Positions 1 to 64,000 of a stretch of 64,000 bases of DNA are shown here, piece by piece. Location of the stretch: NCBI RefSeq assembly GCF_020149935.1, contig NZ_CP083757.1, positions 992,001 through 1,056,000 of the forward strand, given 5' to 3'. The notes under the pieces were generated by a model that did not search any database, was not told where the DNA came from, and saw only the letters and a program-made list of their open reading frames with translations. This DNA is from Marinilongibacter aquaticus (GTDB taxonomy: Bacteria; Bacteroidota; Bacteroidia; Cytophagales; Spirosomataceae). Within the stretch, counting starts at the first letter, position 1, and the number at the start of each line of letters is the position of its first letter. Made by a program: the position numbers and the translations under genes.

Positions 1-51
1 CGGAGCACTCCGTTTGAATTCGGTGCGAAAGAAAATCAATTCAAGCTATCT

Positions 52-2202
52 TTAGTTTTGAATGCCCTCCAAAGCACAGAAAAAAGCCCAACGCAAAGCC
101 ACATCGTGCAGGTAATCGAACCGCCCAGAAGCCCCGCCGTGCCCAAAATCCATATTGGTTTTAAGCAGCAGCAATTTGTTGTCCGTTTTCATCTCGCGTA
201 GCTTGGCCACCCATTTTGCCGGCTCGAAATATTGCACCTGGCTGTCGTGCAAACCCGTGGTGACCAAAATATTCGGATAAGCCTTGGCTTCAACATTTTC
301 ATACGGCGAATAACTCTTCATATAAAAGTAAGCCTCTTTTTCATTCGGATTGCCCCATTCATCGTATTCGTTGGTCGTGAGTGGAATGTCCTCATCAAGC
401 ATCGTATTCACTACATCCACGAAAGGGACATCGGCGATTATCCCATTGTACTGCTCTGGGGCCATATTCGCCACAGCACCCATGAGCAATCCTCCCGCAG
501 AACCTCCGTTGGCATAAAGATGCTCGGCCGAAGTGTAGCCCTTTTCAATCAGGTATTTTCCGCAATCAATGAAATCGTAGAAGGTATTTTCCTTTTTCAT
601 CAACTTGCCATCCAAATACCATTTTCTTCCCAATTCCTGTCCACCACGAATGTGGGCAATGGCATACGCAAAACCGCGATCGAGCAAACTCAATCGGGCA
701 CTGCTGAAAGAGGCATCCATGCTATAGCCGTAAGAGCCGTAGGCATATTCCAATACGGGACTTTTCCCGTTTTTCCGAAAGCCTTTTTTATATACAATCG
801 AAATGGGCACTTCTACGCCATCGCGTGCCGTGGCATAGAGTCTCTCGCTTTCGTATTGCGATGGATCATATCCTCCTAAAACTTCCTGCTGTTTCATCAG
901 TTTACGATCCTTTGTGCCCAAATCATAATCGTAAATGGAACTCGGCGTAATGAGCGACGTATACCGAAAACGCAAGCCGTCTGTTTTGTATTCTTTATTC
1001 TGCGTGACGCTGGCATCGTATGTGGGTTCATCAAAAGAAATCGAATGGTTTTCGCCATTTTTCAGATTTCGCACTTCGATTTCCGTAAGTCCCTTTCGCC
1101 TTTGTTGCACAACCACAAAATCCGCAAATTCTTCCAGCCCCTCGATCAACACATCTTTGCTGTGGGGTATATAGGTGTTCCAATTGTCCTTTCCCGTTGC
1201 GTCCAAAGGGCATTCCATTACTTTGAAATTCTCGGCATCGCCTTCGTTTGTCAAAATCAAAAAGCGGTCGTCGAGCGGGGTGACACTGTAAATGGTTTCC
1301 TTCATACGTGGCTCAAAAACCTTGAACGCCTTATCCGGTTGGTTGGCATCCAAAATCCGCACCTCGGAAGACAATGTGGCTTGCGAATGAATTAGAATCC
1401 ACTGCCCATTCTTGCTGCGGTACACACCGATATAATTGCTTTTATCGGCCTCTTCGTATACGAGTTTGTCTTTTTGGGCCGCATTGCCCAATTTGTGAGC
1501 ATAAATCTTTTCCGAGAGCAAAGTCACCGGGTTTTTCGCGGTATAGAAAAGGGTGCGGTTGTCGTTCGCCCATACGGGATCGCCCTCTGTATTTTCGATT
1601 TTATCTTGCAGCAACTCGCCCGTTTCCAGATTTTTCACATACAATGTATATTGCCTTCTCGACACCTCGTCGGCACCAAAGGCCACCATCTTATTGTCTG
1701 GACTTACAGCAAAATCGCTGATATCGAAATACGGTTTCCCTTTGGCCATTTCATCCACATCCAAAATCACCTCTTCGGCGGCATCCAAACCGCCCTTTTT
1801 GCGGCACAGTTTATAATATTCTTGTCCGTCTTCGGTACGCGTATAATAATAATAGCCGTTGTCGAGATAAGGTACGCTTTCATCTTTTTCCTTTATTCTC
1901 CCCTTCATCTCTTCAAAAAGCGAAGCCTGCAAACTGTCTGTAGGAGCCATCATGGCTTTCAGATATTGGTTTTCGGCATTCAAATAGTCTACCACGTTTT
2001 GGCTGTCTGGGCCTTTGCCAAAATAATCGTACATCCAATAATAAGGATCGGATACGGTGTCGCCATGAATGGTTCTGAAATGTTCCTTTTTAAAAGCAGT
2101 TGGTGGAGTAAGCTCCGGCCAGTCGATTTGCATAGTCTGTTCCTTTTTATCACAAGAAGCGAGCACAAAAATGCCCAAGGCCAAAAGTAAAAAGCATTTC
2201 AT
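52..2202 (-). CDS. ptrB: Oligopeptidase B-like S9 prolyl oligopeptidase, lipoprotein
   Basis: Serine peptidase of family S9A, 716 residues, close to the usual length of oligopeptidase B, which cuts short peptides after basic residues. The N-terminal part (about 30-430) is the beta-propeller that gates substrate access; the C-terminal part is the alpha/beta hydrolase. The triad is visible: Ser568 in GGSAGG, Asp653 in HDSQVQYFEP and His688 in FGHGG. The chosen ATG at 2202 gives a lipoprotein signal (MKCFLLLALGIFVLASC), so the enzyme should be anchored in the envelope. An upstream in-frame ATG at 2370 would run into the divergent gene and add an implausible leader. The 100-bp gap to the divergent hydrolase gene should hold both promoters. 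The exact cleavage preference (B type versus prolyl) is inferred from overall similarity. Confidence 0.9.
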   Translation of the reverse strand: MKCFLLLALGIFVLASCDKKEQTMQIDWPELTPPTAFKKEHFRTIHGDTVSDPYYWMYDYFGKGPDSQNVVDYLNAENQYLKAMMAPTDSLQASLFEEMKGRIKEKDESVPYLDNGYYYYTRTEDGQEYYKLCRKKGGLDAAEEVILDVDEMAKGKPYFDISDFAVSPDNKMVAFGADEVSRRQYTLYVKNLETGELLQDKIENTEGDPVWANDNRTLFYTAKNPVTLLSEKIYAHKLGNAAQKDKLVYEEADKSNYIGVYRSKNGQWILIHSQATLSSEVRILDANQPDKAFKVFEPRMKETIYSVTPLDDRFLILTNEGDAENFKVMECPLDATGKDNWNTYIPHSKDVLIEGLEEFADFVVVQQRRKGLTEIEVRNLKNGENHSISFDEPTYDASVTQNKEYKTDGLRFRYTSLITPSSIYDYDLGTKDRKLMKQQEVLGGYDPSQYESERLYATARDGVEVPISIVYKKGFRKNGKSPVLEYAYGSYGYSMDASFSSARLSLLDRGFAYAIAHIRGGQELGRKWYLDGKLMKKENTFYDFIDCGKYLIEKGYTSAEHLYANGGSAGGLLMGAVANMAPEQYNGIIADVPFVDVVNTMLDEDIPLTTNEYDEWGNPNEKEAYFYMKSYSPYENVEAKAYPNILVTTGLHDSQVQYFEPAKWVAKLREMKTDNKLLLLKTNMDFGHGGASGRFDYLHDVALRWAFFCALEGIQN

Positions 2203-2302
2203 AAGGGAATCAATTTTTTTACAATTTACTACGCATTCCTCACATATTTTCTTTGCCCCTTTACCATTAAATAAGAAATTCGACCTATCTAAACCCAAAA
2301 AT

Positions 2303-3274
2303 GTGAAAAGTGCGGAAAAGCATAGTTTAAAGCCTCCTTTCTGGCAATTCAATGGACATGTCCAAACCATTTACCCCAGTTTATACCGCAAAATCGAAGT
2401 GCCTTATGTACGAGAACGCCTGGAACTGGATGACGGTGATTTTTTGAATCTCGATTGGCTCCAGAAAGGTTCGGATAAACTGGCCATTGTAACGCACGGT
2501 TTGGAAGGCGACTCCACCCGGCCTTATGTCACGGGTATGTTGCAAACTTTGGTGCAAGCTGGATTCGACGGCCTCGGCTGGAATTGCCGCAGTTGCGGCG
2601 GTGAAATGAACCGGCTGCCCAGATTTTATCATCATGGCGATTCTGAAGACTTACGGGCCGTGGTTGAGCATGCCATTAAAGCCCACGGTTACAAAGAAAT
2701 CATGCTGGTGGGTTTCAGTATGGGCGGCAACATCACCTTGCGGCTGATGGCCGAATTCCCGGAATCTGTCCCCAATCAAATTTCCAAGGCCTTGGCCGTT
2801 TCTTCGCCAATCGACCTTTACAGCTCGGTGACCGAACTCAACAAAAGCGGGAAACGCTTCTATATGCGGCGTTTTATTCGGAAACTGGGAAAGAAAATCG
2901 AAATCAAATCCAAGCTTTTTCCCGAGCACCCGAATCTCGATTTTGCGAATTACAAACAGCTGGTGAAATGTTTTGAGGATTTCGACAACCGCTATACGGC
3001 TCCGCTCCACGGTTACAAAAACGCGATGGATTTCTACGAGAAAGCCACGGTCAAGCCCATTTTGCACCGCATCAGAAAACCGACCTTTATTCTTCAGGCT
3101 ATGAACGACCCCTTCTTGGGTGAAGCCTGCTTTCGCCTAGACGAACCGCTTGAGCATGTGCAATTGGTTCTGACAGCAAAAGGAGGCCACGTAGGCTTTA
3201 TGCAACAAGAAAACAAAATGACTTTTGCCGAAAAGTTTGCTCTTCAAATAGCCCAAAAAGAAAAACACCCCTAA
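2303..3274 (+). CDS. YheT-family alpha/beta hydrolase
   Basis: Alpha/beta hydrolase of the YheT/ABHD family, about 323 residues as expected for this family; the substrate is unknown and esterase activity is only presumed. The family opening KPPFWQFNGHVQTIYPSLYR sits at residues 10-29. The nucleophile elbow GFSMGG puts Ser139 in place, with Asp269 (AMNDPF) and His296 (KGGHVGF) completing the triad. No ATG fits the N-terminus: the in-frame ATGs lie far upstream inside the divergent gene, so a GTG at 2303 is chosen. It gives a start nine codons before the conserved opening. No signal peptide, so probably cytoplasmic. Stands alone, divergent from the peptidase gene. Confidence 0.82.
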   Translation: MKSAEKHSLKPPFWQFNGHVQTIYPSLYRKIEVPYVRERLELDDGDFLNLDWLQKGSDKLAIVTHGLEGDSTRPYVTGMLQTLVQAGFDGLGWNCRSCGGEMNRLPRFYHHGDSEDLRAVVEHAIKAHGYKEIMLVGFSMGGNITLRLMAEFPESVPNQISKALAVSSPIDLYSSVTELNKSGKRFYMRRFIRKLGKKIEIKSKLFPEHPNLDFANYKQLVKCFEDFDNRYTAPLHGYKNAMDFYEKATVKPILHRIRKPTFILQAMNDPFLGEACFRLDEPLEHVQLVLTAKGGHVGFMQQENKMTFAEKFALQIAQKEKHP

Positions 3275-3320
3275 TCGAGTAGAGGTGCATTTCCAACCTT
3301 AAACAAACTGTATAAAGATC

Positions 3321-5795
3321 TTAATTGTTTCCGCCCACACGGCTTTTCAGGTCGTCTGTGGCTGTGCTTCTGCGGCGGCTACTTTTCACGTTTTGGTTTC
3401 CAAAATTATACGTGAAGGTCAATGTGGCTCTGCGGCTTGTCCATCTGTTCGAGATTTTCAAATCCACATTTTCGTAATTGATGGCTCCATTGAAAAATGA
3501 ATTCAAGAACAGGTCGTTGACATTCAATTTTATGTTGGCCTTCTTTTCCCAAAGCGATTTTTGAATTCCTGCATTCACGGCAAACTGTGGTTTGGTGGTG
3601 CGAATAATACCGTACACCGTAGGCGAATTATACCACATATTGGCTTCGGCCGACCAGCCTTTTTTCATTGTAAACGTGCTGGAAGTGTAGAAATTATACG
3701 CCAATTGCCCTACATCCAATCTTCCGCCGCTTACATCAGGATCTTGAAAATGTGCATAATACAAGCTGAAATTATTTTGCATTCTCCACCATTTCGTAAC
3801 CGGCACAGGGAAAGAAAGGTTGGCCGAATAGTTTTCTACTTTCTGCAAGTTTTTCGAAGTCTGATAAGTCACACGGGTTTCGTCATCTTGCTCAATTACA
3901 TCGAAAATATTGTCTTTGGTATATGCATAGCCCAATGAAAGACTGATGGCGTTTTTCAACGTGTAGGTCAATTCTACATTATCGGTAAACTGCGGAGTCA
4001 AGTACTCGTTTCCACGCTCATATGTATACGGATCGAGGAAGAACAAGAATGGGTTCAATTGTTGGTAATTCGGACGACCAATTCTGCGGCTGTACGAATA
4101 ACGCATGGCATGGTCTTTACCCAATTTCTGGTTCACGAAAACCGTAGGAAAAAGGTTGAAATAATCGCGGGTAACCGAGTTGTCGAGCGTAACTGAATTG
4201 GCTACCGAATGTGTATGCTCGGCACGAAGCCCCGTTTGCAAGCCCACTTTATCCCATTCTTTACCAAAATTCACATAAGCGGCGTTCACAAATTCGGTAT
4301 AAATAAAATGGTTTGTTTTTCGTGGATCCATTACCCATTGCTCGTCGGCCTGATAATCGAACTTGAAATCATTGTCGGTTTTCACATAAGACGATTTCGC
4401 ACCGAATTCAAATTTCATTTTGTTCTCCACCGGAATTACGAAGTCGAGCTTACTGGCGAAAATGTTGATTTTCGAAGGCGTTCTGTTTTGTTGAATCAAA
4501 GTGCTGTCTTGCTCACCACCCGCATCGAGGGCATTGTAATACCTTGTGTCGAAATATTGGTACGCGTAGTTGTCGAAATAACTGTAATCCAAATCAAAAG
4601 TCATCTCTTTGCCTTTGTCGTTGAAATTGTGCTTGACATTGAAATTCCCTGTCAGGTTCAAGTTTTTCATATCACGGTCCGAGTTCGGAATAAGCGAACG
4701 GTAATTTTGCTCCCCGTTCATTATTTCTGTAATGTTTGTCAAACCCGTCGAATTCATTTTGCCGTCCCAACCGTTTCCGTCGAGCAAAATCCCCAAAGTG
4801 GTTTTGTCGCTTAAGAAATAATCTGCACCCAGACGACCAGAATAGTACATACCGCTGCCGTGTCGTTTTGAAATTTGGTCGAATTCGCTTCGCAAACCTT
4901 CATAATTTGTACTTCTCATCAAGTGGTTGTCGTTGTAAAAGGCATTTCTACCCGAGTTGGCATTGGCAAAAATGTTCCACTTTTTGTTGCGGTGGTTTAT
5001 GCTCAAGCTTTCACTTGCACGGTACAGGTCGTCGACAGAATTTGGAATGTACGCATCTCCTACCGCCACCGAAACGCTTCCGTTTGTGCCGTAGGCCTTA
5101 TTTTTCTTCAATTTTATGTTGATAATTCCCGAATTTCCAGAAGCATCGTATTTTGAAGAAGGATTGGTAATAATCTCGATCGAAGCGATTTGGTCACTGG
5201 GCATGTTGCTCAAAAATTGCATCAATGTCTCGTTCGACATGTAATTTTTACGCCCGTCGATCATCACCAACACGCCGCTCTTGTTCTTGAGTTTGATGGC
5301 ATCGTTTTGTCTGTCGATCAGCACGCCTGGGGCTTTTTCCAATACCTCAAGAGCGGTATTTCCACTGGAAACAATGCTGTTTTCAACATTCAATACGGTC
5401 TTGTCGATCTGTTGTTCTATAAATGGCTTTTTGGCCGTTACCGTCACTTCGGCAAGCTCGTTGGTATTTTGTTGCATTTTAAGTGGCTCGAAAGTCATGG
5501 TTGGCGTTTCGGCACTCAATTCAAATTTAGGCGAATGAAAATCTTTGAAACCCACTGAAGAGAAACGTAGCAGATAGGCACCAAAAGGCACTTCGGCAAT
5601 TTCGAATTTGCCCGCTTCATCCGAGGAAGAAGCCTTCACCAAAGTCGAGTCCGAGCTTTGCAATACAAGTACATTGGCAAAAGGCAAGGGTTTCGATTGG
5701 TCGTCGAGAAGAACACCAGAGATCTGTCCGGCACTCTGAGCCTTGGCCATTAGACAGAATAATGTTAAGGAAGTAATGAGTAATAGCTTTTTCAT
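3321..5795 (-). CDS. TonB-dependent receptor-like outer-membrane barrel protein
   Basis: An 824-residue outer-membrane protein. A signal peptide (MKKLLLITSLTLFCLMAKAQ) is followed by a carboxypeptidase-regulatory-like beta domain (about 22-105), a TonB plug domain (about 115-235, with IDGRKNY and NPSSKYDASGNSGIINIKLK) and a long beta-barrel region. This is the layout of the Bacteroidota outer membrane beta-barrel family, related to TonB-dependent receptors. No SusD partner is adjacent and the gene appears monocistronic, so the ligand cannot be guessed. The protein ends in a Ser/Arg-rich tail after the last strand-like segment. The 238-bp upstream region carries a nested inverted repeat (listed separately) that may control it. 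Confidence 0.85.
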   Translation of the reverse strand: MKKLLLITSLTLFCLMAKAQSAGQISGVLLDDQSKPLPFANVLVLQSSDSTLVKASSSDEAGKFEIAEVPFGAYLLRFSSVGFKDFHSPKFELSAETPTMTFEPLKMQQNTNELAEVTVTAKKPFIEQQIDKTVLNVENSIVSSGNTALEVLEKAPGVLIDRQNDAIKLKNKSGVLVMIDGRKNYMSNETLMQFLSNMPSDQIASIEIITNPSSKYDASGNSGIINIKLKKNKAYGTNGSVSVAVGDAYIPNSVDDLYRASESLSINHRNKKWNIFANANSGRNAFYNDNHLMRSTNYEGLRSEFDQISKRHGSGMYYSGRLGADYFLSDKTTLGILLDGNGWDGKMNSTGLTNITEIMNGEQNYRSLIPNSDRDMKNLNLTGNFNVKHNFNDKGKEMTFDLDYSYFDNYAYQYFDTRYYNALDAGGEQDSTLIQQNRTPSKINIFASKLDFVIPVENKMKFEFGAKSSYVKTDNDFKFDYQADEQWVMDPRKTNHFIYTEFVNAAYVNFGKEWDKVGLQTGLRAEHTHSVANSVTLDNSVTRDYFNLFPTVFVNQKLGKDHAMRYSYSRRIGRPNYQQLNPFLFFLDPYTYERGNEYLTPQFTDNVELTYTLKNAISLSLGYAYTKDNIFDVIEQDDETRVTYQTSKNLQKVENYSANLSFPVPVTKWWRMQNNFSLYYAHFQDPDVSGGRLDVGQLAYNFYTSSTFTMKKGWSAEANMWYNSPTVYGIIRTTKPQFAVNAGIQKSLWEKKANIKLNVNDLFLNSFFNGAINYENVDLKISNRWTSRRATLTFTYNFGNQNVKSSRRRSTATDDLKSRVGGNN

Positions 5796-5832
5796 TGTTT
5801 GTTTTTTTGCTTTTTCAGTCCAATTCGTCTTC

Positions 5833-5901
5833 GAATCTTGTCACAAAGTAAAGGGTATTATGTATTGCAAGGTAATTGATAATACATAAGTGGCAAGATT
5901 C
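5833..5901 (-). promoter_or_regulatory. Nested inverted repeat upstream of the barrel gene
   Basis: Outer arms GAATCTTGTCAC (5833-5844) and GTGGCAAGATTC (5890-5901) pair over 12 positions with one mismatch. Inner arms TTATGTATT (5858-5866) and AATACATAA (5881-5889) pair perfectly. Read on the minus strand, a TTG followed after 16 bases by TTACTTTG, one base from the TAnnTTTG -7 consensus, lies between the arms. The element could therefore be an operator around the promoter or a structured leader of the gene starting at 5795. Function is inference. Confidence 0.5.
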
Positions 5902-6033
5902 TAGTTTGAATGGTTTAGCTTTCAGATGAGGACTGAAGCGAAAACGTTGCAATGAAAATGTTAAAAAATGTGATTTTAGTAGATTTAGTTTCTTGTGGCC
6001 AATGACTTTTCAGCCAAAAAGCCGTCGTAATAG

Positions 6034-6996
6034 TTATTCTGAGGCTTTGCGGCTGGCTTCTTGTAGAATTTCTCTCAGTCGAATTTTTAAAGATAGCGGT
6101 TCAACAATTGTAGCATAATCCGCAAACATGAGAAACCAGCGTAGAAATCCGTGCTCCACTTCTCTTGTCATGAAAGTCATTTCAATCTCTTCGCCCATGA
6201 GTTCTTCGCTCTGCAAACCGTAATAATTGCAATTGCTTCGCATAAATCTCGCCACTTGTTTCTCTACACGCACAACCACTTTGGTCTTTTCCACTTCTTC
6301 GGGTTTCTTGCGGTAATCGTCGAGCAATCCGTGCTCATTCACAAATGGCGTCTCGGTTCTTTTTATTTGCAACATTCTGTCTGTCCGAAATTGACGATAA
6401 TCTTGCCGTAAATGGCAAAATGCCATAATATACCACGCATTCCTTTCATGAAAAAGACCTACGGGTTCAATCAAGCGATCGGTGTGTGCATCGGCATTCA
6501 GTGCTCTATATTTCAAGAATATCTGCTTTTTTTCCGCAATGCTTTCAAAAATGATTTCCAAAGCGTTGGGAATATCCTTGTTGAATAAATCTTCAACCGG
6601 GTTAATTCGCACCTGCGACTCAATGGCGTCGATCCAGTCTTTTTCAAAGCCTCGCAAGACAGACTTCACTTTGTACATGGCCGAAGAAAAATAGGCTCCA
6701 AGCGAATCGTCGGTGAATTGCTCCATCAGTTTTTCGGCGGCGACAAAGCTTCCCGCCTCTTCTTTGGTGAACATCACGGGCGGCAATCGGTAGCCGTCCA
6801 TAATGCTGTAACCCACTCCGGCTTCACTGAGAATGGGCACTCCCGAAGATTCCAGGGTACGGATATCTCGATAAATTGTTCGCAAACTCACTTCAAAGCG
6901 GTCGGCCAAATCTTGTGCCTTCACAATCTTTTTCGATTGCAATTGAATAAGAATGGACACAATCCTGTCGAATCGCTTTACACTTTCATCGCTCAT
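6034..6996 (-). CDS. HTH-WYL transcriptional regulator (YafY type)
   Basis: A 320-residue regulator of the YafY/DeoR-like WYL class, of typical length. Residues 8-65 form a winged helix-turn-helix (LADRFEVSLRTIYRDIRTLE, then the GVGYSIMDGYRLPP wing). The WYL ligand-sensing domain lies at about 140-220 and holds the RNAWYIMAFC core and the following QFRTDRM arginines. A C-terminal WCX-like region follows. It lies 56 bp downstream of the GyrI-like gene on the same strand and near DinB. Regulators of this class are often found beside DinB and GyrI-like genes, so it is the obvious candidate to read the two operator-like repeats at 7745 and 7855. Its ligand is unknown. Confidence 0.9.
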   Translation of the reverse strand: MSDESVKRFDRIVSILIQLQSKKIVKAQDLADRFEVSLRTIYRDIRTLESSGVPILSEAGVGYSIMDGYRLPPVMFTKEEAGSFVAAEKLMEQFTDDSLGAYFSSAMYKVKSVLRGFEKDWIDAIESQVRINPVEDLFNKDIPNALEIIFESIAEKKQIFLKYRALNADAHTDRLIEPVGLFHERNAWYIMAFCHLRQDYRQFRTDRMLQIKRTETPFVNEHGLLDDYRKKPEEVEKTKVVVRVEKQVARFMRSNCNYYGLQSEELMGEEIEMTFMTREVEHGFLRWFLMFADYATIVEPLSLKIRLREILQEASRKASE

Positions 6997-7052
6997 AAAA
7001 AAACATTATACCCTTTTCTGGAAAGACGCTGGAGAAAACTGCCGCAATTTAT

Positions 7053-7700
7053 TCAGTTTGAATGAGCCTCCAATTTCTTACGCACGGGTTCTCTGAGAAT
7101 TGTTTTGAGTTTGTCCATTGGTGTTTTTCGGTAATCCGACAAATATATTTCGTGATGAAATCCATTGCGGAGCAAACCTTGCTCTTCCATAAAATCCACG
7201 ATTTTCTGCAAAGACACCCACTCGTCTGAAAAAGGCCCCAAATGCATAATCTGCACACAGAGTCCCTCCTCTTGTGTAAAGAACTCCAATTCTCGGGCAA
7301 AATTCAATTGTTTTCTTTCCCAAACGGCTGATTTCGCCCAAAGAACATCCGCTTCTTTCACAAAATCGGGCAAGCGAATGAGCAACCTGTACTCCCACTC
7401 GTCCCGCGGCACTTCTTCCACAGCTCCGCGATAATCCTTTGAAGGGTATTTGTTTTCATCGTACCACCACAAGCCCTCCAATTTGGGCACCACAAAATCC
7501 ATTTGTTCCCCCTTAAAACGAAATTTCAGAGTATAGGCCGAAGCGTAAAGAGCTTCCACTTTCTTAGCAAACTCTTCGGAAGAGGGATCTCCTTTCCCGC
7601 AGACAGATAAGTATTGAGCAGAAGCTATTTGCACCAATTCGGGTTTGAACTTGGCATTGTAATAGGTTTTGAAGACTTTTTTCAGATCCAGTTTATTCAT
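7053..7700 (-). CDS. GyrI-like small-molecule-binding domain protein
   Basis: About 215 residues resembling the GyrI-like (SHS2/SOUL-related) small-molecule-binding domain, including the LEGLWWYDE segment and the LVQIASAQYLSVCGKGDPSS strand region typical of stand-alone members. Such proteins bind amphipathic compounds or act as hydrolases; the function here is unknown. The ATG at 7700 is preferred over one at 7724 because it gives the normal MNKLDLKKVFKTYYNAK opening. It also puts the operator-like repeat (7745-7760) at the same distance as the matching repeat has from the divergent DinB gene. Probably co-transcribed with the WYL regulator downstream. Confidence 0.78.
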   Translation of the reverse strand: MNKLDLKKVFKTYYNAKFKPELVQIASAQYLSVCGKGDPSSEEFAKKVEALYASAYTLKFRFKGEQMDFVVPKLEGLWWYDENKYPSKDYRGAVEEVPRDEWEYRLLIRLPDFVKEADVLWAKSAVWERKQLNFARELEFFTQEEGLCVQIMHLGPFSDEWVSLQKIVDFMEEQGLLRNGFHHEIYLSDYRKTPMDKLKTILREPVRKKLEAHSN

Positions 7701-7744
7701 TTTACAATTCAATTTCTTTCGCACGCGAAGAAAAACGGTTTCAG

Positions 7745-7760
7745 TGACAACCCTTTGTCA
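7745..7760. promoter_or_regulatory. Operator-like inverted repeat TGACA-N6-TGTCA (copy 1)
   Basis: TGACA at 7745-7749 and TGTCA at 7756-7760 form an inverted repeat with a 6-base spacer. It lies 44 bp before the chosen ATG of the GyrI-like gene. An identical architecture occurs at 7855-7870, exactly 110 bp away, before the divergent DinB gene. A dimeric regulator binding both sites is inferred; the adjacent WYL protein is the natural candidate. Confidence 0.6.
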
Positions 7761-7854
7761 GTAGATTTTGCTCTTTTCAATGCATGAAAAATAACGACAG
7801 TAAAACACTATAAATCAACGGATTAAAAATAAAATAAATTTCCCCTTTTTCTGC

Positions 7855-7870
7855 TGACACACCTTTGTCA
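7855..7870. promoter_or_regulatory. Operator-like inverted repeat TGACA-N6-TGTCA (copy 2)
   Basis: TGACA at 7855-7859 and TGTCA at 7866-7870, the same half-sites and spacer as copy 1, located 47 bp before the DinB start codon. A CAATTTTG (7882-7889), one base off the TAnnTTTG -7 consensus, lies just downstream, so binding here would overlap or abut a promoter. Confidence 0.6.
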
Positions 7871-7917
7871 CTTGGTGTATGCAATTTTGAAATCGAAAAC
7901 AAAAACACTCAAAAACA

Positions 7918-8412
7918 ATGGAAAACATGACAACGCAAACAATTCAAGCCAACGTAATCACTCCTGACGAACTATTGGCCCATTGGCAAGGACATCGTGC
8001 TCTTACTCGTCGTACAATCGAGGCTTTTCCCGAAAAGGAACTTTTTGAATTCAGTATCGGAGGCATGCGTACTTTCGCCGAATTGATAATGGAACTTTTA
8101 GGCATTGCCGGCCCGGGAATCAAGGAAATTGTACACGGAGAAACCACCGCATTGAACGAAAAATTCGATCATCAAAACAAAAAAGAAAACCTGCTCAAAG
8201 CTTGGGATGAAACCACCACAATTCTAAATGAATATTTCCCGAAAATTGAAGAAGAAGACTTTCACACCAAAATCAAAGCTTTTGGGCAATACGACGGCAC
8301 CGTGCAATCGACTGTCTTTTATTTTATCGACAATGAAATTCACCACCGTGCACAGGGCTATGTATACCTGAGAAGTTTGGGTATTCAGCCGCCTTTCTTT
8401 TGGGAAAGATAG
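7918..8412 (+). CDS. DinB-family protein
   Basis: A 164-residue DinB/YfiT-type four-helix-bundle protein, likely cytoplasmic. Family members use a histidine triad to bind a divalent metal, and some act as thiol-dependent S-transferases. The C-terminal EIHHRAQGYVYLRSLGI motif is characteristic. The usual histidine of the second helix, in the family pattern around RTFAELIMELLG, is not evident here, so the metal site may be altered. Divergent from the GyrI-like gene across a 217-bp region with two matching operator-like repeats. The stop codon is followed by a bidirectional hairpin. A role in handling thiol-reactive small molecules is plausible given bshA elsewhere in the window, but this is inference. 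Confidence 0.82.
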   Translation: MENMTTQTIQANVITPDELLAHWQGHRALTRRTIEAFPEKELFEFSIGGMRTFAELIMELLGIAGPGIKEIVHGETTALNEKFDHQNKKENLLKAWDETTTILNEYFPKIEEEDFHTKIKAFGQYDGTVQSTVFYFIDNEIHHRAQGYVYLRSLGIQPPFFWER

Positions 8413-8420
8413 TTACCAAA

Positions 8421-8450
8421 AGGCACAAACCGAAGTACGAGTTTGTGCCT
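8421..8450. terminator. Bidirectional terminator hairpin
   Basis: Perfect 10-bp arms AGGCACAAAC (8421-8430) and GTTTGTGCCT (8441-8450) with a 10-base loop, between the convergent DinB and NTF2-like genes. The minus-strand stem is followed by TTTT; the right arm overlaps the stop codon of the NTF2-like gene. Confidence 0.75.
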
Positions 8451-8910
8451 ACTTTCTTTGGGCCGAAAAGCGAGCCAAAGACTCGCGGGCTCCTTTTCTT
8501 ACCTTCTCTCTGAAAAAGGGAAATTTTCCCAACAAAAAGCCCGTGAGACCAAAAGCTTGTTTCAGCCAAGTGGTGAAATTAAAACTGTCTTCGTGCGAGA
8601 TGATCAAACCCTCTTTGAATTTGAACTTTCCGACGACCACATTTTTTACTTTTCTACCCGTTTTCGAGAAAGTATACTCTGCTTCCCATTTCACTACCCC
8701 TTTTTGCTCATCGGCTGTCACAAAATCGGTTTTCACTTCAAGGTCTTGGGCTCCTTTCGTCAGCATTCTCCACATATTACGGGCTTCTTCGCCTTTCAAA
8801 GGCCCCAAAACAGGATCTTTGAAATCGACCTCATCGTGGTAGCAAGCGGCCATGGCTTCGCCATCTTTCTCACTGAATGCCTTATAAAATTTGTGTAAAA
8901 GTGCTTCCAT
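8449..8910 (-). CDS. NTF2-like (SnoaL/DUF4440-type) protein
   Basis: A 153-residue protein with the NTF2-like cone fold typical of small-ligand enzymes and binding proteins. The opening LHKFYKAFSEKDGEAMAACY and the following VDFKDPVLGPLKG segment match stand-alone family members. No signal peptide is seen. The family covers isomerases, cyclases and binding proteins, so no reaction can be assigned. The last 30 residues are basic and extend past the fold. It is the last gene of a compact minus-strand run, four bases downstream of the membrane-protein gene. Confidence 0.75.
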   Translation of the reverse strand: MEALLHKFYKAFSEKDGEAMAACYHDEVDFKDPVLGPLKGEEARNMWRMLTKGAQDLEVKTDFVTADEQKGVVKWEAEYTFSKTGRKVKNVVVGKFKFKEGLIISHEDSFNFTTWLKQAFGLTGFLLGKFPFFREKVRKGARESLARFSAQRK

Positions 8911-8914
8911 AGGC

Positions 8915-9382
8915 TTATAGTTGGTTTTCGAGGGTATGTTTTTCTTGGGGCGACAACTGAAGAAAAAGAGCTATCTTTTCTTTCGAAGGTACACCGATGA
9001 TCATCACAATAATTACAGCCAAGGCAATGAATAAAAATTGGGCCTCGCCCGTGAACAGGGCCGCAACAACAGCCACGGTAGCCGGTAGTTCTTGCATGGC
9101 CATTTTTAGAATAAATGCCTTTTGAAATCCGCTTAACTTCTCTTTCAAATTCTTCACTTTCCAGAGTTTTTTCACCTGCCGATTGAAATAGAATGAAGAA
9201 AACAAAATGCCCACCAAAATGGCAATGGGCAGCACAAACTGAAAAGTCGACATTGTATCCGGCTGCAAAGCCATTTGTTCGCCTTTCAAAATGTAATACA
9301 CTGCAGCGGCGGCCAGAAACAAAGCCAAAGGGATGCTGTACGCCACCATTTTAAATTTCCTGTAATTGAAATCTCCGTTCAT
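8915..9382 (-). CDS. Small four-helix membrane protein of unknown function
   Basis: A 155-residue protein I do not recognise. About four hydrophobic stretches are visible (roughly residues 12-30, 47-65, 98-112 and 115-132), so it is probably an inner-membrane protein. A basic loop (NRQVKKLWKVKNLKEK) lies between helices two and three. Its ATG overlaps the stop of the LD-carboxypeptidase gene by four bases (9379-9382), which implies translational coupling. A link with wall recycling is suggested only by this neighbourhood. Confidence 0.7.
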   Translation of the reverse strand: MNGDFNYRKFKMVAYSIPLALFLAAAAVYYILKGEQMALQPDTMSTFQFVLPIAILVGILFSSFYFNRQVKKLWKVKNLKEKLSGFQKAFILKMAMQELPATVAVVAALFTGEAQFLFIALAVIIVMIIGVPSKEKIALFLQLSPQEKHTLENQL

Positions 9383-10287
9383 TCTTTTGTTTTTAATTTA
9401 ACACCATTGGTTTCTACCGTCAATTCCATGAGTTCGCCGCAACGTATAGCCCTGTTTTCCTTATCGTGCCCGATTGGGAAATCGAAAGCAAGGGGATATG
9501 CAAATTCAGCCGTATGCGAAGCAATGATTTCATTGGCATCTTGTCCAAAATAGCTTCCGTTTTCTCGCGAATTGGAAAACTGCCCCACCAACAGTCCCGC
9601 CAAATTATCGAGCTTACCCGCCCTTTTCAGCTGTACCATCATGCGGTCAATATTGTAATAATATTCGTCAATATCTTCGATAAAAAGAATACGCCCATCG
9701 AAATTCAAATCACTTTTTGAACCCACGTTGTGACAGAGCAAACAAAGGTTTCCACCAATAATCTGGCCTTCTGCAAACCCCAAACGGTTGAATTCATGCG
9801 GCTTTTCTGTATACGACAGTGCTTCGCCAAACAGAGCCGCCCGTAGAGAATCGGAAGAAAATGCGTCGTTGTTCAGGGTTACCATCATAGGGCCATGAAT
9901 GGATTGAATCCCCAAAGACTGAATTTTTTGGTGCATCACCGTGATATCGGAAAAACCCACCAACCATTTGGGCTGCTTTTGAAAGCCCCTCCAATCGATT
10001 TGATCCACAATTCTCGAAGAGCCATAACCACCTCGCCCCGCTACTATCGCCTTTATTTCGGGATTGTCCAACATCGCTTGGAGGTCGCTCAGCCTTTGCT
10101 CGTCGGTTCCTGCAAAATTGAAATGCTCGGCAAACAAATGCTGTCCTTCTTCAATTTCGAGGCCCCAGTTCTGCTCAATGAAAAGCTTTCCATTTTCATA
10201 TCTTTCTTTGTCCAACCGCGAAGCCATCGAAATTACTCCAATACGATCGCCCTTTCTTAAAAAAGGGCTTTGTCTCAATCCCATCAT
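9379..10287 (-). CDS. ldcA: LD-carboxypeptidase (peptidase family S66)
   Basis: A 302-residue S66 peptidase, the usual LdcA length. It removes the terminal D-alanine from murein tetrapeptides during cell-wall recycling, normally in the cytoplasm; no signal peptide is present, in agreement. The catalytic residues are visible: Ser113 in GFSD, Glu204 in LFIED and His274 in IGHDKENRA. The conserved VAGRGGYGSSRIVDQIDW segment lies at 82-99. Two ATGs begin the frame (MMGL); either could serve. The gene heads a coupled run with the membrane protein and the NTF2-like gene, 25 bp downstream of the Kir channel gene. Confidence 0.9.
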   Translation of the reverse strand: MMGLRQSPFLRKGDRIGVISMASRLDKERYENGKLFIEQNWGLEIEEGQHLFAEHFNFAGTDEQRLSDLQAMLDNPEIKAIVAGRGGYGSSRIVDQIDWRGFQKQPKWLVGFSDITVMHQKIQSLGIQSIHGPMMVTLNNDAFSSDSLRAALFGEALSYTEKPHEFNRLGFAEGQIIGGNLCLLCHNVGSKSDLNFDGRILFIEDIDEYYYNIDRMMVQLKRAGKLDNLAGLLVGQFSNSRENGSYFGQDANEIIASHTAEFAYPLAFDFPIGHDKENRAIRCGELMELTVETNGVKLKTKE

Positions 10288-10312
10288 GAAGCCAAAAATA
10301 ATGCAATATTGA

Positions 10313-11281
10313 TTACTTATTCAATTGGGCGGGCACGTATTCCCCTATTTTTCCTAAATCGAGTACGTATCTGCTGCCTTCTACGTCTATGGCGGAAACA
10401 AATTTTGCTCCCCAAACCAGTTCATTGTACAGGTATGACTTTCGTGTATGTATAGGATCAGACATGGTGTCGTTCGTGCCCTCAATCGAAATCAAGAATT
10501 CGCCATCAGATTCCCGGAGGCTTTCTTCTGTTTCGCCAAAAAGTACAGAATCCTTGGTAATGGGGTGCACGATTGTCCAAGAAGTAGCCAAATACTTCAC
10601 CCTTTCTCTTTCCAAATCCAAAGAATAATAGCGTCGAATCAGCTCCCCGTCTTCAAGTTCATTTCGCGTGAACATGATGCGTACCTGTACATCAAAAACC
10701 TGATTGCTGCGTTCGTTTGCAACCCGAAACATCAATCCGTTGATATCGAAATAAGGGGCGATCAAGGCGTTTTCTGACCAACGGATCTTGGGTGAAGGCC
10801 TCGAAAAACGGCCATACAGCAAGCCGGTCATCAGAGCGAAAGACATCAAACCGAAAAGAGCTTCGAAGGCGGCCACAAAATTGGTCAAGTAGCCGTCGGG
10901 ACTGATTGTACCATAGCCTACTGTGGTCATGGTTTGTGTAGAAAAGAAAAATGCCTGCCAATACGGGCTTATCCCGTTTGAAATGGAAATGCCCTCCAAA
11001 TGTTGCAAACCGATGGCCACATACAATTCGGCAAACACCATGTTGATCAAAAAGTAAAAGCTGAAAATCAGTACGCCGAATTTCAACCAATGCAATTCAA
11101 TCAGGCGATGGTAGACATTCCAATAAGCATCGAAAGACTGATGCATTTTCTTGACATTGAAACGCCCATCCGATTCCAGCATTCTGGCCTTTTTGCTGGT
11201 GGCTTTTGTGCCAAAGCCGCTGTCTTCGCGGTTGTGTTCCTTCTCTACAAGATTCCATTTCCTTTTCTGGGATTCAGCCAT
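10313..11281 (-). CDS. Inward-rectifier (KirBac-type) potassium channel
   Basis: A 322-residue bacterial Kir channel. A slide-helix region (about 44-62) precedes TM1 (67-90). The pore loop has the potassium filter TVGYG at 120-124, and TM2 lies at about 135-156 (FALMTGLLYGRFSRP, with the basic junction). The Kir immunoglobulin-like cytoplasmic domain fills 160-300. In KirBac proteins this domain gates potassium flow in response to lipids, ligands or pH. The length and the filter are intact, so it should be functional. It lies just upstream of the LD-carboxypeptidase gene on the same strand, with no obvious functional link. Confidence 0.92.
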   Translation of the reverse strand: MAESQKRKWNLVEKEHNREDSGFGTKATSKKARMLESDGRFNVKKMHQSFDAYWNVYHRLIELHWLKFGVLIFSFYFLINMVFAELYVAIGLQHLEGISISNGISPYWQAFFFSTQTMTTVGYGTISPDGYLTNFVAAFEALFGLMSFALMTGLLYGRFSRPSPKIRWSENALIAPYFDINGLMFRVANERSNQVFDVQVRIMFTRNELEDGELIRRYYSLDLERERVKYLATSWTIVHPITKDSVLFGETEESLRESDGEFLISIEGTNDTMSDPIHTRKSYLYNELVWGAKFVSAIDVEGSRYVLDLGKIGEYVPAQLNK

Positions 11282-11368
11282 TTCATCGAAAGTTTATTCA
11301 TTACCAAATGGTTTGATTTTGCCAAACTTCCACTAAAATAAGTAAATCGCTGAAAGTACTGGAGGCTG

Positions 11369-11671
11369 TCAGATGAAAACGACTTCTTCGACAATATTTT
11401 TTTGCATTTCCTGATTGATAAGCCTTATCATGTGCGATTTGGCCATCAATAATTCTTGCCGAAGCGGGGAGGATGAAATTTTGAGGAAAAGTGTGTGTTC
11501 ACGAATGAATATCTTTTCCGTTCGTGAGGCAATCGTACGGCCCATAATCTTTTCCCAAGAAGCAATCAGGTTGGCCTCAGAGTATTTCGTCTGCAGGTTG
11601 AAAGAGTCTAAAAAAGACTGCATAGCATCCTTTATGCTTATGGTTTTTGTATGTCTGTTTTTTGTGTTCAA
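11369..11671 (-). CDS. DUF721 (DciA-like) protein
   Basis: A 100-residue DUF721 protein. Bacteroidota homologues are often found near replication genes, and the family includes DciA, a loader of the DnaB helicase. The SWEKIMGRTIASRTEKIFIR segment followed by LFLKISSSPLRQELLM is the family core; the N-terminal helix precedes it. It is isolated from the yajC cluster by a terminator at 11714-11739, so it needs its own promoter in the short 11672-11713 gap. The DciA-like role is inferred from family membership only. Confidence 0.82.
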   Translation of the reverse strand: MNTKNRHTKTISIKDAMQSFLDSFNLQTKYSEANLIASWEKIMGRTIASRTEKIFIREHTLFLKISSSPLRQELLMAKSHMIRLINQEMQKNIVEEVVFI

Positions 11672-11713
11672 GAGCCTGAATTTGCTATGAATTTACGAAA
11701 AAGAAATAAAAAA

Positions 11714-11739
11714 GCACCTGCTCGATGAAAAGCAGGTGC
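11714..11739 (-). terminator. Terminator after yajC
   Basis: Perfect 9-bp arms GCACCTGCT (11714-11722) and AGCAGGTGC (11731-11739) with an 8-base loop. Read on the minus strand the stem is followed by TTTTTTATTTC. It closes the nusB-ytxH-DUF1573-yajC transcript. Confidence 0.85.
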
Positions 11740-11758
11740 ATCAATTTCTAGTTTTTAT

Positions 11759-12040
11759 CTACTGTTTACGGGCAATCGCACTTTTGTCAAAACGCAATCT
11801 TGCCGCACCGCCCGTTGCGATGGTCACGGTAGTTTCATCAGTGGCTACAACTTTACCGTGAAGGCCTCCCGCAGTGACTACCTCGTCGCCTGCATTCAAC
11901 TCATTCACCATTTTTTGTTGTTCTTTTTGTTTTTTCTGCTGCGGTCTGATCATGAAGAAATACATCACCACGAACATACCAACCATCAAAATCAGAAAGC
12001 TGAAGTTTCCTCCACCAGCACCTGCTTGTAACAATATCAT
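11759..12040 (-). CDS. yajC: Preprotein translocase subunit YajC
   Basis: A 93-residue YajC, the small inner-membrane partner of SecDF in protein export. One transmembrane segment (about 13-31, FSFLILMVGMFVVMYFFMI) is followed by the family signature RPQQKKQKEQQKMVNELNAG and the GDEVVTAGGLHGKVVATD beta region. Length and architecture are typical. It is the last gene of the cluster, 22 bp after the DUF1573 gene and followed by a strong terminator. Confidence 0.95.
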   Translation of the reverse strand: MILLQAGAGGGNFSFLILMVGMFVVMYFFMIRPQQKKQKEQQKMVNELNAGDEVVTAGGLHGKVVATDETTVTIATGGAARLRFDKSAIARKQ

Positions 12041-12062
12041 TTTCTTGTAATTTAACTTATGT

Positions 12063-12509
12063 TTACTCTGTTTCAGATTTGGGTTTTACCGAAGCCGTAA
12101 AAGACAGGTTCAGTATATTGTTTTCCGCATTGGAAAGTACGTTGATTGTTTTGTGATTCTGCCCAGACTTGCCTGTGCTGTTGAATTCAATTACAATTTC
12201 GTCTTCCATTCCCACACCGATCGGTTTGGCCGGTTTCGAAGCCACCGTACAACCGCAGGATACGTTTACTGCCGTAATCTGCACGGGATCGGTTCCTGTA
12301 TTTTTGAATTTGAATGCGTGTTTTACTTTGTCGCCTTCTACGATATCGCCAAAATCAAATTTGGTTTCTTCGAAATAAAGGCGGCCACTGCCTACTTTGT
12401 CATTGGCCACCATGCCTTCAGGCATATCTTCGGCATTCGATTTAGCACCAGACTGGCAGGCCAAGCTCAAGACGGCCATCAGGCCAAAGAGAAAAGTTTT
12501 CGTTTTCAT
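12063..12509 (-). CDS. DUF1573 lipoprotein
   Basis: A 148-residue DUF1573 protein: an Ig-like beta-sandwich of the ASPM-SPD-2-Hydin kind, common in Bacteroidota envelopes and of unknown function. A lipobox (LSLAC, Cys18) predicts lipid anchoring. The family core is visible as KFDFGDIVEGDKVKHAFKFK, then VSCGCTVASKPAKPIG (the conserved CGC) and the closing strand region. It is located between ytxH and yajC, an arrangement common in this phylum. Confidence 0.88.
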   Translation of the reverse strand: MKTKTFLFGLMAVLSLACQSGAKSNAEDMPEGMVANDKVGSGRLYFEETKFDFGDIVEGDKVKHAFKFKNTGTDPVQITAVNVSCGCTVASKPAKPIGVGMEDEIVIEFNSTGKSGQNHKTINVLSNAENNILNLSFTASVKPKSETE

Positions 12510-12516
12510 TGCTTAA

Positions 12517-12846
12517 TTATCCTTTCGATTTAATTTCCGCCATTAGGTTTTCGACATCTTCCAAAAGTCGCTCGGCCTTAGCTCTCGCTTCGTTTACCAC
12601 TTTCTTCCCTTCGGCTTTTGCTTTGCTGTCTACATTCTCTCCGCCCGCTATTTTCATGGCCACCTCGTCGCCACGTTCTACAATTTCATTGATAAAGTCT
12701 TCCAACTGTTGACGATAGCCGTTCAACCTTTCGGCTAATTTGTCGCGTGTCACCTCTCCTTTCTCTGGAGCGTACAATACGCCAATTGCGGCACCTGCGG
12801 CCAAACCTGTCAGAAAAGAGAGAAATGATTTTGATGAACTGCTCAT
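12517..12846 (-). CDS. YtxH-domain protein
   Basis: A 109-residue YtxH/gas-vesicle-like protein. A short hydrophobic, glycine-rich N-terminus (SFLTGLAAGAAIGVLYAPEK, residues 8-27) is followed by the family mark PEKGEVTRDKL and a long charged amphipathic helix. Members are membrane-associated and often linked to stress responses, without a defined biochemical role. It lies 7 bp upstream of the DUF1573 gene in the nusB cluster. Confidence 0.85.
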   Translation of the reverse strand: MSSSSKSFLSFLTGLAAGAAIGVLYAPEKGEVTRDKLAERLNGYRQQLEDFINEIVERGDEVAMKIAGGENVDSKAKAEGKKVVNEARAKAERLLEDVENLMAEIKSKG

Positions 12847-12904
12847 ATCTTTTTGAATTTTGTCTTAAAATTATCTGAAATCGCTTTCTTGATCAAAGAA
12901 AAGC

Positions 12905-14044
12905 TTACTTATTGTCCAACATTCCTCGACCAGACTTCCGAATTCGGCCATCGGCCAGCATTTCTTTCGAAAGTTTGTCCAAGACCCCATTCAAGAACAC
13001 GCCACTTTTCGGTGTACTGTACATCTTGGCTATTTCTATAATTTCGTTTATTGTCACCTTCACAGGGATCGATGAAAATTCTTGAAACTCGACCAATGCC
13101 ATGTACAACAGGATCTTGTCCATATCGGCGATGCGTTCGTACTCCCAGTTTTTCAGTTTGGGCAAAACCCACTGTACGTATTCATCTTGCCGATTCACGG
13201 TCTCTTTGAAAAGAGTACGCAAGAATTCCCGGCGTTCCAACCACTCGTCGTTGGCCTTTGCTATTGATAACGCACCATCTTCTTGATAATTTTGGAAAGT
13301 GTGCGAAACCATAGCCCGCAAGGTATCTTTGTCTTCTGTCCAATAAATATGATACTGTTCGAAAAATGATGTGGCCACTTCGTGCTTCAAGAAAACATTC
13401 TTGACGATGTATTTGATCAAGGCAACCTCTTCCTCAACCGTGTGGTTCACCTTCTCGCAATATTCGGTGTAGCGGGCGTTGCCCACAAAAGCTTTGTTGT
13501 ACAATTCGCGAACAAAGTCCTTCTCGTCCTCCCAGCTGCAATCCATACGTAAAGCCTGGACTTCAAAATCTTTGTCGGCTTCCAACTCTTGAAGAAGTTT
13601 CAAATCGGACAGGCGGCTTTTGCCTTCGTGGTTTTTATCGCTTTTCGACAAATCGGCCAAAACCAAATAAAGGTTGAGTAGTTTGAAATAAATTTCGAAA
13701 ACCTTGTCAGCCTCTTTCAAACTGCGGAGCCCGATTTGCTCGAAATCCGCTCTGTTTTTTGTGGTGCAATATTGCTTGGCCGATCGTACAGCGTCTTTCA
13801 CTTCTGCAGGAGCAGAGAAATCTTCCTCAGAAGGCTTTACCGCGAATTCTTCGTGTAGCAAATGAATACCCAACTTTGCCAGCCCTTTCAATTTTGTGCG
13901 ATCTTGCACTTCCATCGAATTGAGATCAGGAGCGAAATGCTCTTCGATCATTTCTTCTGCAAGTAAAAAATTAGCCTTTTTCGCCTGCTCATAAGCATAT
14001 AAGGACTGCATGGCCCGAACCCGAATTAGTCTCCTGTTCAGCAT
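12905..14044 (-). CDS. nusB: Transcription antitermination factor NusB (long Bacteroidota form)
   Basis: A 379-residue NusB. Proteobacterial NusB is about 140 residues; Bacteroidota forms carry a long central region. The N-terminal RNA-binding helix is RRLIRVRAMQSLYAYEQ (residues 3-19). The C-terminal NusB helices are at about 295-365 (EYERIADMDKILLYMALVEF, then the VTINEIIEIAKMYSTPKSGV signature). NusB binds boxA RNA with NusE/S10 and promotes rRNA antitermination. It heads the cluster, followed by ytxH after 58 bp. The divergent S41 gene starts 118 bp away. Confidence 0.93.
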   Translation of the reverse strand: MLNRRLIRVRAMQSLYAYEQAKKANFLLAEEMIEEHFAPDLNSMEVQDRTKLKGLAKLGIHLLHEEFAVKPSEEDFSAPAEVKDAVRSAKQYCTTKNRADFEQIGLRSLKEADKVFEIYFKLLNLYLVLADLSKSDKNHEGKSRLSDLKLLQELEADKDFEVQALRMDCSWEDEKDFVRELYNKAFVGNARYTEYCEKVNHTVEEEVALIKYIVKNVFLKHEVATSFFEQYHIYWTEDKDTLRAMVSHTFQNYQEDGALSIAKANDEWLERREFLRTLFKETVNRQDEYVQWVLPKLKNWEYERIADMDKILLYMALVEFQEFSSIPVKVTINEIIEIAKMYSTPKSGVFLNGVLDKLSKEMLADGRIRKSGRGMLDNK

Positions 14045-14162
14045 AGATATTCAAAGAACTTAAATGAGGCCGCAATTTAGTCAAAAGCCCGATCAAAAAA
14101 GAAACAGTTTCGAAAGAATGCCTAATTTGTGGCTTCAAAATGCGATGAATCCAATAAATTAC

Positions 14163-15587
14163 ATGAAGTGTACATTTATTTTCCTAATGGCCCTATACTG
14201 TACCACAGTTTATGCCCAAACCCCACTTTCGAGGGCTCAGGCCAAAGAAGATTTGGATTTTCTTTACAATTCCATGCTGCGAATACACCCCGGATTGTAT
14301 CGGTATCAAGATAGTCTCGCGTATCGCGAATCTTACGAAAAGATCAGGACCTCGCTTCCCGCCGAAATCGATTATTTCGAATTTTTCAAGAAAATCAATC
14401 CCCTCATTTCCCAGATCGAAGACCTGCACACGGGCTACGCCCACAGCAATGCCTGGAAAAATAGACACAAAAACCGAGCCCCTTTTATACTGGGTGAAAT
14501 AGACGGAAAATTTTATGTCACCTACTCGGCCAGTGCAGACAGCAGTTTTGTCCGCGGCCTTCAGGTGCTACAGATCGATTCAATACCCATAGAAGATTGC
14601 CTGAAAGAACTGGAAAAACACATGGGCATCGACATGAACAACCAAAGGGCCAAAAGGCTTTATGCCCTGCATTCTTTCCCGGGTCTTTATGCTAAATACA
14701 TTTCGGCAAAAGACAGCATACAGGTTTTGGCCAAATCGGTGAAAAAGGATTCACTGATCAACTTTACATTGGCCAATATCCCTCAAAAGGATTTCATGCC
14801 CACTTTGCTGAAAAAGTACCCAAACAAACGGAGAAAAAACCTGAGCTACGCGAGGATAGACAGCAGCTTACATTTGGGAAAGCTTGACATCAGCAGCTTT
14901 GTTTATAAAAAATTCCCCTTGGATTTTGCCCAATTGGCATTCAAGAAAAAACTGAAACAAAATTTTAAACACATAAAAAAGGACAGTCTGGAATCGCTCA
15001 TCATCGATTTGCGGGGCAATGGCGGCGGTTTTGTACCCAATGTGAAAAGACTGCTTCATTTTGTGGCTCCCGAACCGTATATGCTGCTCGACACGATGTC
15101 GTTTAAACGAGACGCATTTGCCAAAATATTCCCACCCGCTTTTCCTTTAAAACCTGTATTCGGACTGGCCTATTTCAACAAAAAGAATGCAACTTCGCGG
15201 TATCATCTTTACAAAAAAAGAAAACAACTCTCGAAACATGCTTTCCGAGGGAAGCTTTATGTGCTAGTCGACGCCAACGTATATTCAGCAGGGGTAATGA
15301 CGATCAGCCTGCTTCAAGACATGCAAAGGGCTACTTTCGTGGGTACGCCACCGGCAGGTGCCAGTTGGGGAAGCTATGCAGGGCAATGGTACGATCGCAA
15401 ATTACCCAACAGCCGTATCCGTATTCACATCCCAGAATTCAAACTCGTACACGCCATTCGGCAGCATGCATCGCCTACTGATTTTCTCGTTCCCGATCTC
15501 CCGGTGAAAAGCACAATAGACGATTTCGAAAACGACCGCGACTGTTTTATAGATCGCGTCAAATCGGAGCTCAGGTCAAATCAATAA
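14163..15587 (+). CDS. Secreted S41-family peptidase
   Basis: A 474-residue S41 (C-terminal processing peptidase-like) serine peptidase. The ATG at 14163 gives a clean signal peptide (MKCTFIFLMALYCTTVYAQ); an upstream ATG at 14064 only adds a non-signal leader. The substrate-site segment IIDLRGNGGGF precedes the nucleophile Ser375 in ANVYSAGVM, with the helix carrying it following. No clear PDZ domain is seen, which fits the periplasmic or secreted S41 subgroup of Bacteroidota with unknown substrates. Its last 17 bases overlap the 3' end of the convergent nagA gene, so no terminator separates them. Confidence 0.82.
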   Translation: MKCTFIFLMALYCTTVYAQTPLSRAQAKEDLDFLYNSMLRIHPGLYRYQDSLAYRESYEKIRTSLPAEIDYFEFFKKINPLISQIEDLHTGYAHSNAWKNRHKNRAPFILGEIDGKFYVTYSASADSSFVRGLQVLQIDSIPIEDCLKELEKHMGIDMNNQRAKRLYALHSFPGLYAKYISAKDSIQVLAKSVKKDSLINFTLANIPQKDFMPTLLKKYPNKRRKNLSYARIDSSLHLGKLDISSFVYKKFPLDFAQLAFKKKLKQNFKHIKKDSLESLIIDLRGNGGGFVPNVKRLLHFVAPEPYMLLDTMSFKRDAFAKIFPPAFPLKPVFGLAYFNKKNATSRYHLYKKRKQLSKHAFRGKLYVLVDANVYSAGVMTISLLQDMQRATFVGTPPAGASWGSYAGQWYDRKLPNSRIRIHIPEFKLVHAIRQHASPTDFLVPDLPVKSTIDDFENDRDCFIDRVKSELRSNQ

Positions 15588-16677
15588 GCTCACAAGCCTT
15601 CAATTCTTCATCAAACGCCGAAAAACGTGCAGGAAAACCGGGAGCCATATAGCCAATTGCCGCCCCTAAGCCCAATGCTTCGGCAGGCCGACTTGTCGCC
15701 ATTTCCACAGCCGTTTTCAAAGGTACATTCACCTCACTGACCATATTTTTCAGTCCCTCAAAAACACTGATTGCCGAACCCGCCAAGTTACCTTCGGAAT
15801 TCACATATTCGCCATCGATCAATTGGGCATCGAATTCTTCCCATTGAAAGTTTTGTTTCGTACGGCCCAAGAAAAGGGCATCCGAAATAATAAACAGGCG
15901 GTTGGGTTTGGCCTGAAACGCCGCCTTCACAGCACCATAATGCACATGTTTCCCATCGGGAATAATCGGAGCCCACACTTCTTCATTCAAAAAAGTAGCC
16001 CCCACAATCCCCGGTTTCCGATGATGCAGGCCAGACATGGCGTTGTATAAATGGGTGACCAATCTTATGCCCAAACCGAATGCCTGATTGGCCTCTTCGA
16101 AAGTGGCATCGGAATGCCCAAGCGAAAGCTGAATCCCGGATTTTTGTATTTTTTGAATTTGAGATTCAGAAAAAAGCTCGGCGGCCACGGTCCATATTTT
16201 GATCAAATCGGCTCCTCTTTCGAGAATTTCATCAATCTCCCGATCATTGGGTTTTCGCACATATTTCAGCAAGTGAGCACCCCGTTTTTTGGGATTCAGA
16301 TAAGGCCCTTCGAGGTGTAAACCCAAAATTGCGGAGTTGGGCCGCTGGCTCTTGTATTCTCGCAGCACATCCAAACCCTTCAAAATATTTTCATGGCTCG
16401 AAGTGATAAGAGCGGGCAAGACGTATCCCGTACCCGTATGGCGAGAAGCGGTTTCAATATCGTCCAAAGCCCGTGCATCAATGGCTTGTGTAAAATAATG
16501 CTGCTCGCCCCCATTGATATGCGTATCGAAAAAGGCCGGAGCAAGGCAGTCGTACTGAAAAGCATTTCCCAAGGGCTCGTCCACTATCTGAACAATTTTT
16601 CCCTGATCTATAAAAACTCGTTTGTTTTCGAGCAGTTTCTCGCCTGTGAAAACCCGTCGGGCCGACAGTTGTATCAT
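15571..16677 (-). CDS. nagA: N-acetylglucosamine-6-phosphate deacetylase
   Basis: A 368-residue NagA of the amidohydrolase superfamily, normal in length. It deacetylates GlcNAc-6-P to GlcN-6-P in cytoplasmic amino-sugar and murein recycling. The metal and substrate motifs are present in order: HINGG (residues 53-57), HLEGPYLNP, GHSDATFEEA, THLYNAMSGLHHRKPG and the catalytic Asp in IISDALF. No nagB or transporter is adjacent. On the minus strand a stem with a T-rich tail (16714-16743) lies just before the gene and may act in its leader. Its 3' end overlaps the convergent peptidase gene. Confidence 0.93.
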   Translation of the reverse strand: MIQLSARRVFTGEKLLENKRVFIDQGKIVQIVDEPLGNAFQYDCLAPAFFDTHINGGEQHYFTQAIDARALDDIETASRHTGTGYVLPALITSSHENILKGLDVLREYKSQRPNSAILGLHLEGPYLNPKKRGAHLLKYVRKPNDREIDEILERGADLIKIWTVAAELFSESQIQKIQKSGIQLSLGHSDATFEEANQAFGLGIRLVTHLYNAMSGLHHRKPGIVGATFLNEEVWAPIIPDGKHVHYGAVKAAFQAKPNRLFIISDALFLGRTKQNFQWEEFDAQLIDGEYVNSEGNLAGSAISVFEGLKNMVSEVNVPLKTAVEMATSRPAEALGLGAAIGYMAPGFPARFSAFDEELKACELIDLT

Positions 16678-16713
16678 CCTTTCTGAATTGTTTTCTTAAA
16701 CCTATAAAAAAAG

Positions 16714-16742
16714 AAAGAGCTCTCGAAGAACGAGAGCTCTTT
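16714..16742 (-). terminator. Terminator-like stem upstream of nagA
   Basis: Arms AAAGAGCTCTCG (16714-16725) and CGAGAGCTCTTT (16731-16742) are perfectly complementary around a 5-base loop. On the minus strand the stem is followed by CTTTTTTT and then, about 35 bases later, the nagA ATG. On the plus strand only TTTT follows. No minus-strand gene lies upstream for it to end, so it is either a leader attenuator or a barrier to antisense transcription. Confidence 0.6.
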
Positions 16743-16774
16743 TCTGACCCCTAAAATAAACCACTATTTAGGAT

Positions 16775-16800
16775 TCTACGCTTCAAAATAGAAGTGTAGA
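16775..16800. other. Small hairpin in the nagA / secreted-protein gap
   Basis: TCTACGCTTC (16775-16784) and GAAGTGTAGA (16791-16800) pair over 10 positions with one mismatch, loop AAAATA. No T-run follows. It lies in the 289-bp divergent region between nagA and the next gene; role unknown. Confidence 0.35.
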
Positions 16801-16966
16801 CCTTGATATTCAATTAACTGAAAGAGCATCAATAAATTGCATTTGCACAGGATTTATTTTGAATTTGCCATTAACAATCGTTAACAGAGCCGTAATTAAA
16901 CTTCGGAGGAAAGGCCTGCATCTAAGAGGCAAGAAAAAGATTTATACACCTTTTAAAATTACAATT

Positions 16967-17377
16967 ATGAAAAAGTTAATGGCCTTGATCGTTTTCTCTC
17001 TTGTTTCCGTAAGTATAGCAAATGCACAATATTCGAACCGTACCTACGCACGTAACGACCAATACAATTCGCGGTACGCCAGCAAAGCCCGAGGAGGTGC
17101 GGCGGCCGAAATAAACATGTTGCAAAAACAGGCGAGAGAGCGAATAGCCGATGGCATTGTGAGCGGAAGAATTACCGCCAACGAGTCGAAAAACTTGCTG
17201 AGCCTTGCCGAGAAAATTGAATGGAAAGAAAACCAATATATGCGTAACGGTAGACTGACGAACCGTGAGATCAACGAGTTGAAAAAGGACATTCATCATT
17301 TGAACAATTTGATCACTCGAAATTTGAAAGATCATCAAACCTCACCAGTAGACCACAATGCAAGAAGAAGATTTTAG
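16967..17377 (+). CDS. Small secreted protein of unknown function
   Basis: A 136-residue protein I do not recognise. The ATG at 16967 is chosen because it opens a classical signal peptide (MKKLMALIVFSLVSVSIANA, cleavage before QYSN); an ATG at 16859 would bury it. The mature part is very basic. It starts with a Tyr/Arg/Asn-rich stretch (YSNRTYARNDQYNSRYASKA) and continues as a helical region with the pattern ERIADGIVSGRITANESKNL and LTNREINELKKDIHHLNNLI. This may be a pair of short helical hairpins rich in Arg and Asn. A terminator follows directly. Export to the periplasm is likely; the function is unknown. Confidence 0.7.
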   Translation: MKKLMALIVFSLVSVSIANAQYSNRTYARNDQYNSRYASKARGGAAAEINMLQKQARERIADGIVSGRITANESKNLLSLAEKIEWKENQYMRNGRLTNREINELKKDIHHLNNLITRNLKDHQTSPVDHNARRRF

Positions 17378-17420
17378 TTCATTGGATAGAAATGAGTCAT
17401 AGTTTTGAGTAAATGTGGGA

Positions 17421-17450
17421 AAAGGGCCGCTTTTTGAGCGGCCTTTTTTT
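17421..17450 (+). terminator. Terminator after the small secreted protein
   Basis: GGGCCGCT, a TTTTG-type loop, AGCGGCC and then seven T residues: a classical intrinsic terminator 44 bp after the stop codon at 17377. Confidence 0.88.
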
Positions 17451-17771
17451 GTGTGAAAACCTTCGCAAAGTATGCTCAAATTTCCAATTCCAGCAGTTCT
17501 TCACCCAGAATACTCGACAAGCCGAGCCATGCCAGCTTGAACCAACAGCCGGAGACATGCCCACTCGAAATGCCAATTTCCCACGCGGTTCTCCGTCAGG
17601 GACTCCCCGATTTCAAAAATAAACCAAAGAGTGCCAGGTTCAGCAGAGTCAAAATATCAATTCAACTCATATCCCACTTTCAACGACGGATATTCGGTTT
17701 CAAACAAAATGAGTCCAAGGCTACTCATATTTTTTCCTTAACTTCACCAGCGGAATTTTAACCCTTAATTT
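17451..17771. other. Non-coding gap before the Tat oxidoreductase
   Basis: About 320 bp without a convincing gene, hairpin or repeat. Short open frames here have no recognisable content. It presumably contains the promoter of the oxidoreductase gene at 17772, but no clear TAnnTTTG motif was found. Confidence 0.5.
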
Positions 17772-19232
17772 ATGAAAATGAAAGACAACAAGGCTTCAAG
17801 GCGGGATTTCATCAAGCAGTCTGCGATAGCCTCTTCTTTTTTTATCGTTCCTCGAAACGTATTGGGTGGAGCAGGCTTCATTTCACCCAGCGACCAGCTT
17901 AACCTAGCGGCCATCGGTGCCGGTGGAAAAGGAGCCAGTGATATCCGAAATGCCTCTGTAAAAGGACGCGAACGCGTAGTGGCCCTTTGCGACGTAGATT
18001 TCGGCGGCTCGGCCAAAAAGACCGTAGAGGCATTTCCAAAGGCTAAATTGTACGCCGATTACCGCGAAATGCTCGACAAGGAAAAGGACATCGATGCCGT
18101 AACCATTTCCACTCCCGATCATGTGCACGGTCCGGCTGCAGCCAATGCCATGCTCAGAGGCAAACACGTATACGTGCAAAAACCATTGACCCACAATATT
18201 CGGGAAGCCCGTATCTTGACCCAAATGGCTCGTACACAGAAGGTCGTTACACAGATGGGTAACCAAGGCGGCTCAAACCCTCTGTTGGGAATGGTACAAG
18301 GTTGGATTGATTCTGGCAAATTGGGCAAAATAAGTAAAGTACAAATCTGGACCAACAGACCCGTATGGCCTCAAGGCGGTGCAATGCCGAAACCAGACCC
18401 TTCGAAAAAGCCAGACACCTTGGACTGGAATCTTTGGTTGGGACCAAACGAAACCGTTCCCTATATCCCGAACATCCATCCCTTCAACTGGAGAGGCTGG
18501 TGGGATTACGGTACAGGAGCCTTGGGTGATGTGGGATGCCACTTGATCGATATTCCTTTCCGTACTTTGGGACTCATGTACCCTACAGATGCCGAATGTA
18601 GCGTGGCTTCGGTCTTCTCTCAAATGTGGACAGCCGATTATCATCCCGAAGGCTGCCCAGCTTCTTCGTTTATCACCTTGCATTTTGCAGCCACATCAAA
18701 AAGCAAATCGCCAATCGAAATGACTTGGAGCGATGGCGGCATTCGCCCGTCTCACCCAGACATCATTCCGCCAAACAGCGATATAGGAGGACAAGACAGT
18801 GCAAACGGTGTATTGATTATCGGAGAAAAAGGCATTATCAGTACCAATATCAACGACAGCTCGCCATTGATGCCCAAACTGTACCTGAATGACGGCACTA
18901 CCGAGTTTGGCCCAGAAGTTGAGCCAAATGACGAGCCAGAATACGGTCACCACAGACTGTGGGTGGATGCCTGTAAAGCGGGCTTCAACAGCAAAGAGCA
19001 CAAAGGACTTACCTCTTCTTTCGATTACGCCGGTCCAATGACAGAAACGGTATTGATGGGGAACTTGGCCATTCGCAGCTACTTGCTTAGAAAAGAAGAC
19101 AGCAAAGGCAAAATGGAATTTTACGCACGCAAAAAACTACTTTGGGATGGTGAAAACATGCGTATCACCAACCTCGAAGCGGCCAACCAATTTGTGGGCC
19201 GTGCTCATTACCGCAAAGGTTTTGAAGTATAA
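17772..19232 (+). CDS. Tat-exported Gfo/Idh/MocA-family oxidoreductase
   Basis: A 486-residue Gfo/Idh/MocA protein with a twin-arginine signal (SRRDFIKQSAIASSFFIVPR, residues 9-28), so it is exported folded with its NAD(P) cofactor. The Rossmann region starts at LAAIGAGGKGASDIRN. The family motif VQKPLTHNIREAR (the usual EKP here reads QKP) and the catalytic-domain segments YGTGALGDVGCHLIDIPFRT and CPASSFITLHF follow. Enzymes of this group oxidise or reduce sugar hydroxyls, and several Bacteroidota homologues work on 3-keto-sugars. Note the Glu-to-Gln change in the EKP motif; the Lys is kept. A second, different member lies at 44953. Start: MKMK, either Met possible. Confidence 0.88.
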   Translation: MKMKDNKASRRDFIKQSAIASSFFIVPRNVLGGAGFISPSDQLNLAAIGAGGKGASDIRNASVKGRERVVALCDVDFGGSAKKTVEAFPKAKLYADYREMLDKEKDIDAVTISTPDHVHGPAAANAMLRGKHVYVQKPLTHNIREARILTQMARTQKVVTQMGNQGGSNPLLGMVQGWIDSGKLGKISKVQIWTNRPVWPQGGAMPKPDPSKKPDTLDWNLWLGPNETVPYIPNIHPFNWRGWWDYGTGALGDVGCHLIDIPFRTLGLMYPTDAECSVASVFSQMWTADYHPEGCPASSFITLHFAATSKSKSPIEMTWSDGGIRPSHPDIIPPNSDIGGQDSANGVLIIGEKGIISTNINDSSPLMPKLYLNDGTTEFGPEVEPNDEPEYGHHRLWVDACKAGFNSKEHKGLTSSFDYAGPMTETVLMGNLAIRSYLLRKEDSKGKMEFYARKKLLWDGENMRITNLEAANQFVGRAHYRKGFEV

Positions 19233-19266
19233 TATTGCAATATATTTATCGGGTAGGTGGCTTTTG

Positions 19267-19959
19267 CTACCTATCCGATATTGTTTCTTTCTGCTCTGAA
19301 AAAATGGCGGGCAATGCGGTTAAGCTGCCGATTTTCAAATTCGCGATATCGAACTTCTCCTCGTCAAATTCAAACTTGTCTGGAATGGCGATTACCTGTG
19401 CCCCACTGGCCACTGCTCCTTTCACACCTCCACCAGAATCTTCCAAAATCAAACAGTTTCCTATATCCACTTGCAAGCGTCTGGCCACCGTCAAATACAC
19501 CGCAGGATTCGGTTTGTTGAATGCTTCCAATTCTGCCGAATGATAGAAATTGAAATGCTTCTTCAAATCGAATTTCTCCAATACCAATTCAATCAGAGAC
19601 ATGGGTGAGGCCGAAGCCAAACCAATTTTAAATCCTCTTTTTTCGGCCCAAGCTATCGCCTCTCTTACACCGGGCATCAATGTAGAATGGGCACGAATGG
19701 CATTTTCAGCTTCGGCAAAAATCTCTTCTTCAACCGTTTTCAAATCCCTCCCCGACCACGGCTGTCTTTCATACCAAAATTTCACCACTTCGGGTACGGG
19801 TTTTCCGGTTGTGAGCTGACACATTGGGGTGGTCAAATCCAAGCCTACTTTTCCGAACGCAATTTTTTCGGCAATATGCCAACAAGGTTCAGAATTGACC
19901 AAAAGGCCATCCATATCGAAGATTATCGCTTCAATTTTACCTGTATCTAATGTTTTCAT
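19267..19959 (-). CDS. HAD-superfamily sugar-phosphate phosphatase (HxpB/YniC-like)
   Basis: A 230-residue HAD hydrolase of the beta-phosphoglucomutase/2-deoxyglucose-6-phosphatase group. Motif I is IIFDMDGLLVNSEP with nucleophile Asp15 and acid Asp17. Motif II is LASASPMSLI, the Lys of motif III lies in FNKPNPAVYL and motif IV is ILEDSGGGVKGAVASGA. Family members dephosphorylate hexose or hexitol phosphates; the substrate here is not known. The ATG at 19959 (MKTLDTGKIEAIIFDMDG) is preferred over one eight codons upstream. It lies 31 bp downstream of the ABC exporter on the same strand and converges with the oxidoreductase gene. Confidence 0.88.
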   Translation of the reverse strand: MKTLDTGKIEAIIFDMDGLLVNSEPCWHIAEKIAFGKVGLDLTTPMCQLTTGKPVPEVVKFWYERQPWSGRDLKTVEEEIFAEAENAIRAHSTLMPGVREAIAWAEKRGFKIGLASASPMSLIELVLEKFDLKKHFNFYHSAELEAFNKPNPAVYLTVARRLQVDIGNCLILEDSGGGVKGAVASGAQVIAIPDKFEFDEEKFDIANLKIGSLTALPAIFSEQKETISDR

Positions 19960-19990
19960 GCTAATTTTTCGTTCTAACAATTGCTTGAAA

Positions 19991-21772
19991 TCAAGCCTCT
20001 TCCATGCTCATCTGCTTGTCGTACAATTCTTTGTACACGCCGTTTTGGGCCATCAGAATATCGTGTGTGCCTTCTTCCACAATCTGGCCATCGTCCAAGA
20101 CAACAATTTTGTCTGCCAATTTTGCAGAACTCACACGATGTGAAATAATTACAGAAGTGCGGGCCGCCATTATCCTCTCCAAGTTTTGCAAAATGATATT
20201 CTCGGTATTGGTGTCCACGGCCGAAAGGCAGTCGTCGAGGATCAATATTTTAGGCTCACGCACAATGGCCCGAGCAATGGAAAGCCTTTGCTTCTGCCCG
20301 CCAGAAAGGGTCACTCCTCTTTCGCCCACTTCGGTATCGAAGCCTTTCTCGAAACCCAAAATATTCTGATAAAGGTCTGCATCTTTTGCGGCTTGCTGCA
20401 TGGCCTCTTCGCTCAATCCCGGACTGCCAAACTTGATGTTATTCCGAATCGAATCGGAGAAAAGGAATACGTCTTGCGGCACGTACCCAAATTGCGAACG
20501 CAAATATTGGACATCATAATCGCGAATATCTTCACCATCAATCAAAATGCGTCCTTTTTCTGTATCGTACATTCGCAACAGCAAATTGGCCAAAGTACTT
20601 TTTCCAGAACCTGTTGTACCCAAAATCGCCACCGTTTCGCCGGGGTGTACTTGCAAGCTGAAATCCTTTATGGCCTTTATGCCCGAATCGGGATAGGTAA
20701 AACCGACATGCTCGAAAGCAATGGAACCTGAAATGGGTTTTACTAAATTTTTCTCAGAAAGGATATCGTTTTTCACAGCCAAAAATTCATTGATACGGGC
20801 CTGCGAAGCTGCAGCTTGCTGAATCTGGCTGGTAGTCCAACCGAGGGCAATGAGCGGCCATGTGAGCATATACACATACATGATAAACTCCGTGATGTTT
20901 CCGGGCGTAAGGGCCCCGTTGATGACCTCTTGGCCACCGACAAATACACAGATAACTGTGCTCAAACCTATCAGGAAGGTAACCACCGGAAAGAACAGTG
21001 CATCTACTTGGGTAAGAGCCAGTTGCTTGTCGCGGTATGTATTGCTTTCTTCGGTAAAGCGTTGCAAAGAGTTTTCTTCCCGTGAAAACGCCTTCAGAAT
21101 GCGTATTCCACTAAAAGCTTCCTGCACAAAGGTAGAAAGCCGAGAAAGGCTTTTCTGAATCATCATCGAACGTTGATTCATTTTGCTGCTCACAAAAAAT
21201 ATACTGAGCGACAAAATGGGCATGGGCAAAAGCACCCACCAAGTCAGTCTGGCGTTTACCGAAAACATATACGATAAAATCATCACCACCAAAGTGAGCA
21301 TGTTGATCAAATACATGATCGAGGGACCATAATACATCCTTACTTTTCCCACATCTTCCGACACGCGGGCCATCAGGTCTCCGGTAGAATTCCTGCGGTA
21401 AAAACTAAGCGGCAAAGTCTGGTAATGCGAAAAGATCTCATTCTTCATATCGAACTCGATATGACGCGACATCACGATGATTGTTTGACGCACGAGAAAG
21501 AGAAATACCCCTTTCAGAATGGCCATCACCAAAATCAATCCACCGTATACACTCAAACTGTAGGCAAATACCGCATACATGTCGTTTTGAATGGAAAGGC
21601 CGTCATAGAGGAAATAGATATCTATATTCTCTTTGACCAAATCCAATGCATGACGTACTACCTGAGCCGGAATGACACCAAACAAATTGGAAATGACCGT
21701 GAACACAATACCTGAAATGAGATACCATTTGTATTTCAGTAGGTATTTGTTCATGTGGGCAAGTTCTTTCAT
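19991..21772 (-). CDS. ABC exporter half-transporter (permease-ATPase fusion)
   Basis: A 593-residue type IV ABC exporter half, expected to dimerise. Six transmembrane helices (about 14-320) are followed by the nucleotide-binding domain: Walker A GTTGSGKST (about 383-391), Q-loop YVPQDVFLF, signature LSGGQKQRLSIARAI, Walker B ILILDDCLSAVD and the H-loop SHR. The Walker B catalytic Glu of most exporters is replaced by Asp (LDDC), as in some MdlB/YheI-like heterodimeric exporters where one site is degenerate. No partner half is adjacent. The substrate is unknown; lipid or drug export is typical of the family. It lies 18 bp downstream of the NADH dehydrogenase gene. Confidence 0.9.
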   Translation of the reverse strand: MKELAHMNKYLLKYKWYLISGIVFTVISNLFGVIPAQVVRHALDLVKENIDIYFLYDGLSIQNDMYAVFAYSLSVYGGLILVMAILKGVFLFLVRQTIIVMSRHIEFDMKNEIFSHYQTLPLSFYRRNSTGDLMARVSEDVGKVRMYYGPSIMYLINMLTLVVMILSYMFSVNARLTWWVLLPMPILSLSIFFVSSKMNQRSMMIQKSLSRLSTFVQEAFSGIRILKAFSREENSLQRFTEESNTYRDKQLALTQVDALFFPVVTFLIGLSTVICVFVGGQEVINGALTPGNITEFIMYVYMLTWPLIALGWTTSQIQQAAASQARINEFLAVKNDILSEKNLVKPISGSIAFEHVGFTYPDSGIKAIKDFSLQVHPGETVAILGTTGSGKSTLANLLLRMYDTEKGRILIDGEDIRDYDVQYLRSQFGYVPQDVFLFSDSIRNNIKFGSPGLSEEAMQQAAKDADLYQNILGFEKGFDTEVGERGVTLSGGQKQRLSIARAIVREPKILILDDCLSAVDTNTENIILQNLERIMAARTSVIISHRVSSAKLADKIVVLDDGQIVEEGTHDILMAQNGVYKELYDKQMSMEEA

Positions 21773-21790
21773 CTACTTTCTGTTATTTTT

Positions 21791-23113
21791 TCAGGGTTCA
21801 GCTTCTATTTCTTCCTTTTTCTCGGACTTCCTGTTCAGAATCCTCCAATTGGGTTTTATAATCAATCGCAAAGATTGGTCATATGTTATATAACTCCATA
21901 CCCAATTGATCAAAACCATCAATTTATTTTTGGCTCCCAAGATGGCCATCAGGTGCACAAACATCCAGACATACCAAGCAAAAGCTCCTTGAAAACGCCA
22001 AAATGGTAAATCCACAACGGCTAAATTCCGCCCAATTGTGGCCATTGAACCTAAATCTTTGTATTCAAAGTTTTCTGTAGGCTCGCCCTTGATCAGTTGA
22101 AAAAGGTTCTCGGCCAACAATTCGCCTTGCTGAATTGCAGCCTGAGCCAATTGCGGGTGACCTCTTGGATATTCTTCACTGACCATCTCGGCCATATCGC
22201 CGATGGCAAATACATCGGTATACCCTTGTACACAGGAAATGCCATCCACTTGCAATCTGCCACTTCGCGAATAAGCCTCGTCGGCCAAACCTTCAATGCG
22301 GTTGCTCTTGATCCCCGCAGCCCAAACCAAGTTGTTGGCCCGAATCCGATCGCCCTTGTTGGTGATGGCGTAGCGGCCGTCAAAGTCCACCACTCTTTCG
22401 CCCAAACGCAAATCGACGCCCAATTCTTCCAAATATTTTCCGCCTTTATCGGCCGCCTGATCAGACATTGTAGGCAACACACGGTCGCCCGATTGGAACA
22501 GGTAAATTTTCATTCTTTCGAAATCCAATTCGGGATAATCCTTGGGCAAAATCATCTTCCGCATTTCGGCCAGTGTACCGGACAACTCCACGCCCGTGGG
22601 GCCTCCGCCCACCACAACCACAGACATCATGCCTTCCTTTTCTTCTTCGTCGGGCTCAGACAAAGCATCTTCAAAGTTCTGTAAAACTCTGTTTCTCAGA
22701 TAGATGGCCTCACTTATCGATTTCATGGGAATGCCGTTCTTCTCGATATTCTCCATGCCGTAATAGTTCGTATCAGCACCAATAGCCAAGACCAGATAAT
22801 CGTAGTTGATTACGCCAATATCTGTTTTCAGTTGTTTGATTTGCGTATCGATTCGGTTTACGGCCGTGATACGCACATGAATATTCTTTTGCTTTTGAAA
22901 AATCTTCCGGATAGGAAACGAAATGGCACTGGGCTCAAGACCGGCCATGGCCACCTGATAAAAAAGAGGTTGAAATTGATGATAATTGTTTTTATCCACC
23001 AAAACCACCTGCACATCGTACCGAGCCAGCTTTTGGGCCAAAGTAAGCCCCCCAAAGCCTGCTCCCACAATCACAATACGTTTTTGTCCTGTCTCCGGTA
23101 AGTTTGCAAACAT
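21791..23113 (-). CDS. ndh: Type II NADH dehydrogenase (NDH-2)
   Basis: A 440-residue NAD(P)/FAD-dependent oxidoreductase of the NDH-2 family. It would pass electrons from NADH to the quinone pool at the inner membrane without proton pumping. The FAD dinucleotide motif is IVIVGAGFGGLTLAQKLA (13-30), followed by the family mark NNYHQFQPLFYQVAMAGLEP. The second Rossmann motif for NADH is VVVVGGGPTGVELSGTLAEM. The C-terminal FAD motif is VFAIGDMAEM. The C-terminus has a hydrophobic segment (FAWYVWMFVHLMAILG) and a charged tail, consistent with membrane attachment. Co-directional with the ABC exporter after 18 bp; the bshA gene is 71 bp upstream. Confidence 0.92.
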   Translation of the reverse strand: MFANLPETGQKRIVIVGAGFGGLTLAQKLARYDVQVVLVDKNNYHQFQPLFYQVAMAGLEPSAISFPIRKIFQKQKNIHVRITAVNRIDTQIKQLKTDIGVINYDYLVLAIGADTNYYGMENIEKNGIPMKSISEAIYLRNRVLQNFEDALSEPDEEEKEGMMSVVVVGGGPTGVELSGTLAEMRKMILPKDYPELDFERMKIYLFQSGDRVLPTMSDQAADKGGKYLEELGVDLRLGERVVDFDGRYAITNKGDRIRANNLVWAAGIKSNRIEGLADEAYSRSGRLQVDGISCVQGYTDVFAIGDMAEMVSEEYPRGHPQLAQAAIQQGELLAENLFQLIKGEPTENFEYKDLGSMATIGRNLAVVDLPFWRFQGAFAWYVWMFVHLMAILGAKNKLMVLINWVWSYITYDQSLRLIIKPNWRILNRKSEKKEEIEAEP

Positions 23114-23184
23114 GCCTTCTCGTTCTGTTAAAGTCTTTGGATTTTCTGTGTGCTTTTTCTGTACTGAATATTCAGCTTAAGAGT

Positions 23185-24327
23185 TTAAGAATAGGCCATA
23201 GCCTGTACAGACTCAACCACCTCTTTGTAATATTCTTCGTACAATGGCACTATTTTTTTGATATCAAACTGATCTGCTCTCTTCTTGGCATTCGCTTTGA
23301 AATTGCTCAGATTTTCTTCCGAAAGAATGTGCAAAGCGTTCTTCACCATATCGTCTACATCACCCACATTACTCAAAAAGCCCGTTTCGCCGTGAATATT
23401 CAACTCGGGCAATCCGCCGGAATTCGAACTGATTACGGGCACTTCGCAAGCCATGGCTTCGAGAGCCGCCAAACCGAAACTCTCTTTTTCCGAGGGCATA
23501 AAGAATAGATCGGCTACGGAAAGTACCTCTTCAATGGCATCTAGCTTTCCGATGAAACGGATGTCGTCGCACAATCCCAAATCACGGCAAAGTTTTTCCA
23601 TCTTCACACGTTCCGGCCCATCACCGATCAAAAGCAATTTCGCAGGAATCATTTCTTTTATTTTCCCGAAAGATTCGATCACGTCGCCAATCCTTTTCAC
23701 ACGTCTAAAATTCGACACGTGCACGATTAGGCGTTCGTCGTTCGGACAAATGATGCGTTTGAAATGGTCTTTCTTTTGTTTGTGAAAGCGAGTCAAATCC
23801 ACAAAATTGGGGATGACCTTGATTTCGTTTTCGATCTTGAAAGTCTCAAAAGTTTCCTTTCTGAGGTCATTCGAAACCGCCGTTACTCCATCCGATTTGT
23901 TGATACTGAAAGCCACCATCGGCCTATAGGTATTGTCTTTCCCCACTACAGTAATATCCGTTCCGTGCAGTGTGGTTACCACCGGAATATGGATACCCTC
24001 TGCCCGCAAAATTTCTTTTGCCAAAAAAGCAGATGTCGCGTGCGGTATCGCATAATGCACATGCAACAAATCCAGTTTTTCGTATTTCACCACATCCACC
24101 ATTTTTCCTGCAAGAGCCGACTCGTAGGGCGGGTACTGGAACAATGGATAACTCGAAATATTCACTTCGTGATAGAACAGATTTTCGTTGAAAAAATCGA
24201 GGCGAATAGGTTGAGTGTAGGTGATAAAATGCACTTGATGGCCGTTCAGGGCCAATTCCTTGCCGAGTTCTGTTGCAACCACCCCGCTACCGCCGAAGGT
24301 GGGATAACAAACCATTCCTATTTTCAT
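23185..24327 (-). CDS. bshA: Bacillithiol synthase glycosyltransferase BshA
   Basis: A 380-residue GT4 glycosyltransferase with the hallmarks of BshA (N-acetyl-alpha-D-glucosaminyl L-malate synthase), which makes GlcNAc-malate, the first step of bacillithiol. The opening MKIGMVCYPTFGGSGVVATE is characteristic. Other marks are LLHVHYAIPHATSAFLA, HGTDITVVG and the GT4 donor site EKESFGLAALEAMACEVPVI. Bacillithiol is the main low-molecular thiol of many Bacteroidota. The other bsh genes are not in the window. Divergent from the prenyltransferase gene across 194 bp. Confidence 0.93.
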   Translation of the reverse strand: MKIGMVCYPTFGGSGVVATELGKELALNGHQVHFITYTQPIRLDFFNENLFYHEVNISSYPLFQYPPYESALAGKMVDVVKYEKLDLLHVHYAIPHATSAFLAKEILRAEGIHIPVVTTLHGTDITVVGKDNTYRPMVAFSINKSDGVTAVSNDLRKETFETFKIENEIKVIPNFVDLTRFHKQKKDHFKRIICPNDERLIVHVSNFRRVKRIGDVIESFGKIKEMIPAKLLLIGDGPERVKMEKLCRDLGLCDDIRFIGKLDAIEEVLSVADLFFMPSEKESFGLAALEAMACEVPVISSNSGGLPELNIHGETGFLSNVGDVDDMVKNALHILSEENLSNFKANAKKRADQFDIKKIVPLYEEYYKEVVESVQAMAYS

Positions 24328-24472
24328 AAGGCTATGCTGTACAGCAGCAAATTGTTTAGATAAAATGAAAACGCAATTGCCTTTTAAATAATTTCAATGT
24401 TTCGGGTTTTGGCGATGAAAGTACGAAAAGCGAACCTCAGCAAAAGCTCTTTGTACTTTTCGAATTAAACAA

Positions 24473-24505
24473 TTGGCTTGCCTTCAAAAAATTAAACTAA
24501 TTTTG
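24473..24505 (+). promoter_or_regulatory. Bacteroidota-type promoter of the prenyltransferase gene
   Basis: A perfect -7 box TAATTTTG (24498-24505; consensus TAnnTTTG) with TTG at 24473-24475 (22-base spacer) or 24478-24480 (17-base spacer). It lies 16 bp before the ATG at 24522, so a very short leader is implied. Confidence 0.6.
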
Positions 24506-24521
24506 TGTCCTCAAGTAGATT

Positions 24522-25370
24522 ATGTTGCTGATCGCAAAGTTCTTTTCTCTGATTCGGTGGAAAAACCTGTGCATTGTGCTCTTTACACAATATGCCGCAC
24601 GCCTTTTTCTTGTTGGGCGAGGCGAGCACCTCTGGGCTTCGCTCACCGACCGTGCCCAGCTTCTAATCAGCCTGAGCACCATACTCGTGGCGGCATCGGG
24701 CTATATTATCAACGATTATTTCGATATTAAAATCGATCAGGTTAACAAACCCGATGAAGTGATCATCGGGCGATACATTCCGCGTAGATACGCCATTTTG
24801 GCCCATCAAAGCCTAAATATCACCGCAGCGGTAATTTCCTTCACCCTGGGCTGGAAAGTGTTTGTCATCAATATTCTCGCCATGACTTTGCTCTGGTTTT
24901 ATGCGAGCATTTTCAAAAAAATGCCTTTTGTGGGCAATTTTCTTGTGGCCGCCCTCACAGGAGCTTCTTTGGTGGTGATGGCTGTTTATTATCCCGAAAA
25001 CGACCTGCTGATCAATATTTACGCTGTTTTTGCCTTTGGCATTACGCTCATCCGCGAAATTATAAAAGACATAGAAGATATACGCGGCGATAAAAAATAC
25101 GGCAGCAAAACCTTGCCCATTATTTGGGGCCTACGAAAAACCAAGCTCCTGCTTTACATTTTCATGCTCGGTTTCGTTTGCACTGTGATAGCCATGGGGC
25201 TGGCTTTGGGCAATACGCACCTGAACATGGCCTTTATATTTTTGAGCATTCCTTTCGGATATATTGCCGTACGCCTTTATTTTGCCGATCGAAAAAGCCA
25301 TTTCAGTGCACTGAGCTCTTGGACCAAAGCGGTGATAATCCTCGGAATAATGAGCATGGTTTTCGTTTGA
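24522..25370 (+). CDS. UbiA-superfamily prenyltransferase (geranylgeranylglyceryl-phosphate type)
   Basis: A 282-residue polytopic inner-membrane prenyltransferase with about eight or nine hydrophobic helices. The two Asp-rich motifs that bind prenyl diphosphate through magnesium are present: NDYFDIKID (about 64-72) and DIEDIRGDKKYG (about 187-198). The sequence resembles the Bacteroidota proteins usually named geranylgeranylglycerol-phosphate geranylgeranyltransferase, homologues of the archaeal lipid enzyme, rather than menaquinone MenA. The actual acceptor in bacteria is not settled. A clear promoter precedes it; purN follows after 36 bp and may be co-transcribed. Confidence 0.82.
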   Translation: MLLIAKFFSLIRWKNLCIVLFTQYAARLFLVGRGEHLWASLTDRAQLLISLSTILVAASGYIINDYFDIKIDQVNKPDEVIIGRYIPRRYAILAHQSLNITAAVISFTLGWKVFVINILAMTLLWFYASIFKKMPFVGNFLVAALTGASLVVMAVYYPENDLLINIYAVFAFGITLIREIIKDIEDIRGDKKYGSKTLPIIWGLRKTKLLLYIFMLGFVCTVIAMGLALGNTHLNMAFIFLSIPFGYIAVRLYFADRKSHFSALSSWTKAVIILGIMSMVFV

Positions 25371-25406
25371 AAAGCATAGTCAACGAACTGACCAAAGATG
25401 AGAACA

Positions 25407-25973
25407 ATGAAAAATATTGCAATTTTTGCTTCCGGGAGCGGATCGAATGCCGAAACCATTATCCGACATTTTGAGCACTCTGAAGAGGTAAAAGTCTCGC
25501 TGATTCTCACCAACAACGCCGAGGCTGGGGTGATTGCCCGGGGTAAAAGACTGAACGTGCCCACTCTGGTTTTTTCGAGACAGAATTTTTCGAAAAGTGA
25601 TGCGGTTGTCGACTTACTTAAAAATCAACACATCGACTTTGTGGTTTTGGCGGGTTTCCTTTGGCTCGTACCTTCTAATTTGATCAAAGCTTTCCCCAAT
25701 AAAATCGTGAATATTCATCCCGCTTTATTGCCAAAATATGGCGGAAAAGGCATGTGGGGGCATTTTGTACACGAAGCCGTAGTGGCCAACAAAGAAAAGG
25801 AAAGCGGCATCACCATTCATTATGTGAACGAAAACTACGACGAAGGCCAAATTATTTTTCAGGCCAGTTGTGCGGTCACTGCGAACGATTCTCCCGAAGA
25901 AGTGGCCCAAAAGGTACAAAAATTGGAACACGAACACTTTCCAAAAGTGGTAGAAAGTCTGCTGATTTCATAA
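25407..25973 (+). CDS. purN: Phosphoribosylglycinamide formyltransferase
   Basis: A 188-residue PurN. It transfers a formyl group from 10-formyl-THF to GAR in purine synthesis. The opening IAIFASGSGSNAETIIRHF is the phosphate-binding loop. The catalytic Asn-His pair is in VNIHPALLPKYGGKGMWG and the catalytic Asp in NENYDEGQII. The ATG at 25407 (MKNIAIFASG) is chosen over one nine bases upstream. It converges with the small helical protein gene, whose stop lies 1 bp away, so the two transcripts must overlap. Confidence 0.95.
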   Translation: MKNIAIFASGSGSNAETIIRHFEHSEEVKVSLILTNNAEAGVIARGKRLNVPTLVFSRQNFSKSDAVVDLLKNQHIDFVVLAGFLWLVPSNLIKAFPNKIVNIHPALLPKYGGKGMWGHFVHEAVVANKEKESGITIHYVNENYDEGQIIFQASCAVTANDSPEEVAQKVQKLEHEHFPKVVESLLIS

Positions 25974-25974
25974 A

Positions 25975-26550
25975 TCAATAGGCCAAAACCCCGGCCACCG
26001 CATGTACGCGGCTTTGGAAAATGGGTACCTGACGCACATAAAAGTGATATTGCCTGATCAGCTCCCTTTCGCTGCCTTCGGCCATATACTTTTTGAGAAT
26101 TTTCTTGGCTTTCGCACGCTTTTCGGCAAAAGCCAAAGCCCAAGCCTTGTGCATCTCAAACTTTTTGAAAAAGCAATCGTTCATCGCATAATCCGAATCT
26201 GAACGTTGCATACCGTAGTTCTTTCGTACCGAACGTAAGCCCGTATTGAACATGTCCAAAGCTTCGGTGAATTTTCCATTTTGCAGATGCCATTGACCCA
26301 ACTTCAACAATAGGGACAAATGGTGTTTGTACAGCGGAAAATTGTAATGCTTTTCAAGAGCCTTTTTGCTTTCAATGAGTTGTTTCAGCAAATGCTCCGA
26401 TCCTTGCTCGGGCCGAAAAGCAAAAAGCATGTCGCTCTGGCAAGCCCCCGAACTGAACATTCTCCTTGTTTGGGCAGGGCTTTCCGAACTCAGCACAAAA
26501 ATGAGCAAGCCTATCCACAGCAATCGCAATGTCAAGTTCTTGAAATACAT
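25975..26550 (-). CDS. Small exported TPR-like protein (unknown family, small copy 1)
   Basis: A 191-residue protein I cannot assign. A hydrophobic N-terminus (LTLRLLWIGLLIFVLSSESPA) predicts export. The rest is helical. KLGQWHLQNGKFTEALDMF looks like a tetratricopeptide-type helix pair, and KAWALAFAEKRAKAKKIL begins the next. The same module, with an invariant Trp in the second element, recurs in the small protein at 31061 and at the C-termini of both 755-residue proteins (see findings). It is the last gene of the small-large-large-small run, 28 bp after the large gene upstream. The two cysteines in SSGACQSDM and NDCFFKK are also placed alike in the other small protein. Confidence 0.7.
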   Translation of the reverse strand: MYFKNLTLRLLWIGLLIFVLSSESPAQTRRMFSSGACQSDMLFAFRPEQGSEHLLKQLIESKKALEKHYNFPLYKHHLSLLLKLGQWHLQNGKFTEALDMFNTGLRSVRKNYGMQRSDSDYAMNDCFFKKFEMHKAWALAFAEKRAKAKKILKKYMAEGSERELIRQYHFYVRQVPIFQSRVHAVAGVLAY

Positions 26551-26578
26551 CTTATATTATTCTTACAAAATCCCAATT

Positions 26579-28846
26579 TTAGGGGTTGGAATCAAAGACA
26601 TCGGCAATGCTTAAAATACGCTGTCGAAAACTTGTGTTCTTCAAAATTTGCTGATAACTGTTCAATACAAAGCTTCTCATTCCATTCGGTCTGTTGAGCA
26701 ATTTTCCCAGGGCCTTTCGGGCCTCTTCCTCTTTTCCCTGCAAAAGCCAAACCCATACGCGGTCCATTTCCACAAAGGTTTGTAGCCCACCCGTCACTTC
26801 AAAGTCACTCTTCATGCCATAGGACTTTTTCAGCTCACCTTCGAGTTGTTCCAGCATTAAGTCGGCCGTATCGAAATCGAAATTGTCGCGGTGCAAAATG
26901 GCCAATTTGTGCACAGCCATCAAATATTCCTCGCGGTCATTGGGGTCTCCTGTCAAGGCCTGTTTGGTTTTCAATTCAGCGGCATATTTGGTGTAACGTA
27001 AAATATCCATCTCCAAATTACCGCTTGAACCCGGTTGATTTTTGCCGTTTTGATCTTCCTCTTCCAGCCACGCCAAGGTTGCCAGCAACACACTCGACCT
27101 GTCTTTTATCCGCCTCAAATCCGAAAAACTGTATTCTTTTCGCAAGTCCAATACACGTTCCGCATTTTCAAAAACCAATCTTTCTTTCGTAGTGTATCTC
27201 AAAAAATACTTGGCATAATCAATGGTAAAATCCATCAACACTTCATAATTGTACACCGTGCGATTCTCCAGATAGGCTGTAAAGAATTTTTCCATCCACA
27301 TATGCCAACGCGAAAATGCCAAGCCCTGACCGCCAATTTGGTACACTTCATCCGCAATTATCCCCAAAACTTTACCGGGGCTTACTTCCTTTGGAAGCTG
27401 CTGACGCAAAGTGGCCGCCTCCGAGAAATTGTCTAAGTAATATTGCAATACATTCTGCAAATGCAAGTTGGCTTCTTTCTGGTTTCGGTTGGCATACGCA
27501 TAAAAGCCAAGCTGCCAATCGCTTACCACAAGCATCTTATCGTAGTTGGGGATATACGACCGATACAAAGGGTTTAGGCCTTTCAACAATACGTTCATTT
27601 GGGAAGTGAGCGGAATCAAATTCTCGGGATCGTAGGCAATATCCATTTTACTTTGGTCATTATACATTTGAATGGCATTCACAATCAAACGGGAATCAAA
27701 ATACATCTTGTTCTCATTAATTATCCCTATCAGTTCCTTTAGTGCTTTGTGCTCACCAATCGCATTGCGGTTGTGCATATTCGACCACATAAGCCCTAGA
27801 TAATGTACCTTTAGCTTTTCTGCCGAAACAGGTGCACTTTGCCCATATTCGAGCAAAGCCTTTTCCACATTCTCCCAAGATTTAGAATCTCTCAGACCCG
27901 AATTGTGCCCAAAAGCTCGCAAGCCCGCTACAAGCACTTTCTTTTGCAAATAGTACTGGCGATTCAGGCCCGCACCCTCATGCAAAAGGCTTTCCATTTT
28001 ATTCAATACCTTTTCTCGCAAAGCCAGTTTGGCCTTCGCACTGAATAGATTCAAATATTCTTGAGCCTTTTGGAGTCGATTGAAGTATTCCAAATCGAAT
28101 ACCTTGTGGGTGTTCGCCTCTTTCAGAAGAGCCTTGCAAACCGCAAAGGACATTTCTTCGGCTTGTATTTGCAGAACAGGCAATTTTAAAGGCTCTGTTT
28201 CCAAAATCTGTTTCAGTTCTGCCCAAAAAGTACTGTCCTCTTTGCTTTGCTTGACCTCCGCGGCAGCCCATTCTTTTTCAATTCCGTTTAACCCCTCGCC
28301 CGCTTGGCCAGAAGCGATTTCATTGTACAGTGCAAAGGCCGTTCCACTGAGTTTCCCTGCTTGCGTACCGCCCAAAGTATATGCTGCCGACATCTTCCCA
28401 AAGAACTGTTGTGGATTCAAATCCATTCTTGTAAGCCTCTGGATAAAGGCTCTCTCAAAAGCCACTCCTTGTGAAAAATAGGCGATCTCGCTTTCCAAGT
28501 ACACTTTCAAGGTGTCGCCTGCTTGCCATTCCACAAACAGACAATCAAAATCGGGCAAAATCCACCCTTCCTTTTCAAAATTCAAAGATGGAGCCAACAA
28601 GGGAGCATCGGGCCGAAATCGAAATTCAACCACACCGTTTTCGTCGGAAACCTGAGCTTCCAACCCGTAATCTGAACTGATCTTGACTCCCGAAACGGGG
28701 CGGCCGTCGAAGAAACCGAGAGTTTGCACAATACTTGTCTGCTGCGAATGACCGGGCAGGCTCAGCATACAGCACAATCCGAACCAAAGCAGAAAACTAT
28801 TTAAACAAGTAAAGAATTTCTCGAATGTCGTTTTGGTATTTTTCAT
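26579..28846 (-). CDS. Large exported protein, 755 aa (unknown family, large copy 1)
   Basis: No known family recognised. A signal peptide (about 1-35, h-region LNSFLLWFGLCCMLSL, then GHSQ) is followed by a short beta-rich domain of about 60 residues (FFDGRPVSGVKISSDYGLEA to FEKEGWILP) that resembles carboxypeptidase-regulatory/CNA-B-like sandwiches. About 550 residues of helical sequence follow, ending in the TPR-like module with RVWVWLLQGKEEEARKAL. The beta domain is almost identical to that of the upstream paralogue; the middle is not. The ATG at 28846 lies 50 bases inside the 3' end of that paralogue, but no later start keeps the signal peptide. Length equals that of the paralogue exactly. 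Confidence 0.72.
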   Translation of the reverse strand: MKNTKTTFEKFFTCLNSFLLWFGLCCMLSLPGHSQQTSIVQTLGFFDGRPVSGVKISSDYGLEAQVSDENGVVEFRFRPDAPLLAPSLNFEKEGWILPDFDCLFVEWQAGDTLKVYLESEIAYFSQGVAFERAFIQRLTRMDLNPQQFFGKMSAAYTLGGTQAGKLSGTAFALYNEIASGQAGEGLNGIEKEWAAAEVKQSKEDSTFWAELKQILETEPLKLPVLQIQAEEMSFAVCKALLKEANTHKVFDLEYFNRLQKAQEYLNLFSAKAKLALREKVLNKMESLLHEGAGLNRQYYLQKKVLVAGLRAFGHNSGLRDSKSWENVEKALLEYGQSAPVSAEKLKVHYLGLMWSNMHNRNAIGEHKALKELIGIINENKMYFDSRLIVNAIQMYNDQSKMDIAYDPENLIPLTSQMNVLLKGLNPLYRSYIPNYDKMLVVSDWQLGFYAYANRNQKEANLHLQNVLQYYLDNFSEAATLRQQLPKEVSPGKVLGIIADEVYQIGGQGLAFSRWHMWMEKFFTAYLENRTVYNYEVLMDFTIDYAKYFLRYTTKERLVFENAERVLDLRKEYSFSDLRRIKDRSSVLLATLAWLEEEDQNGKNQPGSSGNLEMDILRYTKYAAELKTKQALTGDPNDREEYLMAVHKLAILHRDNFDFDTADLMLEQLEGELKKSYGMKSDFEVTGGLQTFVEMDRVWVWLLQGKEEEARKALGKLLNRPNGMRSFVLNSYQQILKNTSFRQRILSIADVFDSNP
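28553..28720 (-). repeat. 168-bp near-identical repeat, copy in large gene 1
   Basis: Matches 30792-30959 at an offset of 2239 bases with three differences in 168 (about 98% identity). Two differences are silent (Ser TCT/TCC, Leu TTG/TTA); one changes Gly to Asp before FFDGRP. It encodes the N-terminal beta domain. Identity falls off sharply on both sides. Confidence 0.9.
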
Positions 28847-31064
28847 TCTTCATGAAAAGTTGTGCTCTCGTGATAATATAATTTCTGTATTCGCCCGTGC
28901 TATCCAAAGTTAAATAACGCCGAATAATTGCTTCACATTGCGACTTTTCCCCTTGAAAAAGCAGAATCCAAGCCTTCAGAATTTCCACCTGTGCCAAAAG
29001 TTTGTTGCTCACCACAAGCCAATCGTTTCGGGCCATCGATTTACGCTGTATAAATTCAATGGCCTCTTCGGCCACAGCCTCGGCGGCAGTGAAATTTTCA
29101 CTTTGAAAATACAAAGAAGAAAGTTCGATCAAATCAATTGCATAGCTTTTCGCATAGAAATCATCTTTATTGTTCTGCTCGATCAATTTCTTCCGCTCGT
29201 TGACGACCTGTATTTGAGTATGCAGCTGATCCGTCCAATTGCTTGCCGAATCGCGTTGGGTTAAAAGTGCCTTCAAACCACTTGATCGGAAGTGGCTGTA
29301 AAAGGCCTGTGAAACAGTCAAAAATTCCTTTTCCTTGTATTGCGGAATCTTAATATTTCCCGGGCGATTCTTCAACAATTGCATCACTTCATCAACGAGA
29401 GTACGGCCTTCATTACTGAAATTCCCGCTTTCCATGAAGTGAATGTAGTCGGAAGTGCTTTCGAGAAGGGCAGTCAGTTGTTTGCCGTTTGGCACCAAAT
29501 CGTACCTCTTTTGCTCGAGATAAAGCAGTAAGCGATACAATTCTCCCACAGGGTCAAACTCGTTGAGATTCAAACCCGAATTGATAAGTCTTTTCAAATT
29601 CCACGCCTCGCGATTGTAGAAATTTTCATCTTCCAAAGGAATACCGTCTTCTAACTTCTCCAATTGCTTAAAACGAGCACTTATGTGATAAAAAGCTTCC
29701 TTGAACTTTTGGGGTTGGGAGGCATAATACCAAGCCAACTGCCTATCCATAAAAATGGAGTTGAGATGGGCCGAGGTATCGGCTTGCTCCACCAAACGTA
29801 CCCCCTCCTCCATCAAAGACGTAAAGCAAGAATCGTTCTCTCGATTAAGGCTATAGGAAATGGGCACAAGTAACCCCATAAAGCGTACAATTGATTCATT
29901 GTCAGGCTCCTTACCCATTTCAACTCTAATTTGACCTAACTCATCACAAACTTCCTTGTAGCGTCCATATTTGCAAAGTGCAGAAAAACGATCGCGTTTA
30001 ATTTTTCGCTTTATGCGAATTGCAGCCTCTGGAAAGTAATTGAAATATTCGTCGGCCAATGCATCCCTATACTCCAAAAATGGGAACGTGCTCTCCTCAT
30101 GAAAATACACATTGGCAGAATGAGCAAATTGAGAAATATCCAATTTCATTTTAAGAAAAAACATGCGATTCAAACCCGGAAAGGCCTCCAGACGATTTTG
30201 TGCAATTTCCATTTTTTTCTCAGTTTCCAAGGAGATCACTCCATTTGAAACAGAATAGAATTCTTTCATCAATGATTCAAAATCAAGGTCCTTTTCTTCT
30301 TTGGGAAGCTCCGTTTTGATTTGCCCTTTCTTGAAATCGAAGAGGTTAATAAAATGTAGCGATTCGGGAAATACAAAAAAATTGCTTGTCCCTTCAATTG
30401 CTCTACGCAACTTATCCTTTTCCAAAATCAAATCGGAAAGCAGAGCGATAGTGGCCTTTTCGACCAAATCTTGACCAGTCTCAAACCGTTTCTCAATCTG
30501 CGTCTTCTCGCTCAGTTCTCTTATTTTCTGCCGAATTTCTTCCAGTTCAAATGCCTGCTCAAAAGCCCTCGCAATATCTTGTAAATCCGTGCTGAATTTC
30601 AGTCTTGAGATACTCCCCATGGCCACAAACAATTTCCAAGCACGGAATTCATTGCTTTGCGGCAATCCAGCCCTATAGCGATCAAACATCTTTTGATACG
30701 TCGTAATGCCCCTTTCATAATCTTTTCTCTCACAGATGTAAATCCGTAGAGTGTCCATTTCTTTAATTGTACGAAACAGGTCTTCCGGACTGGGCAAAAT
30801 CCACCCTTCCTTTTCAAAATTCAAGGATGGAGCCAATAAGGGAGCATCGGGCCGAAATCGAAATTCAACCACACCGTTTTCGTCGGAAACCTGAGCTTCC
30901 AACCCGTAATCTGAACTGATCTTGACTCCCGAAACGGGGCGGCCGTCGAAGAAATCGAGGACTTGCACTTTCGATATTTCTTGTGCAGCGGCATCATTCG
31001 ACAAGCCTAAGAAAACAAAACAAAGAATAAGTGCGTAAACTAGCGTTCTTGGCATAACGGTCAT
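28797..31064 (-). CDS. Large exported protein, 755 aa (unknown family, large copy 2)
   Basis: Paralogue of the gene downstream, also 755 residues and unassigned. The signal peptide (TLVYALILCFVFLGLSNDAAAQ) is followed by the same beta domain (about 32-95), then about 550 helical residues rich in Glu/Lys/Leu, and the closing module with KAWILLFQGEKSQCEAII and NYIITRAQLFMKNEKYQNDI. The middle region has little visible similarity to large copy 1. No catalytic motif, CxxC or metal site is evident. Its ATG overlaps the stop of the upstream small gene by four bases (31061-31064), implying translational coupling. Its own 3' end overlaps the next gene by 50 bases. Confidence 0.72.
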   Translation of the reverse strand: MTVMPRTLVYALILCFVFLGLSNDAAAQEISKVQVLDFFDGRPVSGVKISSDYGLEAQVSDENGVVEFRFRPDAPLLAPSLNFEKEGWILPSPEDLFRTIKEMDTLRIYICERKDYERGITTYQKMFDRYRAGLPQSNEFRAWKLFVAMGSISRLKFSTDLQDIARAFEQAFELEEIRQKIRELSEKTQIEKRFETGQDLVEKATIALLSDLILEKDKLRRAIEGTSNFFVFPESLHFINLFDFKKGQIKTELPKEEKDLDFESLMKEFYSVSNGVISLETEKKMEIAQNRLEAFPGLNRMFFLKMKLDISQFAHSANVYFHEESTFPFLEYRDALADEYFNYFPEAAIRIKRKIKRDRFSALCKYGRYKEVCDELGQIRVEMGKEPDNESIVRFMGLLVPISYSLNRENDSCFTSLMEEGVRLVEQADTSAHLNSIFMDRQLAWYYASQPQKFKEAFYHISARFKQLEKLEDGIPLEDENFYNREAWNLKRLINSGLNLNEFDPVGELYRLLLYLEQKRYDLVPNGKQLTALLESTSDYIHFMESGNFSNEGRTLVDEVMQLLKNRPGNIKIPQYKEKEFLTVSQAFYSHFRSSGLKALLTQRDSASNWTDQLHTQIQVVNERKKLIEQNNKDDFYAKSYAIDLIELSSLYFQSENFTAAEAVAEEAIEFIQRKSMARNDWLVVSNKLLAQVEILKAWILLFQGEKSQCEAIIRRYLTLDSTGEYRNYIITRAQLFMKNEKYQNDIREILYLFK
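30792..30959 (-). repeat. 168-bp near-identical repeat, copy in large gene 2
   Basis: Partner of 28553-28720; same orientation, 2239 bp apart, three mismatches. As a direct repeat it could support gene conversion, or deletion that fuses the two large genes into one. Confidence 0.9.
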
Positions 31065-31648
31065 TCAAAAAGCTTTTCGAAGCGAACCAGGCGATCGGCA
31101 TAGGCATGATCATATTGCATGAAAAATTGATACTGCTCGATGATGTCGGCTTGATATCCTTCTTTCAAAAATCGTATAAATGTACGCTTCGCTTTGTTTT
31201 CTTCTCCATTCGCCAATTGAACCCACGCCCGATTTAACAGAAACTTAACCACAAAGCAATTGTTCATGGCCTCATCGGAAAACCCTCGACCGATTTTATA
31301 ATTCTTTCGAATATCCTTCAAACCTGATTTCAATACGGTTTGGGCGTCTTCAAACTGACCAACATGCATATACCATTGCCCCAATTCGAGCAATTTTTCC
31401 AAATAGGTTTCAAATTCCTTTCTGTTGTACTTGTCGGTATAGAAATCTTTGAACATTGCAATCTCGGAAATCAAAGCCTGTGAATCGAAGTTCAGTGCAT
31501 GCACATAGAGTAGGTTTTCGGTAAAGCAGCTCGACTTTGCCGCGTATTGTGTTTTAATAGTGAGATGCATGTGCTGTCCGTATGCCCGCTGTGCGAATAC
31601 GGTGCACAGGAATAGACAAAATAGGGTTTTTATAGGCATGGTTTTCAA
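31061..31648 (-). CDS. Small exported TPR-like protein (unknown family, small copy 2)
   Basis: A 195-residue protein, first gene of the small-large-large-small run. A signal peptide (IKTLFCLFLCTVFAQRAYG) precedes a helical body. KLLELGQWYMHVGQFEDAQT and RAWVQLANGEENKAKRTF align with the small protein at 25975 without gaps, and the spacing to DIIEQYQFFMQYDHAYADRL is kept. The protein is otherwise unassigned. Coupled to large copy 2 by a 4-base overlap. Either Met1 (31648) or Met4 could start it. The promoter should lie in 31649-31680, just after the sulfatase terminator. Confidence 0.7.
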   Translation of the reverse strand: MKTMPIKTLFCLFLCTVFAQRAYGQHMHLTIKTQYAAKSSCFTENLLYVHALNFDSQALISEIAMFKDFYTDKYNRKEFETYLEKLLELGQWYMHVGQFEDAQTVLKSGLKDIRKNYKIGRGFSDEAMNNCFVVKFLLNRAWVQLANGEENKAKRTFIRFLKEGYQADIIEQYQFFMQYDHAYADRLVRFEKLFE

Positions 31649-31686
31649 TCTGTGCCGCTAAATAAGCTAAATTCAAGCGATAAAAA

Positions 31687-31709
31687 AAGGCGTGCCTAAG
31701 GCACGCCTT
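31687..31709 (-). terminator. Terminator after the sulfatase operon
   Basis: Arms AAGGCGTGCC (31687-31696) and GGCACGCCTT (31700-31709) with a 3-base loop; on the minus strand the stem is followed by TTTTTATCG. It separates the SusCD-sulfatase operon from the small-large-large-small run. Confidence 0.9.
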
Positions 31710-31735
31710 CCCTTTTTCGAATGATCGGAGGCAAT

Positions 31736-33127
31736 CTATTTCCCCTCCACCAAAACCAATTGATTCGGCACTTCTTCTACTGTAGCCAAATGCTCTTCGG
31801 CTAGTTTTTTCAGTTGGCTCACGATTTCCGGATAATCATCTGCGACATTGTATTTTTCGGAAGGGTCCGTCATCACATTAAACAACGTAGGTTTTTCCAA
31901 CACTTCGATTTTTGCGGGATATCCCAAGGGATTGTTCGACAGAAAATACAGTTTATACGCTCCTTTTCTCACTGCAAAAAGCTTGGTGGCATGATAGTAA
32001 AACATCACATCACGCGGCGTTTTATCTTCACCACGCATAACCGGCGATATGTCGAAGCCATCCAATACACGATCTTTGGGTGCATCGATACCCGCCAAAC
32101 TGCAGATGGTTGGCAGAATATCCAATGTGCTGCCCATTTTCGACACAATTCCCGGTTTCACATCTTTTCCCCAAATTACGCAGGGCACACGCTGCCCGCC
32201 TTCATAACTGGTGCCTTTTCCGCCATAAAGCAAACCCGCAGATCCACCGTTTTCACCAAAAACCAGCCATGGGCCATTGTCTGTCGTGAAAATCACATAG
32301 GTGTTGTCTTCCAGTCCCTCAGCTCGGAGTGTTTCGAATATCTGTCCCACACTCCAATCAATTTCTTCGACCACATCTCCGTACAAACCGCGATCGCTGG
32401 TTCCGGCAAATTTCTTGTTATTGAAAAGAGGAATGTGTGGCATATTGTGGGCCATATACAAGAAAAAAGGCTTGTCTTTATGTTCTTTAATGAATTTAAC
32501 CGACTCTTCGGTATAGCGTTGCGTAAGCGTATTTTGATTGGCTGGCCTTTCGATTTCCGTTTCGTTTCTTAGAATCGGCACATTGAAACCGTGGTAATCG
32601 GGATTGGTCTTCTGGAATCGCTGATAAGCATATTCGGGATTGCGGTCCATGTCGTTGGAATACGGAATCCCGAAATAATAATCGAAACCATTGGATGTAG
32701 GCAAGAACTGTGGCAAATGCCCCAAATGCCATTTTCCCACACAGGCTGTGCTGTAATTTTCGGTTTTCAACATTTCGGCAATCGTCAATTCTTTGGGCTG
32801 AATCCCCCCTTTCGAATCGGGAAACAATACGCGGCGACGTTCATGCTCCATTCCGCCGCGTACCGGTAAACGGCCCGTCATCAAACCAAAACGCGAAGGC
32901 GTACACACATTGGAAGCCACATAGAAATTAGTCCACTTTTGACCTTCGAAAGCCATGCGGTCGATATTCGGAGTTTTAATAGTAGGATGCCCAAAACAGC
33001 TGAGATCGCCATAACCTTGATCATCTGTAAATATTACAATGAAGTTGGGTTTCTGCTGCTTTTGAGCGTAGGTATTTCCAACATTAAGGCCAATGAAAGC
33101 CAATAAAATCCATTTCAAATTCTTCAT
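31736..33127 (-). CDS. Exported sulfatase (family S1)
   Basis: A 463-residue S1 formylglycine sulfatase. It removes sulfate esters, probably from a glycan. The maturation motif is CTPSRFGLMTGR, whose Cys must be converted to formylglycine; metal ligands are seen in FTDDQGYGDL and TTDNGPW. GKWHLG contributes a conserved Lys/His pair. The ATG at 33127 (MKNLKWILLAFIGLNVGNTY) gives a signal peptide and a 4-bp gap to the previous gene; an ATG at 33160 would overlap it. Last gene of the SusCD operon. The substrate position is not predictable by eye. Confidence 0.9.
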   Translation of the reverse strand: MKNLKWILLAFIGLNVGNTYAQKQQKPNFIVIFTDDQGYGDLSCFGHPTIKTPNIDRMAFEGQKWTNFYVASNVCTPSRFGLMTGRLPVRGGMEHERRRVLFPDSKGGIQPKELTIAEMLKTENYSTACVGKWHLGHLPQFLPTSNGFDYYFGIPYSNDMDRNPEYAYQRFQKTNPDYHGFNVPILRNETEIERPANQNTLTQRYTEESVKFIKEHKDKPFFLYMAHNMPHIPLFNNKKFAGTSDRGLYGDVVEEIDWSVGQIFETLRAEGLEDNTYVIFTTDNGPWLVFGENGGSAGLLYGGKGTSYEGGQRVPCVIWGKDVKPGIVSKMGSTLDILPTICSLAGIDAPKDRVLDGFDISPVMRGEDKTPRDVMFYYHATKLFAVRKGAYKLYFLSNNPLGYPAKIEVLEKPTLFNVMTDPSEKYNVADDYPEIVSQLKKLAEEHLATVEEVPNQLVLVEGK

Positions 33128-33131
33128 AATT

Positions 33132-34472
33132 TCAGGGTTTTTGCCAAGGTGTTCGACCACCTTGCTGAATAAATGTCATCATTAATTTATTTAATTCCAT
33201 CAATTTTTTAGGCTCTTGTTCGGCCAAATTGACTTTCTCGTAGGGGTCGGTTTGCAAACGATACAGTTCCAAGGGAGAATACGGCGTGTTTTGCAGGATT
33301 TTCCAACCTTGATAAATCATGGCGTGGTAATCGTTTCCGCCGTATTTCATTCCGCCTTCTCGCCGAACAAAATAGATCGGTCTTTCGCTCATCTTTGCCT
33401 TTTCATTCAGTAAAATCGACTTAAAGCTTTTTCCGTCGCAATCGGTTAAAGTTTCGCCTTGAACCAAATCGGCCAAAGTGGGCAACACATCCATGGTCAT
33501 CAGTTTTTCATCAGAAACTATACCGGCTTTGATTCTCGCAGGCCAAAGAGCAAAAGCCGGTACACGGATACCGCCTTCGTACATACTTTGTTTCCCGTCG
33601 CGATAGGGCAAATTGTTCGCCAAGTCCTCCAAATTCCCGCCATTATCGCTCATGAATAAAATCAACGTATTTTCATATTGTCCAGTGGCTTTCAATGCGT
33701 CCACCACACGTCCAAGACTGTAATCCAAATGCTCGATCAAAGCCACCAATTTGGCCCGTTTCGGATCAATCCCCTTTTCTCTTGTCAAGACCTTTTGCAG
33801 CCATTCTTCCGGCGGTTGAACAGGAAAATGAGGAGCATTGTAAGCCAAATACAAGAAAAAGGGTTTGGCTTGGCCTTTGGCCTTTTCGATATAATCAATG
33901 GACCAGTCTGTGAAAATATCCGTGGCATGGCCTTCGGGGTCCACCACCTTTTCATTTTCACGCATGAAATTGATGCCGTGCCTTCTGTGGCCGTAGTAAT
34001 CTTCCATCATATCCTCCAACCAGCCGTGGAAATAATCGAAACCCTTTTGATTGGGCAAATTGGGAGATTCCAGACCCAAATTCCATTTCCCGACCATGGC
34101 CGTGGCATAGCCCGCATTTTTCAGCACCGCAGGCATCAATGTGGCCTCGGGTTTTAAATAACCCCAATTGTTGGCTTTGGGATAGCGAATCAAACCCGGT
34201 ACACCGACAGCATCGGGATGCTGACCCGACATCAAAGCCGCCCGAGTGGGAGAACATACGGGAGAATTGGCATAAAACCCATCGAAACGGATTCCTGCTC
34301 CACACAGGGCATCGATATGAGGCGTTTGTACATCTTCGGTATTGTAGTACGACACATCATTGTATCCCAGATCGTCAACCAAAACGAGTAAAACATTGGG
34401 CTTTGTGGACTGAGCCCACAAAGCCTGATTGAAGATTAAAATGTAGGTAAATAAGAAAAAAAATCTACGCAT
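33132..34472 (-). CDS. Exported sulfatase (family S1)
   Basis: A 446-residue S1 sulfatase, only distantly similar to the next one, so the pair probably attacks different sulfate positions. The signal peptide MRRFFFLFTYILIFNQALWA precedes VLVDDLGYNDVSYYN (metal Asp pair), the maturation motif CSPTRAALMSGQHP, GKWNLG and MSDNGGN (metal Asp/Asn). The gene begins 1 bp after the SusD stop, so the operon order SusC-SusD-sulfatase-sulfatase is tightly packed. The maturase for formylglycine is not in the window. Confidence 0.9.
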   Translation of the reverse strand: MRRFFFLFTYILIFNQALWAQSTKPNVLLVLVDDLGYNDVSYYNTEDVQTPHIDALCGAGIRFDGFYANSPVCSPTRAALMSGQHPDAVGVPGLIRYPKANNWGYLKPEATLMPAVLKNAGYATAMVGKWNLGLESPNLPNQKGFDYFHGWLEDMMEDYYGHRRHGINFMRENEKVVDPEGHATDIFTDWSIDYIEKAKGQAKPFFLYLAYNAPHFPVQPPEEWLQKVLTREKGIDPKRAKLVALIEHLDYSLGRVVDALKATGQYENTLILFMSDNGGNLEDLANNLPYRDGKQSMYEGGIRVPAFALWPARIKAGIVSDEKLMTMDVLPTLADLVQGETLTDCDGKSFKSILLNEKAKMSERPIYFVRREGGMKYGGNDYHAMIYQGWKILQNTPYSPLELYRLQTDPYEKVNLAEQEPKKLMELNKLMMTFIQQGGRTPWQKP

Positions 34473-34473
34473 C

Positions 34474-36021
34474 TCACCAATTGGGGTTTTGAGCCAATCC
34501 CGGGTTTAATGAAATCTCACTCGCCGGAATGGGCAGTAAATCGTAATATTCTAAATAGCCGTTGGGAAAGCGTGTTTCGATGACTCCACCTTGATGATCC
34601 TTGATTTCCAGTGGATAAATCTCATTGCCTAAATCCCAACGTTTTATGTCAGACCAATATAATCCTTCAAGAGCAAACTCTACCCGGCGTTCGTGTCTAA
34701 GTTTTTCGCGGGCCTCTGTTTGAGATAAACCCATCGACAATTCGCTGATTTTCACATCTTCTCTTTCTGTACGAATCCTGTTGATCAAGGCAATGGCTTC
34801 GGGGATATCCTGATTCAACTCGATCAAAGCTTCGGCTTTGGCCAAGAGTACATCCGCATAACGCACCACAATATCGTTTATGGCCGATTGACCCGAAGGC
34901 GGCAGTTTATCGAAATCGGCCTCGCGATACTTTCTGCAACTCAAATGTTTCAACTGATTGCCCGGGTGATTGTACGCTCCTCCGGGATATATGTAGTTCG
35001 GGAATTGATAACCCAAAATAAACGAACCGGGCAAAACAACCGTAAACGCCAAACGCGGATCCCTATTCTCGTACGGATTTTCAGGATCGACGGGCGAACC
35101 GTCGATTGTCTCGTAGGTGGCCACAAGGTCGTCTGTTGGCACATAACGCGTACCGCGTGTAAAACTTCCCGTTCCCGTACCGCAATATTGATCGTGAAAT
35201 GAACCTTGCGAGTTTTCACCTCTGATGTACTGAACATCGAAAATCACTTCGGCATTGTTTTCATTCTCCTCCTTGAAAAGACCTTCGTAGCTTGAGAAAA
35301 GCGAATATTTGCCCAAGGCTTCAATCTGCTCGGCCACTTCCAGCACCTTGTCGAATTTGTTTTGATACAGGTAAGCCCGCATTTTCAAAGCCAATGCTGC
35401 TCCTTTATTTGCACGGCCCTCTTCGGGGGCATCGGTCGCTAAATTGGCAATAGCCACATCATAATCGGCAATCGCCTGATCCCAGGTTTCGGCAAGTGAA
35501 GCTCTGACCAAATTCTTGGCTTCGTCGGTAGAAATCGCCGACTTTATAATGGGTACACCGCCATAACTGTCGGCCAACAAAGAATAAGCCAAACCCCTTA
35601 GAAAATGAGCTTCTCCCTCATAAATCTTGCGTTTTTCTTGAGCCAAATCCACTTCATCCAAAATCTGTAAAACATAATTGGCCCTGAAAATAATGGCATA
35701 GCAGCGGGTCCAGCGGAAGGTCACAATTTCTGCATCTGAAGACGACAGTTGTCCGTTTCCAATTTTGGCAATCGCCGTATTTCCCCAATTGAAGGCATTC
35801 GGTGTGGCTCCGTCCAGTACGCCAAAGCCAAACAAACCCTGATTGTAAATGGAGGTTTCTTTCAAAAGCGAATACACGCCATTCAAGGCAAACTTGATGT
35901 CGTTCTCGTTTTCGGGGAAATTGGCCGAAGTGATTTTATCTTCCGGAAATACATCGAGGTACTTATCACTGCAACTCAAACAAAGCAAAACAAAAAGTAT
36001 ATAAATAGATCTAAATCTCAT
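34474..36021 (-). CDS. susD: SusD/RagB-family glycan-binding lipoprotein
   Basis: A 515-residue SusD-like surface lipoprotein that captures a glycan and lids its SusC partner. The lipobox is LLCLSC (Cys17), followed by the family opening DKYLDVFPEDKITSANFPEN. The TPR-like helices (VYSLLKE, then EGEAHFLRGLAYSLLADSYG) and the C-terminal RHERRVEFALEGLYWSDIKR segment are typical. It follows SusC by four bases. As is normal for the family, the ligand cannot be read from sequence; the two downstream sulfatases suggest a sulfated polysaccharide. Confidence 0.94.
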   Translation of the reverse strand: MRFRSIYILFVLLCLSCSDKYLDVFPEDKITSANFPENENDIKFALNGVYSLLKETSIYNQGLFGFGVLDGATPNAFNWGNTAIAKIGNGQLSSSDAEIVTFRWTRCYAIIFRANYVLQILDEVDLAQEKRKIYEGEAHFLRGLAYSLLADSYGGVPIIKSAISTDEAKNLVRASLAETWDQAIADYDVAIANLATDAPEEGRANKGAALALKMRAYLYQNKFDKVLEVAEQIEALGKYSLFSSYEGLFKEENENNAEVIFDVQYIRGENSQGSFHDQYCGTGTGSFTRGTRYVPTDDLVATYETIDGSPVDPENPYENRDPRLAFTVVLPGSFILGYQFPNYIYPGGAYNHPGNQLKHLSCRKYREADFDKLPPSGQSAINDIVVRYADVLLAKAEALIELNQDIPEAIALINRIRTEREDVKISELSMGLSQTEAREKLRHERRVEFALEGLYWSDIKRWDLGNEIYPLEIKDHQGGVIETRFPNGYLEYYDLLPIPASEISLNPGLAQNPNW

Positions 36022-36025
36022 GGTT

Positions 36026-39000
36026 CTAAAAGTTTAGGTTCACACCGAGTGAAAGGATTCTGGGCACTGGATACACATTTACACTGGAATCGAATGTGGT
36101 CTTCTCGGGATCATACCCGTTGTAAGATTTATTGGCCATCGTCAACACATTTTGAGCATTGACATACAAATAAGCCTTCCGCAGACCGTATTTGGTGATC
36201 CAGTTTTCGGGTAAAGTATAACCCAATTGAGCATTTTTAATCTTCAAGAAACTGCCGTTCACAATCCAGAAATCAGAATCTTGGTTGTCCCAAGAATTGT
36301 CGAAACGAGCCATTGGTATATTCGAATCCTTATTTTCTGGTGTCCAAGCATCCAACCAGCTTGTGGCAATCACGCGGTTTTCAAAGGAAAGGTTGGTGAA
36401 ATTGTTTCTGTTGAAAAGGTTTACACCCGCTACGCCTTGAAGCAACAGATTGAGGTCAAACCCCCTGTATTTAAACGAAGGCGAAACACCGAAGGTCAGT
36501 TTCGGAATTGTATTGCCCAAAGATTGCTTGTCTTGATAATCCAAACGCCCATCGTTGTTGAGGTCCTGAAATCTCAAATTACCCGCTTTGGGTACAAAAC
36601 CGTTGGCATACATATGCTCTTGGGCTTCTTCGTCAGACTGGTAAATGCCTTCTACTTTGTAGCCGTAAAGCTCTTTGTAGGAATAGCCTTCCCGAATCAA
36701 AAACAATTGATCGGGCGAGCGTTCCGTACCGAAATCGGTGACCTTGTTGTTGATGTAGGTCATGTTCACACCCAAATTGAAATTCAATTGCTCGGCTCTG
36801 TATTTTTGACCGTAATAATTGAAAATAAGCTCGAAACCGTCGTTTTGCATCGCTCCCTTGTTTTCGACTGGAGCGGCCAAGCCACCGAGCACCAAAGGAA
36901 TAGGCAATTGCACCAAAATATCCGTGGTGTTTTTCCTGAAATAATCGGCTTCAATCGAGAACCTGTTGTTCAGCACCGCCAATTCCAAACCTATATCCAA
37001 AGTCGAGGTCTGCTCCCAACTGATGTTGTTGTCGATCAATGAAGTAATCGCGGCCCCAGCGGCAAATGTGCCTCCGTAATTGTAGCTCAAGCCATTGTTT
37101 TGGTCAATGATCGTCAAATACGGCGAGTAGCTGGAAATATTCTGATTGCCCAATTTCCCCCAAGAAGCCCTGAATTTCATGTTTGAAATGAAGTCGGACT
37201 GGGCGAGAAAAGGTTCTTCGGAAATTCGCCAACCCACCGAAAAGCCCGGAAAATAGCCCCAACGTTCACCACTTTTGAACCGCGACGAGCCGTCTGCACG
37301 AATGTTCGCTTCAAACAAATATTTCTCATCCAAAGCATAGTTCAATCGCCCAAAATAAGACACGATACGCAGTCGATTCATATTTCCTGTACCCTGAATT
37401 CCCGATGTGCCCGCGTCTACCTGAGTCAACCCTTCCTTTGGCGGTTTTGTACGGCGAGCATATACGGTTTGAATCTTGTTGTTCTCGTTCTGGAAACCGG
37501 CCAGCACTTTGAAATCATGCCGTCCGTTTATGTTTTTTGTATAATTCAGGGTGGAAAACAGATTCGTATTTACCGTAAAATTGGCACCCCTGTTCATTTC
37601 CAAACCTTCGCGGTTGTAGTTTTTGGTTGTCGTCTCAATGCCCGAATCCGTATATCCGTATACACTTGAATTGTATCGATCAACAAGACTCCAGGTACCG
37701 TTTAAAGCATAGGTGGTTTTGAAGACAAGGTCTTTGCTCAAGTAAATATTCGAAGTCACGTTGGCCGTCATCAAATTATCCTGACTAATTGTGCGGCCAT
37801 TGGCGGCATCAATCAGCGGATTACGGTTGTCGTAAAGCATCGCCCCACTTTCGTCGAACACTTCCACAGAACCGAAATCGCCGTTTCGCGTATACGGGGC
37901 GATATATGGCGTTGCTCCCGAAAGCATTTCAAAAACACGGCCCAAAGAGCCATAAGTCACATCGGAATACGGCTCTTTCGAATTGCGGTTGATGTAGCCC
38001 AATCGACCGCCAATATCAAACCACTTATTCACTTTGGTATTCACATTGGCCCGTAATCCGTAACGCTGCGAATTTGTATTCGACACCATTCCGTTTTGCT
38101 TCAAATAATTGAAGGAAAGAAAAGTTGAAGTCTGGGCCGATCCACCAGTAATAGAAATGTTATTTTGCTGGATCAGGGCATCCTGAAACAACACTTTGAA
38201 CCAATCCGTGTTGGGGTATTTGAAAGCATCGTCACTCGATTTATATTGATTGATCAGGTCTTGCGGAAAAATGGCACTCGAACCCGCGTTTACAAGAGCG
38301 GCATTGGTCAATTCCATACTTTCTACGCTGTTACTGATCGTATTGTAATGTCTGCCCAAGGACTGCACGCCTACATAGGAGTTGAAATTCACCCGCATTT
38401 TTTCGTTCCGCTCGCCTACTTTTGTGGTCACCAACACCACACCATTGGCTGCTTTCGAACCGTAAATGGCCGCACTGGCCGCATCTTTCAACACCGAAAT
38501 GGATTGGATATCCGAGGGGTTCAGTTGATCGAAACTGCCCTCTACCCCATCGACGATAATGAGCGGGTTGGAGTTGTTCAAAGTCCCCCATCCTCTTACG
38601 CGTATCTGGGCCCCATCGCTTCCGGGTTTACCCGAGTTTTGGCTCACCCACACACCCGAAGCCGTGCCTCCCAAGGCTTGAGAAGCGTTCGTTATCGGCC
38701 GATTTTCTACTTCTTCATCGAATTTTATGGTGGAGATTGCCCCCGTAAGGTTCACTTTTTGATTGCTGCCGTATCCCACCACAACGACCTCGCTGAGGCT
38801 GGTGGCGTCCGGTGCCAATTGTACAATGACCGTTTGTTCGTCTTTGCCCAATTCTACTTCTTTGCTCGAATAACCCACATAAGAGACCAAAAGAATAACC
38901 ACGCCTTCGGCCACTTCCATACGGAAATTGCCATCCATATCGGATTGCGTGGCGGTTTGGGTTCCTTTCACCACCACTGTGGCTCCGGGAATCCCCATAT

Positions 39001-39460
39001 TGTTTTCGTCTTTCACCTGCCCCGTGATTTCCCTCAGCACGTTTTCCGGTTCGGCATTTCGAAGCAAGGTTTCTTCCTTCCTTTTCTTCTTGGGTGTCTG
39101 GCTTTCCCGAATCAAAATCCGGTTTTCGGTAATGATGTACTTTAAATTGATGGGCGGCAATATCTCGTCGAGAAGGTTGTCGACACGTTTGTTTTTTACT
39201 TCGACAGAGACTTTTTGCCCAATATCCACACTGCTCGGACTGTAGACAAATCGCAGGTTGGTTTGCAATTCTATGGCTTTGAGTACCTCTTTCAATTCTT
39301 CGTTCTTTCGGTGGAGGGTCACTTTCCTTTTCAAATCGATCTGGCTGTAACCCGATATCGCAAAGGACAGGTTGCAAAAAATGTAGGACACAAGAAAAAA
39401 CGACAAAGAGGTTTTCATAATAAGCCTGAGATAATCGAGTCTTCGACTATTTTTTTTCAT
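36026..39460 (-). CDS. susC: SusC/RagA-family TonB-linked outer-membrane transporter with STN domain
   Basis: A 1144-residue SusC-like transporter. After an export signal (about 1-40) comes an STN domain (about 50-110, LKEVLKAIELQTNLRFVYSP) that contacts the FecR anti-sigma factor. A carboxypeptidase-regulatory domain follows (about 140-220), then the TonB plug (SEVVVVGYG through VLKDAASAAIYGSKAANGVV) and a long barrel. This marks it as a transducing receptor that reports substrate to the adjacent FecR/sigma pair. The ATG at 39460 (MKKNSRRLDYLRLI) is chosen over 39493. Two hairpins sit in the 132-bp gap to fecR. Confidence 0.94.
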   Translation of the reverse strand: MKKNSRRLDYLRLIMKTSLSFFLVSYIFCNLSFAISGYSQIDLKRKVTLHRKNEELKEVLKAIELQTNLRFVYSPSSVDIGQKVSVEVKNKRVDNLLDEILPPINLKYIITENRILIRESQTPKKKRKEETLLRNAEPENVLREITGQVKDENNMGIPGATVVVKGTQTATQSDMDGNFRMEVAEGVVILLVSYVGYSSKEVELGKDEQTVIVQLAPDATSLSEVVVVGYGSNQKVNLTGAISTIKFDEEVENRPITNASQALGGTASGVWVSQNSGKPGSDGAQIRVRGWGTLNNSNPLIIVDGVEGSFDQLNPSDIQSISVLKDAASAAIYGSKAANGVVLVTTKVGERNEKMRVNFNSYVGVQSLGRHYNTISNSVESMELTNAALVNAGSSAIFPQDLINQYKSSDDAFKYPNTDWFKVLFQDALIQQNNISITGGSAQTSTFLSFNYLKQNGMVSNTNSQRYGLRANVNTKVNKWFDIGGRLGYINRNSKEPYSDVTYGSLGRVFEMLSGATPYIAPYTRNGDFGSVEVFDESGAMLYDNRNPLIDAANGRTISQDNLMTANVTSNIYLSKDLVFKTTYALNGTWSLVDRYNSSVYGYTDSGIETTTKNYNREGLEMNRGANFTVNTNLFSTLNYTKNINGRHDFKVLAGFQNENNKIQTVYARRTKPPKEGLTQVDAGTSGIQGTGNMNRLRIVSYFGRLNYALDEKYLFEANIRADGSSRFKSGERWGYFPGFSVGWRISEEPFLAQSDFISNMKFRASWGKLGNQNISSYSPYLTIIDQNNGLSYNYGGTFAAGAAITSLIDNNISWEQTSTLDIGLELAVLNNRFSIEADYFRKNTTDILVQLPIPLVLGGLAAPVENKGAMQNDGFELIFNYYGQKYRAEQLNFNLGVNMTYINNKVTDFGTERSPDQLFLIREGYSYKELYGYKVEGIYQSDEEAQEHMYANGFVPKAGNLRFQDLNNDGRLDYQDKQSLGNTIPKLTFGVSPSFKYRGFDLNLLLQGVAGVNLFNRNNFTNLSFENRVIATSWLDAWTPENKDSNIPMARFDNSWDNQDSDFWIVNGSFLKIKNAQLGYTLPENWITKYGLRKAYLYVNAQNVLTMANKSYNGYDPEKTTFDSSVNVYPVPRILSLGVNLNF

Positions 39461-39502
39461 AACTTCGCAAGGTTTGATGGTTGTCAGAATCATTTAAACA
39501 TT

Positions 39503-39548
39503 CCCCGTGTTGCGGGGCAAAGTTGGAGATGTTGCCGCATCTCTAACT
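39503..39548. promoter_or_regulatory. Two hairpins between fecR and susC
   Basis: CCCCG-TGTTG-CGGGG (39503-39517) and AGTTGGAGATG (39521-39531) with CATCTCTAACT (39538-39548; 11 pairs, one mismatch, 6-base loop), the latter followed by TTTTTT on the plus strand. On the minus strand they lie between the fecR stop and the susC start and could attenuate read-through or form the susC leader. Confidence 0.5.
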
Positions 39549-39592
39549 TTTTTCGAAAAATAGGGTTTATTTCATATCGCCTCCTTTTTCTT

Positions 39593-40591
39593 TTAATTGC
39601 AATTGCTGCCTTTCACAATAATTTTCGCTCCCTTGATTTCGTAGTTCGAACCTGTGGCCGCACAAACCAAATTGAGCTTCTGATAAAGTGTCAGGTTGTT
39701 CAAATCGCCGGTGAACAAACAATCGCCAAATTCTTCGTTCAACAGAATGATTTCCACACCAAAGGCATTTTTAATGTCTTTCAATAGGGTTGATAATTTC
39801 TCTTCTTCGTACACGAAATGATTGGGTCCAAAGCCGTTGGGATGAATCAAAACAGGATTATCGATTAGGGTTTCGCGTAAACTTTTATCTTGGGCATCGT
39901 ATACGGCCCGTAGATTGGGTGTCAAAATCAACTCTGTGCCATTTTGCGTTTTCATACTCTGATCCATTGACACAGAAACCTTGCCCGAGTATACTTTCAC
40001 CTCGATTTCACTGTTGTCTTTGTTTTCGTTGATCGCAAAACTTGTACCCAAAACTTTGGTTAGCAAGTGTTCGGTTTGAATAATGAAAGGCTTTTCTTCG
40101 TTTCGTTTCACTTCGAAAAAGCCATTGCCCCGAAAGCGAACTTTACGGTCGGCCTCGTCGAAAGAATCGTGGATTTCAAGAGAAGAAATTCCCTTTAAAA
40201 TAACCGAGGTGCCATCGGGCAAAGTCACTTTTTTCACATCATCCGCCTTGAGCCCTTGTGCTACTGTTTTGAAGCCCACACTTTCCGATTCTTTGTGTAA
40301 AAAAGGCCATGCGGCCAAAGACAAAAACACAATTACGGAAGCCGCCAAAGCCCACATCTTCCGCCCGAATACTTTCTTGGGTCGCTCCGTGGAATAGCCT
40401 ATTTCTGCTCTCAATCTGTGCAGTACACTATCCTTGATTTCTTGGCGTTCGCCGTCGTGCTCAAAAAGCGAATCTGCACGCTTGATACGTAGATTTTCTT
40501 GGGCCAAAGCGATCAAAAAGGCCTGTTCTTCTTCGGTACATAAACCGGCCCTGTATTTATCAATGATATAATCTATTTCGTGCTCTTTCAT
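39593..40591 (-). CDS. fecR: FecR-family anti-sigma factor
   Basis: A 332-residue FecR-like transmembrane anti-sigma factor. The cytoplasmic N-terminus (1-75) should hold the ECF sigma factor; one transmembrane helix (about 79-100, MWALAASVIVFLSLAAWPFL) follows. The periplasmic FecR domain is at about 110-200 (VTLPDGTSVILKGISSLEI, GNGFFEVKRNEEKPFIIQTE). A C-terminal short secretin/TonB-type domain (DUF4974, about 245-330) pairs with the STN domain of SusC. It lies 9 bp after the sigma gene, giving a complete surface-signalling cascade. Confidence 0.93.
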   Translation of the reverse strand: MKEHEIDYIIDKYRAGLCTEEEQAFLIALAQENLRIKRADSLFEHDGERQEIKDSVLHRLRAEIGYSTERPKKVFGRKMWALAASVIVFLSLAAWPFLHKESESVGFKTVAQGLKADDVKKVTLPDGTSVILKGISSLEIHDSFDEADRKVRFRGNGFFEVKRNEEKPFIIQTEHLLTKVLGTSFAINENKDNSEIEVKVYSGKVSVSMDQSMKTQNGTELILTPNLRAVYDAQDKSLRETLIDNPVLIHPNGFGPNHFVYEEEKLSTLLKDIKNAFGVEIILLNEEFGDCLFTGDLNNLTLYQKLNLVCAATGSNYEIKGAKIIVKGSNCN

Positions 40592-40600
40592 GTTTGTTTC

Positions 40601-41158
40601 TTAGTTTGCTGAATGAAGTCCTTTGAAGGTATTTCGGATGATTTTCATGGACTTTGTGATGTGATATTCTATGGCCTTTTCTGAAAGGTCCATTTCCTTT
40701 GCGATTTCCCGAACAGGAAAATTCTCGATCTTACTCATCTTGAAAATCTGAGCGGTTTTCTCAGGCATTGAAGCCAATACCTTTTCGAGCTGTGCTTTGA
40801 ATTCAGCCTCCTCCAAATGGCGATCAATGGGCACAACCTCCTCGAGCCTACTCATGATCTGAAACTCGCGGTACTTGCGTTGATTGATTTCCCGCCGAAT
40901 GAATTTGTTGATTTGATTGCGTGCTGCGATGAAGAGATAAACACCCAGATTATTGATTTCAGCAGAAGATTTATTGCTCCAAAGACTGAGCATAATATCC
41001 TGCAATATTTCTTCACTTTCTTCCCGCGATTCCAGATTGCGGAAAATAAACGCGTAGAGTTTCTCCCAATACCGAAGATATATTGCCTCAAAGGCCGCTG
41101 TGCTGCCCTTTCGCAATAGCGAAGCCAATTCTACATCTTCCAGTTCATTAAGAGTCAT
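40601..41158 (-). CDS. ECF sigma-70 factor (Bacteroidota SusC-linked type)
   Basis: A 185-residue ECF sigma factor of the group paired with FecR in Bacteroidota. Region 2 is seen in EAIYLRYWEKLYAFIFRNLE and EESEEILQDIMLSLW; region 4 is KTAQIFKMSKIENFPVREIA followed by the DLSEKAIEYHITKSMKIIR helix-turn-helix. When the SusC receptor is engaged, FecR should release it to transcribe the SusCD operon. A candidate -7 box TATTTTTG lies at 41240-41247 on the minus strand, about 80 bp upstream of the ATG. Confidence 0.94.
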   Translation of the reverse strand: MTLNELEDVELASLLRKGSTAAFEAIYLRYWEKLYAFIFRNLESREESEEILQDIMLSLWSNKSSAEINNLGVYLFIAARNQINKFIRREINQRKYREFQIMSRLEEVVPIDRHLEEAEFKAQLEKVLASMPEKTAQIFKMSKIENFPVREIAKEMDLSEKAIEYHITKSMKIIRNTFKGLHSAN

Positions 41159-41239
41159 TTCAAGGGTTGGTCGTTTGCATCAAGGTACCTTTGGGGGCAG
41201 AAACCCCTAAACAAAATCCATATTTTTTATTAAATATTA

Positions 41240-41247
41240 CAAAAATA
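41240..41247 (-). promoter_or_regulatory. Candidate -7 box for the sigma/fecR genes
   Basis: TATTTTTG on the minus strand, a full match to TAnnTTTG, 82 bp before the sigma-factor ATG. No good TTG -33 box at normal spacing was found, so it is tentative. Confidence 0.35.
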
Positions 41248-41315
41248 GACAATAATCGGAACAGAAATCACCGATCAAACATCGCATAAAATATTAACCA
41301 TAAGTACATTACAAA

Positions 41316-41352
41316 AAAAAGGACTCTTTGAGTAAACCCAAGAGCCCTTTTT
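41316..41352 (-). terminator. Terminator of the haem lipoprotein gene
   Basis: AAAAAGGACTCTT (41316-41328) pairs with AAGAGCCCTTTTT (41340-41352), one mismatch, 11-base loop; the minus strand continues with T-rich sequence. It lies 17 bp after the stop at 41370. Confidence 0.75.
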
Positions 41353-41369
41353 CATGAAAACGCTAAAAT

Positions 41370-44300
41370 CTATTTCTTCAGATTCGACAAGAATTCAATT
41401 ACATCACGCATTTCATGACGGTTCATGATACTGCCCATTGGCGGCATACCCGATGGATAATTCTCGCGTTTACTGATTCGCGAAACCGCAATTTCCATAG
41501 GTTCTGCATCGGAAGTACGTACAATCAACTCCTCCTCGTTTTCTTTCTCCAACACGCCCGTTACTTCTTGGCCGTCTTTCAAAGTGACTGTCACGGTACC
41601 AAAACCTGGCGACAAACGAGCACTCGGCTCAAGCAAAGCTTGAAGCAATTGTTTTCTTTCCAATACGTTACCAATATCGCTCAAATCGGGGCCCACTGTA
41701 CCGCCGTTTCCACCAATCGAGTGGCAACGGATACACTGTCCGCTTTCATTTTGCGTGAAATAACGGTATCCATTTCGGCGATCTCCACCGTAAAGCACAT
41801 CCGCATACTCTTCAAAAATATCTCCTTTCGGCACTGCCGCTTCGAGTTCTGCGGCCAAAGCATCTGAACCCGACTGCTCAATGGCATCGGCCAAATCCAA
41901 TCTCAATTCATTCGGCAATTCCTTGCCCTTTAATTTGGCAATCAGCGATTTAAATACCGGTTCGGTTTTCGCCAAAGGCATCTGCCCCAAACTTTCAAGC
42001 ATTTTTTGCTTTTCGCTCTGGCTTCCGTTGTCCAGCACATTATTCACCATTTTCGGCAACAAGTCGGCAGAGATATCCAATTTATTCAGCATACCCAAAG
42101 CGGTGGTACGCAAAGCACGGTCGTCGCTTTTCAGGGCCTCGTTAATCAAATTGCCAATTTCTGGATAATCCAATTCGGCCAAAGTACTCAAAGTAGCCGA
42201 ACGGGTTTCCGAATCTTTACTCGACTGATAAATGCCCACAAGCTTGTTGTTGAAACCTCTGATTTCAAGTTCTTTCAACACATTCAAGGCTGAATTTACG
42301 ATCGCGGGATCATTGCTATCTAAAAAGCCTGCCATCTGAGGAATAAGCAAAGCCCTTACCTTTTCGGCGTCGCGAGTCACTTTCCCTCTCAAGCGGCCAT
42401 CCACGCGGTCGAGAATAGAAGGATCGGCCCATACAGCCACAGTAGCCAAAGCCTCAGCACGCAATACATTGGAAGCCTTCGGATTTTTCGCATAAGCGAC
42501 CAAAGCATTCAATTGTGCATCTCCACCCACACGCAAAGCCGCATTAATGGCTCTTCGCATAATCACTTCAGACTGTATTTCTGGATTGTTCAACAATCCT
42601 GCCAATGCCGGCAACGCTTCCGGCACAGAGAAATCGTCGTTAATCGCACGAGCCGCTTCGGCCACGATATATTCATCTTTATCTTTCAACGATTTCGCCA
42701 ATTCTGGATCCTGCCATTTACGCATAACCAGCACGGCGGCCAAACGCAAAGACTTATCCGAATTGTTGATCAAGGCATGTATTGGAACTCGGTCGTCGAT
42801 TCTAGCCAAAGCCAAAGTGGCCGCGTGGCGAATGTAATTGTCTTCGTCATGGTTTTTCTTCAATACCTCGATCAAGCCCGATACGGCAGGTTTGTAAGCT
42901 ATTCTACCCAAAGCCTGTGCTCCATAAAATTGCACACGAGGGTTGCTGCTGTTCAGCAAAGTATTCAAAGCCGAACCTGCATTGGCGTCGCGGACATCGC
43001 CCAATACTTTAGCCGACTGAGCCACGATTTCCGAATCACTGTCTTTCAACAAAGAAATCAAAACCTCATCGCCCATCTTTTTCTTGGCCATCAATTGGCC
43101 CATGCCCCAAATGGCATGCACGCGAGCCAACTGGTTTTCGGTTTGCTGTGCTGCTTTGGTCAAAAGTGCTGAGCCTTCGCCGCGGTTAACCAATTCGAAT
43201 TGGGCTTTCTGACGAATTCTTTGATCGCCGTAAAAAAGCAGATCGTACAATTCGTTTGCACTTTTCTTCTCAAAATCCGAAGCCATCAAAGCTTTCGTCT
43301 TGGCACGGGCTTCGGCAAATTCATTGCTCTTCACATCCACTTTCCATACACGTCCGTAGTTTTTGGTTCCCCAACCGTTTATCCAGTCGGCCGCATACAA
43401 AGCACCATCCGTACCAAAGCGAATACCCGTAGCCAAAATGCCGTTCACCATATCCACTTCAGACTTGAAGTCGAAAGAAGCTCCTTTGGGGTTCAGGTCG
43501 AAAGACCAAATGTGGGCTCTTGACGGGCTTCCTGTAAACTCAACCAAAAAGAATTTGTTCAACCAATTTTTGCCCAAAGCTGTACCCGGGTTGAACTGCA
43601 TTCCTGTAGGGCCGTTGTGGTAATTGCGGATCGGAGGCAAGAAATAAGCCGCCTGTCCGTCGTGACGAGGCTTGTACATTTCTTCGTCCATCCATACTTT
43701 ATAACCGTTGTTTTTCGAATCGGTGTATTTACCGAATTGCCAGTTGATTCTCCATCCCGAATCTCCACCTTCTACGATATGCACCAAACGCTCCGATTCG
43801 CCGCGGTGATCGCCGTCGTTATCCGAGCTGATGATGTTTCCGTATTGATCGAACACAAATTCATGCGTATTCCGGTGACCGTGCGAGAAAACCTCAAAAT
43901 CAGAACCATCCGGATTGCATCGTACAATCACACCTTGATTCGGAAAAAAGTGCTTATTCCCGGCTAAATCCACAATATTGATACCCGGATCGCCAATTCC
44001 CCAGTAGATTTTGCCATCAGGTCCCTCTATCAAACCCGACATACCATGGCCACTAAAGCCCACGTGCACATTGAAACCGTGGGCAATCGATGTTTTCTTG
44101 TCGTAATAGCCATCTTGGTTGGTATCTTCCAAACGCCAAAGGTCTGGCCCAAGGCCCACAAAAGCATCGTGACGGCGAATCAACAATGCACCGGCCACAT
44201 CTGTAATTTCATCGTGAAAATCGCGGAGCACCTGCGTCGACTTGTCCGCACGGCCATCGCCATCGGTATCTTCCAATTTCCAAATTTCTTCCTGTTCAAC

Positions 44301-44756
44301 GGCCAAATCACGCCAATCGTGAGAACCGTCGCCATTGAGGTCTTTCAACCAATCGTTCTTCTCCGAATTTTTGGGATCAAAGAAACGGTGCAAAAAAGCT
44401 CTGCGGTCTTCCACACTCTGCCAGCTCATCGATTCCGTCATCCAATCGCGGTGTCCACGGATATCAAATTCGGAGTTTTTCTGACGGTTTGTACGTGTCA
44501 AATAAATGTTATTGTAATCGTCGATCGACATGGCAATCGGATCCGGAGCCAAAGAATCGGTTGCCCAAAGGTCTATTTTCAAGCCATCGGCCAGTTTCAC
44601 CGATGTTTCAGTTTCAATTTGCTCGGCATAGGCTTTGTCGTCTTCGCCCGCCAATATCGTTGTCAAAGCCGATGATTTAGAAGCGACTTTCATACAGGAC
44701 CACAGCACAGCACCACCTAAAACGCCATAGCCCAATTTCAGAAGTTTATTTTTCAT
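41370..44756 (-). CDS. PVC-type haem-binding CxxCH lipoprotein with propeller and HEAT-like repeats
   Basis: A 1128-residue lipoprotein (lipobox AVLWSC, Cys21). In order: a sugar-dehydrogenase-like beta-propeller (about 45-480) with inserted Asp-rich calcium-type loops (DLNGDGSHDW, DTDGDGRADK, DTNQDGYYDK); HEAT-like helical repeats (about 530-960, for example LISLLKDSDSEIVAQSAKVL); and a C-terminal c-type cytochrome domain with CIRCH at 1008-1012 and likely distal Met1104 in SGMPPMG. This architecture matches the PVC-type haem-binding / putative membrane-bound dehydrogenase group. It could oxidise sugars and pass electrons to the haem, but no activity is established. Divergent from a Tat-exported oxidoreductase. 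Confidence 0.88.
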   Translation of the reverse strand: MKNKLLKLGYGVLGGAVLWSCMKVASKSSALTTILAGEDDKAYAEQIETETSVKLADGLKIDLWATDSLAPDPIAMSIDDYNNIYLTRTNRQKNSEFDIRGHRDWMTESMSWQSVEDRRAFLHRFFDPKNSEKNDWLKDLNGDGSHDWRDLAVEQEEIWKLEDTDGDGRADKSTQVLRDFHDEITDVAGALLIRRHDAFVGLGPDLWRLEDTNQDGYYDKKTSIAHGFNVHVGFSGHGMSGLIEGPDGKIYWGIGDPGINIVDLAGNKHFFPNQGVIVRCNPDGSDFEVFSHGHRNTHEFVFDQYGNIISSDNDGDHRGESERLVHIVEGGDSGWRINWQFGKYTDSKNNGYKVWMDEEMYKPRHDGQAAYFLPPIRNYHNGPTGMQFNPGTALGKNWLNKFFLVEFTGSPSRAHIWSFDLNPKGASFDFKSEVDMVNGILATGIRFGTDGALYAADWINGWGTKNYGRVWKVDVKSNEFAEARAKTKALMASDFEKKSANELYDLLFYGDQRIRQKAQFELVNRGEGSALLTKAAQQTENQLARVHAIWGMGQLMAKKKMGDEVLISLLKDSDSEIVAQSAKVLGDVRDANAGSALNTLLNSSNPRVQFYGAQALGRIAYKPAVSGLIEVLKKNHDEDNYIRHAATLALARIDDRVPIHALINNSDKSLRLAAVLVMRKWQDPELAKSLKDKDEYIVAEAARAINDDFSVPEALPALAGLLNNPEIQSEVIMRRAINAALRVGGDAQLNALVAYAKNPKASNVLRAEALATVAVWADPSILDRVDGRLRGKVTRDAEKVRALLIPQMAGFLDSNDPAIVNSALNVLKELEIRGFNNKLVGIYQSSKDSETRSATLSTLAELDYPEIGNLINEALKSDDRALRTTALGMLNKLDISADLLPKMVNNVLDNGSQSEKQKMLESLGQMPLAKTEPVFKSLIAKLKGKELPNELRLDLADAIEQSGSDALAAELEAAVPKGDIFEEYADVLYGGDRRNGYRYFTQNESGQCIRCHSIGGNGGTVGPDLSDIGNVLERKQLLQALLEPSARLSPGFGTVTVTLKDGQEVTGVLEKENEEELIVRTSDAEPMEIAVSRISKRENYPSGMPPMGSIMNRHEMRDVIEFLSNLKK

Positions 44757-44805
44757 TCGTTAAGGGTTAAAATGAGTCGCAAATTAGTTTCGATTCAGGG
44801 TTTGA

Positions 44806-44813
44806 CAAAATTA
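44806..44813 (-). promoter_or_regulatory. Candidate -7 box for the haem lipoprotein gene
   Basis: TAATTTTG on the minus strand (full TAnnTTTG match), 49 bp before the ATG at 44756; no clear -33 TTG. Confidence 0.4.
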
Positions 44814-44910
44814 TTCTCCCTTTTAGGCGATAAAACCTGCATTTATGCAACCGATGGAAAAAATTACTGGCGAATTATCCGTTTCGTGCTACTAATTCTA
44901 TCGAAATCAA

Positions 44911-44918
44911 TAAATTTG
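44911..44918 (+). promoter_or_regulatory. Candidate -7 box for the Tat oxidoreductase gene
   Basis: TAAATTTG (full TAnnTTTG match), 34 bp before the ATG at 44953; no clear -33 TTG. With the opposite-strand box at 44806 it suggests two separate divergent promoters. Confidence 0.45.
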
Positions 44919-44952
44919 ATACCGATTAATCTTAATTTCAACCTTATATCGA

Positions 44953-46275
44953 ATGAAAAATTCTAGAAGAGATTTTATAAAAACCTCAGCACTAGGCCTT
45001 GCCGGAGTTACATTTTCCGCCAAAAGCTATTCGCGGATTTTAGGAGCCAACGAACGCATAAACCTTGCCCACGCAGGCTTGAACAGCCGAATGGGAGCTC
45101 ACTTGAGTGCTTCGCGGTCTTTCAAAAATATTTTGAATCACGTGGCCCTTTGCGATGTAGACAAACGCACTTTCGCCAAAACGAAGAAACGTTTTTCGGA
45201 TATTATCCCGGCTGACATCAAAGAGTTTGAGGATATTCGCAAAATGCTTGAAAATAAAGATATCGATGCCATTACGGTGGCTTCACCGGATCACTGGCAT
45301 GCTCCTATGGGCATCATGGCCATGCAAGCCGGCAAGCATGTGTACCTCGAAAAACCCTGCTGTCATAACCCTCAGGAAGGCGAATGGCTTATTGAAACCC
45401 AAAAGAAATCGGGCAAGAAATTGCAAATTGGCAATCAGCAACGTTCGGCACCCACTTCTATTGAGGTGGTGAAACTGATTCACGAGGGCATTATCGGTAA
45501 TGCGTATTACGCCAAAACGATTTATGAAAACAACCGCGGCAGTATCGGTGTGGGGAAAACAGTACCTGTACCCGAATGGTTGAACTGGGATCTGTACCAG
45601 GGTCCAGCTCCACGTCGCGAATTCAAAGACAATATTGTGCATTACAACTGGCACTGGTTCTGGAACTGGGGCACGGGCGAAATCAGCAACAATGGACTGC
45701 ACGAAATGGATTTTGCCCGCTTGGCATTGGGTGTGAGCATCCCGAATCAAGTAAGTTCTGCTGGGGGGCGTTTTGCTTTCGACGACGATTGGGAATTCTT
45801 CGATACGCAATTGGCCACTTTCAATTTCCCTGAGAACAAAATGATCGACTGGGAAGGACGCAGCTGCAACGGCAACTCTGGCTTTAAAGGTTTCCATGGC
45901 CGAGGTACACAAGTTTTCGGTACCGAAGGTTGTGCGTTTGTGGATCGTGGCGGATACAAAATTTACAACAAAGCGGGCGACTTGATCAAAGAGGCCAAAG
46001 AAGGTCAGGAAGTAGACGGCACAGACACCACGGGCATCAGCGGCCTTGACCAATACCACTTCAAGAATTTCTTCGATGCCATTCGTCTGGATACCCCTTT
46101 GAATTCGCCAATTGCAGAAGCACACAAAAGTACATTGCTTTGTCATTTGGGCAATATGGCTCAGAAACTGGGCAAAACCCTGAAAGTAGATAGCCAAACA
46201 GGGAAACCAGAAGACAAAGAGGCCCAAAAAATGTGGGGACGTGAATACGACAAAGAGTTCAAACCGAAAGTTTAA
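44953..46275 (+). CDS. Tat-exported Gfo/Idh/MocA-family oxidoreductase
   Basis: A 440-residue Gfo/Idh/MocA protein with a short twin-arginine signal (NSRRDFIKTSALGLAGVTFS, 3-22). The NAD(P) region starts at INLAHAGLNSRMGAHLSASR, where the usual G-rich loop is unusual (AHAGLNSRMG). The EKP motif is intact in VYLEKPCCHNPQEGE. The substrate domain has NWHWFWNWGTGEISNNGLHE and the DFARLALGV helix. Similarity to the oxidoreductase at 17772 is only family-level. Located between the haem lipoprotein and the rhamnosidase, it may act on sugars released at the cell surface, for example as a 3-keto-forming enzyme (inference). Confidence 0.88.
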   Translation: MKNSRRDFIKTSALGLAGVTFSAKSYSRILGANERINLAHAGLNSRMGAHLSASRSFKNILNHVALCDVDKRTFAKTKKRFSDIIPADIKEFEDIRKMLENKDIDAITVASPDHWHAPMGIMAMQAGKHVYLEKPCCHNPQEGEWLIETQKKSGKKLQIGNQQRSAPTSIEVVKLIHEGIIGNAYYAKTIYENNRGSIGVGKTVPVPEWLNWDLYQGPAPRREFKDNIVHYNWHWFWNWGTGEISNNGLHEMDFARLALGVSIPNQVSSAGGRFAFDDDWEFFDTQLATFNFPENKMIDWEGRSCNGNSGFKGFHGRGTQVFGTEGCAFVDRGGYKIYNKAGDLIKEAKEGQEVDGTDTTGISGLDQYHFKNFFDAIRLDTPLNSPIAEAHKSTLLCHLGNMAQKLGKTLKVDSQTGKPEDKEAQKMWGREYDKEFKPKV

Positions 46276-46302
46276 GCTCGTCTAAATCAGATCGAAATAT
46301 AA

Positions 46303-46327
46303 TCGGCCGCACCTTTGGTGCGGCCGA
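46303..46327. terminator. Hairpin between convergent genes
   Basis: TCGGCCGCACC (46303-46313) and GGTGCGGCCGA (46317-46327) pair perfectly around TTT. There is no strong T-run, but the position between the convergent oxidoreductase and rhamnosidase genes fits a shared terminator. Confidence 0.65.
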
Positions 46328-46372
46328 AATATTCAAGTCGAATACCTTAGAAAATACGGCAAACGCAAAGCA

Positions 46373-49300
46373 CTATTCACTCACTTTGATGGTATACTTT
46401 CCCGAACCCAATTCAGCGGTTCCTTTTCCACCCGACACCTGCAATTTATCAAAACGCACTCCGTTGATTTCCACTTTCGCTCCTGCCTTTACCGGCAAAA
46501 TCAAAGAAGCTTCGGTATTTGCCGGAATTGAGAATTTGTACTCATAGCCCGATTTCTCGTCATATTGCCACGCACTTTCAATTCGGCCATATGGCGAATC
46601 GTAATGCCCATTGGCTCTTTTCAAATTGTGCGTAGGGTCGGGACTTGGAGCCAAAATAAAATGTTTAAACGCCACCTGATCGGGGTCTCGCTGAATGCCC
46701 AAAGAATAATTGAGCATCCAAGCTGCCACAGCCCCAAAAGAATAGTGATTGAACGAATTCATGCTGTTGTTTCCTCCGAATCCATCTTCTACAGTATAGC
46801 TGTTCAATCGCTCCCAAATGGTCGTGGCTCCATTCACCACAGAATACAACCATGAGGGATACTGCGTATTGAGCAACACATTGTACATCTGTTCATCCAA
46901 TCCATTCTCAGAAAGTGCTTCTCCCAAAGAGGCGGTTCCGATAAAACCCGTCATTAGACTGTTCCGCGGTCTCAATTTGCCCAGATCATCTGTATTTTCC
47001 CTTTCAATGGCCATTTTCAAAAGCTTCACAGCATAGGGTTTATTCTCGGCATTAAACGTTCCCAAAGCCAATGGAATGGCATAAGAGGCCTGTGTATCAA
47101 TTACTTTCTTTTCGTTTTTCGGCTTTTCACTTTCATTCGGAGGGCCCATAAATCCTGTTTTTACACCCGACTCACGCGTTTTATGCGTTTCTATGTCCAC
47201 ATAAACCCTATTGAAAGTATTTTTAATTATTCTGCTTTTTTCTTTCAACTCCAAAGCCTCGTCGGTCTTGCCCAAAGCCCTGGCCATTTCGCTCACTATA
47301 TCCAAATCATAAGCGTAGTAGGCCATCCAAAAGAGAGTATTGTCGTTGCGGTTTCCTTCGGGGCTCAGCCAATCGCCCAAAGGACCTTCGTTCAAAATGC
47401 CGTCTTCATTTAACTTAGTTTCTAAAAAAGACAAGTACCTTTTCATTGCAGGATAATGGACTCTAAGCTGTTGCAAATCTCCGTATTGACGATAATTTTC
47501 CCATGCCACGGTAATTCCTGCACTGCCCCAAAGGGTTCCGCCAAATCCACCACCTACGGGGGCCACATCTGTAAACCGGCCACTCTCTGCTTGAATATCC
47601 CGCATGGCCATCATGTGTTTGGCCAGAAAAAGGTTGGCATCACAGAGATAAGTCGCACTGCGTGCAAATACCGAAATATCGCCGCTCCAGCCCATCCGTT
47701 CGTTTCTTTGGGGACAATCTGTAGGAATTGAAACGAAATTGTCTTTCAAAGACCAGGTAATGTTTTTCCAAAGTTTGTTGAGTAAGGCATTGTCTGTCTC
47801 ATAGTTTGACGAAAGACTCTTTACCGAACTAATGGCCAAACCCTGAACAGCTTCCAAAGGCAAGGCTTTTTCAATTCCGGTTATCTCTAAATAACGGTAT
47901 CCATGAAAGGTAAACCGCGGCTGAACAAACTCAATTCCACCCTTTCGAACGTACTGATCTTGAGCCAAAGCGGCACGAATATTTTCCAACATGATCATGC
48001 CTACATTATCCTTGTATTCGGGTAAATCGGGATATTTCACTTCGGCATAACGCAGGTTCAACAAAGAGCCTTTTGGTCCATCAACTAATTCAATTCTTGG
48101 GAAACCCACCATATTTTGGCCCATATCGTAAACGTATACACCAGGACGAACCTCCTCCATGCCTATGGCCTGTAATGTGTCTACGAATTGCACATCCGAA
48201 CCCAATGCTCCGAGAATTTTCAAATCGGAGAAGTCAAGCTCTGGATAAATGGTCTCTCTCAAACCCACTTCTTCCGCCGATTTCCAATCTTTCGCCTTAA
48301 ATCCTGATGCTGCCCAACCCGCAATCGCGGCCTCTTTATTGGCATCATAGATTTCGCCCTGAAAAAACGATCCATAGCGTATGGGGCCATCTGTAAAGAG
48401 TTTCCACTTTTCATCCGATACAATAGTGGCCTTCTCTCCATCTTCATATTCAATGACCAACTTGGCCAATAAAGACTGCCTATCGCCAAAATAATTCCAG
48501 TTTTCACCGCTATAAGTAATGTTTCCACTCCACCAGCCTTCAGACAACCAAGCTCCCATTGCATTTTCTTTCCCCTCCAAAAGAAGGTCAGTCACATCGT
48601 AGGTTTGATACACTTGATGCTCATTGTACTGTGTAAGGCCTGGAGCAAAAAGTGTCTCGCCCAGTGGCTTACCATTTAGATAAAAGGAATAAATACCGCG
48701 TGCAGTCGCATAAATTCGGGCTTTCTTTATTCGCTTTTTCTCAGTAGAAAAAGTCCTTCTCAACATGGGCTCTGCGTTTTGCGAAGGGTCCTTCAAAATC
48801 AAACTGTTTTCCTTTACCCCATACGCTCCCCTTTCCACAGCCAATTCACTAAAAAATTCACCCGAAGAATCGGAGAAAAGCAAATTGGAAGGTGCTCTGA
48901 AATTCCGCACCCAAATATTGGAAAATAAGGCCCGTTGGCCTTCCCCTGTCCGAAAACCAACATCCGCCAACATGGGAAAACTGATAAAGTTGTTTCCGCT
49001 TCCTACGGGATTCAGGTTCAATCCCTTGGGAGCAAATCGAGAATTTGGCACCATTGACTCATCCTGTATTTTATGTGCTTCGTCGGTGCCATCAATATAG
49101 AATTCAAAAAGCCCAAAATTGCATGTAAGCATGATGGAATGAGGAGCATATGCGTTCTCTACATTGAGGATATTGTGCGGAATAGCGAGTGATTTGAATG
49201 GCTTTTCTGACAAATCAGATTTCGAATAACCCACGCGATAAATATTCAGCAAAGCTTCACCGGTATTCGCCAAGCCCGAAATGTCCAATTCTACAGCAAT

Positions 49301-49915
49301 ATAACTTTCGTCTTTTTTGCTCTGCACGCCCATGATATTCAAGTCTTTGTTCATCAACCTTTTATCATTGGCACCAAATAAAAAAGCCGCCTTAGTCGAC
49401 TTATTCGTTGCGGCCAATTGCATTGTAAAACCAAACTTGTACACTGAAAGATAATGCGAAGAAAACACCAAATCTTGATCTCCTCCACCAATCCATTTGG
49501 CTCCATCCCAAGCCGAAATGTCCGATTGCATCAAGCCTGTTTCAAACCAAGATTCCGCCTTTTGCGAATTCTGCTTGTTGTCCCAAACTTGTAATTTCCA
49601 GATGTATCGATTCTCAGCTTCGAGGGGCACGCCCGCGTATTCTATGGCATGCGACAAGCCCGAATCCACTTTTTGAGAATCCCAGACCTTTGTTCCTTTT
49701 TCATTTTCGACCACAATGCGATAAGCAGTTTGACGTATAGATTGCTGTTCAGCAGAAGCCCACATTTGCCAAGAAAATTGAGGTTGGGCAAAATCAATAC
49801 CCAATGGCTTTTCAAGGTGATTGGTTTTCAATTCATGAAGTTCGAATTGAGCAAATACCGATTGAGCGAAAAGCAAACAGAATATCAGAAGCAGTTTTTG
49901 TATTTGTTTTATCAT
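46373..49915 (-). CDS. Alpha-L-rhamnosidase (GH78), exported
   Basis: An 1180-residue GH78 enzyme that releases terminal alpha-L-rhamnose. The signal peptide is at 1-22 (LLLIFCLLFAQSVFA). The N-terminal fibronectin-like domain opens with LKTNHLEKPLGIDFAQPQFS. Large jelly-roll domains fill about 130-650, with an extra laminin/concanavalin-like region that makes the protein longer than average. The (alpha/alpha)6 catalytic barrel begins near 720 with the signature DCPQRNERMGWSGD (general-acid region). A C-terminal beta domain ends the protein. It supports a rhamnose-containing target glycan for the nearby SusCD-sulfatase system, though it is in a separate transcript. Confidence 0.92.
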   Translation of the reverse strand: MIKQIQKLLLIFCLLFAQSVFAQFELHELKTNHLEKPLGIDFAQPQFSWQMWASAEQQSIRQTAYRIVVENEKGTKVWDSQKVDSGLSHAIEYAGVPLEAENRYIWKLQVWDNKQNSQKAESWFETGLMQSDISAWDGAKWIGGGDQDLVFSSHYLSVYKFGFTMQLAATNKSTKAAFLFGANDKRLMNKDLNIMGVQSKKDESYIAVELDISGLANTGEALLNIYRVGYSKSDLSEKPFKSLAIPHNILNVENAYAPHSIMLTCNFGLFEFYIDGTDEAHKIQDESMVPNSRFAPKGLNLNPVGSGNNFISFPMLADVGFRTGEGQRALFSNIWVRNFRAPSNLLFSDSSGEFFSELAVERGAYGVKENSLILKDPSQNAEPMLRRTFSTEKKRIKKARIYATARGIYSFYLNGKPLGETLFAPGLTQYNEHQVYQTYDVTDLLLEGKENAMGAWLSEGWWSGNITYSGENWNYFGDRQSLLAKLVIEYEDGEKATIVSDEKWKLFTDGPIRYGSFFQGEIYDANKEAAIAGWAASGFKAKDWKSAEEVGLRETIYPELDFSDLKILGALGSDVQFVDTLQAIGMEEVRPGVYVYDMGQNMVGFPRIELVDGPKGSLLNLRYAEVKYPDLPEYKDNVGMIMLENIRAALAQDQYVRKGGIEFVQPRFTFHGYRYLEITGIEKALPLEAVQGLAISSVKSLSSNYETDNALLNKLWKNITWSLKDNFVSIPTDCPQRNERMGWSGDISVFARSATYLCDANLFLAKHMMAMRDIQAESGRFTDVAPVGGGFGGTLWGSAGITVAWENYRQYGDLQQLRVHYPAMKRYLSFLETKLNEDGILNEGPLGDWLSPEGNRNDNTLFWMAYYAYDLDIVSEMARALGKTDEALELKEKSRIIKNTFNRVYVDIETHKTRESGVKTGFMGPPNESEKPKNEKKVIDTQASYAIPLALGTFNAENKPYAVKLLKMAIERENTDDLGKLRPRNSLMTGFIGTASLGEALSENGLDEQMYNVLLNTQYPSWLYSVVNGATTIWERLNSYTVEDGFGGNNSMNSFNHYSFGAVAAWMLNYSLGIQRDPDQVAFKHFILAPSPDPTHNLKRANGHYDSPYGRIESAWQYDEKSGYEYKFSIPANTEASLILPVKAGAKVEINGVRFDKLQVSGGKGTAELGSGKYTIKVSE

Positions 49916-49934
49916 AAAATTTGGGTTGATAATC

Positions 49935-49942
49935 CAAATATA
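49935..49942 (-). promoter_or_regulatory. Candidate -7 box for the rhamnosidase gene
   Basis: TATATTTG on the minus strand (full TAnnTTTG match), 19 bp before the ATG at 49915; no clear -33 TTG at normal spacing. Confidence 0.4.
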
Positions 49943-49991
49943 TCCATTTCATTGATACCCGCCGTCCTGCACCGACATGCTCAAATAAAAA

Positions 49992-50017
49992 GAGCCGCTT
50001 TGCATGCAAAGCGGCTC
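49992..50017 (-). terminator. Terminator of the barrel-coil-barrel gene
   Basis: A 26-bp perfect palindrome: GAGCCGCTTTGC (49992-50003), AT, GCAAAGCGGCTC (50006-50017), followed on the minus strand by TTTTTATTT. It lies 20 bp beyond the stop at 50038. Confidence 0.88.
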
Positions 50018-50037
50018 CCAAAAAATCCGTTCCACTC

Positions 50038-52383
50038 TTACTTAAGATCTACACGGTAGCCCAAAGAAAGCTGATGGTATCGCAAACCCGAACGAAACTG
50101 CCAATCTGTAAAAAGTTTGCCGTTTTTGAATTTAAGCAAATTGGCTCCGATCATCACATTGGGTTTCAGTTCCAATTTCGTGGTTTCTCCCTTTTTGTCG
50201 ACTTGCATCAAGCCCAAACCTCCACCAATATAAGGTTGAAATGGCTTTTCATCCTTTCCGAAACGGTACATCAAATTGCCGAAAATCCCGAAAATAGTCG
50301 GTTTGCCCAATCCAATCGCAACTTCTGGAACCACAAAAAAATTCGAACTCTTCATGCGGTAAAGTCTACGGTAACCGATCAGCAATTTCGGTTTGCCGTG
50401 AATCAAAAAACCAGTTTCTAAATTCGACTCTTCGTATCTTAATGAGCCATTACCTTTGCTTTTTACCGCATTTCCTGCAAAATTGTTTGAGCTTTCGGCA
50501 ATGGCACTAGCCTCCTTTTCCAATTCCTGTTTCTTGTTTTCGTACTCAATTTCCTTTTGCAATTCCTTTTTCAGCTCTTCAATTTCCTGACGATCCACTC
50601 CACTGCCCTCGTAGCTTTGACTTTGACGACCGTTGTTCATTTGGCGTAAACGCTCTATTTCTTTTTGCAAAGCGTCTGTTTGCATTTCACTACGTTCATT
50701 CATCAAGTCCATATTCTTCTGCATGTTCTCGAATCGCATCTGCAATTGTTCATTGTCAATGGTCCTTCGCATTTCTTGTGCTTCGAATGCATTTTTAATC
50801 GACTCTTGGGTCATGTCATTGGCACGCTTTATTTCTTCCACCAAGGCTTGGATATCCGTTGGTCGCAAACCGATTTGACTCGGATCATTGTACTTTCTTG
50901 CAGCTGCATTTCGCTGGGCTTCCTCCGCACGTATGTTTTCCAACTGATCTCTTTCAAACATTAGGGATTTTTTGACTTTGTATTTACGAATCATCCCCTC
51001 ATCGTTCCCAGATTCATAGTCGTCCATTATGGCCTGCTCCAATTCGGCAATCCTATTTTCGTATTCTTCCTGCATTTGTGCCGTATTTGCACGCTCTCTT
51101 TCCAAAGCTTCCATTACCTTTTGATCGTACATTTTCGACACTTCCTCTTCCGTCTCACGGCTTTTCTTCCCGATTACAAAATTTGCCGAAAGGCCATACA
51201 TCCACGAAGTGGCCAATTGCTCAGTTGTTTGAGTATCTTCCAGAAAGTCAGAAGCCGAGGTCATCATCGCTTTGGCATAGCCCGTGAGCTTAAAGTACCT
51301 CGAAAAGGGAATATTGAGACCCAATCCACCGCTCACGAATGGCGTATTTTTCATTTCAAGATCATTCGCTCCGTTTACGGTATTGTCTATCGTATAACGT
51401 GAAAGCGGGTCAATCACACCTCCGCCCAGCATAATGAGCGGATACATGCCTTGTCCACTCGAAAGTTTAAACCTTGCTTCACCCCCGTACACGGCCAATC
51501 TGTCAAATTTCGAAAAATAACCGTCTTCCATCGAACGCAGGTAGAACGCCCTTAAACCCACATACTGCCCGAAATCGAAACCTGAGCTTAAACCTGTGAA
51601 TTTGGTATCCGGATAAGGCAATTTATCCGAAAAATTGATATCGCCAGCCGTCACCTCAATCGGTAGACTGAGGCCGTTGTAGCCAGAAGAATATCGCTCC
51701 TGAAAGGCTTTATCCATCGCCGAAAGTTCTCCTGGGCGACGGCCACCCAAATAAAGTAAAAGAGACGCTTTGGCGTTCCAATACTTTGCCATAGAAGCTT
51801 CCTTTTCTTGGCCTGCAAGACCCAGAGCTCCACGCTCAGCCTCGTTGAGATACAAATAGTACGGATCTGTATTGATGTAATTGTTGGTTGCCGAAAGTGT
51901 CAATGTATATCGGTCGTCTAGCGTAAATTGAATTCCTCCGCCGGCGTTCACATAAATTTGTTTTGTCGGATCGCCTTCCTCTCTTTTCAGTTTTGTACTT
52001 TGCACACCTGTACCCAAAGTGGTAAAAGGAATTACACCGCCACGGCCAAGATTCAATTTCAGTTCGCCGCCCCAACGTTTTAGATCGACGTCTTCTTCAG
52101 AAATCAGGCCATCGGAATAGCCCTCAATCCCCATATTCGAAAAATCACGTTTCAGATTTAGTCCTTGTGAATAATTGGCTTTCAATTCCAACATTTCACC
52201 AAAACCAAAACCCAATTGAGCCCCGGCCGTAAAGCCGTTTGAGATGCCCAAACTCTTTCCCCAATAATGTTGTGAAATTTGCGGTGAAAGTGTGTAACTG
52301 ATGCCGTTGACCTGGGCAAAGGTGGGATTTAGACCCAAAATTGTTAAAACTAGAAAGCTTAAAAGTTGTGTCAGTTTTTTCAT
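50038..52383 (-). CDS. Barrel-coil-barrel envelope protein of unknown function
   Basis: A 781-residue exported protein (signal MKKLTQLLSFLVLTILGLNP) I do not recognise as a whole. Residues about 25-215 and 240-410 read as two outer-membrane-barrel-like beta regions (alternating strands, GGGIQF, YVNAG, SGGLGLNIPF). Residues about 415-640 are a long charged coiled coil (EEYENRIAELEQAI, MRFENMQKNMDLMNERSEMQ, ELKKELQKEIEYENKKQELE). Residues about 655-781 form a third beta region (PYIGGGLGLMQVDKKG) that ends in a strand, like an outer-membrane barrel. The coil could span the periplasm or bundle copies. It has its own terminator; the upstream gap holds a transposon-like inverted-repeat element. Confidence 0.7.
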   Translation of the reverse strand: MKKLTQLLSFLVLTILGLNPTFAQVNGISYTLSPQISQHYWGKSLGISNGFTAGAQLGFGFGEMLELKANYSQGLNLKRDFSNMGIEGYSDGLISEEDVDLKRWGGELKLNLGRGGVIPFTTLGTGVQSTKLKREEGDPTKQIYVNAGGGIQFTLDDRYTLTLSATNNYINTDPYYLYLNEAERGALGLAGQEKEASMAKYWNAKASLLLYLGGRRPGELSAMDKAFQERYSSGYNGLSLPIEVTAGDINFSDKLPYPDTKFTGLSSGFDFGQYVGLRAFYLRSMEDGYFSKFDRLAVYGGEARFKLSSGQGMYPLIMLGGGVIDPLSRYTIDNTVNGANDLEMKNTPFVSGGLGLNIPFSRYFKLTGYAKAMMTSASDFLEDTQTTEQLATSWMYGLSANFVIGKKSRETEEEVSKMYDQKVMEALERERANTAQMQEEYENRIAELEQAIMDDYESGNDEGMIRKYKVKKSLMFERDQLENIRAEEAQRNAAARKYNDPSQIGLRPTDIQALVEEIKRANDMTQESIKNAFEAQEMRRTIDNEQLQMRFENMQKNMDLMNERSEMQTDALQKEIERLRQMNNGRQSQSYEGSGVDRQEIEELKKELQKEIEYENKKQELEKEASAIAESSNNFAGNAVKSKGNGSLRYEESNLETGFLIHGKPKLLIGYRRLYRMKSSNFFVVPEVAIGLGKPTIFGIFGNLMYRFGKDEKPFQPYIGGGLGLMQVDKKGETTKLELKPNVMIGANLLKFKNGKLFTDWQFRSGLRYHQLSLGYRVDLK

Positions 52384-52421
52384 AGAAAGATTGTTTTACA
52401 CTTAAGTTTTGTGCAACCAAT

Positions 52422-52533
52422 CTCCCCCTAATCTGATGCCGAGGTATTGTAGATAAACAATACCAAACAAGTAAAGAAAATGGCCGATTTCCGCCGAAAG
52501 ACTTTAGTGTGTCTTGGATCAGATTCGGGGGAG
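52422..52533. mobile_element. MITE-like 112-bp element with 16-bp inverted ends
   Basis: Ends CTCCCCCTAATCTGAT (52422-52437) and ATCAGATTCGGGGGAG (52518-52533) are inverted repeats with one mismatch, 80 bp apart. A second perfect stem GGTATTGT / ACAATACC (52443-52450, 52457-52464) is nested inside. CAAT stands before the left end and, one base out, after the right end, perhaps a target duplication. No coding capacity. It could instead be a structured RNA or regulatory stem. Confidence 0.45.
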
Positions 52534-52549
52534 TCAATTGCTGTGAATT

Positions 52550-52630
52550 TTAGCTTTTGTACAGTGTATGACGCACCTCATACGCTTTGGCCACATCTTT
52601 TTGTTCTTTTTTATCTGCCAAGCCCGTAAA
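52550..52630 (-). other. In-frame 26-codon extension after the TAG of the lipoprotein gene
   Basis: After the TAG at 52631-52633 the same frame stays open for 26 codons to TAA (52550-52552). It reads like protein: FTGLADKKEQKD then VAKAYEVRHTLYKS. It may be read-through, a recent stop mutation, or a remnant of another gene; chance cannot be excluded. Confidence 0.3.
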
Positions 52631-54538
52631 CTATTCCAATTTCACGCGTACAACAGATGTATATCGTCCGAAAATTTCGACTTTCACCGTTCGCCCTTCT
52701 AGCTCAATCCAAAGCTCTTCTTTTTTTAAGGGATCGTTCCAGGAGTCGTAAGCCAAAACCAAGGCCGTTTGGCCGTCTTCGCTCAATTTGGCAGCCACCA
52801 ATGGGCTGTGATCATAAAGTGAATAGGATGGCAAAACCTGATCTCCGGAAAGGAAATCCTTGCCGTTTTTTGAAGAAGGGATAAATTCCCAGGAACTGGA
52901 GGATTCCAAAATATCGGCATTCTGACTAACCGCCCATTTCCCTCCTTCCCAGCGGTCGATGTTTTGGTAATTTTGTACCGCATATTGGCCCATCTGCACA
53001 GGCCCGTATTGGGTTTCCACACGATTGCCCGCCAAATCGAAGACCTCGCGATCGCCCAAATAGGTTTTCTCTTCTATGCGGCCAAAAGGCTCGGACCACA
53101 ATTCCCCGCCATCGCAAAAAGCAAAGGCCCACACAGCTGCATTGTGCATGGCCGAAGGAAAAACCATAGGTTTGGTGACGTTTTTCAAAGGTTTGCCATC
53201 GGCATCGTAAAACCACTTTTCTTCCTTTTCAAACAAACCCAAAAATTCCTGATGAGCCCACCACATCAGCACACTTCTTTTTTCGGGAAAATACTTTTTG
53301 TTCATCATGTGCTGCATCAGGAAATGATGAATGTAGCCGTAATTTGTGGGGTAGTTCAGGTAGCCTCCAATGTAGCTCAAATCGGCAAAATGCACCATAA
53401 ATCCGTTCATAGACATCGGACTTTGCGTATTCAATTGAGCATTCCATTGGTCCAAATTTCCCTGAAATTTCAAATCGCGAGTCAGTTGGTATTTCAAATC
53501 ATTGCCTTCGACAAAAATCCGGTTCATTTCGAAAATCCCGTGAGGCCAAAAACTGATGCCACTTTGCGGATTCGCCGTCTTCCAACTTTTCATGCAGCTC
53601 ACCAATTTTTCCAAACCCGGCCCATAAGGATTTTGTACGGCCTCCCAATCCAACACCACATGAGCAAAACTTCCATAAGGCTCGATCACCTCTTTTCGGA
53701 AATTCCGTAAAAGCAAAGACTCATCCACTTGCTCAAGCCAAGCATTGATTTGCTCTTGCGAAGCGGTGAAAGCTCTGGGAGCTCCACTGTCGTAAAGCCA
53801 TTTATCGTAATCGTAACGAATTCTTCGGCTCGGAATATCGAGCCAAGAGGCCGTCAAGGTATAGCCCTTCCTTTTCGTGAAATTCTCAGAGTCCTCGGCG
53901 ATCACGAAACTTGTGGCTCCCCATTTATTTTTGGGTAAATCATAATCAGGAAAATCAAGATAAAACTGAGGCAAATGAGCATTTCCCGAATAGTCAAATG
54001 CATCGGGCATAAAGAAATATTCCAGATTGCCGTCTTTCCAATGGTTTCGGTTTTGTCCGTTTTTTGTTGGTATGCGAATAAAATGCTGCGTACAAGCTCC
54101 ACCTTTCCACGAAGGCACCTTTTTCATCTGCACAATCAAAGGCATGAAATCGAAACCCCGCATGTCTTCTACATCTACCGCCTTCAACTTTTTTTCGTGC
54201 ACACTGGTATAATGCTCCACCCCCCAAAAAACGGATTTATCTTCATTGGCTGAGGGCAACCAATGCGTGTCCCAAAACCGATCGCTCAAGAGTAGCCTTC
54301 CTTGTTCATCGTACTCAAATTCCAATTGTGAGGCCTTCTGCAAGCCCGTTTCCGTCAAATACATTTCTCCTTTGGAAAAAGCCTCCAAATTATTCAATTC
54401 CGTATCCTTTGGGCTGTTTTTTCGCTCGCCGTTCTGAAGCCCAAGGTTTTCTGTTTTTTCCTGTTTTGTAGATTTTTGCGGACTGCAACAACAGGCCGAC
54501 AAAAGCAAGACCGAAAACGTGAGCATGTAGATTTTCAT
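52631..54538 (-). CDS. Large lipoprotein, possibly a glycoside hydrolase, unassigned
   Basis: A 635-residue lipoprotein (LLLSACCCSPQK, Cys16 as lipid site with two further Cys). I do not recognise the family. The central part (about 230-450) looks like a TIM barrel: FAHVVLDWEAVQNPYGPG, SGISFWPHGIF and RSVLMWWAHQEFLG carry acidic residues at strand ends, and the last 90 residues read as a beta-sandwich (WIELEGRTVKVEIFG). This resembles glycoside hydrolases with a C-terminal beta domain, so Asp/Glu of DWEAV are possible active-site residues (inference). Near the rhamnosidase, so a surface glycan role is plausible. A 26-codon in-frame extension follows its TAG stop. Confidence 0.65.
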   Translation of the reverse strand: MKIYMLTFSVLLLSACCCSPQKSTKQEKTENLGLQNGERKNSPKDTELNNLEAFSKGEMYLTETGLQKASQLEFEYDEQGRLLLSDRFWDTHWLPSANEDKSVFWGVEHYTSVHEKKLKAVDVEDMRGFDFMPLIVQMKKVPSWKGGACTQHFIRIPTKNGQNRNHWKDGNLEYFFMPDAFDYSGNAHLPQFYLDFPDYDLPKNKWGATSFVIAEDSENFTKRKGYTLTASWLDIPSRRIRYDYDKWLYDSGAPRAFTASQEQINAWLEQVDESLLLRNFRKEVIEPYGSFAHVVLDWEAVQNPYGPGLEKLVSCMKSWKTANPQSGISFWPHGIFEMNRIFVEGNDLKYQLTRDLKFQGNLDQWNAQLNTQSPMSMNGFMVHFADLSYIGGYLNYPTNYGYIHHFLMQHMMNKKYFPEKRSVLMWWAHQEFLGLFEKEEKWFYDADGKPLKNVTKPMVFPSAMHNAAVWAFAFCDGGELWSEPFGRIEEKTYLGDREVFDLAGNRVETQYGPVQMGQYAVQNYQNIDRWEGGKWAVSQNADILESSSSWEFIPSSKNGKDFLSGDQVLPSYSLYDHSPLVAAKLSEDGQTALVLAYDSWNDPLKKEELWIELEGRTVKVEIFGRYTSVVRVKLE

Positions 54539-54590
54539 ATTATATAAATTTTAGGGCAAAGGCTGTAAACAGAACGCCCCCAAGCCTGCC

Positions 54591-54598
54591 TAAATTTG
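54591..54598 (+). promoter_or_regulatory. Candidate -7 box for copA
   Basis: TAAATTTG, a full TAnnTTTG match, 16 bp before the copA ATG. No TTG at -33 was found, which would fit a promoter that needs an activator such as the AraC-type protein at 57771 (inference). Confidence 0.45.
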
Positions 54599-54614
54599 TA
54601 GAAAGCCGAAAATT

Positions 54615-56810
54615 ATGCAAAAAGAATCACAAATCAGCGTCTTGGGAATGACCTGTGCCTCCTGTGCCCTGCATGTTGAAAATGTAGCCAAACACAGCAA
54701 GGGCGTGGAAGAGGCCACGGTGAATTTCGCCAATGAAAAGCTGAACATCAAATACAATGAAGAAACCGACCTGAACGCCCTGAAAGAAGAGGTAAAAAAG
54801 GCCGGATATGATCTCGTCTTGGAAGATGAAAAACAAGAAGAAACTACGAGCCAAGCAAAAGAAGAAGCCCTGAAAAAGGCACGGTTCAACATGATCGGGG
54901 CGGGTATTTTTGCTATTCCCCTGATGATACTCAGTATGTTTTTTGCCGATGCCCCCTATATGCCGTATGTGCTCTTCGCATTGGCCACACCTGTGCTCTT
55001 CTATTTTGGAAACCGGTTTTTCAAAACAGCCTGGATGCAAGCCAAACAATTCAGAGCAAATATGGACACCTTGGTGGCTCTCAGTGCCGGAATCGCGTAT
55101 TTGTTTAGCCTTTTCAATCTTGTTTTCCCCGATTTCTTCCAAAGCAGAGGCTTGGATGCTCCGCTGTATTTCGAAGCCTCGGCCGTGGTCATTTTCTTTG
55201 TTTCTGTTGGAAAATGGCTGGAGGAAAAGGCCAAAAAGGGCACCAGCGAATCACTTCGTGCTTTGATGGCCCTCAGGCCCAAATCCGTTTTGTTGATTCG
55301 CAATGGAGAAGAACAAACGGTTTCGGCCAATGAGGTGATCGTGGGCGACTTGGTTTTGGTAAAACCGGGCATGCAGATCCCTGTGGACGGGATTGTCAAA
55401 TCTGGAGAATCGCATGTGGACGAAAGCAGTATCAGCGGCGAACCCATTCCTGTGTTCAAAACTAAAAAATCGGAAGTCTTTGCGGGCACTATAAATGAAA
55501 ACGGTGTCTTAAAGATTGTCTCTCAAAAAGTGGGCTCAGAGACTTACCTTTCGCAGATCATTCGTTTGGTCGAACAAGCCCAGGGCAGTAAGGCTCCGAT
55601 CCAAAAAGTGGTGGACAGGGTTTCGAGCATTTTTGTTCCTGCGGTTATCGTCATTGCCCTTCTCACTTTCATTTATTGGTATTTTTGGGCCGATGCACAC
55701 GCTCTTCAAATGGCTTTGATCACCTCGCTTTCTGTATTGGTCATTGCTTGTCCCTGTGCTTTGGGCTTGGCCACACCTACAGCCATTATGGTGGGTATTG
55801 GCAAAGCCGCAGCCAATGGTATTCTGATTAAAAACGCAGAAAGTCTTGAGCTTTTGAAAAAAGTAGACACGCTGTTTTTGGATAAAACAGGCACCCTTAC
55901 AGAAGGCAAACCCAAAGTGCTGGCCTTTGAACAATTCGACGAAGAAAACGATTATACGAAAGAAATAAAGGGATTGGAACAACAATCCAGTCACCCATTG
56001 GCACAGGCTGTAGCCCAGTATTTCAAAGCACAGGAAGGCTTGAATCCGGAAAGCTTCGAATCGGTAACCGGAAAAGGTGTCAAAGGGCAATTCGATGGTC
56101 AGGAATATTTTCTCGGGAAACCCGAATGGTTTGCTGCAATGGAATACAGCATGGATTCGGCCCTCGAAAAGCAGATTGAAACACGCAGTGCCGAAGGCCA
56201 TACCGTGGTGCTTTTTGGCAAAGAAAAACGCGTGCTCGCCCTTATCGCTCTCGGCGATAAGGTGAAAGCCAGCTCGGCCGAAGCCATTCGCGAATTGAAA
56301 GCAATGGGTGTTCAACCCATCATGTTGACAGGCGACAATGCCAATGCCGCAAAAACGGTGGCGAAAATCGTGGGTATTGAAGAATACAAAGCCAATTGTT
56401 TACCCGAAAACAAAAGTGAAATCATTGCCGAAAAACAAAAAGAAAATACCGTGGTGGCCATGGTTGGCGACGGGGTCAACGATGCCGTTTCTCTCGCCAC
56501 TGCCGATGTGGGCATTGCCATGGGATCGGGAGCCGATGTGGCTCTTGAAACCGCCCAAGTGGCTATCGTATCAAACGACTTACAAAAATTAGTCACGGCC
56601 ATTACGCTGAGCAAACAAACCGTCAGAAGCATTCACCAAAATCTATTCTGGGCTTTTATCTACAATGTCGTCGGAATTCTGCTTGCCGCAGGTTTGTTTT
56701 ATAGCCTCGAAGGCATAATGATCTCACCGATGTGGGCCAGTGCCGCTATGGCTTTGAGTTCTGTAAGTGTGGTGCTCAATAGCTTAAGATTAAAATATGT
56801 ATCCATTTAA
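54615..56810 (+). CDS. copA: Copper-type heavy-metal P1B-ATPase
   Basis: A 731-residue P1B ATPase of CopA type that expels Cu(I) from the cytoplasm. One N-terminal HMA domain (MTCASC, Cys14/Cys17) precedes eight predicted helices. The transmembrane metal site is CPC (379-381 in VIACPCALGLATPTA), the mark of Cu/Ag pumps. The phosphorylation site is Asp423 in DKTGTLTEGKP; the SHPLAQAV adenine-binding His-Pro and the GDGVND hinge are present. Start ATG at 54615. The small HMA protein follows after 12 bp, and the minus-strand genes nearby also concern metals, so copper is the best guess; silver cannot be excluded. Confidence 0.95.
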   Translation: MQKESQISVLGMTCASCALHVENVAKHSKGVEEATVNFANEKLNIKYNEETDLNALKEEVKKAGYDLVLEDEKQEETTSQAKEEALKKARFNMIGAGIFAIPLMILSMFFADAPYMPYVLFALATPVLFYFGNRFFKTAWMQAKQFRANMDTLVALSAGIAYLFSLFNLVFPDFFQSRGLDAPLYFEASAVVIFFVSVGKWLEEKAKKGTSESLRALMALRPKSVLLIRNGEEQTVSANEVIVGDLVLVKPGMQIPVDGIVKSGESHVDESSISGEPIPVFKTKKSEVFAGTINENGVLKIVSQKVGSETYLSQIIRLVEQAQGSKAPIQKVVDRVSSIFVPAVIVIALLTFIYWYFWADAHALQMALITSLSVLVIACPCALGLATPTAIMVGIGKAAANGILIKNAESLELLKKVDTLFLDKTGTLTEGKPKVLAFEQFDEENDYTKEIKGLEQQSSHPLAQAVAQYFKAQEGLNPESFESVTGKGVKGQFDGQEYFLGKPEWFAAMEYSMDSALEKQIETRSAEGHTVVLFGKEKRVLALIALGDKVKASSAEAIRELKAMGVQPIMLTGDNANAAKTVAKIVGIEEYKANCLPENKSEIIAEKQKENTVVAMVGDGVNDAVSLATADVGIAMGSGADVALETAQVAIVSNDLQKLVTAITLSKQTVRSIHQNLFWAFIYNVVGILLAAGLFYSLEGIMISPMWASAAMALSSVSVVLNSLRLKYVSI

Positions 56811-56822
56811 AATTGAAATAAA

Positions 56823-57038
56823 ATGAAAAAATACACTTTTGAAACCAATATAAATTGCGACAGCTGCGTACGTACTGTCACGCCCGTTTTGAACAACATG
56901 GACGAAGTGGAGCTTTGGAAAGTTGATACACAAAACGCCAGCAAACCGCTCACCGTAGAGGGCGATGACGACCTGAAAGCCGAACAAATCATTGCGGCTC
57001 TCGCTGAAGTAGGCTACGAAGCCAAACTCAATAATTGA
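56823..57038 (+). CDS. Small HMA metallochaperone-like protein
   Basis: A 71-residue HMA-fold protein with CDSC (in INCDSCVRTV, Cys12/Cys15) in the metal-binding loop. It has no signal peptide and so should act in the cytoplasm. It probably delivers copper to the CopA pump encoded 12 bp upstream. The fold is complete (beta-alpha-beta-beta-alpha-beta), ending EVGYEAKLNN. The gene is followed by a strong terminator shared by the divergent minus-strand group. Confidence 0.88.
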   Translation: MKKYTFETNINCDSCVRTVTPVLNNMDEVELWKVDTQNASKPLTVEGDDDLKAEQIIAALAEVGYEAKLNN

Positions 57039-57059
57039 TCCGCAGCGAGCCACAAAAAA

Positions 57060-57092
57060 GGGAGCCTTCTTTCGAAGGCTCCCTTTTCTTTT
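57060..57092. terminator. Bidirectional terminator between the metal gene groups
   Basis: GGGAGCCTTC (57060-57069), TTTC, GAAGGCTCCC (57074-57083), preceded by an A-run and followed by TTTTCTTTTT: an efficient two-way terminator between the convergent HMA genes. Confidence 0.92.
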
Positions 57093-57105
57093 TCATCCCG
57101 CAGAA

Positions 57106-57459
57106 TCAATGCGGTTTCTTGTCTTTCTGGCAACACTCGGGAAGTCTGTCGTGCGATTTTTCATTGGCTGGCATATCGTCTGCATCGTAGCCAATTTTTG
57201 TGATCGCCTCTCTAATCTCATCGGCATCCGTCTTTTTGGCATTGTAAGCCACAGTCACCACCTTATTGTCGAGATTCAACTCGGCTTTTTCTACCCCTTT
57301 TGTTAAACTCAAATCGCGTTCGATACGCTTCTTGCACATTTTACAAATGGCCGAAGTCTTCACTTGTACCACGTGATCATATTTTGCAAAATCCTGCCCT
57401 TTTACGCCAAAAGTCGTTATCAAACCAAACAAAAACACCAATACACTAATCTTCTTCAT
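57106..57459 (-). CDS. Exported HMA-domain protein
   Basis: A 117-residue protein with a signal peptide (ISVLVFLFGLITTFGVKGQ) and one HMA domain carrying CKMC (Cys39/Cys42 in SAICKMCKKRIE). The export signal places a CxxC metal carrier in the periplasm, unlike the chaperone across the terminator. The C-terminal tail (ECCQKDKKPH) adds two adjacent Cys and a His that could take part in binding. It lies 11 bp after the metal-binding lipoprotein gene and last in the minus-strand metal group. Confidence 0.85.
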   Translation of the reverse strand: MKKISVLVFLFGLITTFGVKGQDFAKYDHVVQVKTSAICKMCKKRIERDLSLTKGVEKAELNLDNKVVTVAYNAKKTDADEIREAITKIGYDADDMPANEKSHDRLPECCQKDKKPH

Positions 57460-57470
57460 TGTATTAAATT

Positions 57471-57713
57471 TTAATGTTCATGATTGTGATGTTCCATCAT
57501 TTCACCATGGGCCATCACTTTTTCTAAATCCATTTCGCAAACGGGGCATTTCCCCGGCTCATCATACACTTTATCGCCTTCACATGCCATCGGACAAGCA
57601 TAAGCCACCTTTTCTGAGACCAACTCTTGTGAATCTTCTCCCTGCGTTTCAGAGGCCGAATTGCAACTCGCCAACAAAGCGACACACATGCACAATACGC
57701 TTAAATATTTCAT
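57471..57713 (-). CDS. Heavy-metal-binding-domain lipoprotein
   Basis: An 80-residue lipoprotein (LLASC, Cys17). The mature part holds the short heavy-metal-binding domain seen in efflux adaptor proteins: YACPMACEGDKVYDEPGKCP then VCEMDLEKV, with paired Cys and a Met. The C-terminus is a His/Met-rich tail (AHGEMMEHHNHEH) suited to copper. A surface or periplasmic copper sponge is a reasonable inference. It lies between the AraC-type regulator and the exported HMA gene. Confidence 0.85.
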   Translation of the reverse strand: MKYLSVLCMCVALLASCNSASETQGEDSQELVSEKVAYACPMACEGDKVYDEPGKCPVCEMDLEKVMAHGEMMEHHNHEH

Positions 57714-57770
57714 TTCTTGTTTTTCTCTTGATTATAATCCTTTCTAAAATTAAATACTCTTTGCTTTACA

Positions 57771-58334
57771 TTACACCTTGTCCAAAGGTTTTCTCTTACC
57801 AACCGACTTATACTGGCTAGGGGTAAGACCCGTTATTTTTTTAAACTGATTGGACAAATGAGCTACGCTGCTGTAATGCAACAAATCGGCAATCTGACTG
57901 ATATTCAATTCATTGTAAGACAACAATTCTTTCACACGTTCAATTTTTTGAGCAATCACATACTGCTCAATTGTTTGCCCTTCTTTGGCCGAAAACAGAT
58001 TACTCAAACTGCGGTAATCACGTCCCACATATTCCTGGATAAAGGCCGAAACCGTCATTTTCTTCAGAGCTTCGTCTTGTTTGAAAACCAAATCGACCAC
58101 CGCATTTTTCACCGCTTCTACCCATTTTGCCGATTCATCTTCCAACATTTCAAAACCCAAACTTTCTAAACGGGTTTTCAATTCACTGCCTTTTTCATCA
58201 GAAGCCTCCTGCGGCATTTCCACAAGCCCAAGCCCCACCCGATCGAAAGGAATATCCAGTGTTTTCAAAACCTGCTCCACTGTCATAATACAGCGGTCGC
58301 AAACCATATTTTTTATACGTATTTCCGTTTTCAT
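57771..58334 (-). CDS. AraC-type regulator with N-terminal HMA-like metal domain
   Basis: A 187-residue fusion. The N-terminal part (about 1-70) opens like an HMA domain, with CDRC (Cys12/Cys15 in NMVCDRCIMTVEQV), and is followed by a helical linker. The C-terminal part (about 85-180) is an AraC DNA-binding domain (ELNISQIADLLHYSSVAHLS, then QFKKITGLTPSQYKSVGK). The arrangement suggests a cytoplasmic metal-responsive activator of this island. The TonB receptor gene ends 1 bp upstream, so the two are co-transcribed. Its targets (perhaps copA, which lacks a -33 box) are inferred. Confidence 0.85.
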   Translation of the reverse strand: MKTEIRIKNMVCDRCIMTVEQVLKTLDIPFDRVGLGLVEMPQEASDEKGSELKTRLESLGFEMLEDESAKWVEAVKNAVVDLVFKQDEALKKMTVSAFIQEYVGRDYRSLSNLFSAKEGQTIEQYVIAQKIERVKELLSYNELNISQIADLLHYSSVAHLSNQFKKITGLTPSQYKSVGKRKPLDKV

Positions 58335-58335
58335 G

Positions 58336-60513
58336 TCATTCCAATCTATAGCGTAATCCTACATACGTAATTCTTCCGACAACCGGCCCCCAAGTTTGTC
58401 CGGCATCAAAATTTTTCCCGAAAGGGTTGTCTACACCTAAAATGGGATTCGCTTGCTTAAAATTAGTCAAATTCTCTACGCCCAAATAATATTCCCAACG
58501 TACAAACTTCCGCGAGATTTGGCTGTTCATGGTCACAAACGACTTTGAATACACATCGCGGTTTGCATCAGGTAAACGCTGTTTTCCACGGTATTGCAGA
58601 GTATAGTCGAATTTCCATTTGTTATAAGGCAAGGCGTAAGCCAGATTGAACAAGGCGTAATCCTTCGGCACGAAAACCTTTTGCCTGAGCACTTTTGGCG
58701 AATCGCCTTTGTCCATCGTCTGTTTCACATCCAACCAACGGTAAGCAAATTTAAGTTCCCAGCGGTCGCTTGGCACCAAATTGAGTTCCGCCTGCAAGCT
58801 GGTCGCATAGGATTTATCGTTCGAGTAATAAAACTTCAATTTCTCAGCCTCATCCATATCCATAATGAGCTGTTGCTGAAAAAAACTGCGGTAAGCATCG
58901 AGCACCAAGGTGTGTTTTCCAAAACTTTGGGTAAGGCTGGTGCCCAAATTCCAACTGATTTCAGGCTTTATTTTCCCGTCGAAAATCACTTGTCGAGCAC
59001 TCACCAGCTTGCCGTAGTATTCGGCTAAAGGCGTGGGCACACGGAAACCCCGCCCCGCAGAAACTCGCCAAATAAGACTCGAACCGAAATCTTGTTTGAA
59101 ATGGATACGAGGCGTAAACTGGTTTCCGAAAAGATTGTGCTGATCGTATCGCATACCCAGAACCAAAATTTGCTTGTCGAGTCTATTGTATGTGTATTCC
59201 ACAAAAGCCCCGGGCACAATTTCATTTCTGTTTAAATCGATCGGCTCTCCAAAATTCGAAAACTGCTCGGCGTACGTATCCGCCAAAAAGCTGAGTCCCG
59301 CTTTATAGGTATGCTGGGTATTGCCCAAAATATCTTGATAAATCAGATTCGAATAAAAGCTATTTTCACGGCCCGTATACGGGTTTTGGCCAAAGACCGA
59401 TTGGCTGTTCAAATGATGAAAGTTATTGATCAAGCCAAGTCCACGGTAAGGCGTTTCTGGAAAAAGCAAAGCCGTTTTGGTAAACACAGATACACGTTCG
59501 GTGCGGTTGCTGAAGACATAATTCGGTCGGCCCAAATCTTCGTGATTTATTTCGCCACCTTCTTTATGATCGCGTAAATATTGCACGCCAAATTGCCCCA
59601 TAAATCGCTTACCGGCATACTTCCATCGGTTCAGTAAATTGATTTGATCCGATTGCGGCAGATCCATAAAACCGTCGTGATTTCTATCGATTTGCGATTT
59701 CAAAAAGGAACCGTGCGTCAACAGGCCAGTCGACCACTTTTCGTTGATTTTGCGGTTGAAATGCAAATTGAGTTCCGAACGCCCCAAACCATTCACATAG
59801 GCATTGGCATAAAAAGGCTCGGCCATATCGGGTTTCAGCAATTCCACATTTATCGCTCCGGCCATCGACTCATAACCGTTCACCACAGAAGCCGTGCCTT
59901 TGCCTACGTCGATCGACTGAATCCAGGTACCCGGAATGTAATTCATGCCGAAGGGAATAGCCAGACCGCGAATACTGGGCATATTCTCCACATTGATTTG
60001 AATGTATTTCCCCGAAAGGCCCAACATTTGCAATTGTTTGGTTCCGGTGATTGCATCGGCATAACTCACAGAAACCGAAGCATTGGTTTCGAAACTTTCC
60101 GAAAGGTTGCAACAGGCTGCTTTGGCCAACTCTTTGGTTGTAATCACTTGATTTTGAATCGCCGACAATTTATCGATTACCGTGCCTTGCCCCTTTACCA
60201 CCACTTCTTGTAAATCTCGTGATTCAGAAACCAAATAAAAATCATGTGGCTCGTTGGCATTCCAAGCCAAAGTATCGGTTTTATAACCCACCAAACTGAG
60301 GATGAGTTTTTGCTGATGGGCAGCCTGCGGAATAGTAAACTGCCCGTTTTCGTCGGTAAATGTAGCCGACTGCGGATCGCTCTCCCAACGGACCAAGGCC
60401 CCGATTAACGGTTCCGCTTGCTCGTTCTTTTTTTCAAGAACACGGCCCTGAAACTCTTGTCCAGCTGCCGAAAATGCCATAAACATGGCACATAAAATAT
60501 AAGATAGTTGCAT
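58336..60513 (-). CDS. TonB-dependent receptor of the metal island
   Basis: A 725-residue TonB-dependent receptor. A signal peptide (MQLSYILCAMFMAFSAAGQ) is followed by a carboxypeptidase-regulatory domain (about 20-105), the plug (about 110-235) and the barrel, closing with TYVGLRYRLE. Two adjacent Cys (KAACCNLSESFETN) lie in the plug, an unusual feature that could bind a metal. The ATG at 60513 is preferred over 60555. Position between the HYC_CC_PP-like gene and the HMA-AraC gene argues for uptake of a metal, most likely copper, or its complex rather than a glycan. Confidence 0.87.
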   Translation of the reverse strand: MQLSYILCAMFMAFSAAGQEFQGRVLEKKNEQAEPLIGALVRWESDPQSATFTDENGQFTIPQAAHQQKLILSLVGYKTDTLAWNANEPHDFYLVSESRDLQEVVVKGQGTVIDKLSAIQNQVITTKELAKAACCNLSESFETNASVSVSYADAITGTKQLQMLGLSGKYIQINVENMPSIRGLAIPFGMNYIPGTWIQSIDVGKGTASVVNGYESMAGAINVELLKPDMAEPFYANAYVNGLGRSELNLHFNRKINEKWSTGLLTHGSFLKSQIDRNHDGFMDLPQSDQINLLNRWKYAGKRFMGQFGVQYLRDHKEGGEINHEDLGRPNYVFSNRTERVSVFTKTALLFPETPYRGLGLINNFHHLNSQSVFGQNPYTGRENSFYSNLIYQDILGNTQHTYKAGLSFLADTYAEQFSNFGEPIDLNRNEIVPGAFVEYTYNRLDKQILVLGMRYDQHNLFGNQFTPRIHFKQDFGSSLIWRVSAGRGFRVPTPLAEYYGKLVSARQVIFDGKIKPEISWNLGTSLTQSFGKHTLVLDAYRSFFQQQLIMDMDEAEKLKFYYSNDKSYATSLQAELNLVPSDRWELKFAYRWLDVKQTMDKGDSPKVLRQKVFVPKDYALFNLAYALPYNKWKFDYTLQYRGKQRLPDANRDVYSKSFVTMNSQISRKFVRWEYYLGVENLTNFKQANPILGVDNPFGKNFDAGQTWGPVVGRITYVGLRYRLE

Positions 60514-60561
60514 TCGAATTAATTTTGATTTAAAGCTTAAACCCCATAGCTTCAATCAAAA

Positions 60562-60987
60562 TCAAATCAAATACTGCTGATACAACACGAGATGAGTTCT
60601 GCCCGATTTGGGCGGCGGTTTGGCAAAATGGTGCAGACTAAGCTGTGTCGGCAAAACCAAATAGGGTGAGAAAGCGAAAGCCCGATTGGGTAAGCTTTCA
60701 GCAATGGCCGTGAAAATCAGTTTACTCACCGACAGCGAAGTGTTCCCATTCACCTTTTTGAAAAAAGCGTGCGATTTGCAACACTGATCTTGCTTAAACT
60801 GCGGTCTGTCGTCGTGCGAATCTTTGTGCACGATTTCGTATTCGCAGCAAGGCTTTGCCTCTTTGGGCGAAACAAAAGTCTTGGCAAACATACTGCACGA
60901 ATGCTCATAAAAAGCCATTCCCGTGGTGCTGAAAAGGATATTCAGCCCAAGAAAAAATGCCAGTATGCGAATCGCTTTTGTTTTCAC
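60562..60987 (-). CDS. HYC_CC_PP-like exported protein
   Basis: About 141 residues. It carries the pattern that names the HYC_CC_PP family in Bacteroidota: an aromatic-His-x-Cys segment after the signal (FYEHSC), a Cys pair (KPCCEYE; a second at QCCKSHAF) and a Pro-rich turn near the end (KPPPKSG). The family is often found next to copper-linked TonB receptors, as here. The function is unknown; the Cys/His pattern suggests metal binding. The start is uncertain: a GTG at 60987 gives a normal signal peptide, whereas an ATG at 61014 adds an odd hydrophobic leader. Confidence 0.7.
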   Translation of the reverse strand: MKTKAIRILAFFLGLNILFSTTGMAFYEHSCSMFAKTFVSPKEAKPCCEYEIVHKDSHDDRPQFKQDQCCKSHAFFKKVNGNTSLSVSKLIFTAIAESLPNRAFAFSPYLVLPTQLSLHHFAKPPPKSGRTHLVLYQQYLI

Positions 60988-61110
60988 AATGCAAATATAG
61001 AAAAACCAATACAATTAAATTTTACATAACTTGCCTCGGCTTTTACACAATTTACATTGTACGTGCCCAGAAAATATTCGCCCAATCTTTCCGTTTGCTA
61101 TTTGACACCA

Positions 61111-61851
61111 ATGGCTTTTATGCAGCGTAAAATCATTTTCACTTTCCTAATGGGGCTTATCAGCTCTACACTGTGGGCTCAATTCGGTTCGGCAGATGTT
61201 TCCGAAAACAGCACAGTGGCCCGCGATCCCGTTTCGTTTTCGCATCAACCCGTCTTGCTTTTGAAGTTTACGCCCACGGCCTTGATTGGCCGAGACAATG
61301 TGTGGCAAGTTGGTGCCGAGTTGGCTCCACCTTTTGGTAAATTCAGTTTCAATTTTGATTACGGGAAAGGTAAAGGCAGCAGCTCTTGGAACAAAAGCCA
61401 AAAGGCCAATCATCCCGAACAAAAAACGAGCATTTTCCGCGGCGAGATACGCGGTTATTTCTCCGATTGGTATCCTTTCTATGCGTTGGACAAAAAGCCT
61501 TTTGGCCGATACTATGCTTTGGAATTTGTGCAGAAAAACCTTGAATACGAATCCAATCCTGAAGTTTTACTGTATACGGGAGCGACGATTCCCGGGAAAA
61601 AGAACTACCATGTCAAGGGCGTAGAAAGAGCTTTGAATCTCAAATTCGGAAAGCATTTTATTGTGAACCGCTTTTTCTTTGTTGATGCGTTTGTGGGTAT
61701 AGGTTTAGGACAATATTCGAATTCGCCCACAGATGCCGAAGTGGAGCAGGAAAAACAGGCTTTCACTACGAAACCGCCTGTGCGAGAATTCAATTATAAA
61801 GGCTTGTTTCTCAGTAAAACGGCAGGCATTCGCCTTTGTTTAGCATTATGA
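61111..61851 (+). CDS. Exported protein, probable small outer-membrane barrel
   Basis: A 246-residue protein, not recognised. A signal peptide (MAFMQRKIIFTFLMGLISST) is followed by alternating strand patterns (VLLLKFTPTALIG, FRGEIRGYFSDWYP, YYALEFVQ, FFFVDAFVGIGLGQYS), and the chain ends in a strand (AGIRLCLAL). This fits a small outer-membrane barrel of eight to ten strands. The first ATG at 61057 is too far upstream; 61111 or 61120 is used. Its stop overlaps the start of the next gene by four bases, so the two products probably work together. Confidence 0.68.
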   Translation: MAFMQRKIIFTFLMGLISSTLWAQFGSADVSENSTVARDPVSFSHQPVLLLKFTPTALIGRDNVWQVGAELAPPFGKFSFNFDYGKGKGSSSWNKSQKANHPEQKTSIFRGEIRGYFSDWYPFYALDKKPFGRYYALEFVQKNLEYESNPEVLLYTGATIPGKKNYHVKGVERALNLKFGKHFIVNRFFFVDAFVGIGLGQYSNSPTDAEVEQEKQAFTTKPPVREFNYKGLFLSKTAGIRLCLAL

Positions 61852-62141
61852 AAAGGAAATTCATACATATCTTCATCCTCTTGCTGGTTTGCCTGACGGC
61901 CTTGTCGTCTTGCTGGGCTCCGCGTTGCCCCATTTCAAACTGTCGGTCTAAATATGAGCACCGCCACGACGACTTGGTGCACGGTTCTTTCTCACCAAGA
62001 TACGGTGTACCCTACCGCTTGCATTTTCTTTGGGATAAAGACAAAGGCGAAGAAAATCCAGATACTGAATTTGTTCCGGGTTCAAACCAAGGGAAAGGCA
62101 AGAAAAAAACAAAGAAACGCTACCCTTGGGAGAAATGGTAG
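61848..62141 (+). CDS. Small lipoprotein with a basic tail
   Basis: A 97-residue lipoprotein (LTALSSC, lipid-site Cys about 22) starting inside the stop of the barrel gene (ATGA overlap). The mature part has two more Cys (WAPRCPISNCRSKYEHRHDD) and ends in a Lys-rich tail (NQGKGKKKTKKRYPWEKW). The family is unknown to me. Coupling with the barrel protein suggests a surface or periplasmic complex. It converges with the cytochrome gene 2 bp away. Confidence 0.68.
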   Translation: MKRKFIHIFILLLVCLTALSSCWAPRCPISNCRSKYEHRHDDLVHGSFSPRYGVPYRLHFLWDKDKGEENPDTEFVPGSNQGKGKKKTKKRYPWEKW

Positions 62142-62143
62142 AG

Positions 62144-63337
62144 TCAGTTCACCACAAAATGTTCCGTTTTGTCGTAGGTCGTGATGTACAAAGGATAATT
62201 GTCGCCCAATTTATTGTATTCGGCATTTTCTTTGCTCAACCGATGCTTTGTGACTTTCATAGAAAGGGTATATTCGCCAGCCTCTAGCAATTGATTTTTC
62301 AAAGTATACTCACGCGACTCACCGGGGTTTATGTTGTTGTCACTTAGTTTTTTTGCTTCGGGATACCATTCCCATTCTTCACCGATACGAAATTGTTCTT
62401 TTTTCAACACTTCGCCCTGTGCATTTTGAAGAGCTAAATCGATGAGAAAAAAACGTTCTGGATCGCCCGTAGGCACGCGATGACCCGCATTTTCATTTTT
62501 TACTTTCAATGTAAAATCTAGACTCTCGCCCACTTTGTACATTTTTTTAAGGGCTTCGGGATAGAAAACCAGTCCGTTTTGTACGGTAGTTTGCACCGTG
62601 TCGAATTTCGGAATGCCCGAGCCTGTAAAAAAGTGACGATGTGATTTTCGGACTGGGTAGCCCTCTACAATTGGCCGATCGATCTCGGCCATGTGGCAAT
62701 CGATGCAGTTCTTTTCCTCATGAAAAGGGCCTGCTTTCCATTCATCGCCCGTTTGAAAAGTACAGGCCAAGGTAGGCGTAACTACCGCATTGGCATTGTG
62801 GCAGCCCAAACAAAGGCTCTCGGAAAGCATTTTGCTGTCTTTGGTAATTTTATGCGGGGCTCCCTCGTATCCGTGCACACCGACAATGGCTTTGTTGCGG
62901 ACATGACAACTCGCACAGGTTATGCCTTCCAATTTCAACTGCGGATCGAAATGCGGATTTTCCCTTTTTACAGGTCGATAAATGTCTCCGTTAATCAAAC
63001 CATCCACAATAAATTCCTGCTGATTTTGCAGGGGAATATGGCAATTGATGCACAAGAAAGGGCTGCTTTCTTTTTTAAGTTCGGCCTGAAATTGGAGGTC
63101 GGTCCATGCATGAGCATGTGTAGCCAACCTCCATTCTTCATAGATTTCTTTATGGCATGTGCCGCAATCCTCGGCACGTAAAGACACCAAACCCTCTGGC
63201 AATTCCTGATACGGAAAAGCCTTTTCCCAACGGTTTGTCAACGGCATTACCTCTTCTTTTTCATAGATAAAAAGAACATAGGCCACCGCTGCAGCAAACA
63301 CCGCAAGGCTGATGAGGATAAGGACTGATCTCTTCAC
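62144..63337 (-). CDS. Five-haem c-type cytochrome, membrane-anchored
   Basis: A 397-residue multihaem cytochrome. An N-terminal transmembrane anchor (LILISLAVFAAAVAYVLFIY, about 6-25) is followed by five CxxCH sites: CGTCH 58-62, CINCH 96-100, CASCH 141-145, CLGCH 176-180 and CIDCH 211-215. A C-terminal beta domain of about 170 residues (SLDFTLKVKNENAGHRVPTG) follows. The pattern resembles cytochrome c-554-like or tetrahaem c-type proteins with an added beta domain. It would carry electrons in the periplasm; no partner enzyme is in the window. Extra His residues (HAHAW, HRHFF) could be distal haem ligands. Confidence 0.88.
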   Translation of the reverse strand: MKRSVLILISLAVFAAAVAYVLFIYEKEEVMPLTNRWEKAFPYQELPEGLVSLRAEDCGTCHKEIYEEWRLATHAHAWTDLQFQAELKKESSPFLCINCHIPLQNQQEFIVDGLINGDIYRPVKRENPHFDPQLKLEGITCASCHVRNKAIVGVHGYEGAPHKITKDSKMLSESLCLGCHNANAVVTPTLACTFQTGDEWKAGPFHEEKNCIDCHMAEIDRPIVEGYPVRKSHRHFFTGSGIPKFDTVQTTVQNGLVFYPEALKKMYKVGESLDFTLKVKNENAGHRVPTGDPERFFLIDLALQNAQGEVLKKEQFRIGEEWEWYPEAKKLSDNNINPGESREYTLKNQLLEAGEYTLSMKVTKHRLSKENAEYNKLGDNYPLYITTYDKTEHFVVN

Positions 63338-63350
63338 AAAAATTCAGAGC

Positions 63351-63800
63351 TTAAAAATCCAAATGGCAATTGATCCACTCGTTATCGAAACGCGTTTTGT
63401 ATTTGCGGTAAAAATTGATGGCCGAATTGTTCCAATCCAATACTTGCCACATCATACCGCTGCACCCCGTATTTTTGGCTTCTTCAACCGTTCTTTCAAA
63501 TAGGGCTTTTCCCACACCTTGTCCTCGAAGCTCTTCGGTTACCACAATATCTTCCAAATAGAGTCTCTTGCCTTTCCAGGTGGAGTAACGCGGATAAAAA
63601 ATTGAAATGCCGACCAACTTGCCGTCGAGCTCGGCTACAAATGAATTGAAAATCGGTTTATCGCCAAAGCCCGCTTCCAGCATGGCTTCTTCTGTATTCG
63701 TTACCTCTTCCGAGGCCTTTTCGTATTCGGCCAATTCTTTTACCAATTGCATAATGGCCGGTACATCTTCGGCTTTCCCCTCACGAATAGTCATGTTCAT
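63351..63800 (-). CDS. GNAT-family N-acetyltransferase
   Basis: About 149 residues of the Gcn5-related acetyltransferase fold, close to the diamine/thialysine acetyltransferase subgroup (SSAT-like). The acetyl-CoA site is in VTEELRGQGVGKALFERTVE; the closing VLDWNNSAINFYRKYKTRFD is typical. The opening TIREGKAEDVPAIMQLVKEL is standard. Start at 63800 or two codons later; an upstream ATG at 63848 adds an unlikely leader. The acceptor is unknown. The 13-bp gap to the cytochrome gene allows co-transcription, without an obvious link. Confidence 0.87.
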   Translation of the reverse strand: MNMTIREGKAEDVPAIMQLVKELAEYEKASEEVTNTEEAMLEAGFGDKPIFNSFVAELDGKLVGISIFYPRYSTWKGKRLYLEDIVVTEELRGQGVGKALFERTVEEAKNTGCSGMMWQVLDWNNSAINFYRKYKTRFDNEWINCHLDF

Positions 63801-63860
63801 GCGTATTTCTCGTTTTGTTCGTTTAATTTCTGTGCTGAAATTACACAATTTTGGCCGAAT

Positions 63861-64000
63861 CTAGACATGCTGCACGTAAGCTTCCCACTTTTCGAGTAAG
63901 GTTTGCATGTCTTCTGGAAGTTCAGAATCAAACTGCATCCATTCTTTCTTTTCGGGGTGCTCAAAACCCAAAGATTTCGCATGCAAAGCTTGGCGAGGCA
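63861..64000 (-). CDS. C-terminal end of an RluA-family pseudouridine synthase (partial)
   Basis: The last 46 codons of a gene that continues past the window edge. The sequence reads LPRQALHAKSLGFEHPEKKE then WMQFDSELPEDMQTLLEKWE and ends AYVQHV. This is the characteristic C-terminus of RluA/RluD enzymes, which isomerise uridines in 23S rRNA. The stop (TAG) is at 63861-63863. Which family member it is (RluD versus RluA or RluC) cannot be told from this piece. Confidence 0.85.
   Translation of the reverse strand, partial: PRQALHAKSLGFEHPEKKEWMQFDSELPEDMQTLLEKWEAYVQHV

What the first reader, a model, noticed from the sequence alone, without database searches (positions are those of the whole stretch)
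25975..31648. Four-gene small-large-large-small run of unassigned exported proteins
Seen: four minus-strand genes of 195, 755, 755 and 191 residues, all with export signals, packed with a 4-base overlap, a 50-base overlap and a 28-bp gap, and set off by a terminator upstream. None matches a family I know, and no enzyme motif is visible. The mirrored order suggests duplication of a small-large pair followed by rearrangement. Inference: the products form a periplasmic or surface assembly, and the large proteins pair with the small ones. This is my best candidate for an undescribed system.
Basis: partly seen in the sequence, partly recalled or inferred. Interest (0 to 1): 0.68.

Follow-up and report, generated by a model that had tools for sequence, protein, structure and literature searches.

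The report
Orphan operon of exported TPR-like proteins
Four neighbouring genes in one bacterium make related, probably exported helical-repeat proteins that look like parts of one scaffold; the genes are real, but no relative was found in the genomes searched and their job is unknown.

Summary
The four minus-strand genes are real coding genes with the packing described. L1 and L2 also share 54 consecutive identical residues near the N-terminus (161 of 163 nt, both differences silent), while their ~490-residue middles show no significant pairwise similarity: recent gene conversion (or copying) between old paralogs. No relative was found: the L1+L2 profile, run on 222 family, 390 order, 395 class and 395 phylum genomes (overlapping samples), hit only the window's own genome plus weak or spurious places; the small proteins were searched less widely. 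The adjacent sulfatase PUL occurs in six family genomes without these genes, and a genus-mate lacks the whole 15.4-kb block of PUL plus four genes. Best reading: a lineage-specific exported TPR scaffold whose small subunits dock on large ones through matching modules. Shown: anatomy, kinship, mosaic, absence in the samples. Inferred: export, docking, function. No enzyme, defence, T9SS-cargo or CHAT match was found.

The parts
31061..31648 (-). S1: small exported (inferred) TPR-like protein, 195 aa from TTG (192 aa from ATG at 31639)
   Evidence: ORF; sub-threshold TPR; all-helical AF2 model, best of five pLDDT 71.9, structural matches mostly TPR and similar helical repeats
28797..31064 (-). 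L1: large exported (inferred) protein: N-terminal Ig-like domain (inferred, weak), divergent middle, TPR-like C-terminal module
   Evidence: ORF; weak TPR in C-terminus; AF2 mean pLDDT 47.3, ten-residue blocks 53-88 over residues 601-755
26579..28846 (-). L2: paralog of L1; starts 50 nt inside L1
   Evidence: ORF; shares N-terminal tract and C-terminal module with L1
25975..26550 (-). S2: paralog of S1, 191 aa; its stop codon lies 1 nt from the purN stop
   Evidence: ORF; 46 of 156 aligned residues identical to S1; sub-threshold TPR; junction
30792..30954 (-). near-identical 163-nt tract, L1 copy (encodes F38-P91)
   Evidence: 161 of 163 nt identical to the L2 copy, 2 silent differences
28553..28715 (-). 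near-identical 163-nt tract, L2 copy
28800..29267 (-). stretch of L1 that holds the C-terminal module shared with S1, S2 and L2
   Evidence: hhalign A1 against A2, probability 94.5%, E 8e-8; pairwise z 7.2 to 11; TPR_8 E 3e-4, below cut-off
26582..27079 (-). stretch of L2 that holds the C-terminal module
   Evidence: pairwise z 9.4 to 11
31687..31709 (.). terminator-like hairpin with T-runs on both strands between the upstream sulfatase gene and S1
25974..41369 (.). 15.4-kb block (four-gene run plus sigma-FecR-SusC-SusD-sulfatase-sulfatase PUL) absent between purN and the DUF7133 gene in genus-mate G002

Best explanation
The run is a lineage-specific operon of four exported, related helical-repeat (TPR-like) proteins that most likely form one periplasmic or cell-surface scaffold. 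S1 and S2 are stand-alone copies of the module that ends L1 and L2. I propose that small and large proteins dock through these matching modules, that the N-terminal domain kept identical in both large proteins binds one common partner, and that the divergent middles give L1 and L2 different clients. Shown: four coding genes in operon-like packing, kinship of the modules, a near-identical N-terminal tract flanked by diverged sequence, and absence in the genomes sampled. Inferred: one transcript, export, gene conversion as the cause of the tract, S-L docking, a shared partner and the client-binding role.
For: Packing, hairpin and coding signal. The C-terminal module is homologous among all four: hhalign E 8e-8 and, in the five comparisons that involve a large C-terminus, z 7.2-11 with 0 of 200 shuffles reaching the score. 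TPR: sub-threshold Pfam TPR hits in all four, and the structural matches of the S1 model are mostly TPR or similar helical-repeat domains, Z up to 11.0. The N-terminal tract is 161 of 163 nt identical with 2 silent changes, against 143 of 598 residues identical downstream in a forced global alignment. S1 and S2 each carry just two cysteines in the mature part (38 and 128; 37 and 126), compatible with a disulfide in an exported protein (inference). Precedent for docking through TPR domains on both partners of one operon: RcbA/RcbB of Vibrio vulnificus (PMC12282931, abstract and passages read).
Against: All Pfam TPR hits are below the curated cut-offs, L2 barely hits at all. Only one of the five S1 models is fair (71.9; the others 48.0-56.6), no Foldseek match of it reached E 0.001 (best 0.15), and Z 11 is below the tool's caution level of about 13 for helical repeats. 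The L1 model is poor (mean pLDDT 47.3), so the middle is not established as a solenoid. The Ig-like reading is weak: hhalign probability 4.5%, 1 of 30 column-shuffled controls scored higher, no CarboxypepD_reg hit at E<=5 (a DUF4198 hit at E 0.2 is all). Of the two cysteines of S1 and S2 only the second align exactly; the first are one column apart. No interaction could be tested (single-chain prediction only). With no relative, no conservation supports a joint function. No lipobox was seen by eye, so a surface anchor is unsupported.
Confidence: 0.42

Rival explanations
1. The four genes are accessory parts of the adjacent sulfatase PUL (handling a sulfated glycan) that arrived with it as one island.
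For: Same strand, directly downstream of the sulfatase genes; genus-mate G002 lacks PUL and four-gene run together, with purN next to the DUF7133 gene.
Against: The PUL core (sigma, FecR, SusC, SusD, two sulfatases) is present in 6 of the 8 loci fetched around the closest SusD relatives, and in 0 of 8 does any ORF of 80 aa or more have S or L as its best blastp hit at E<=1e-3, nor is there a comparable run. A terminator-like hairpin separates the two. No carbohydrate-binding or enzyme domain reached a cut-off.
Confidence: 0.2
2. An orphan cluster of fast-evolving paralogs without a collective function: products of local duplication, perhaps left from a horizontally acquired segment.
For: No homolog confirmed in any sample searched; no profile hit in either genus-mate; it sits in a segment that is an indel relative to G002.
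Against: All four frames are intact with codon use like the flanking genes; the N-terminal tract differs only at silent sites (just 2 differences, too few for a test); no hit in viral contigs, phages, plasmids or PHROGs (the first with the L profile, the next two with L1 only); GC 0.40-0.45 against 0.40-0.50 around it.
Confidence: 0.25
3. A polymorphic or conflict-type system: constant ends around a variable middle as the effector or recognition part, with the small proteins as cognate partners or immunity proteins.
For: Constant N-terminal tract and shared C-module around dissimilar middles; small partner genes adjacent; restricted distribution.
Against: No toxin, nuclease, defence or phage family beyond chance-level hits: NCBIfam SidP in S1 at E 0.023 with 12.7 bits against a cut-off of 890, PADLOC REase_II in L2 at E 0.023, PHROGs none. 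In polymorphic toxins as I recall them (PMC3482391 seen only as a listing with the start of its abstract) the variable part is C-terminal; here it is internal. Only two large copies were found in the genome.
Confidence: 0.07

Closest known systems
Tetratricopeptide repeat (TPR) superfamily (Pfam TPR_8, TPR_14, TPR_6 and others)
   Same: Weak TPR signatures in S1, S2 and the C-termini of L1 and L2; structural matches of the S1 model mostly TPR domains
   Different: All sequence matches below curated cut-offs; no TPR hit in the middles of L1 and L2; no known relatives
Exported-looking TPR-CHAT proteins of the same order (tandem 969-aa pair in G037, locus L023)
   Same: Tandem large paralogs with signal-peptide-like N-termini and TPR repeats; touched weakly by the L1+L2 profile (E 3.4e-4)
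   Different: They carry strong TPR arrays and a CHAT domain (E 7e-64 and 5e-64); L1 and L2 have no CHAT hit
RcbA/RcbB operon of Vibrio vulnificus (PMC12282931)
   Same: Products of neighbouring genes interact through TPR domains on both partners
   Different: Not exported as far as the passages show, and RcbB has a GGDEF enzyme domain; a 'works like' comparison only, no membership claimed
N-terminal CarboxypepD_reg-like (Ig-fold) domains of TonB-dependent receptors and SusC proteins
   Same: In-register G-x-P-V-x-G-V ... D-x-N-G motif; weak hits of L1 and of the L profile to such N-termini in G013 and G122 (the receptor labels are mine from the sequence, no Pfam run on them)
   Different: No Pfam match, weak by hhalign; no plug or barrel hit in L1 or L2

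Membership tests
TPR superfamily | Pfam TPR score above the curated cut-off | tested here: not met
   Best is TPR_8 in the L1 C-terminus, E 3e-4, 21.2 bits against cut-off 25.7; the rest are also below their cut-offs
TPR superfamily | TPR helical-hairpin fold | tested here: inconclusive
   Best of five S1 models pLDDT 71.9 (others 48.0-56.6); structural matches mostly TPRs, top Z 11.0, rmsd 3.1, 110 residues aligned, below the caution level for helical repeats; Foldseek best E 0.15
TPR-CHAT proteins | CHAT domain | tested here: not met
   No CHAT hit at E<=1 in any of the four
Type IX secretion cargo | C-terminal sorting domain | tested here: not met
   NCBIfam scan at E<=1 gave no sorting-domain model in any of the four; that the library holds such models is recalled
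Adjacent sulfatase PUL | Genes kept with the PUL in relatives | tested here: not met
   0 of 8 fetched SusD-relative loci hold an ORF whose best hit is S or L; 6 of the 8 have the PUL core. 101 of 222 genomes had some SusD match at E<=1e-50; I fetched the 8 with the closest
CarboxypepD_reg-like domains | Pfam match in the L1/L2 N-terminus | tested here: not met
   No CarboxypepD_reg hit at E<=5 for either isolated domain
CarboxypepD_reg-like domains | Ig fold | tested here: inconclusive
   hhalign probability 4.5% with 1 of 30 shuffled controls higher; AF2 model of this region below pLDDT 50
Anti-phage defence or phage genes | PADLOC or PHROG match | tested here: not met
   PADLOC: one chance-level hit, REase_II at E 0.023 in L2; PHROGs: none at E<=0.1
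Sec-exported proteins | Signal peptide | not testable with these tools
   Signal-peptide-like N-termini read by eye in all four; no predictor available

The most novel reading that the evidence does not exclude
A constant-variable-constant exported scaffold: recombination keeps the N-terminal docking domain of two tandem proteins identical, a C-terminal TPR clasp is shared with two stand-alone small subunits, and the middles are free to diverge or be replaced, giving paired complexes with one partner and different targets. Because the two tracts lie in the same codon phase of their genes, recombination between them would delete 2,239 bp and leave one in-frame chimeric large gene (S1-L-S2), so the locus could switch between a two-scaffold and a one-scaffold state.
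Probability: 0.15. Interest if true: 0.55.

Novelty: new variant of a known kind. Interest (0 to 1): 0.3.

Why it matters
If the reading holds, this is an exported TPR assembly built from one module used both as a free subunit and as the end of a large protein, with a recombination tract that keeps one domain constant while the rest diverges. That would be a compact natural case for studying how scaffold paralogs keep a shared partner and split their clients. If it is only an orphan cluster, it is one more example of lineage-specific, exported-looking genes beside a PUL, and matters little.

Tried and rejected
PUL membership: the PUL core is present in relatives without these genes. Mobile or phage origin: no hits in viral contigs (L profile), phages and plasmids (L1 only) or PHROGs; no search aimed at insertion sequences or integrases was made. 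More copies in the own genome: the C-module profile found the four known places plus one at E 0.0018 in a 119-aa frame that overlaps a longer minus-strand ORF, which I judged spurious; four further hits at E 0.022-0.43 in the genus-mates G001 and G002 were not inspected. Weak hits inspected: G013 and G122 look like SusC or TonB-receptor N-termini (label from the sequence), G037 is a TPR-CHAT protein, the G031 hit lies in the frame of a 411-aa peptidase-like protein (label recalled). The hits in G140, G151 and G606, all with stops inside, were set aside unread. Further copies of the module in the L middles: none clear (S1 or S2 against the middles z -0.8 to 2.1; the L2 middle against L2 C-terminus value of 3.9 comes from a 10-residue overlap of the two segments as I cut them). 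Two sliding windows of the L1 middle against the L2 middle reached z 2.1 (10 and 13 of 300 shuffles), so distant homology of the middles is not excluded. Similarity just after the tract is marginal (24 of 1000 shuffles reach it) and before it absent (119 of 1000). Sequence searches of solved structures gave none for the small profile and one chance hit (E 0.99) for the large one. The Foldseek list for the L1 model (12 matches at E<=0.001, helical-repeat proteins, TM-scores 0.11-0.17 by query) is not used as evidence because the model is poor. Paper searches (0, 9, 17, 3, 2 and 279 papers, of which 0, 9, 10, 3, 2 and 12 were listed) showed no title on such an operon; I read only PMC12282931 (abstract and 12 passages), so I claim no more about print than that.

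Limits of the search: the wide genome searches used the large-protein profile only, and scored at most 4 or 2 candidates a genome; S1 was searched in 59 genomes, S2 alone in none, the S1+S2 profile only by peptide patterns in genome contigs, the four-row C-module in 3 genomes.
Full report
Four minus-strand ORFs lie at 31061-31648 (S1), 28797-31064 (L1), 26579-28846 (L2) and 25975-26550 (S2), with overlaps of 4 and 50 nt and a 28-nt gap. S1 is listed from a TTG; an in-frame ATG nine bases later gives 192 residues and seems the likelier start. A hairpin followed by T-runs on both strands lies at 31687-31709 between the upstream sulfatase gene and S1. The four frames score best of six by codon usage trained on 16 window genes. 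L2 has no other start that would leave a plausible signal peptide (read by eye), so the 50-nt overlap is probably real.

What they are. Pfam gives only sub-threshold TPR hits: in S1, S2 and L1 (best E 0.0023, 0.0029 and 0.0076) and a weaker one in L2 (0.085); the isolated L1 C-terminus reaches TPR_8 at E 3e-4, still below cut-off. The profile of L1+L2 aligns to the profile of S1+S2 over 105 columns with probability 94.5% and E 8e-8. Pairwise shuffles agree: S1-S2 z 34, and the L C-termini against each other and against S1 and S2 z 7.2 to 11, with 0 of 200 shuffles reaching the score in each of these six comparisons. AlphaFold2 gives S1 as an all-helical protein (best of five models pLDDT 71.9, the other four 48.0 to 56.6), and the structures closest to it are mostly TPR domains, with some other helical repeats and designs among them (Foldseek best E 0.15 and none at 0.001; VIA-align Z up to 11.0). 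The tool warns that helical repeats under about Z 13 may share only a common arrangement, so the fold is likely but not proven. The L1 model is poor (mean pLDDT 47.3); ten-residue blocks over residues 601-755 range from 53 to 88.

The mosaic. L1 and L2 share a 163-nt tract with 161 identical positions, both differences silent (30792-30954 and 28553-28715), encoding 54 consecutive identical residues. Similarity falls off sharply on both sides: after the tract 143 of 598 aligned residues are identical in a forced global alignment, and local comparison of the middles alone gives z 0.5; sliding windows gave z between -0.3 and 2.1. Recent gene conversion between old paralogs is the simplest account; recent copying of a segment is the alternative. 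The region resembles Ig-like CarboxypepD_reg domains in motif, but the tests are weak.

Distribution. As single queries L1, L2 and S1 matched 2, 1 and 2 of 59 relatives, own genome included, at E<=0.001. The L1+L2 profile matched 1 of 3 genus genomes (own), 5 of 222 family genomes at E<=0.01 (own plus four weak hits), and at E<=0.001 2 of 390 order genomes, 2 of 395 class genomes and 2 of 395 phylum genomes, own included each time. The samples overlap and must not be added, and only 2 to 4 candidates a genome were scored. The hits outside the own genome that I inspected look like SusC or TonB-receptor N-termini, a TPR-CHAT protein and a peptidase-like frame; three with internal stops were set aside. 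Pattern-based scans of the 84,980-species collection with the large and the small profile matched 101 and 87 stretches, none confirmed; that method would miss distant relatives. Viral contigs, phages and plasmids gave nothing. The small proteins were searched less widely than the large ones.

Surroundings. Upstream lies a PUL: sigma factor, FecR, SusC, SusD and two sulfatases. Its closest SusD relatives (53-78% identity) lie in eight family genomes, out of 101 of 222 with some SusD match at E<=1e-50, and I fetched 15.7 to 19.9 kb around each of the eight. Six have the order sigma-FecR-SusC-SusD-sulfatase-sulfatase (in G024 the sigma and FecR genes are only 23-25% identical); G005 has a rearranged version with a split SusD, and G107 has no adjacent sulfatase. 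In none of the eight does an ORF have S or L as its best blastp hit at E<=1e-3, and none shows a similar run in its place. In genus-mate G002 purN is followed directly by the DUF7133 gene, so the whole 25974-41369 block is missing there; in G001 purN is followed by a different gene. Whether the block was gained here or lost there is not decided.

Mechanism. I commit to an exported scaffold in which S and L dock through homologous TPR-like modules, the N-terminal domain binds one common partner, and the middles differ in client (confidence 0.42). Docking between TPR domains on both partners of one operon has a precedent in RcbA/RcbB of Vibrio vulnificus (PMC12282931; abstract and 12 passages read), which is otherwise unlike this. 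S1 and S2 each have two cysteines in the mature part; the second pair align exactly, the first are one column apart, so a conserved disulfide is possible, not shown. Export, docking, client binding and the conversion mechanism are inference.

Verdict. Interest is moderate to low (0.3).

Noticed in passing
L061 (G005) 6698-8355: The SusD relative is split into two frames, and the PUL genes are rearranged relative to the other genomes.
   Followed up: no
L023 (G037) 1226-7064: Two tandem 969-aa exported-looking TPR-CHAT paralogs.
   Followed up: partly
window 54615-61014: Metal-handling neighbourhood: a heavy-metal P-type ATPase (label from the sequence, recalled), a TonB receptor, a protein with an AraC-type HTH and a sub-threshold HMA hit, and a Cys-rich small protein without a Pfam hit.
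   Followed up: no
window 41370-44756: Large protein with DUF7133, HEAT repeats and a cytochrome c domain, 72% identical in genus-mate G002.
   Followed up: no
window 25971-25996: S2 and purN converge with their stop codons 1 nt apart; a weak terminator-like site of the minus strand (25981-25996) falls inside the last codons of S2, at chance frequency for the stretch, whereas in G002 a hairpin with T-run lies between purN and the DUF7133 gene.
   Followed up: partly
L059 (G084) 9757-9999: An 80-aa exported-looking ORF overlaps the last sulfatase gene by 4 nt in this genome; no blastp hit to window ORFs at E<=1e-3.
   Followed up: no
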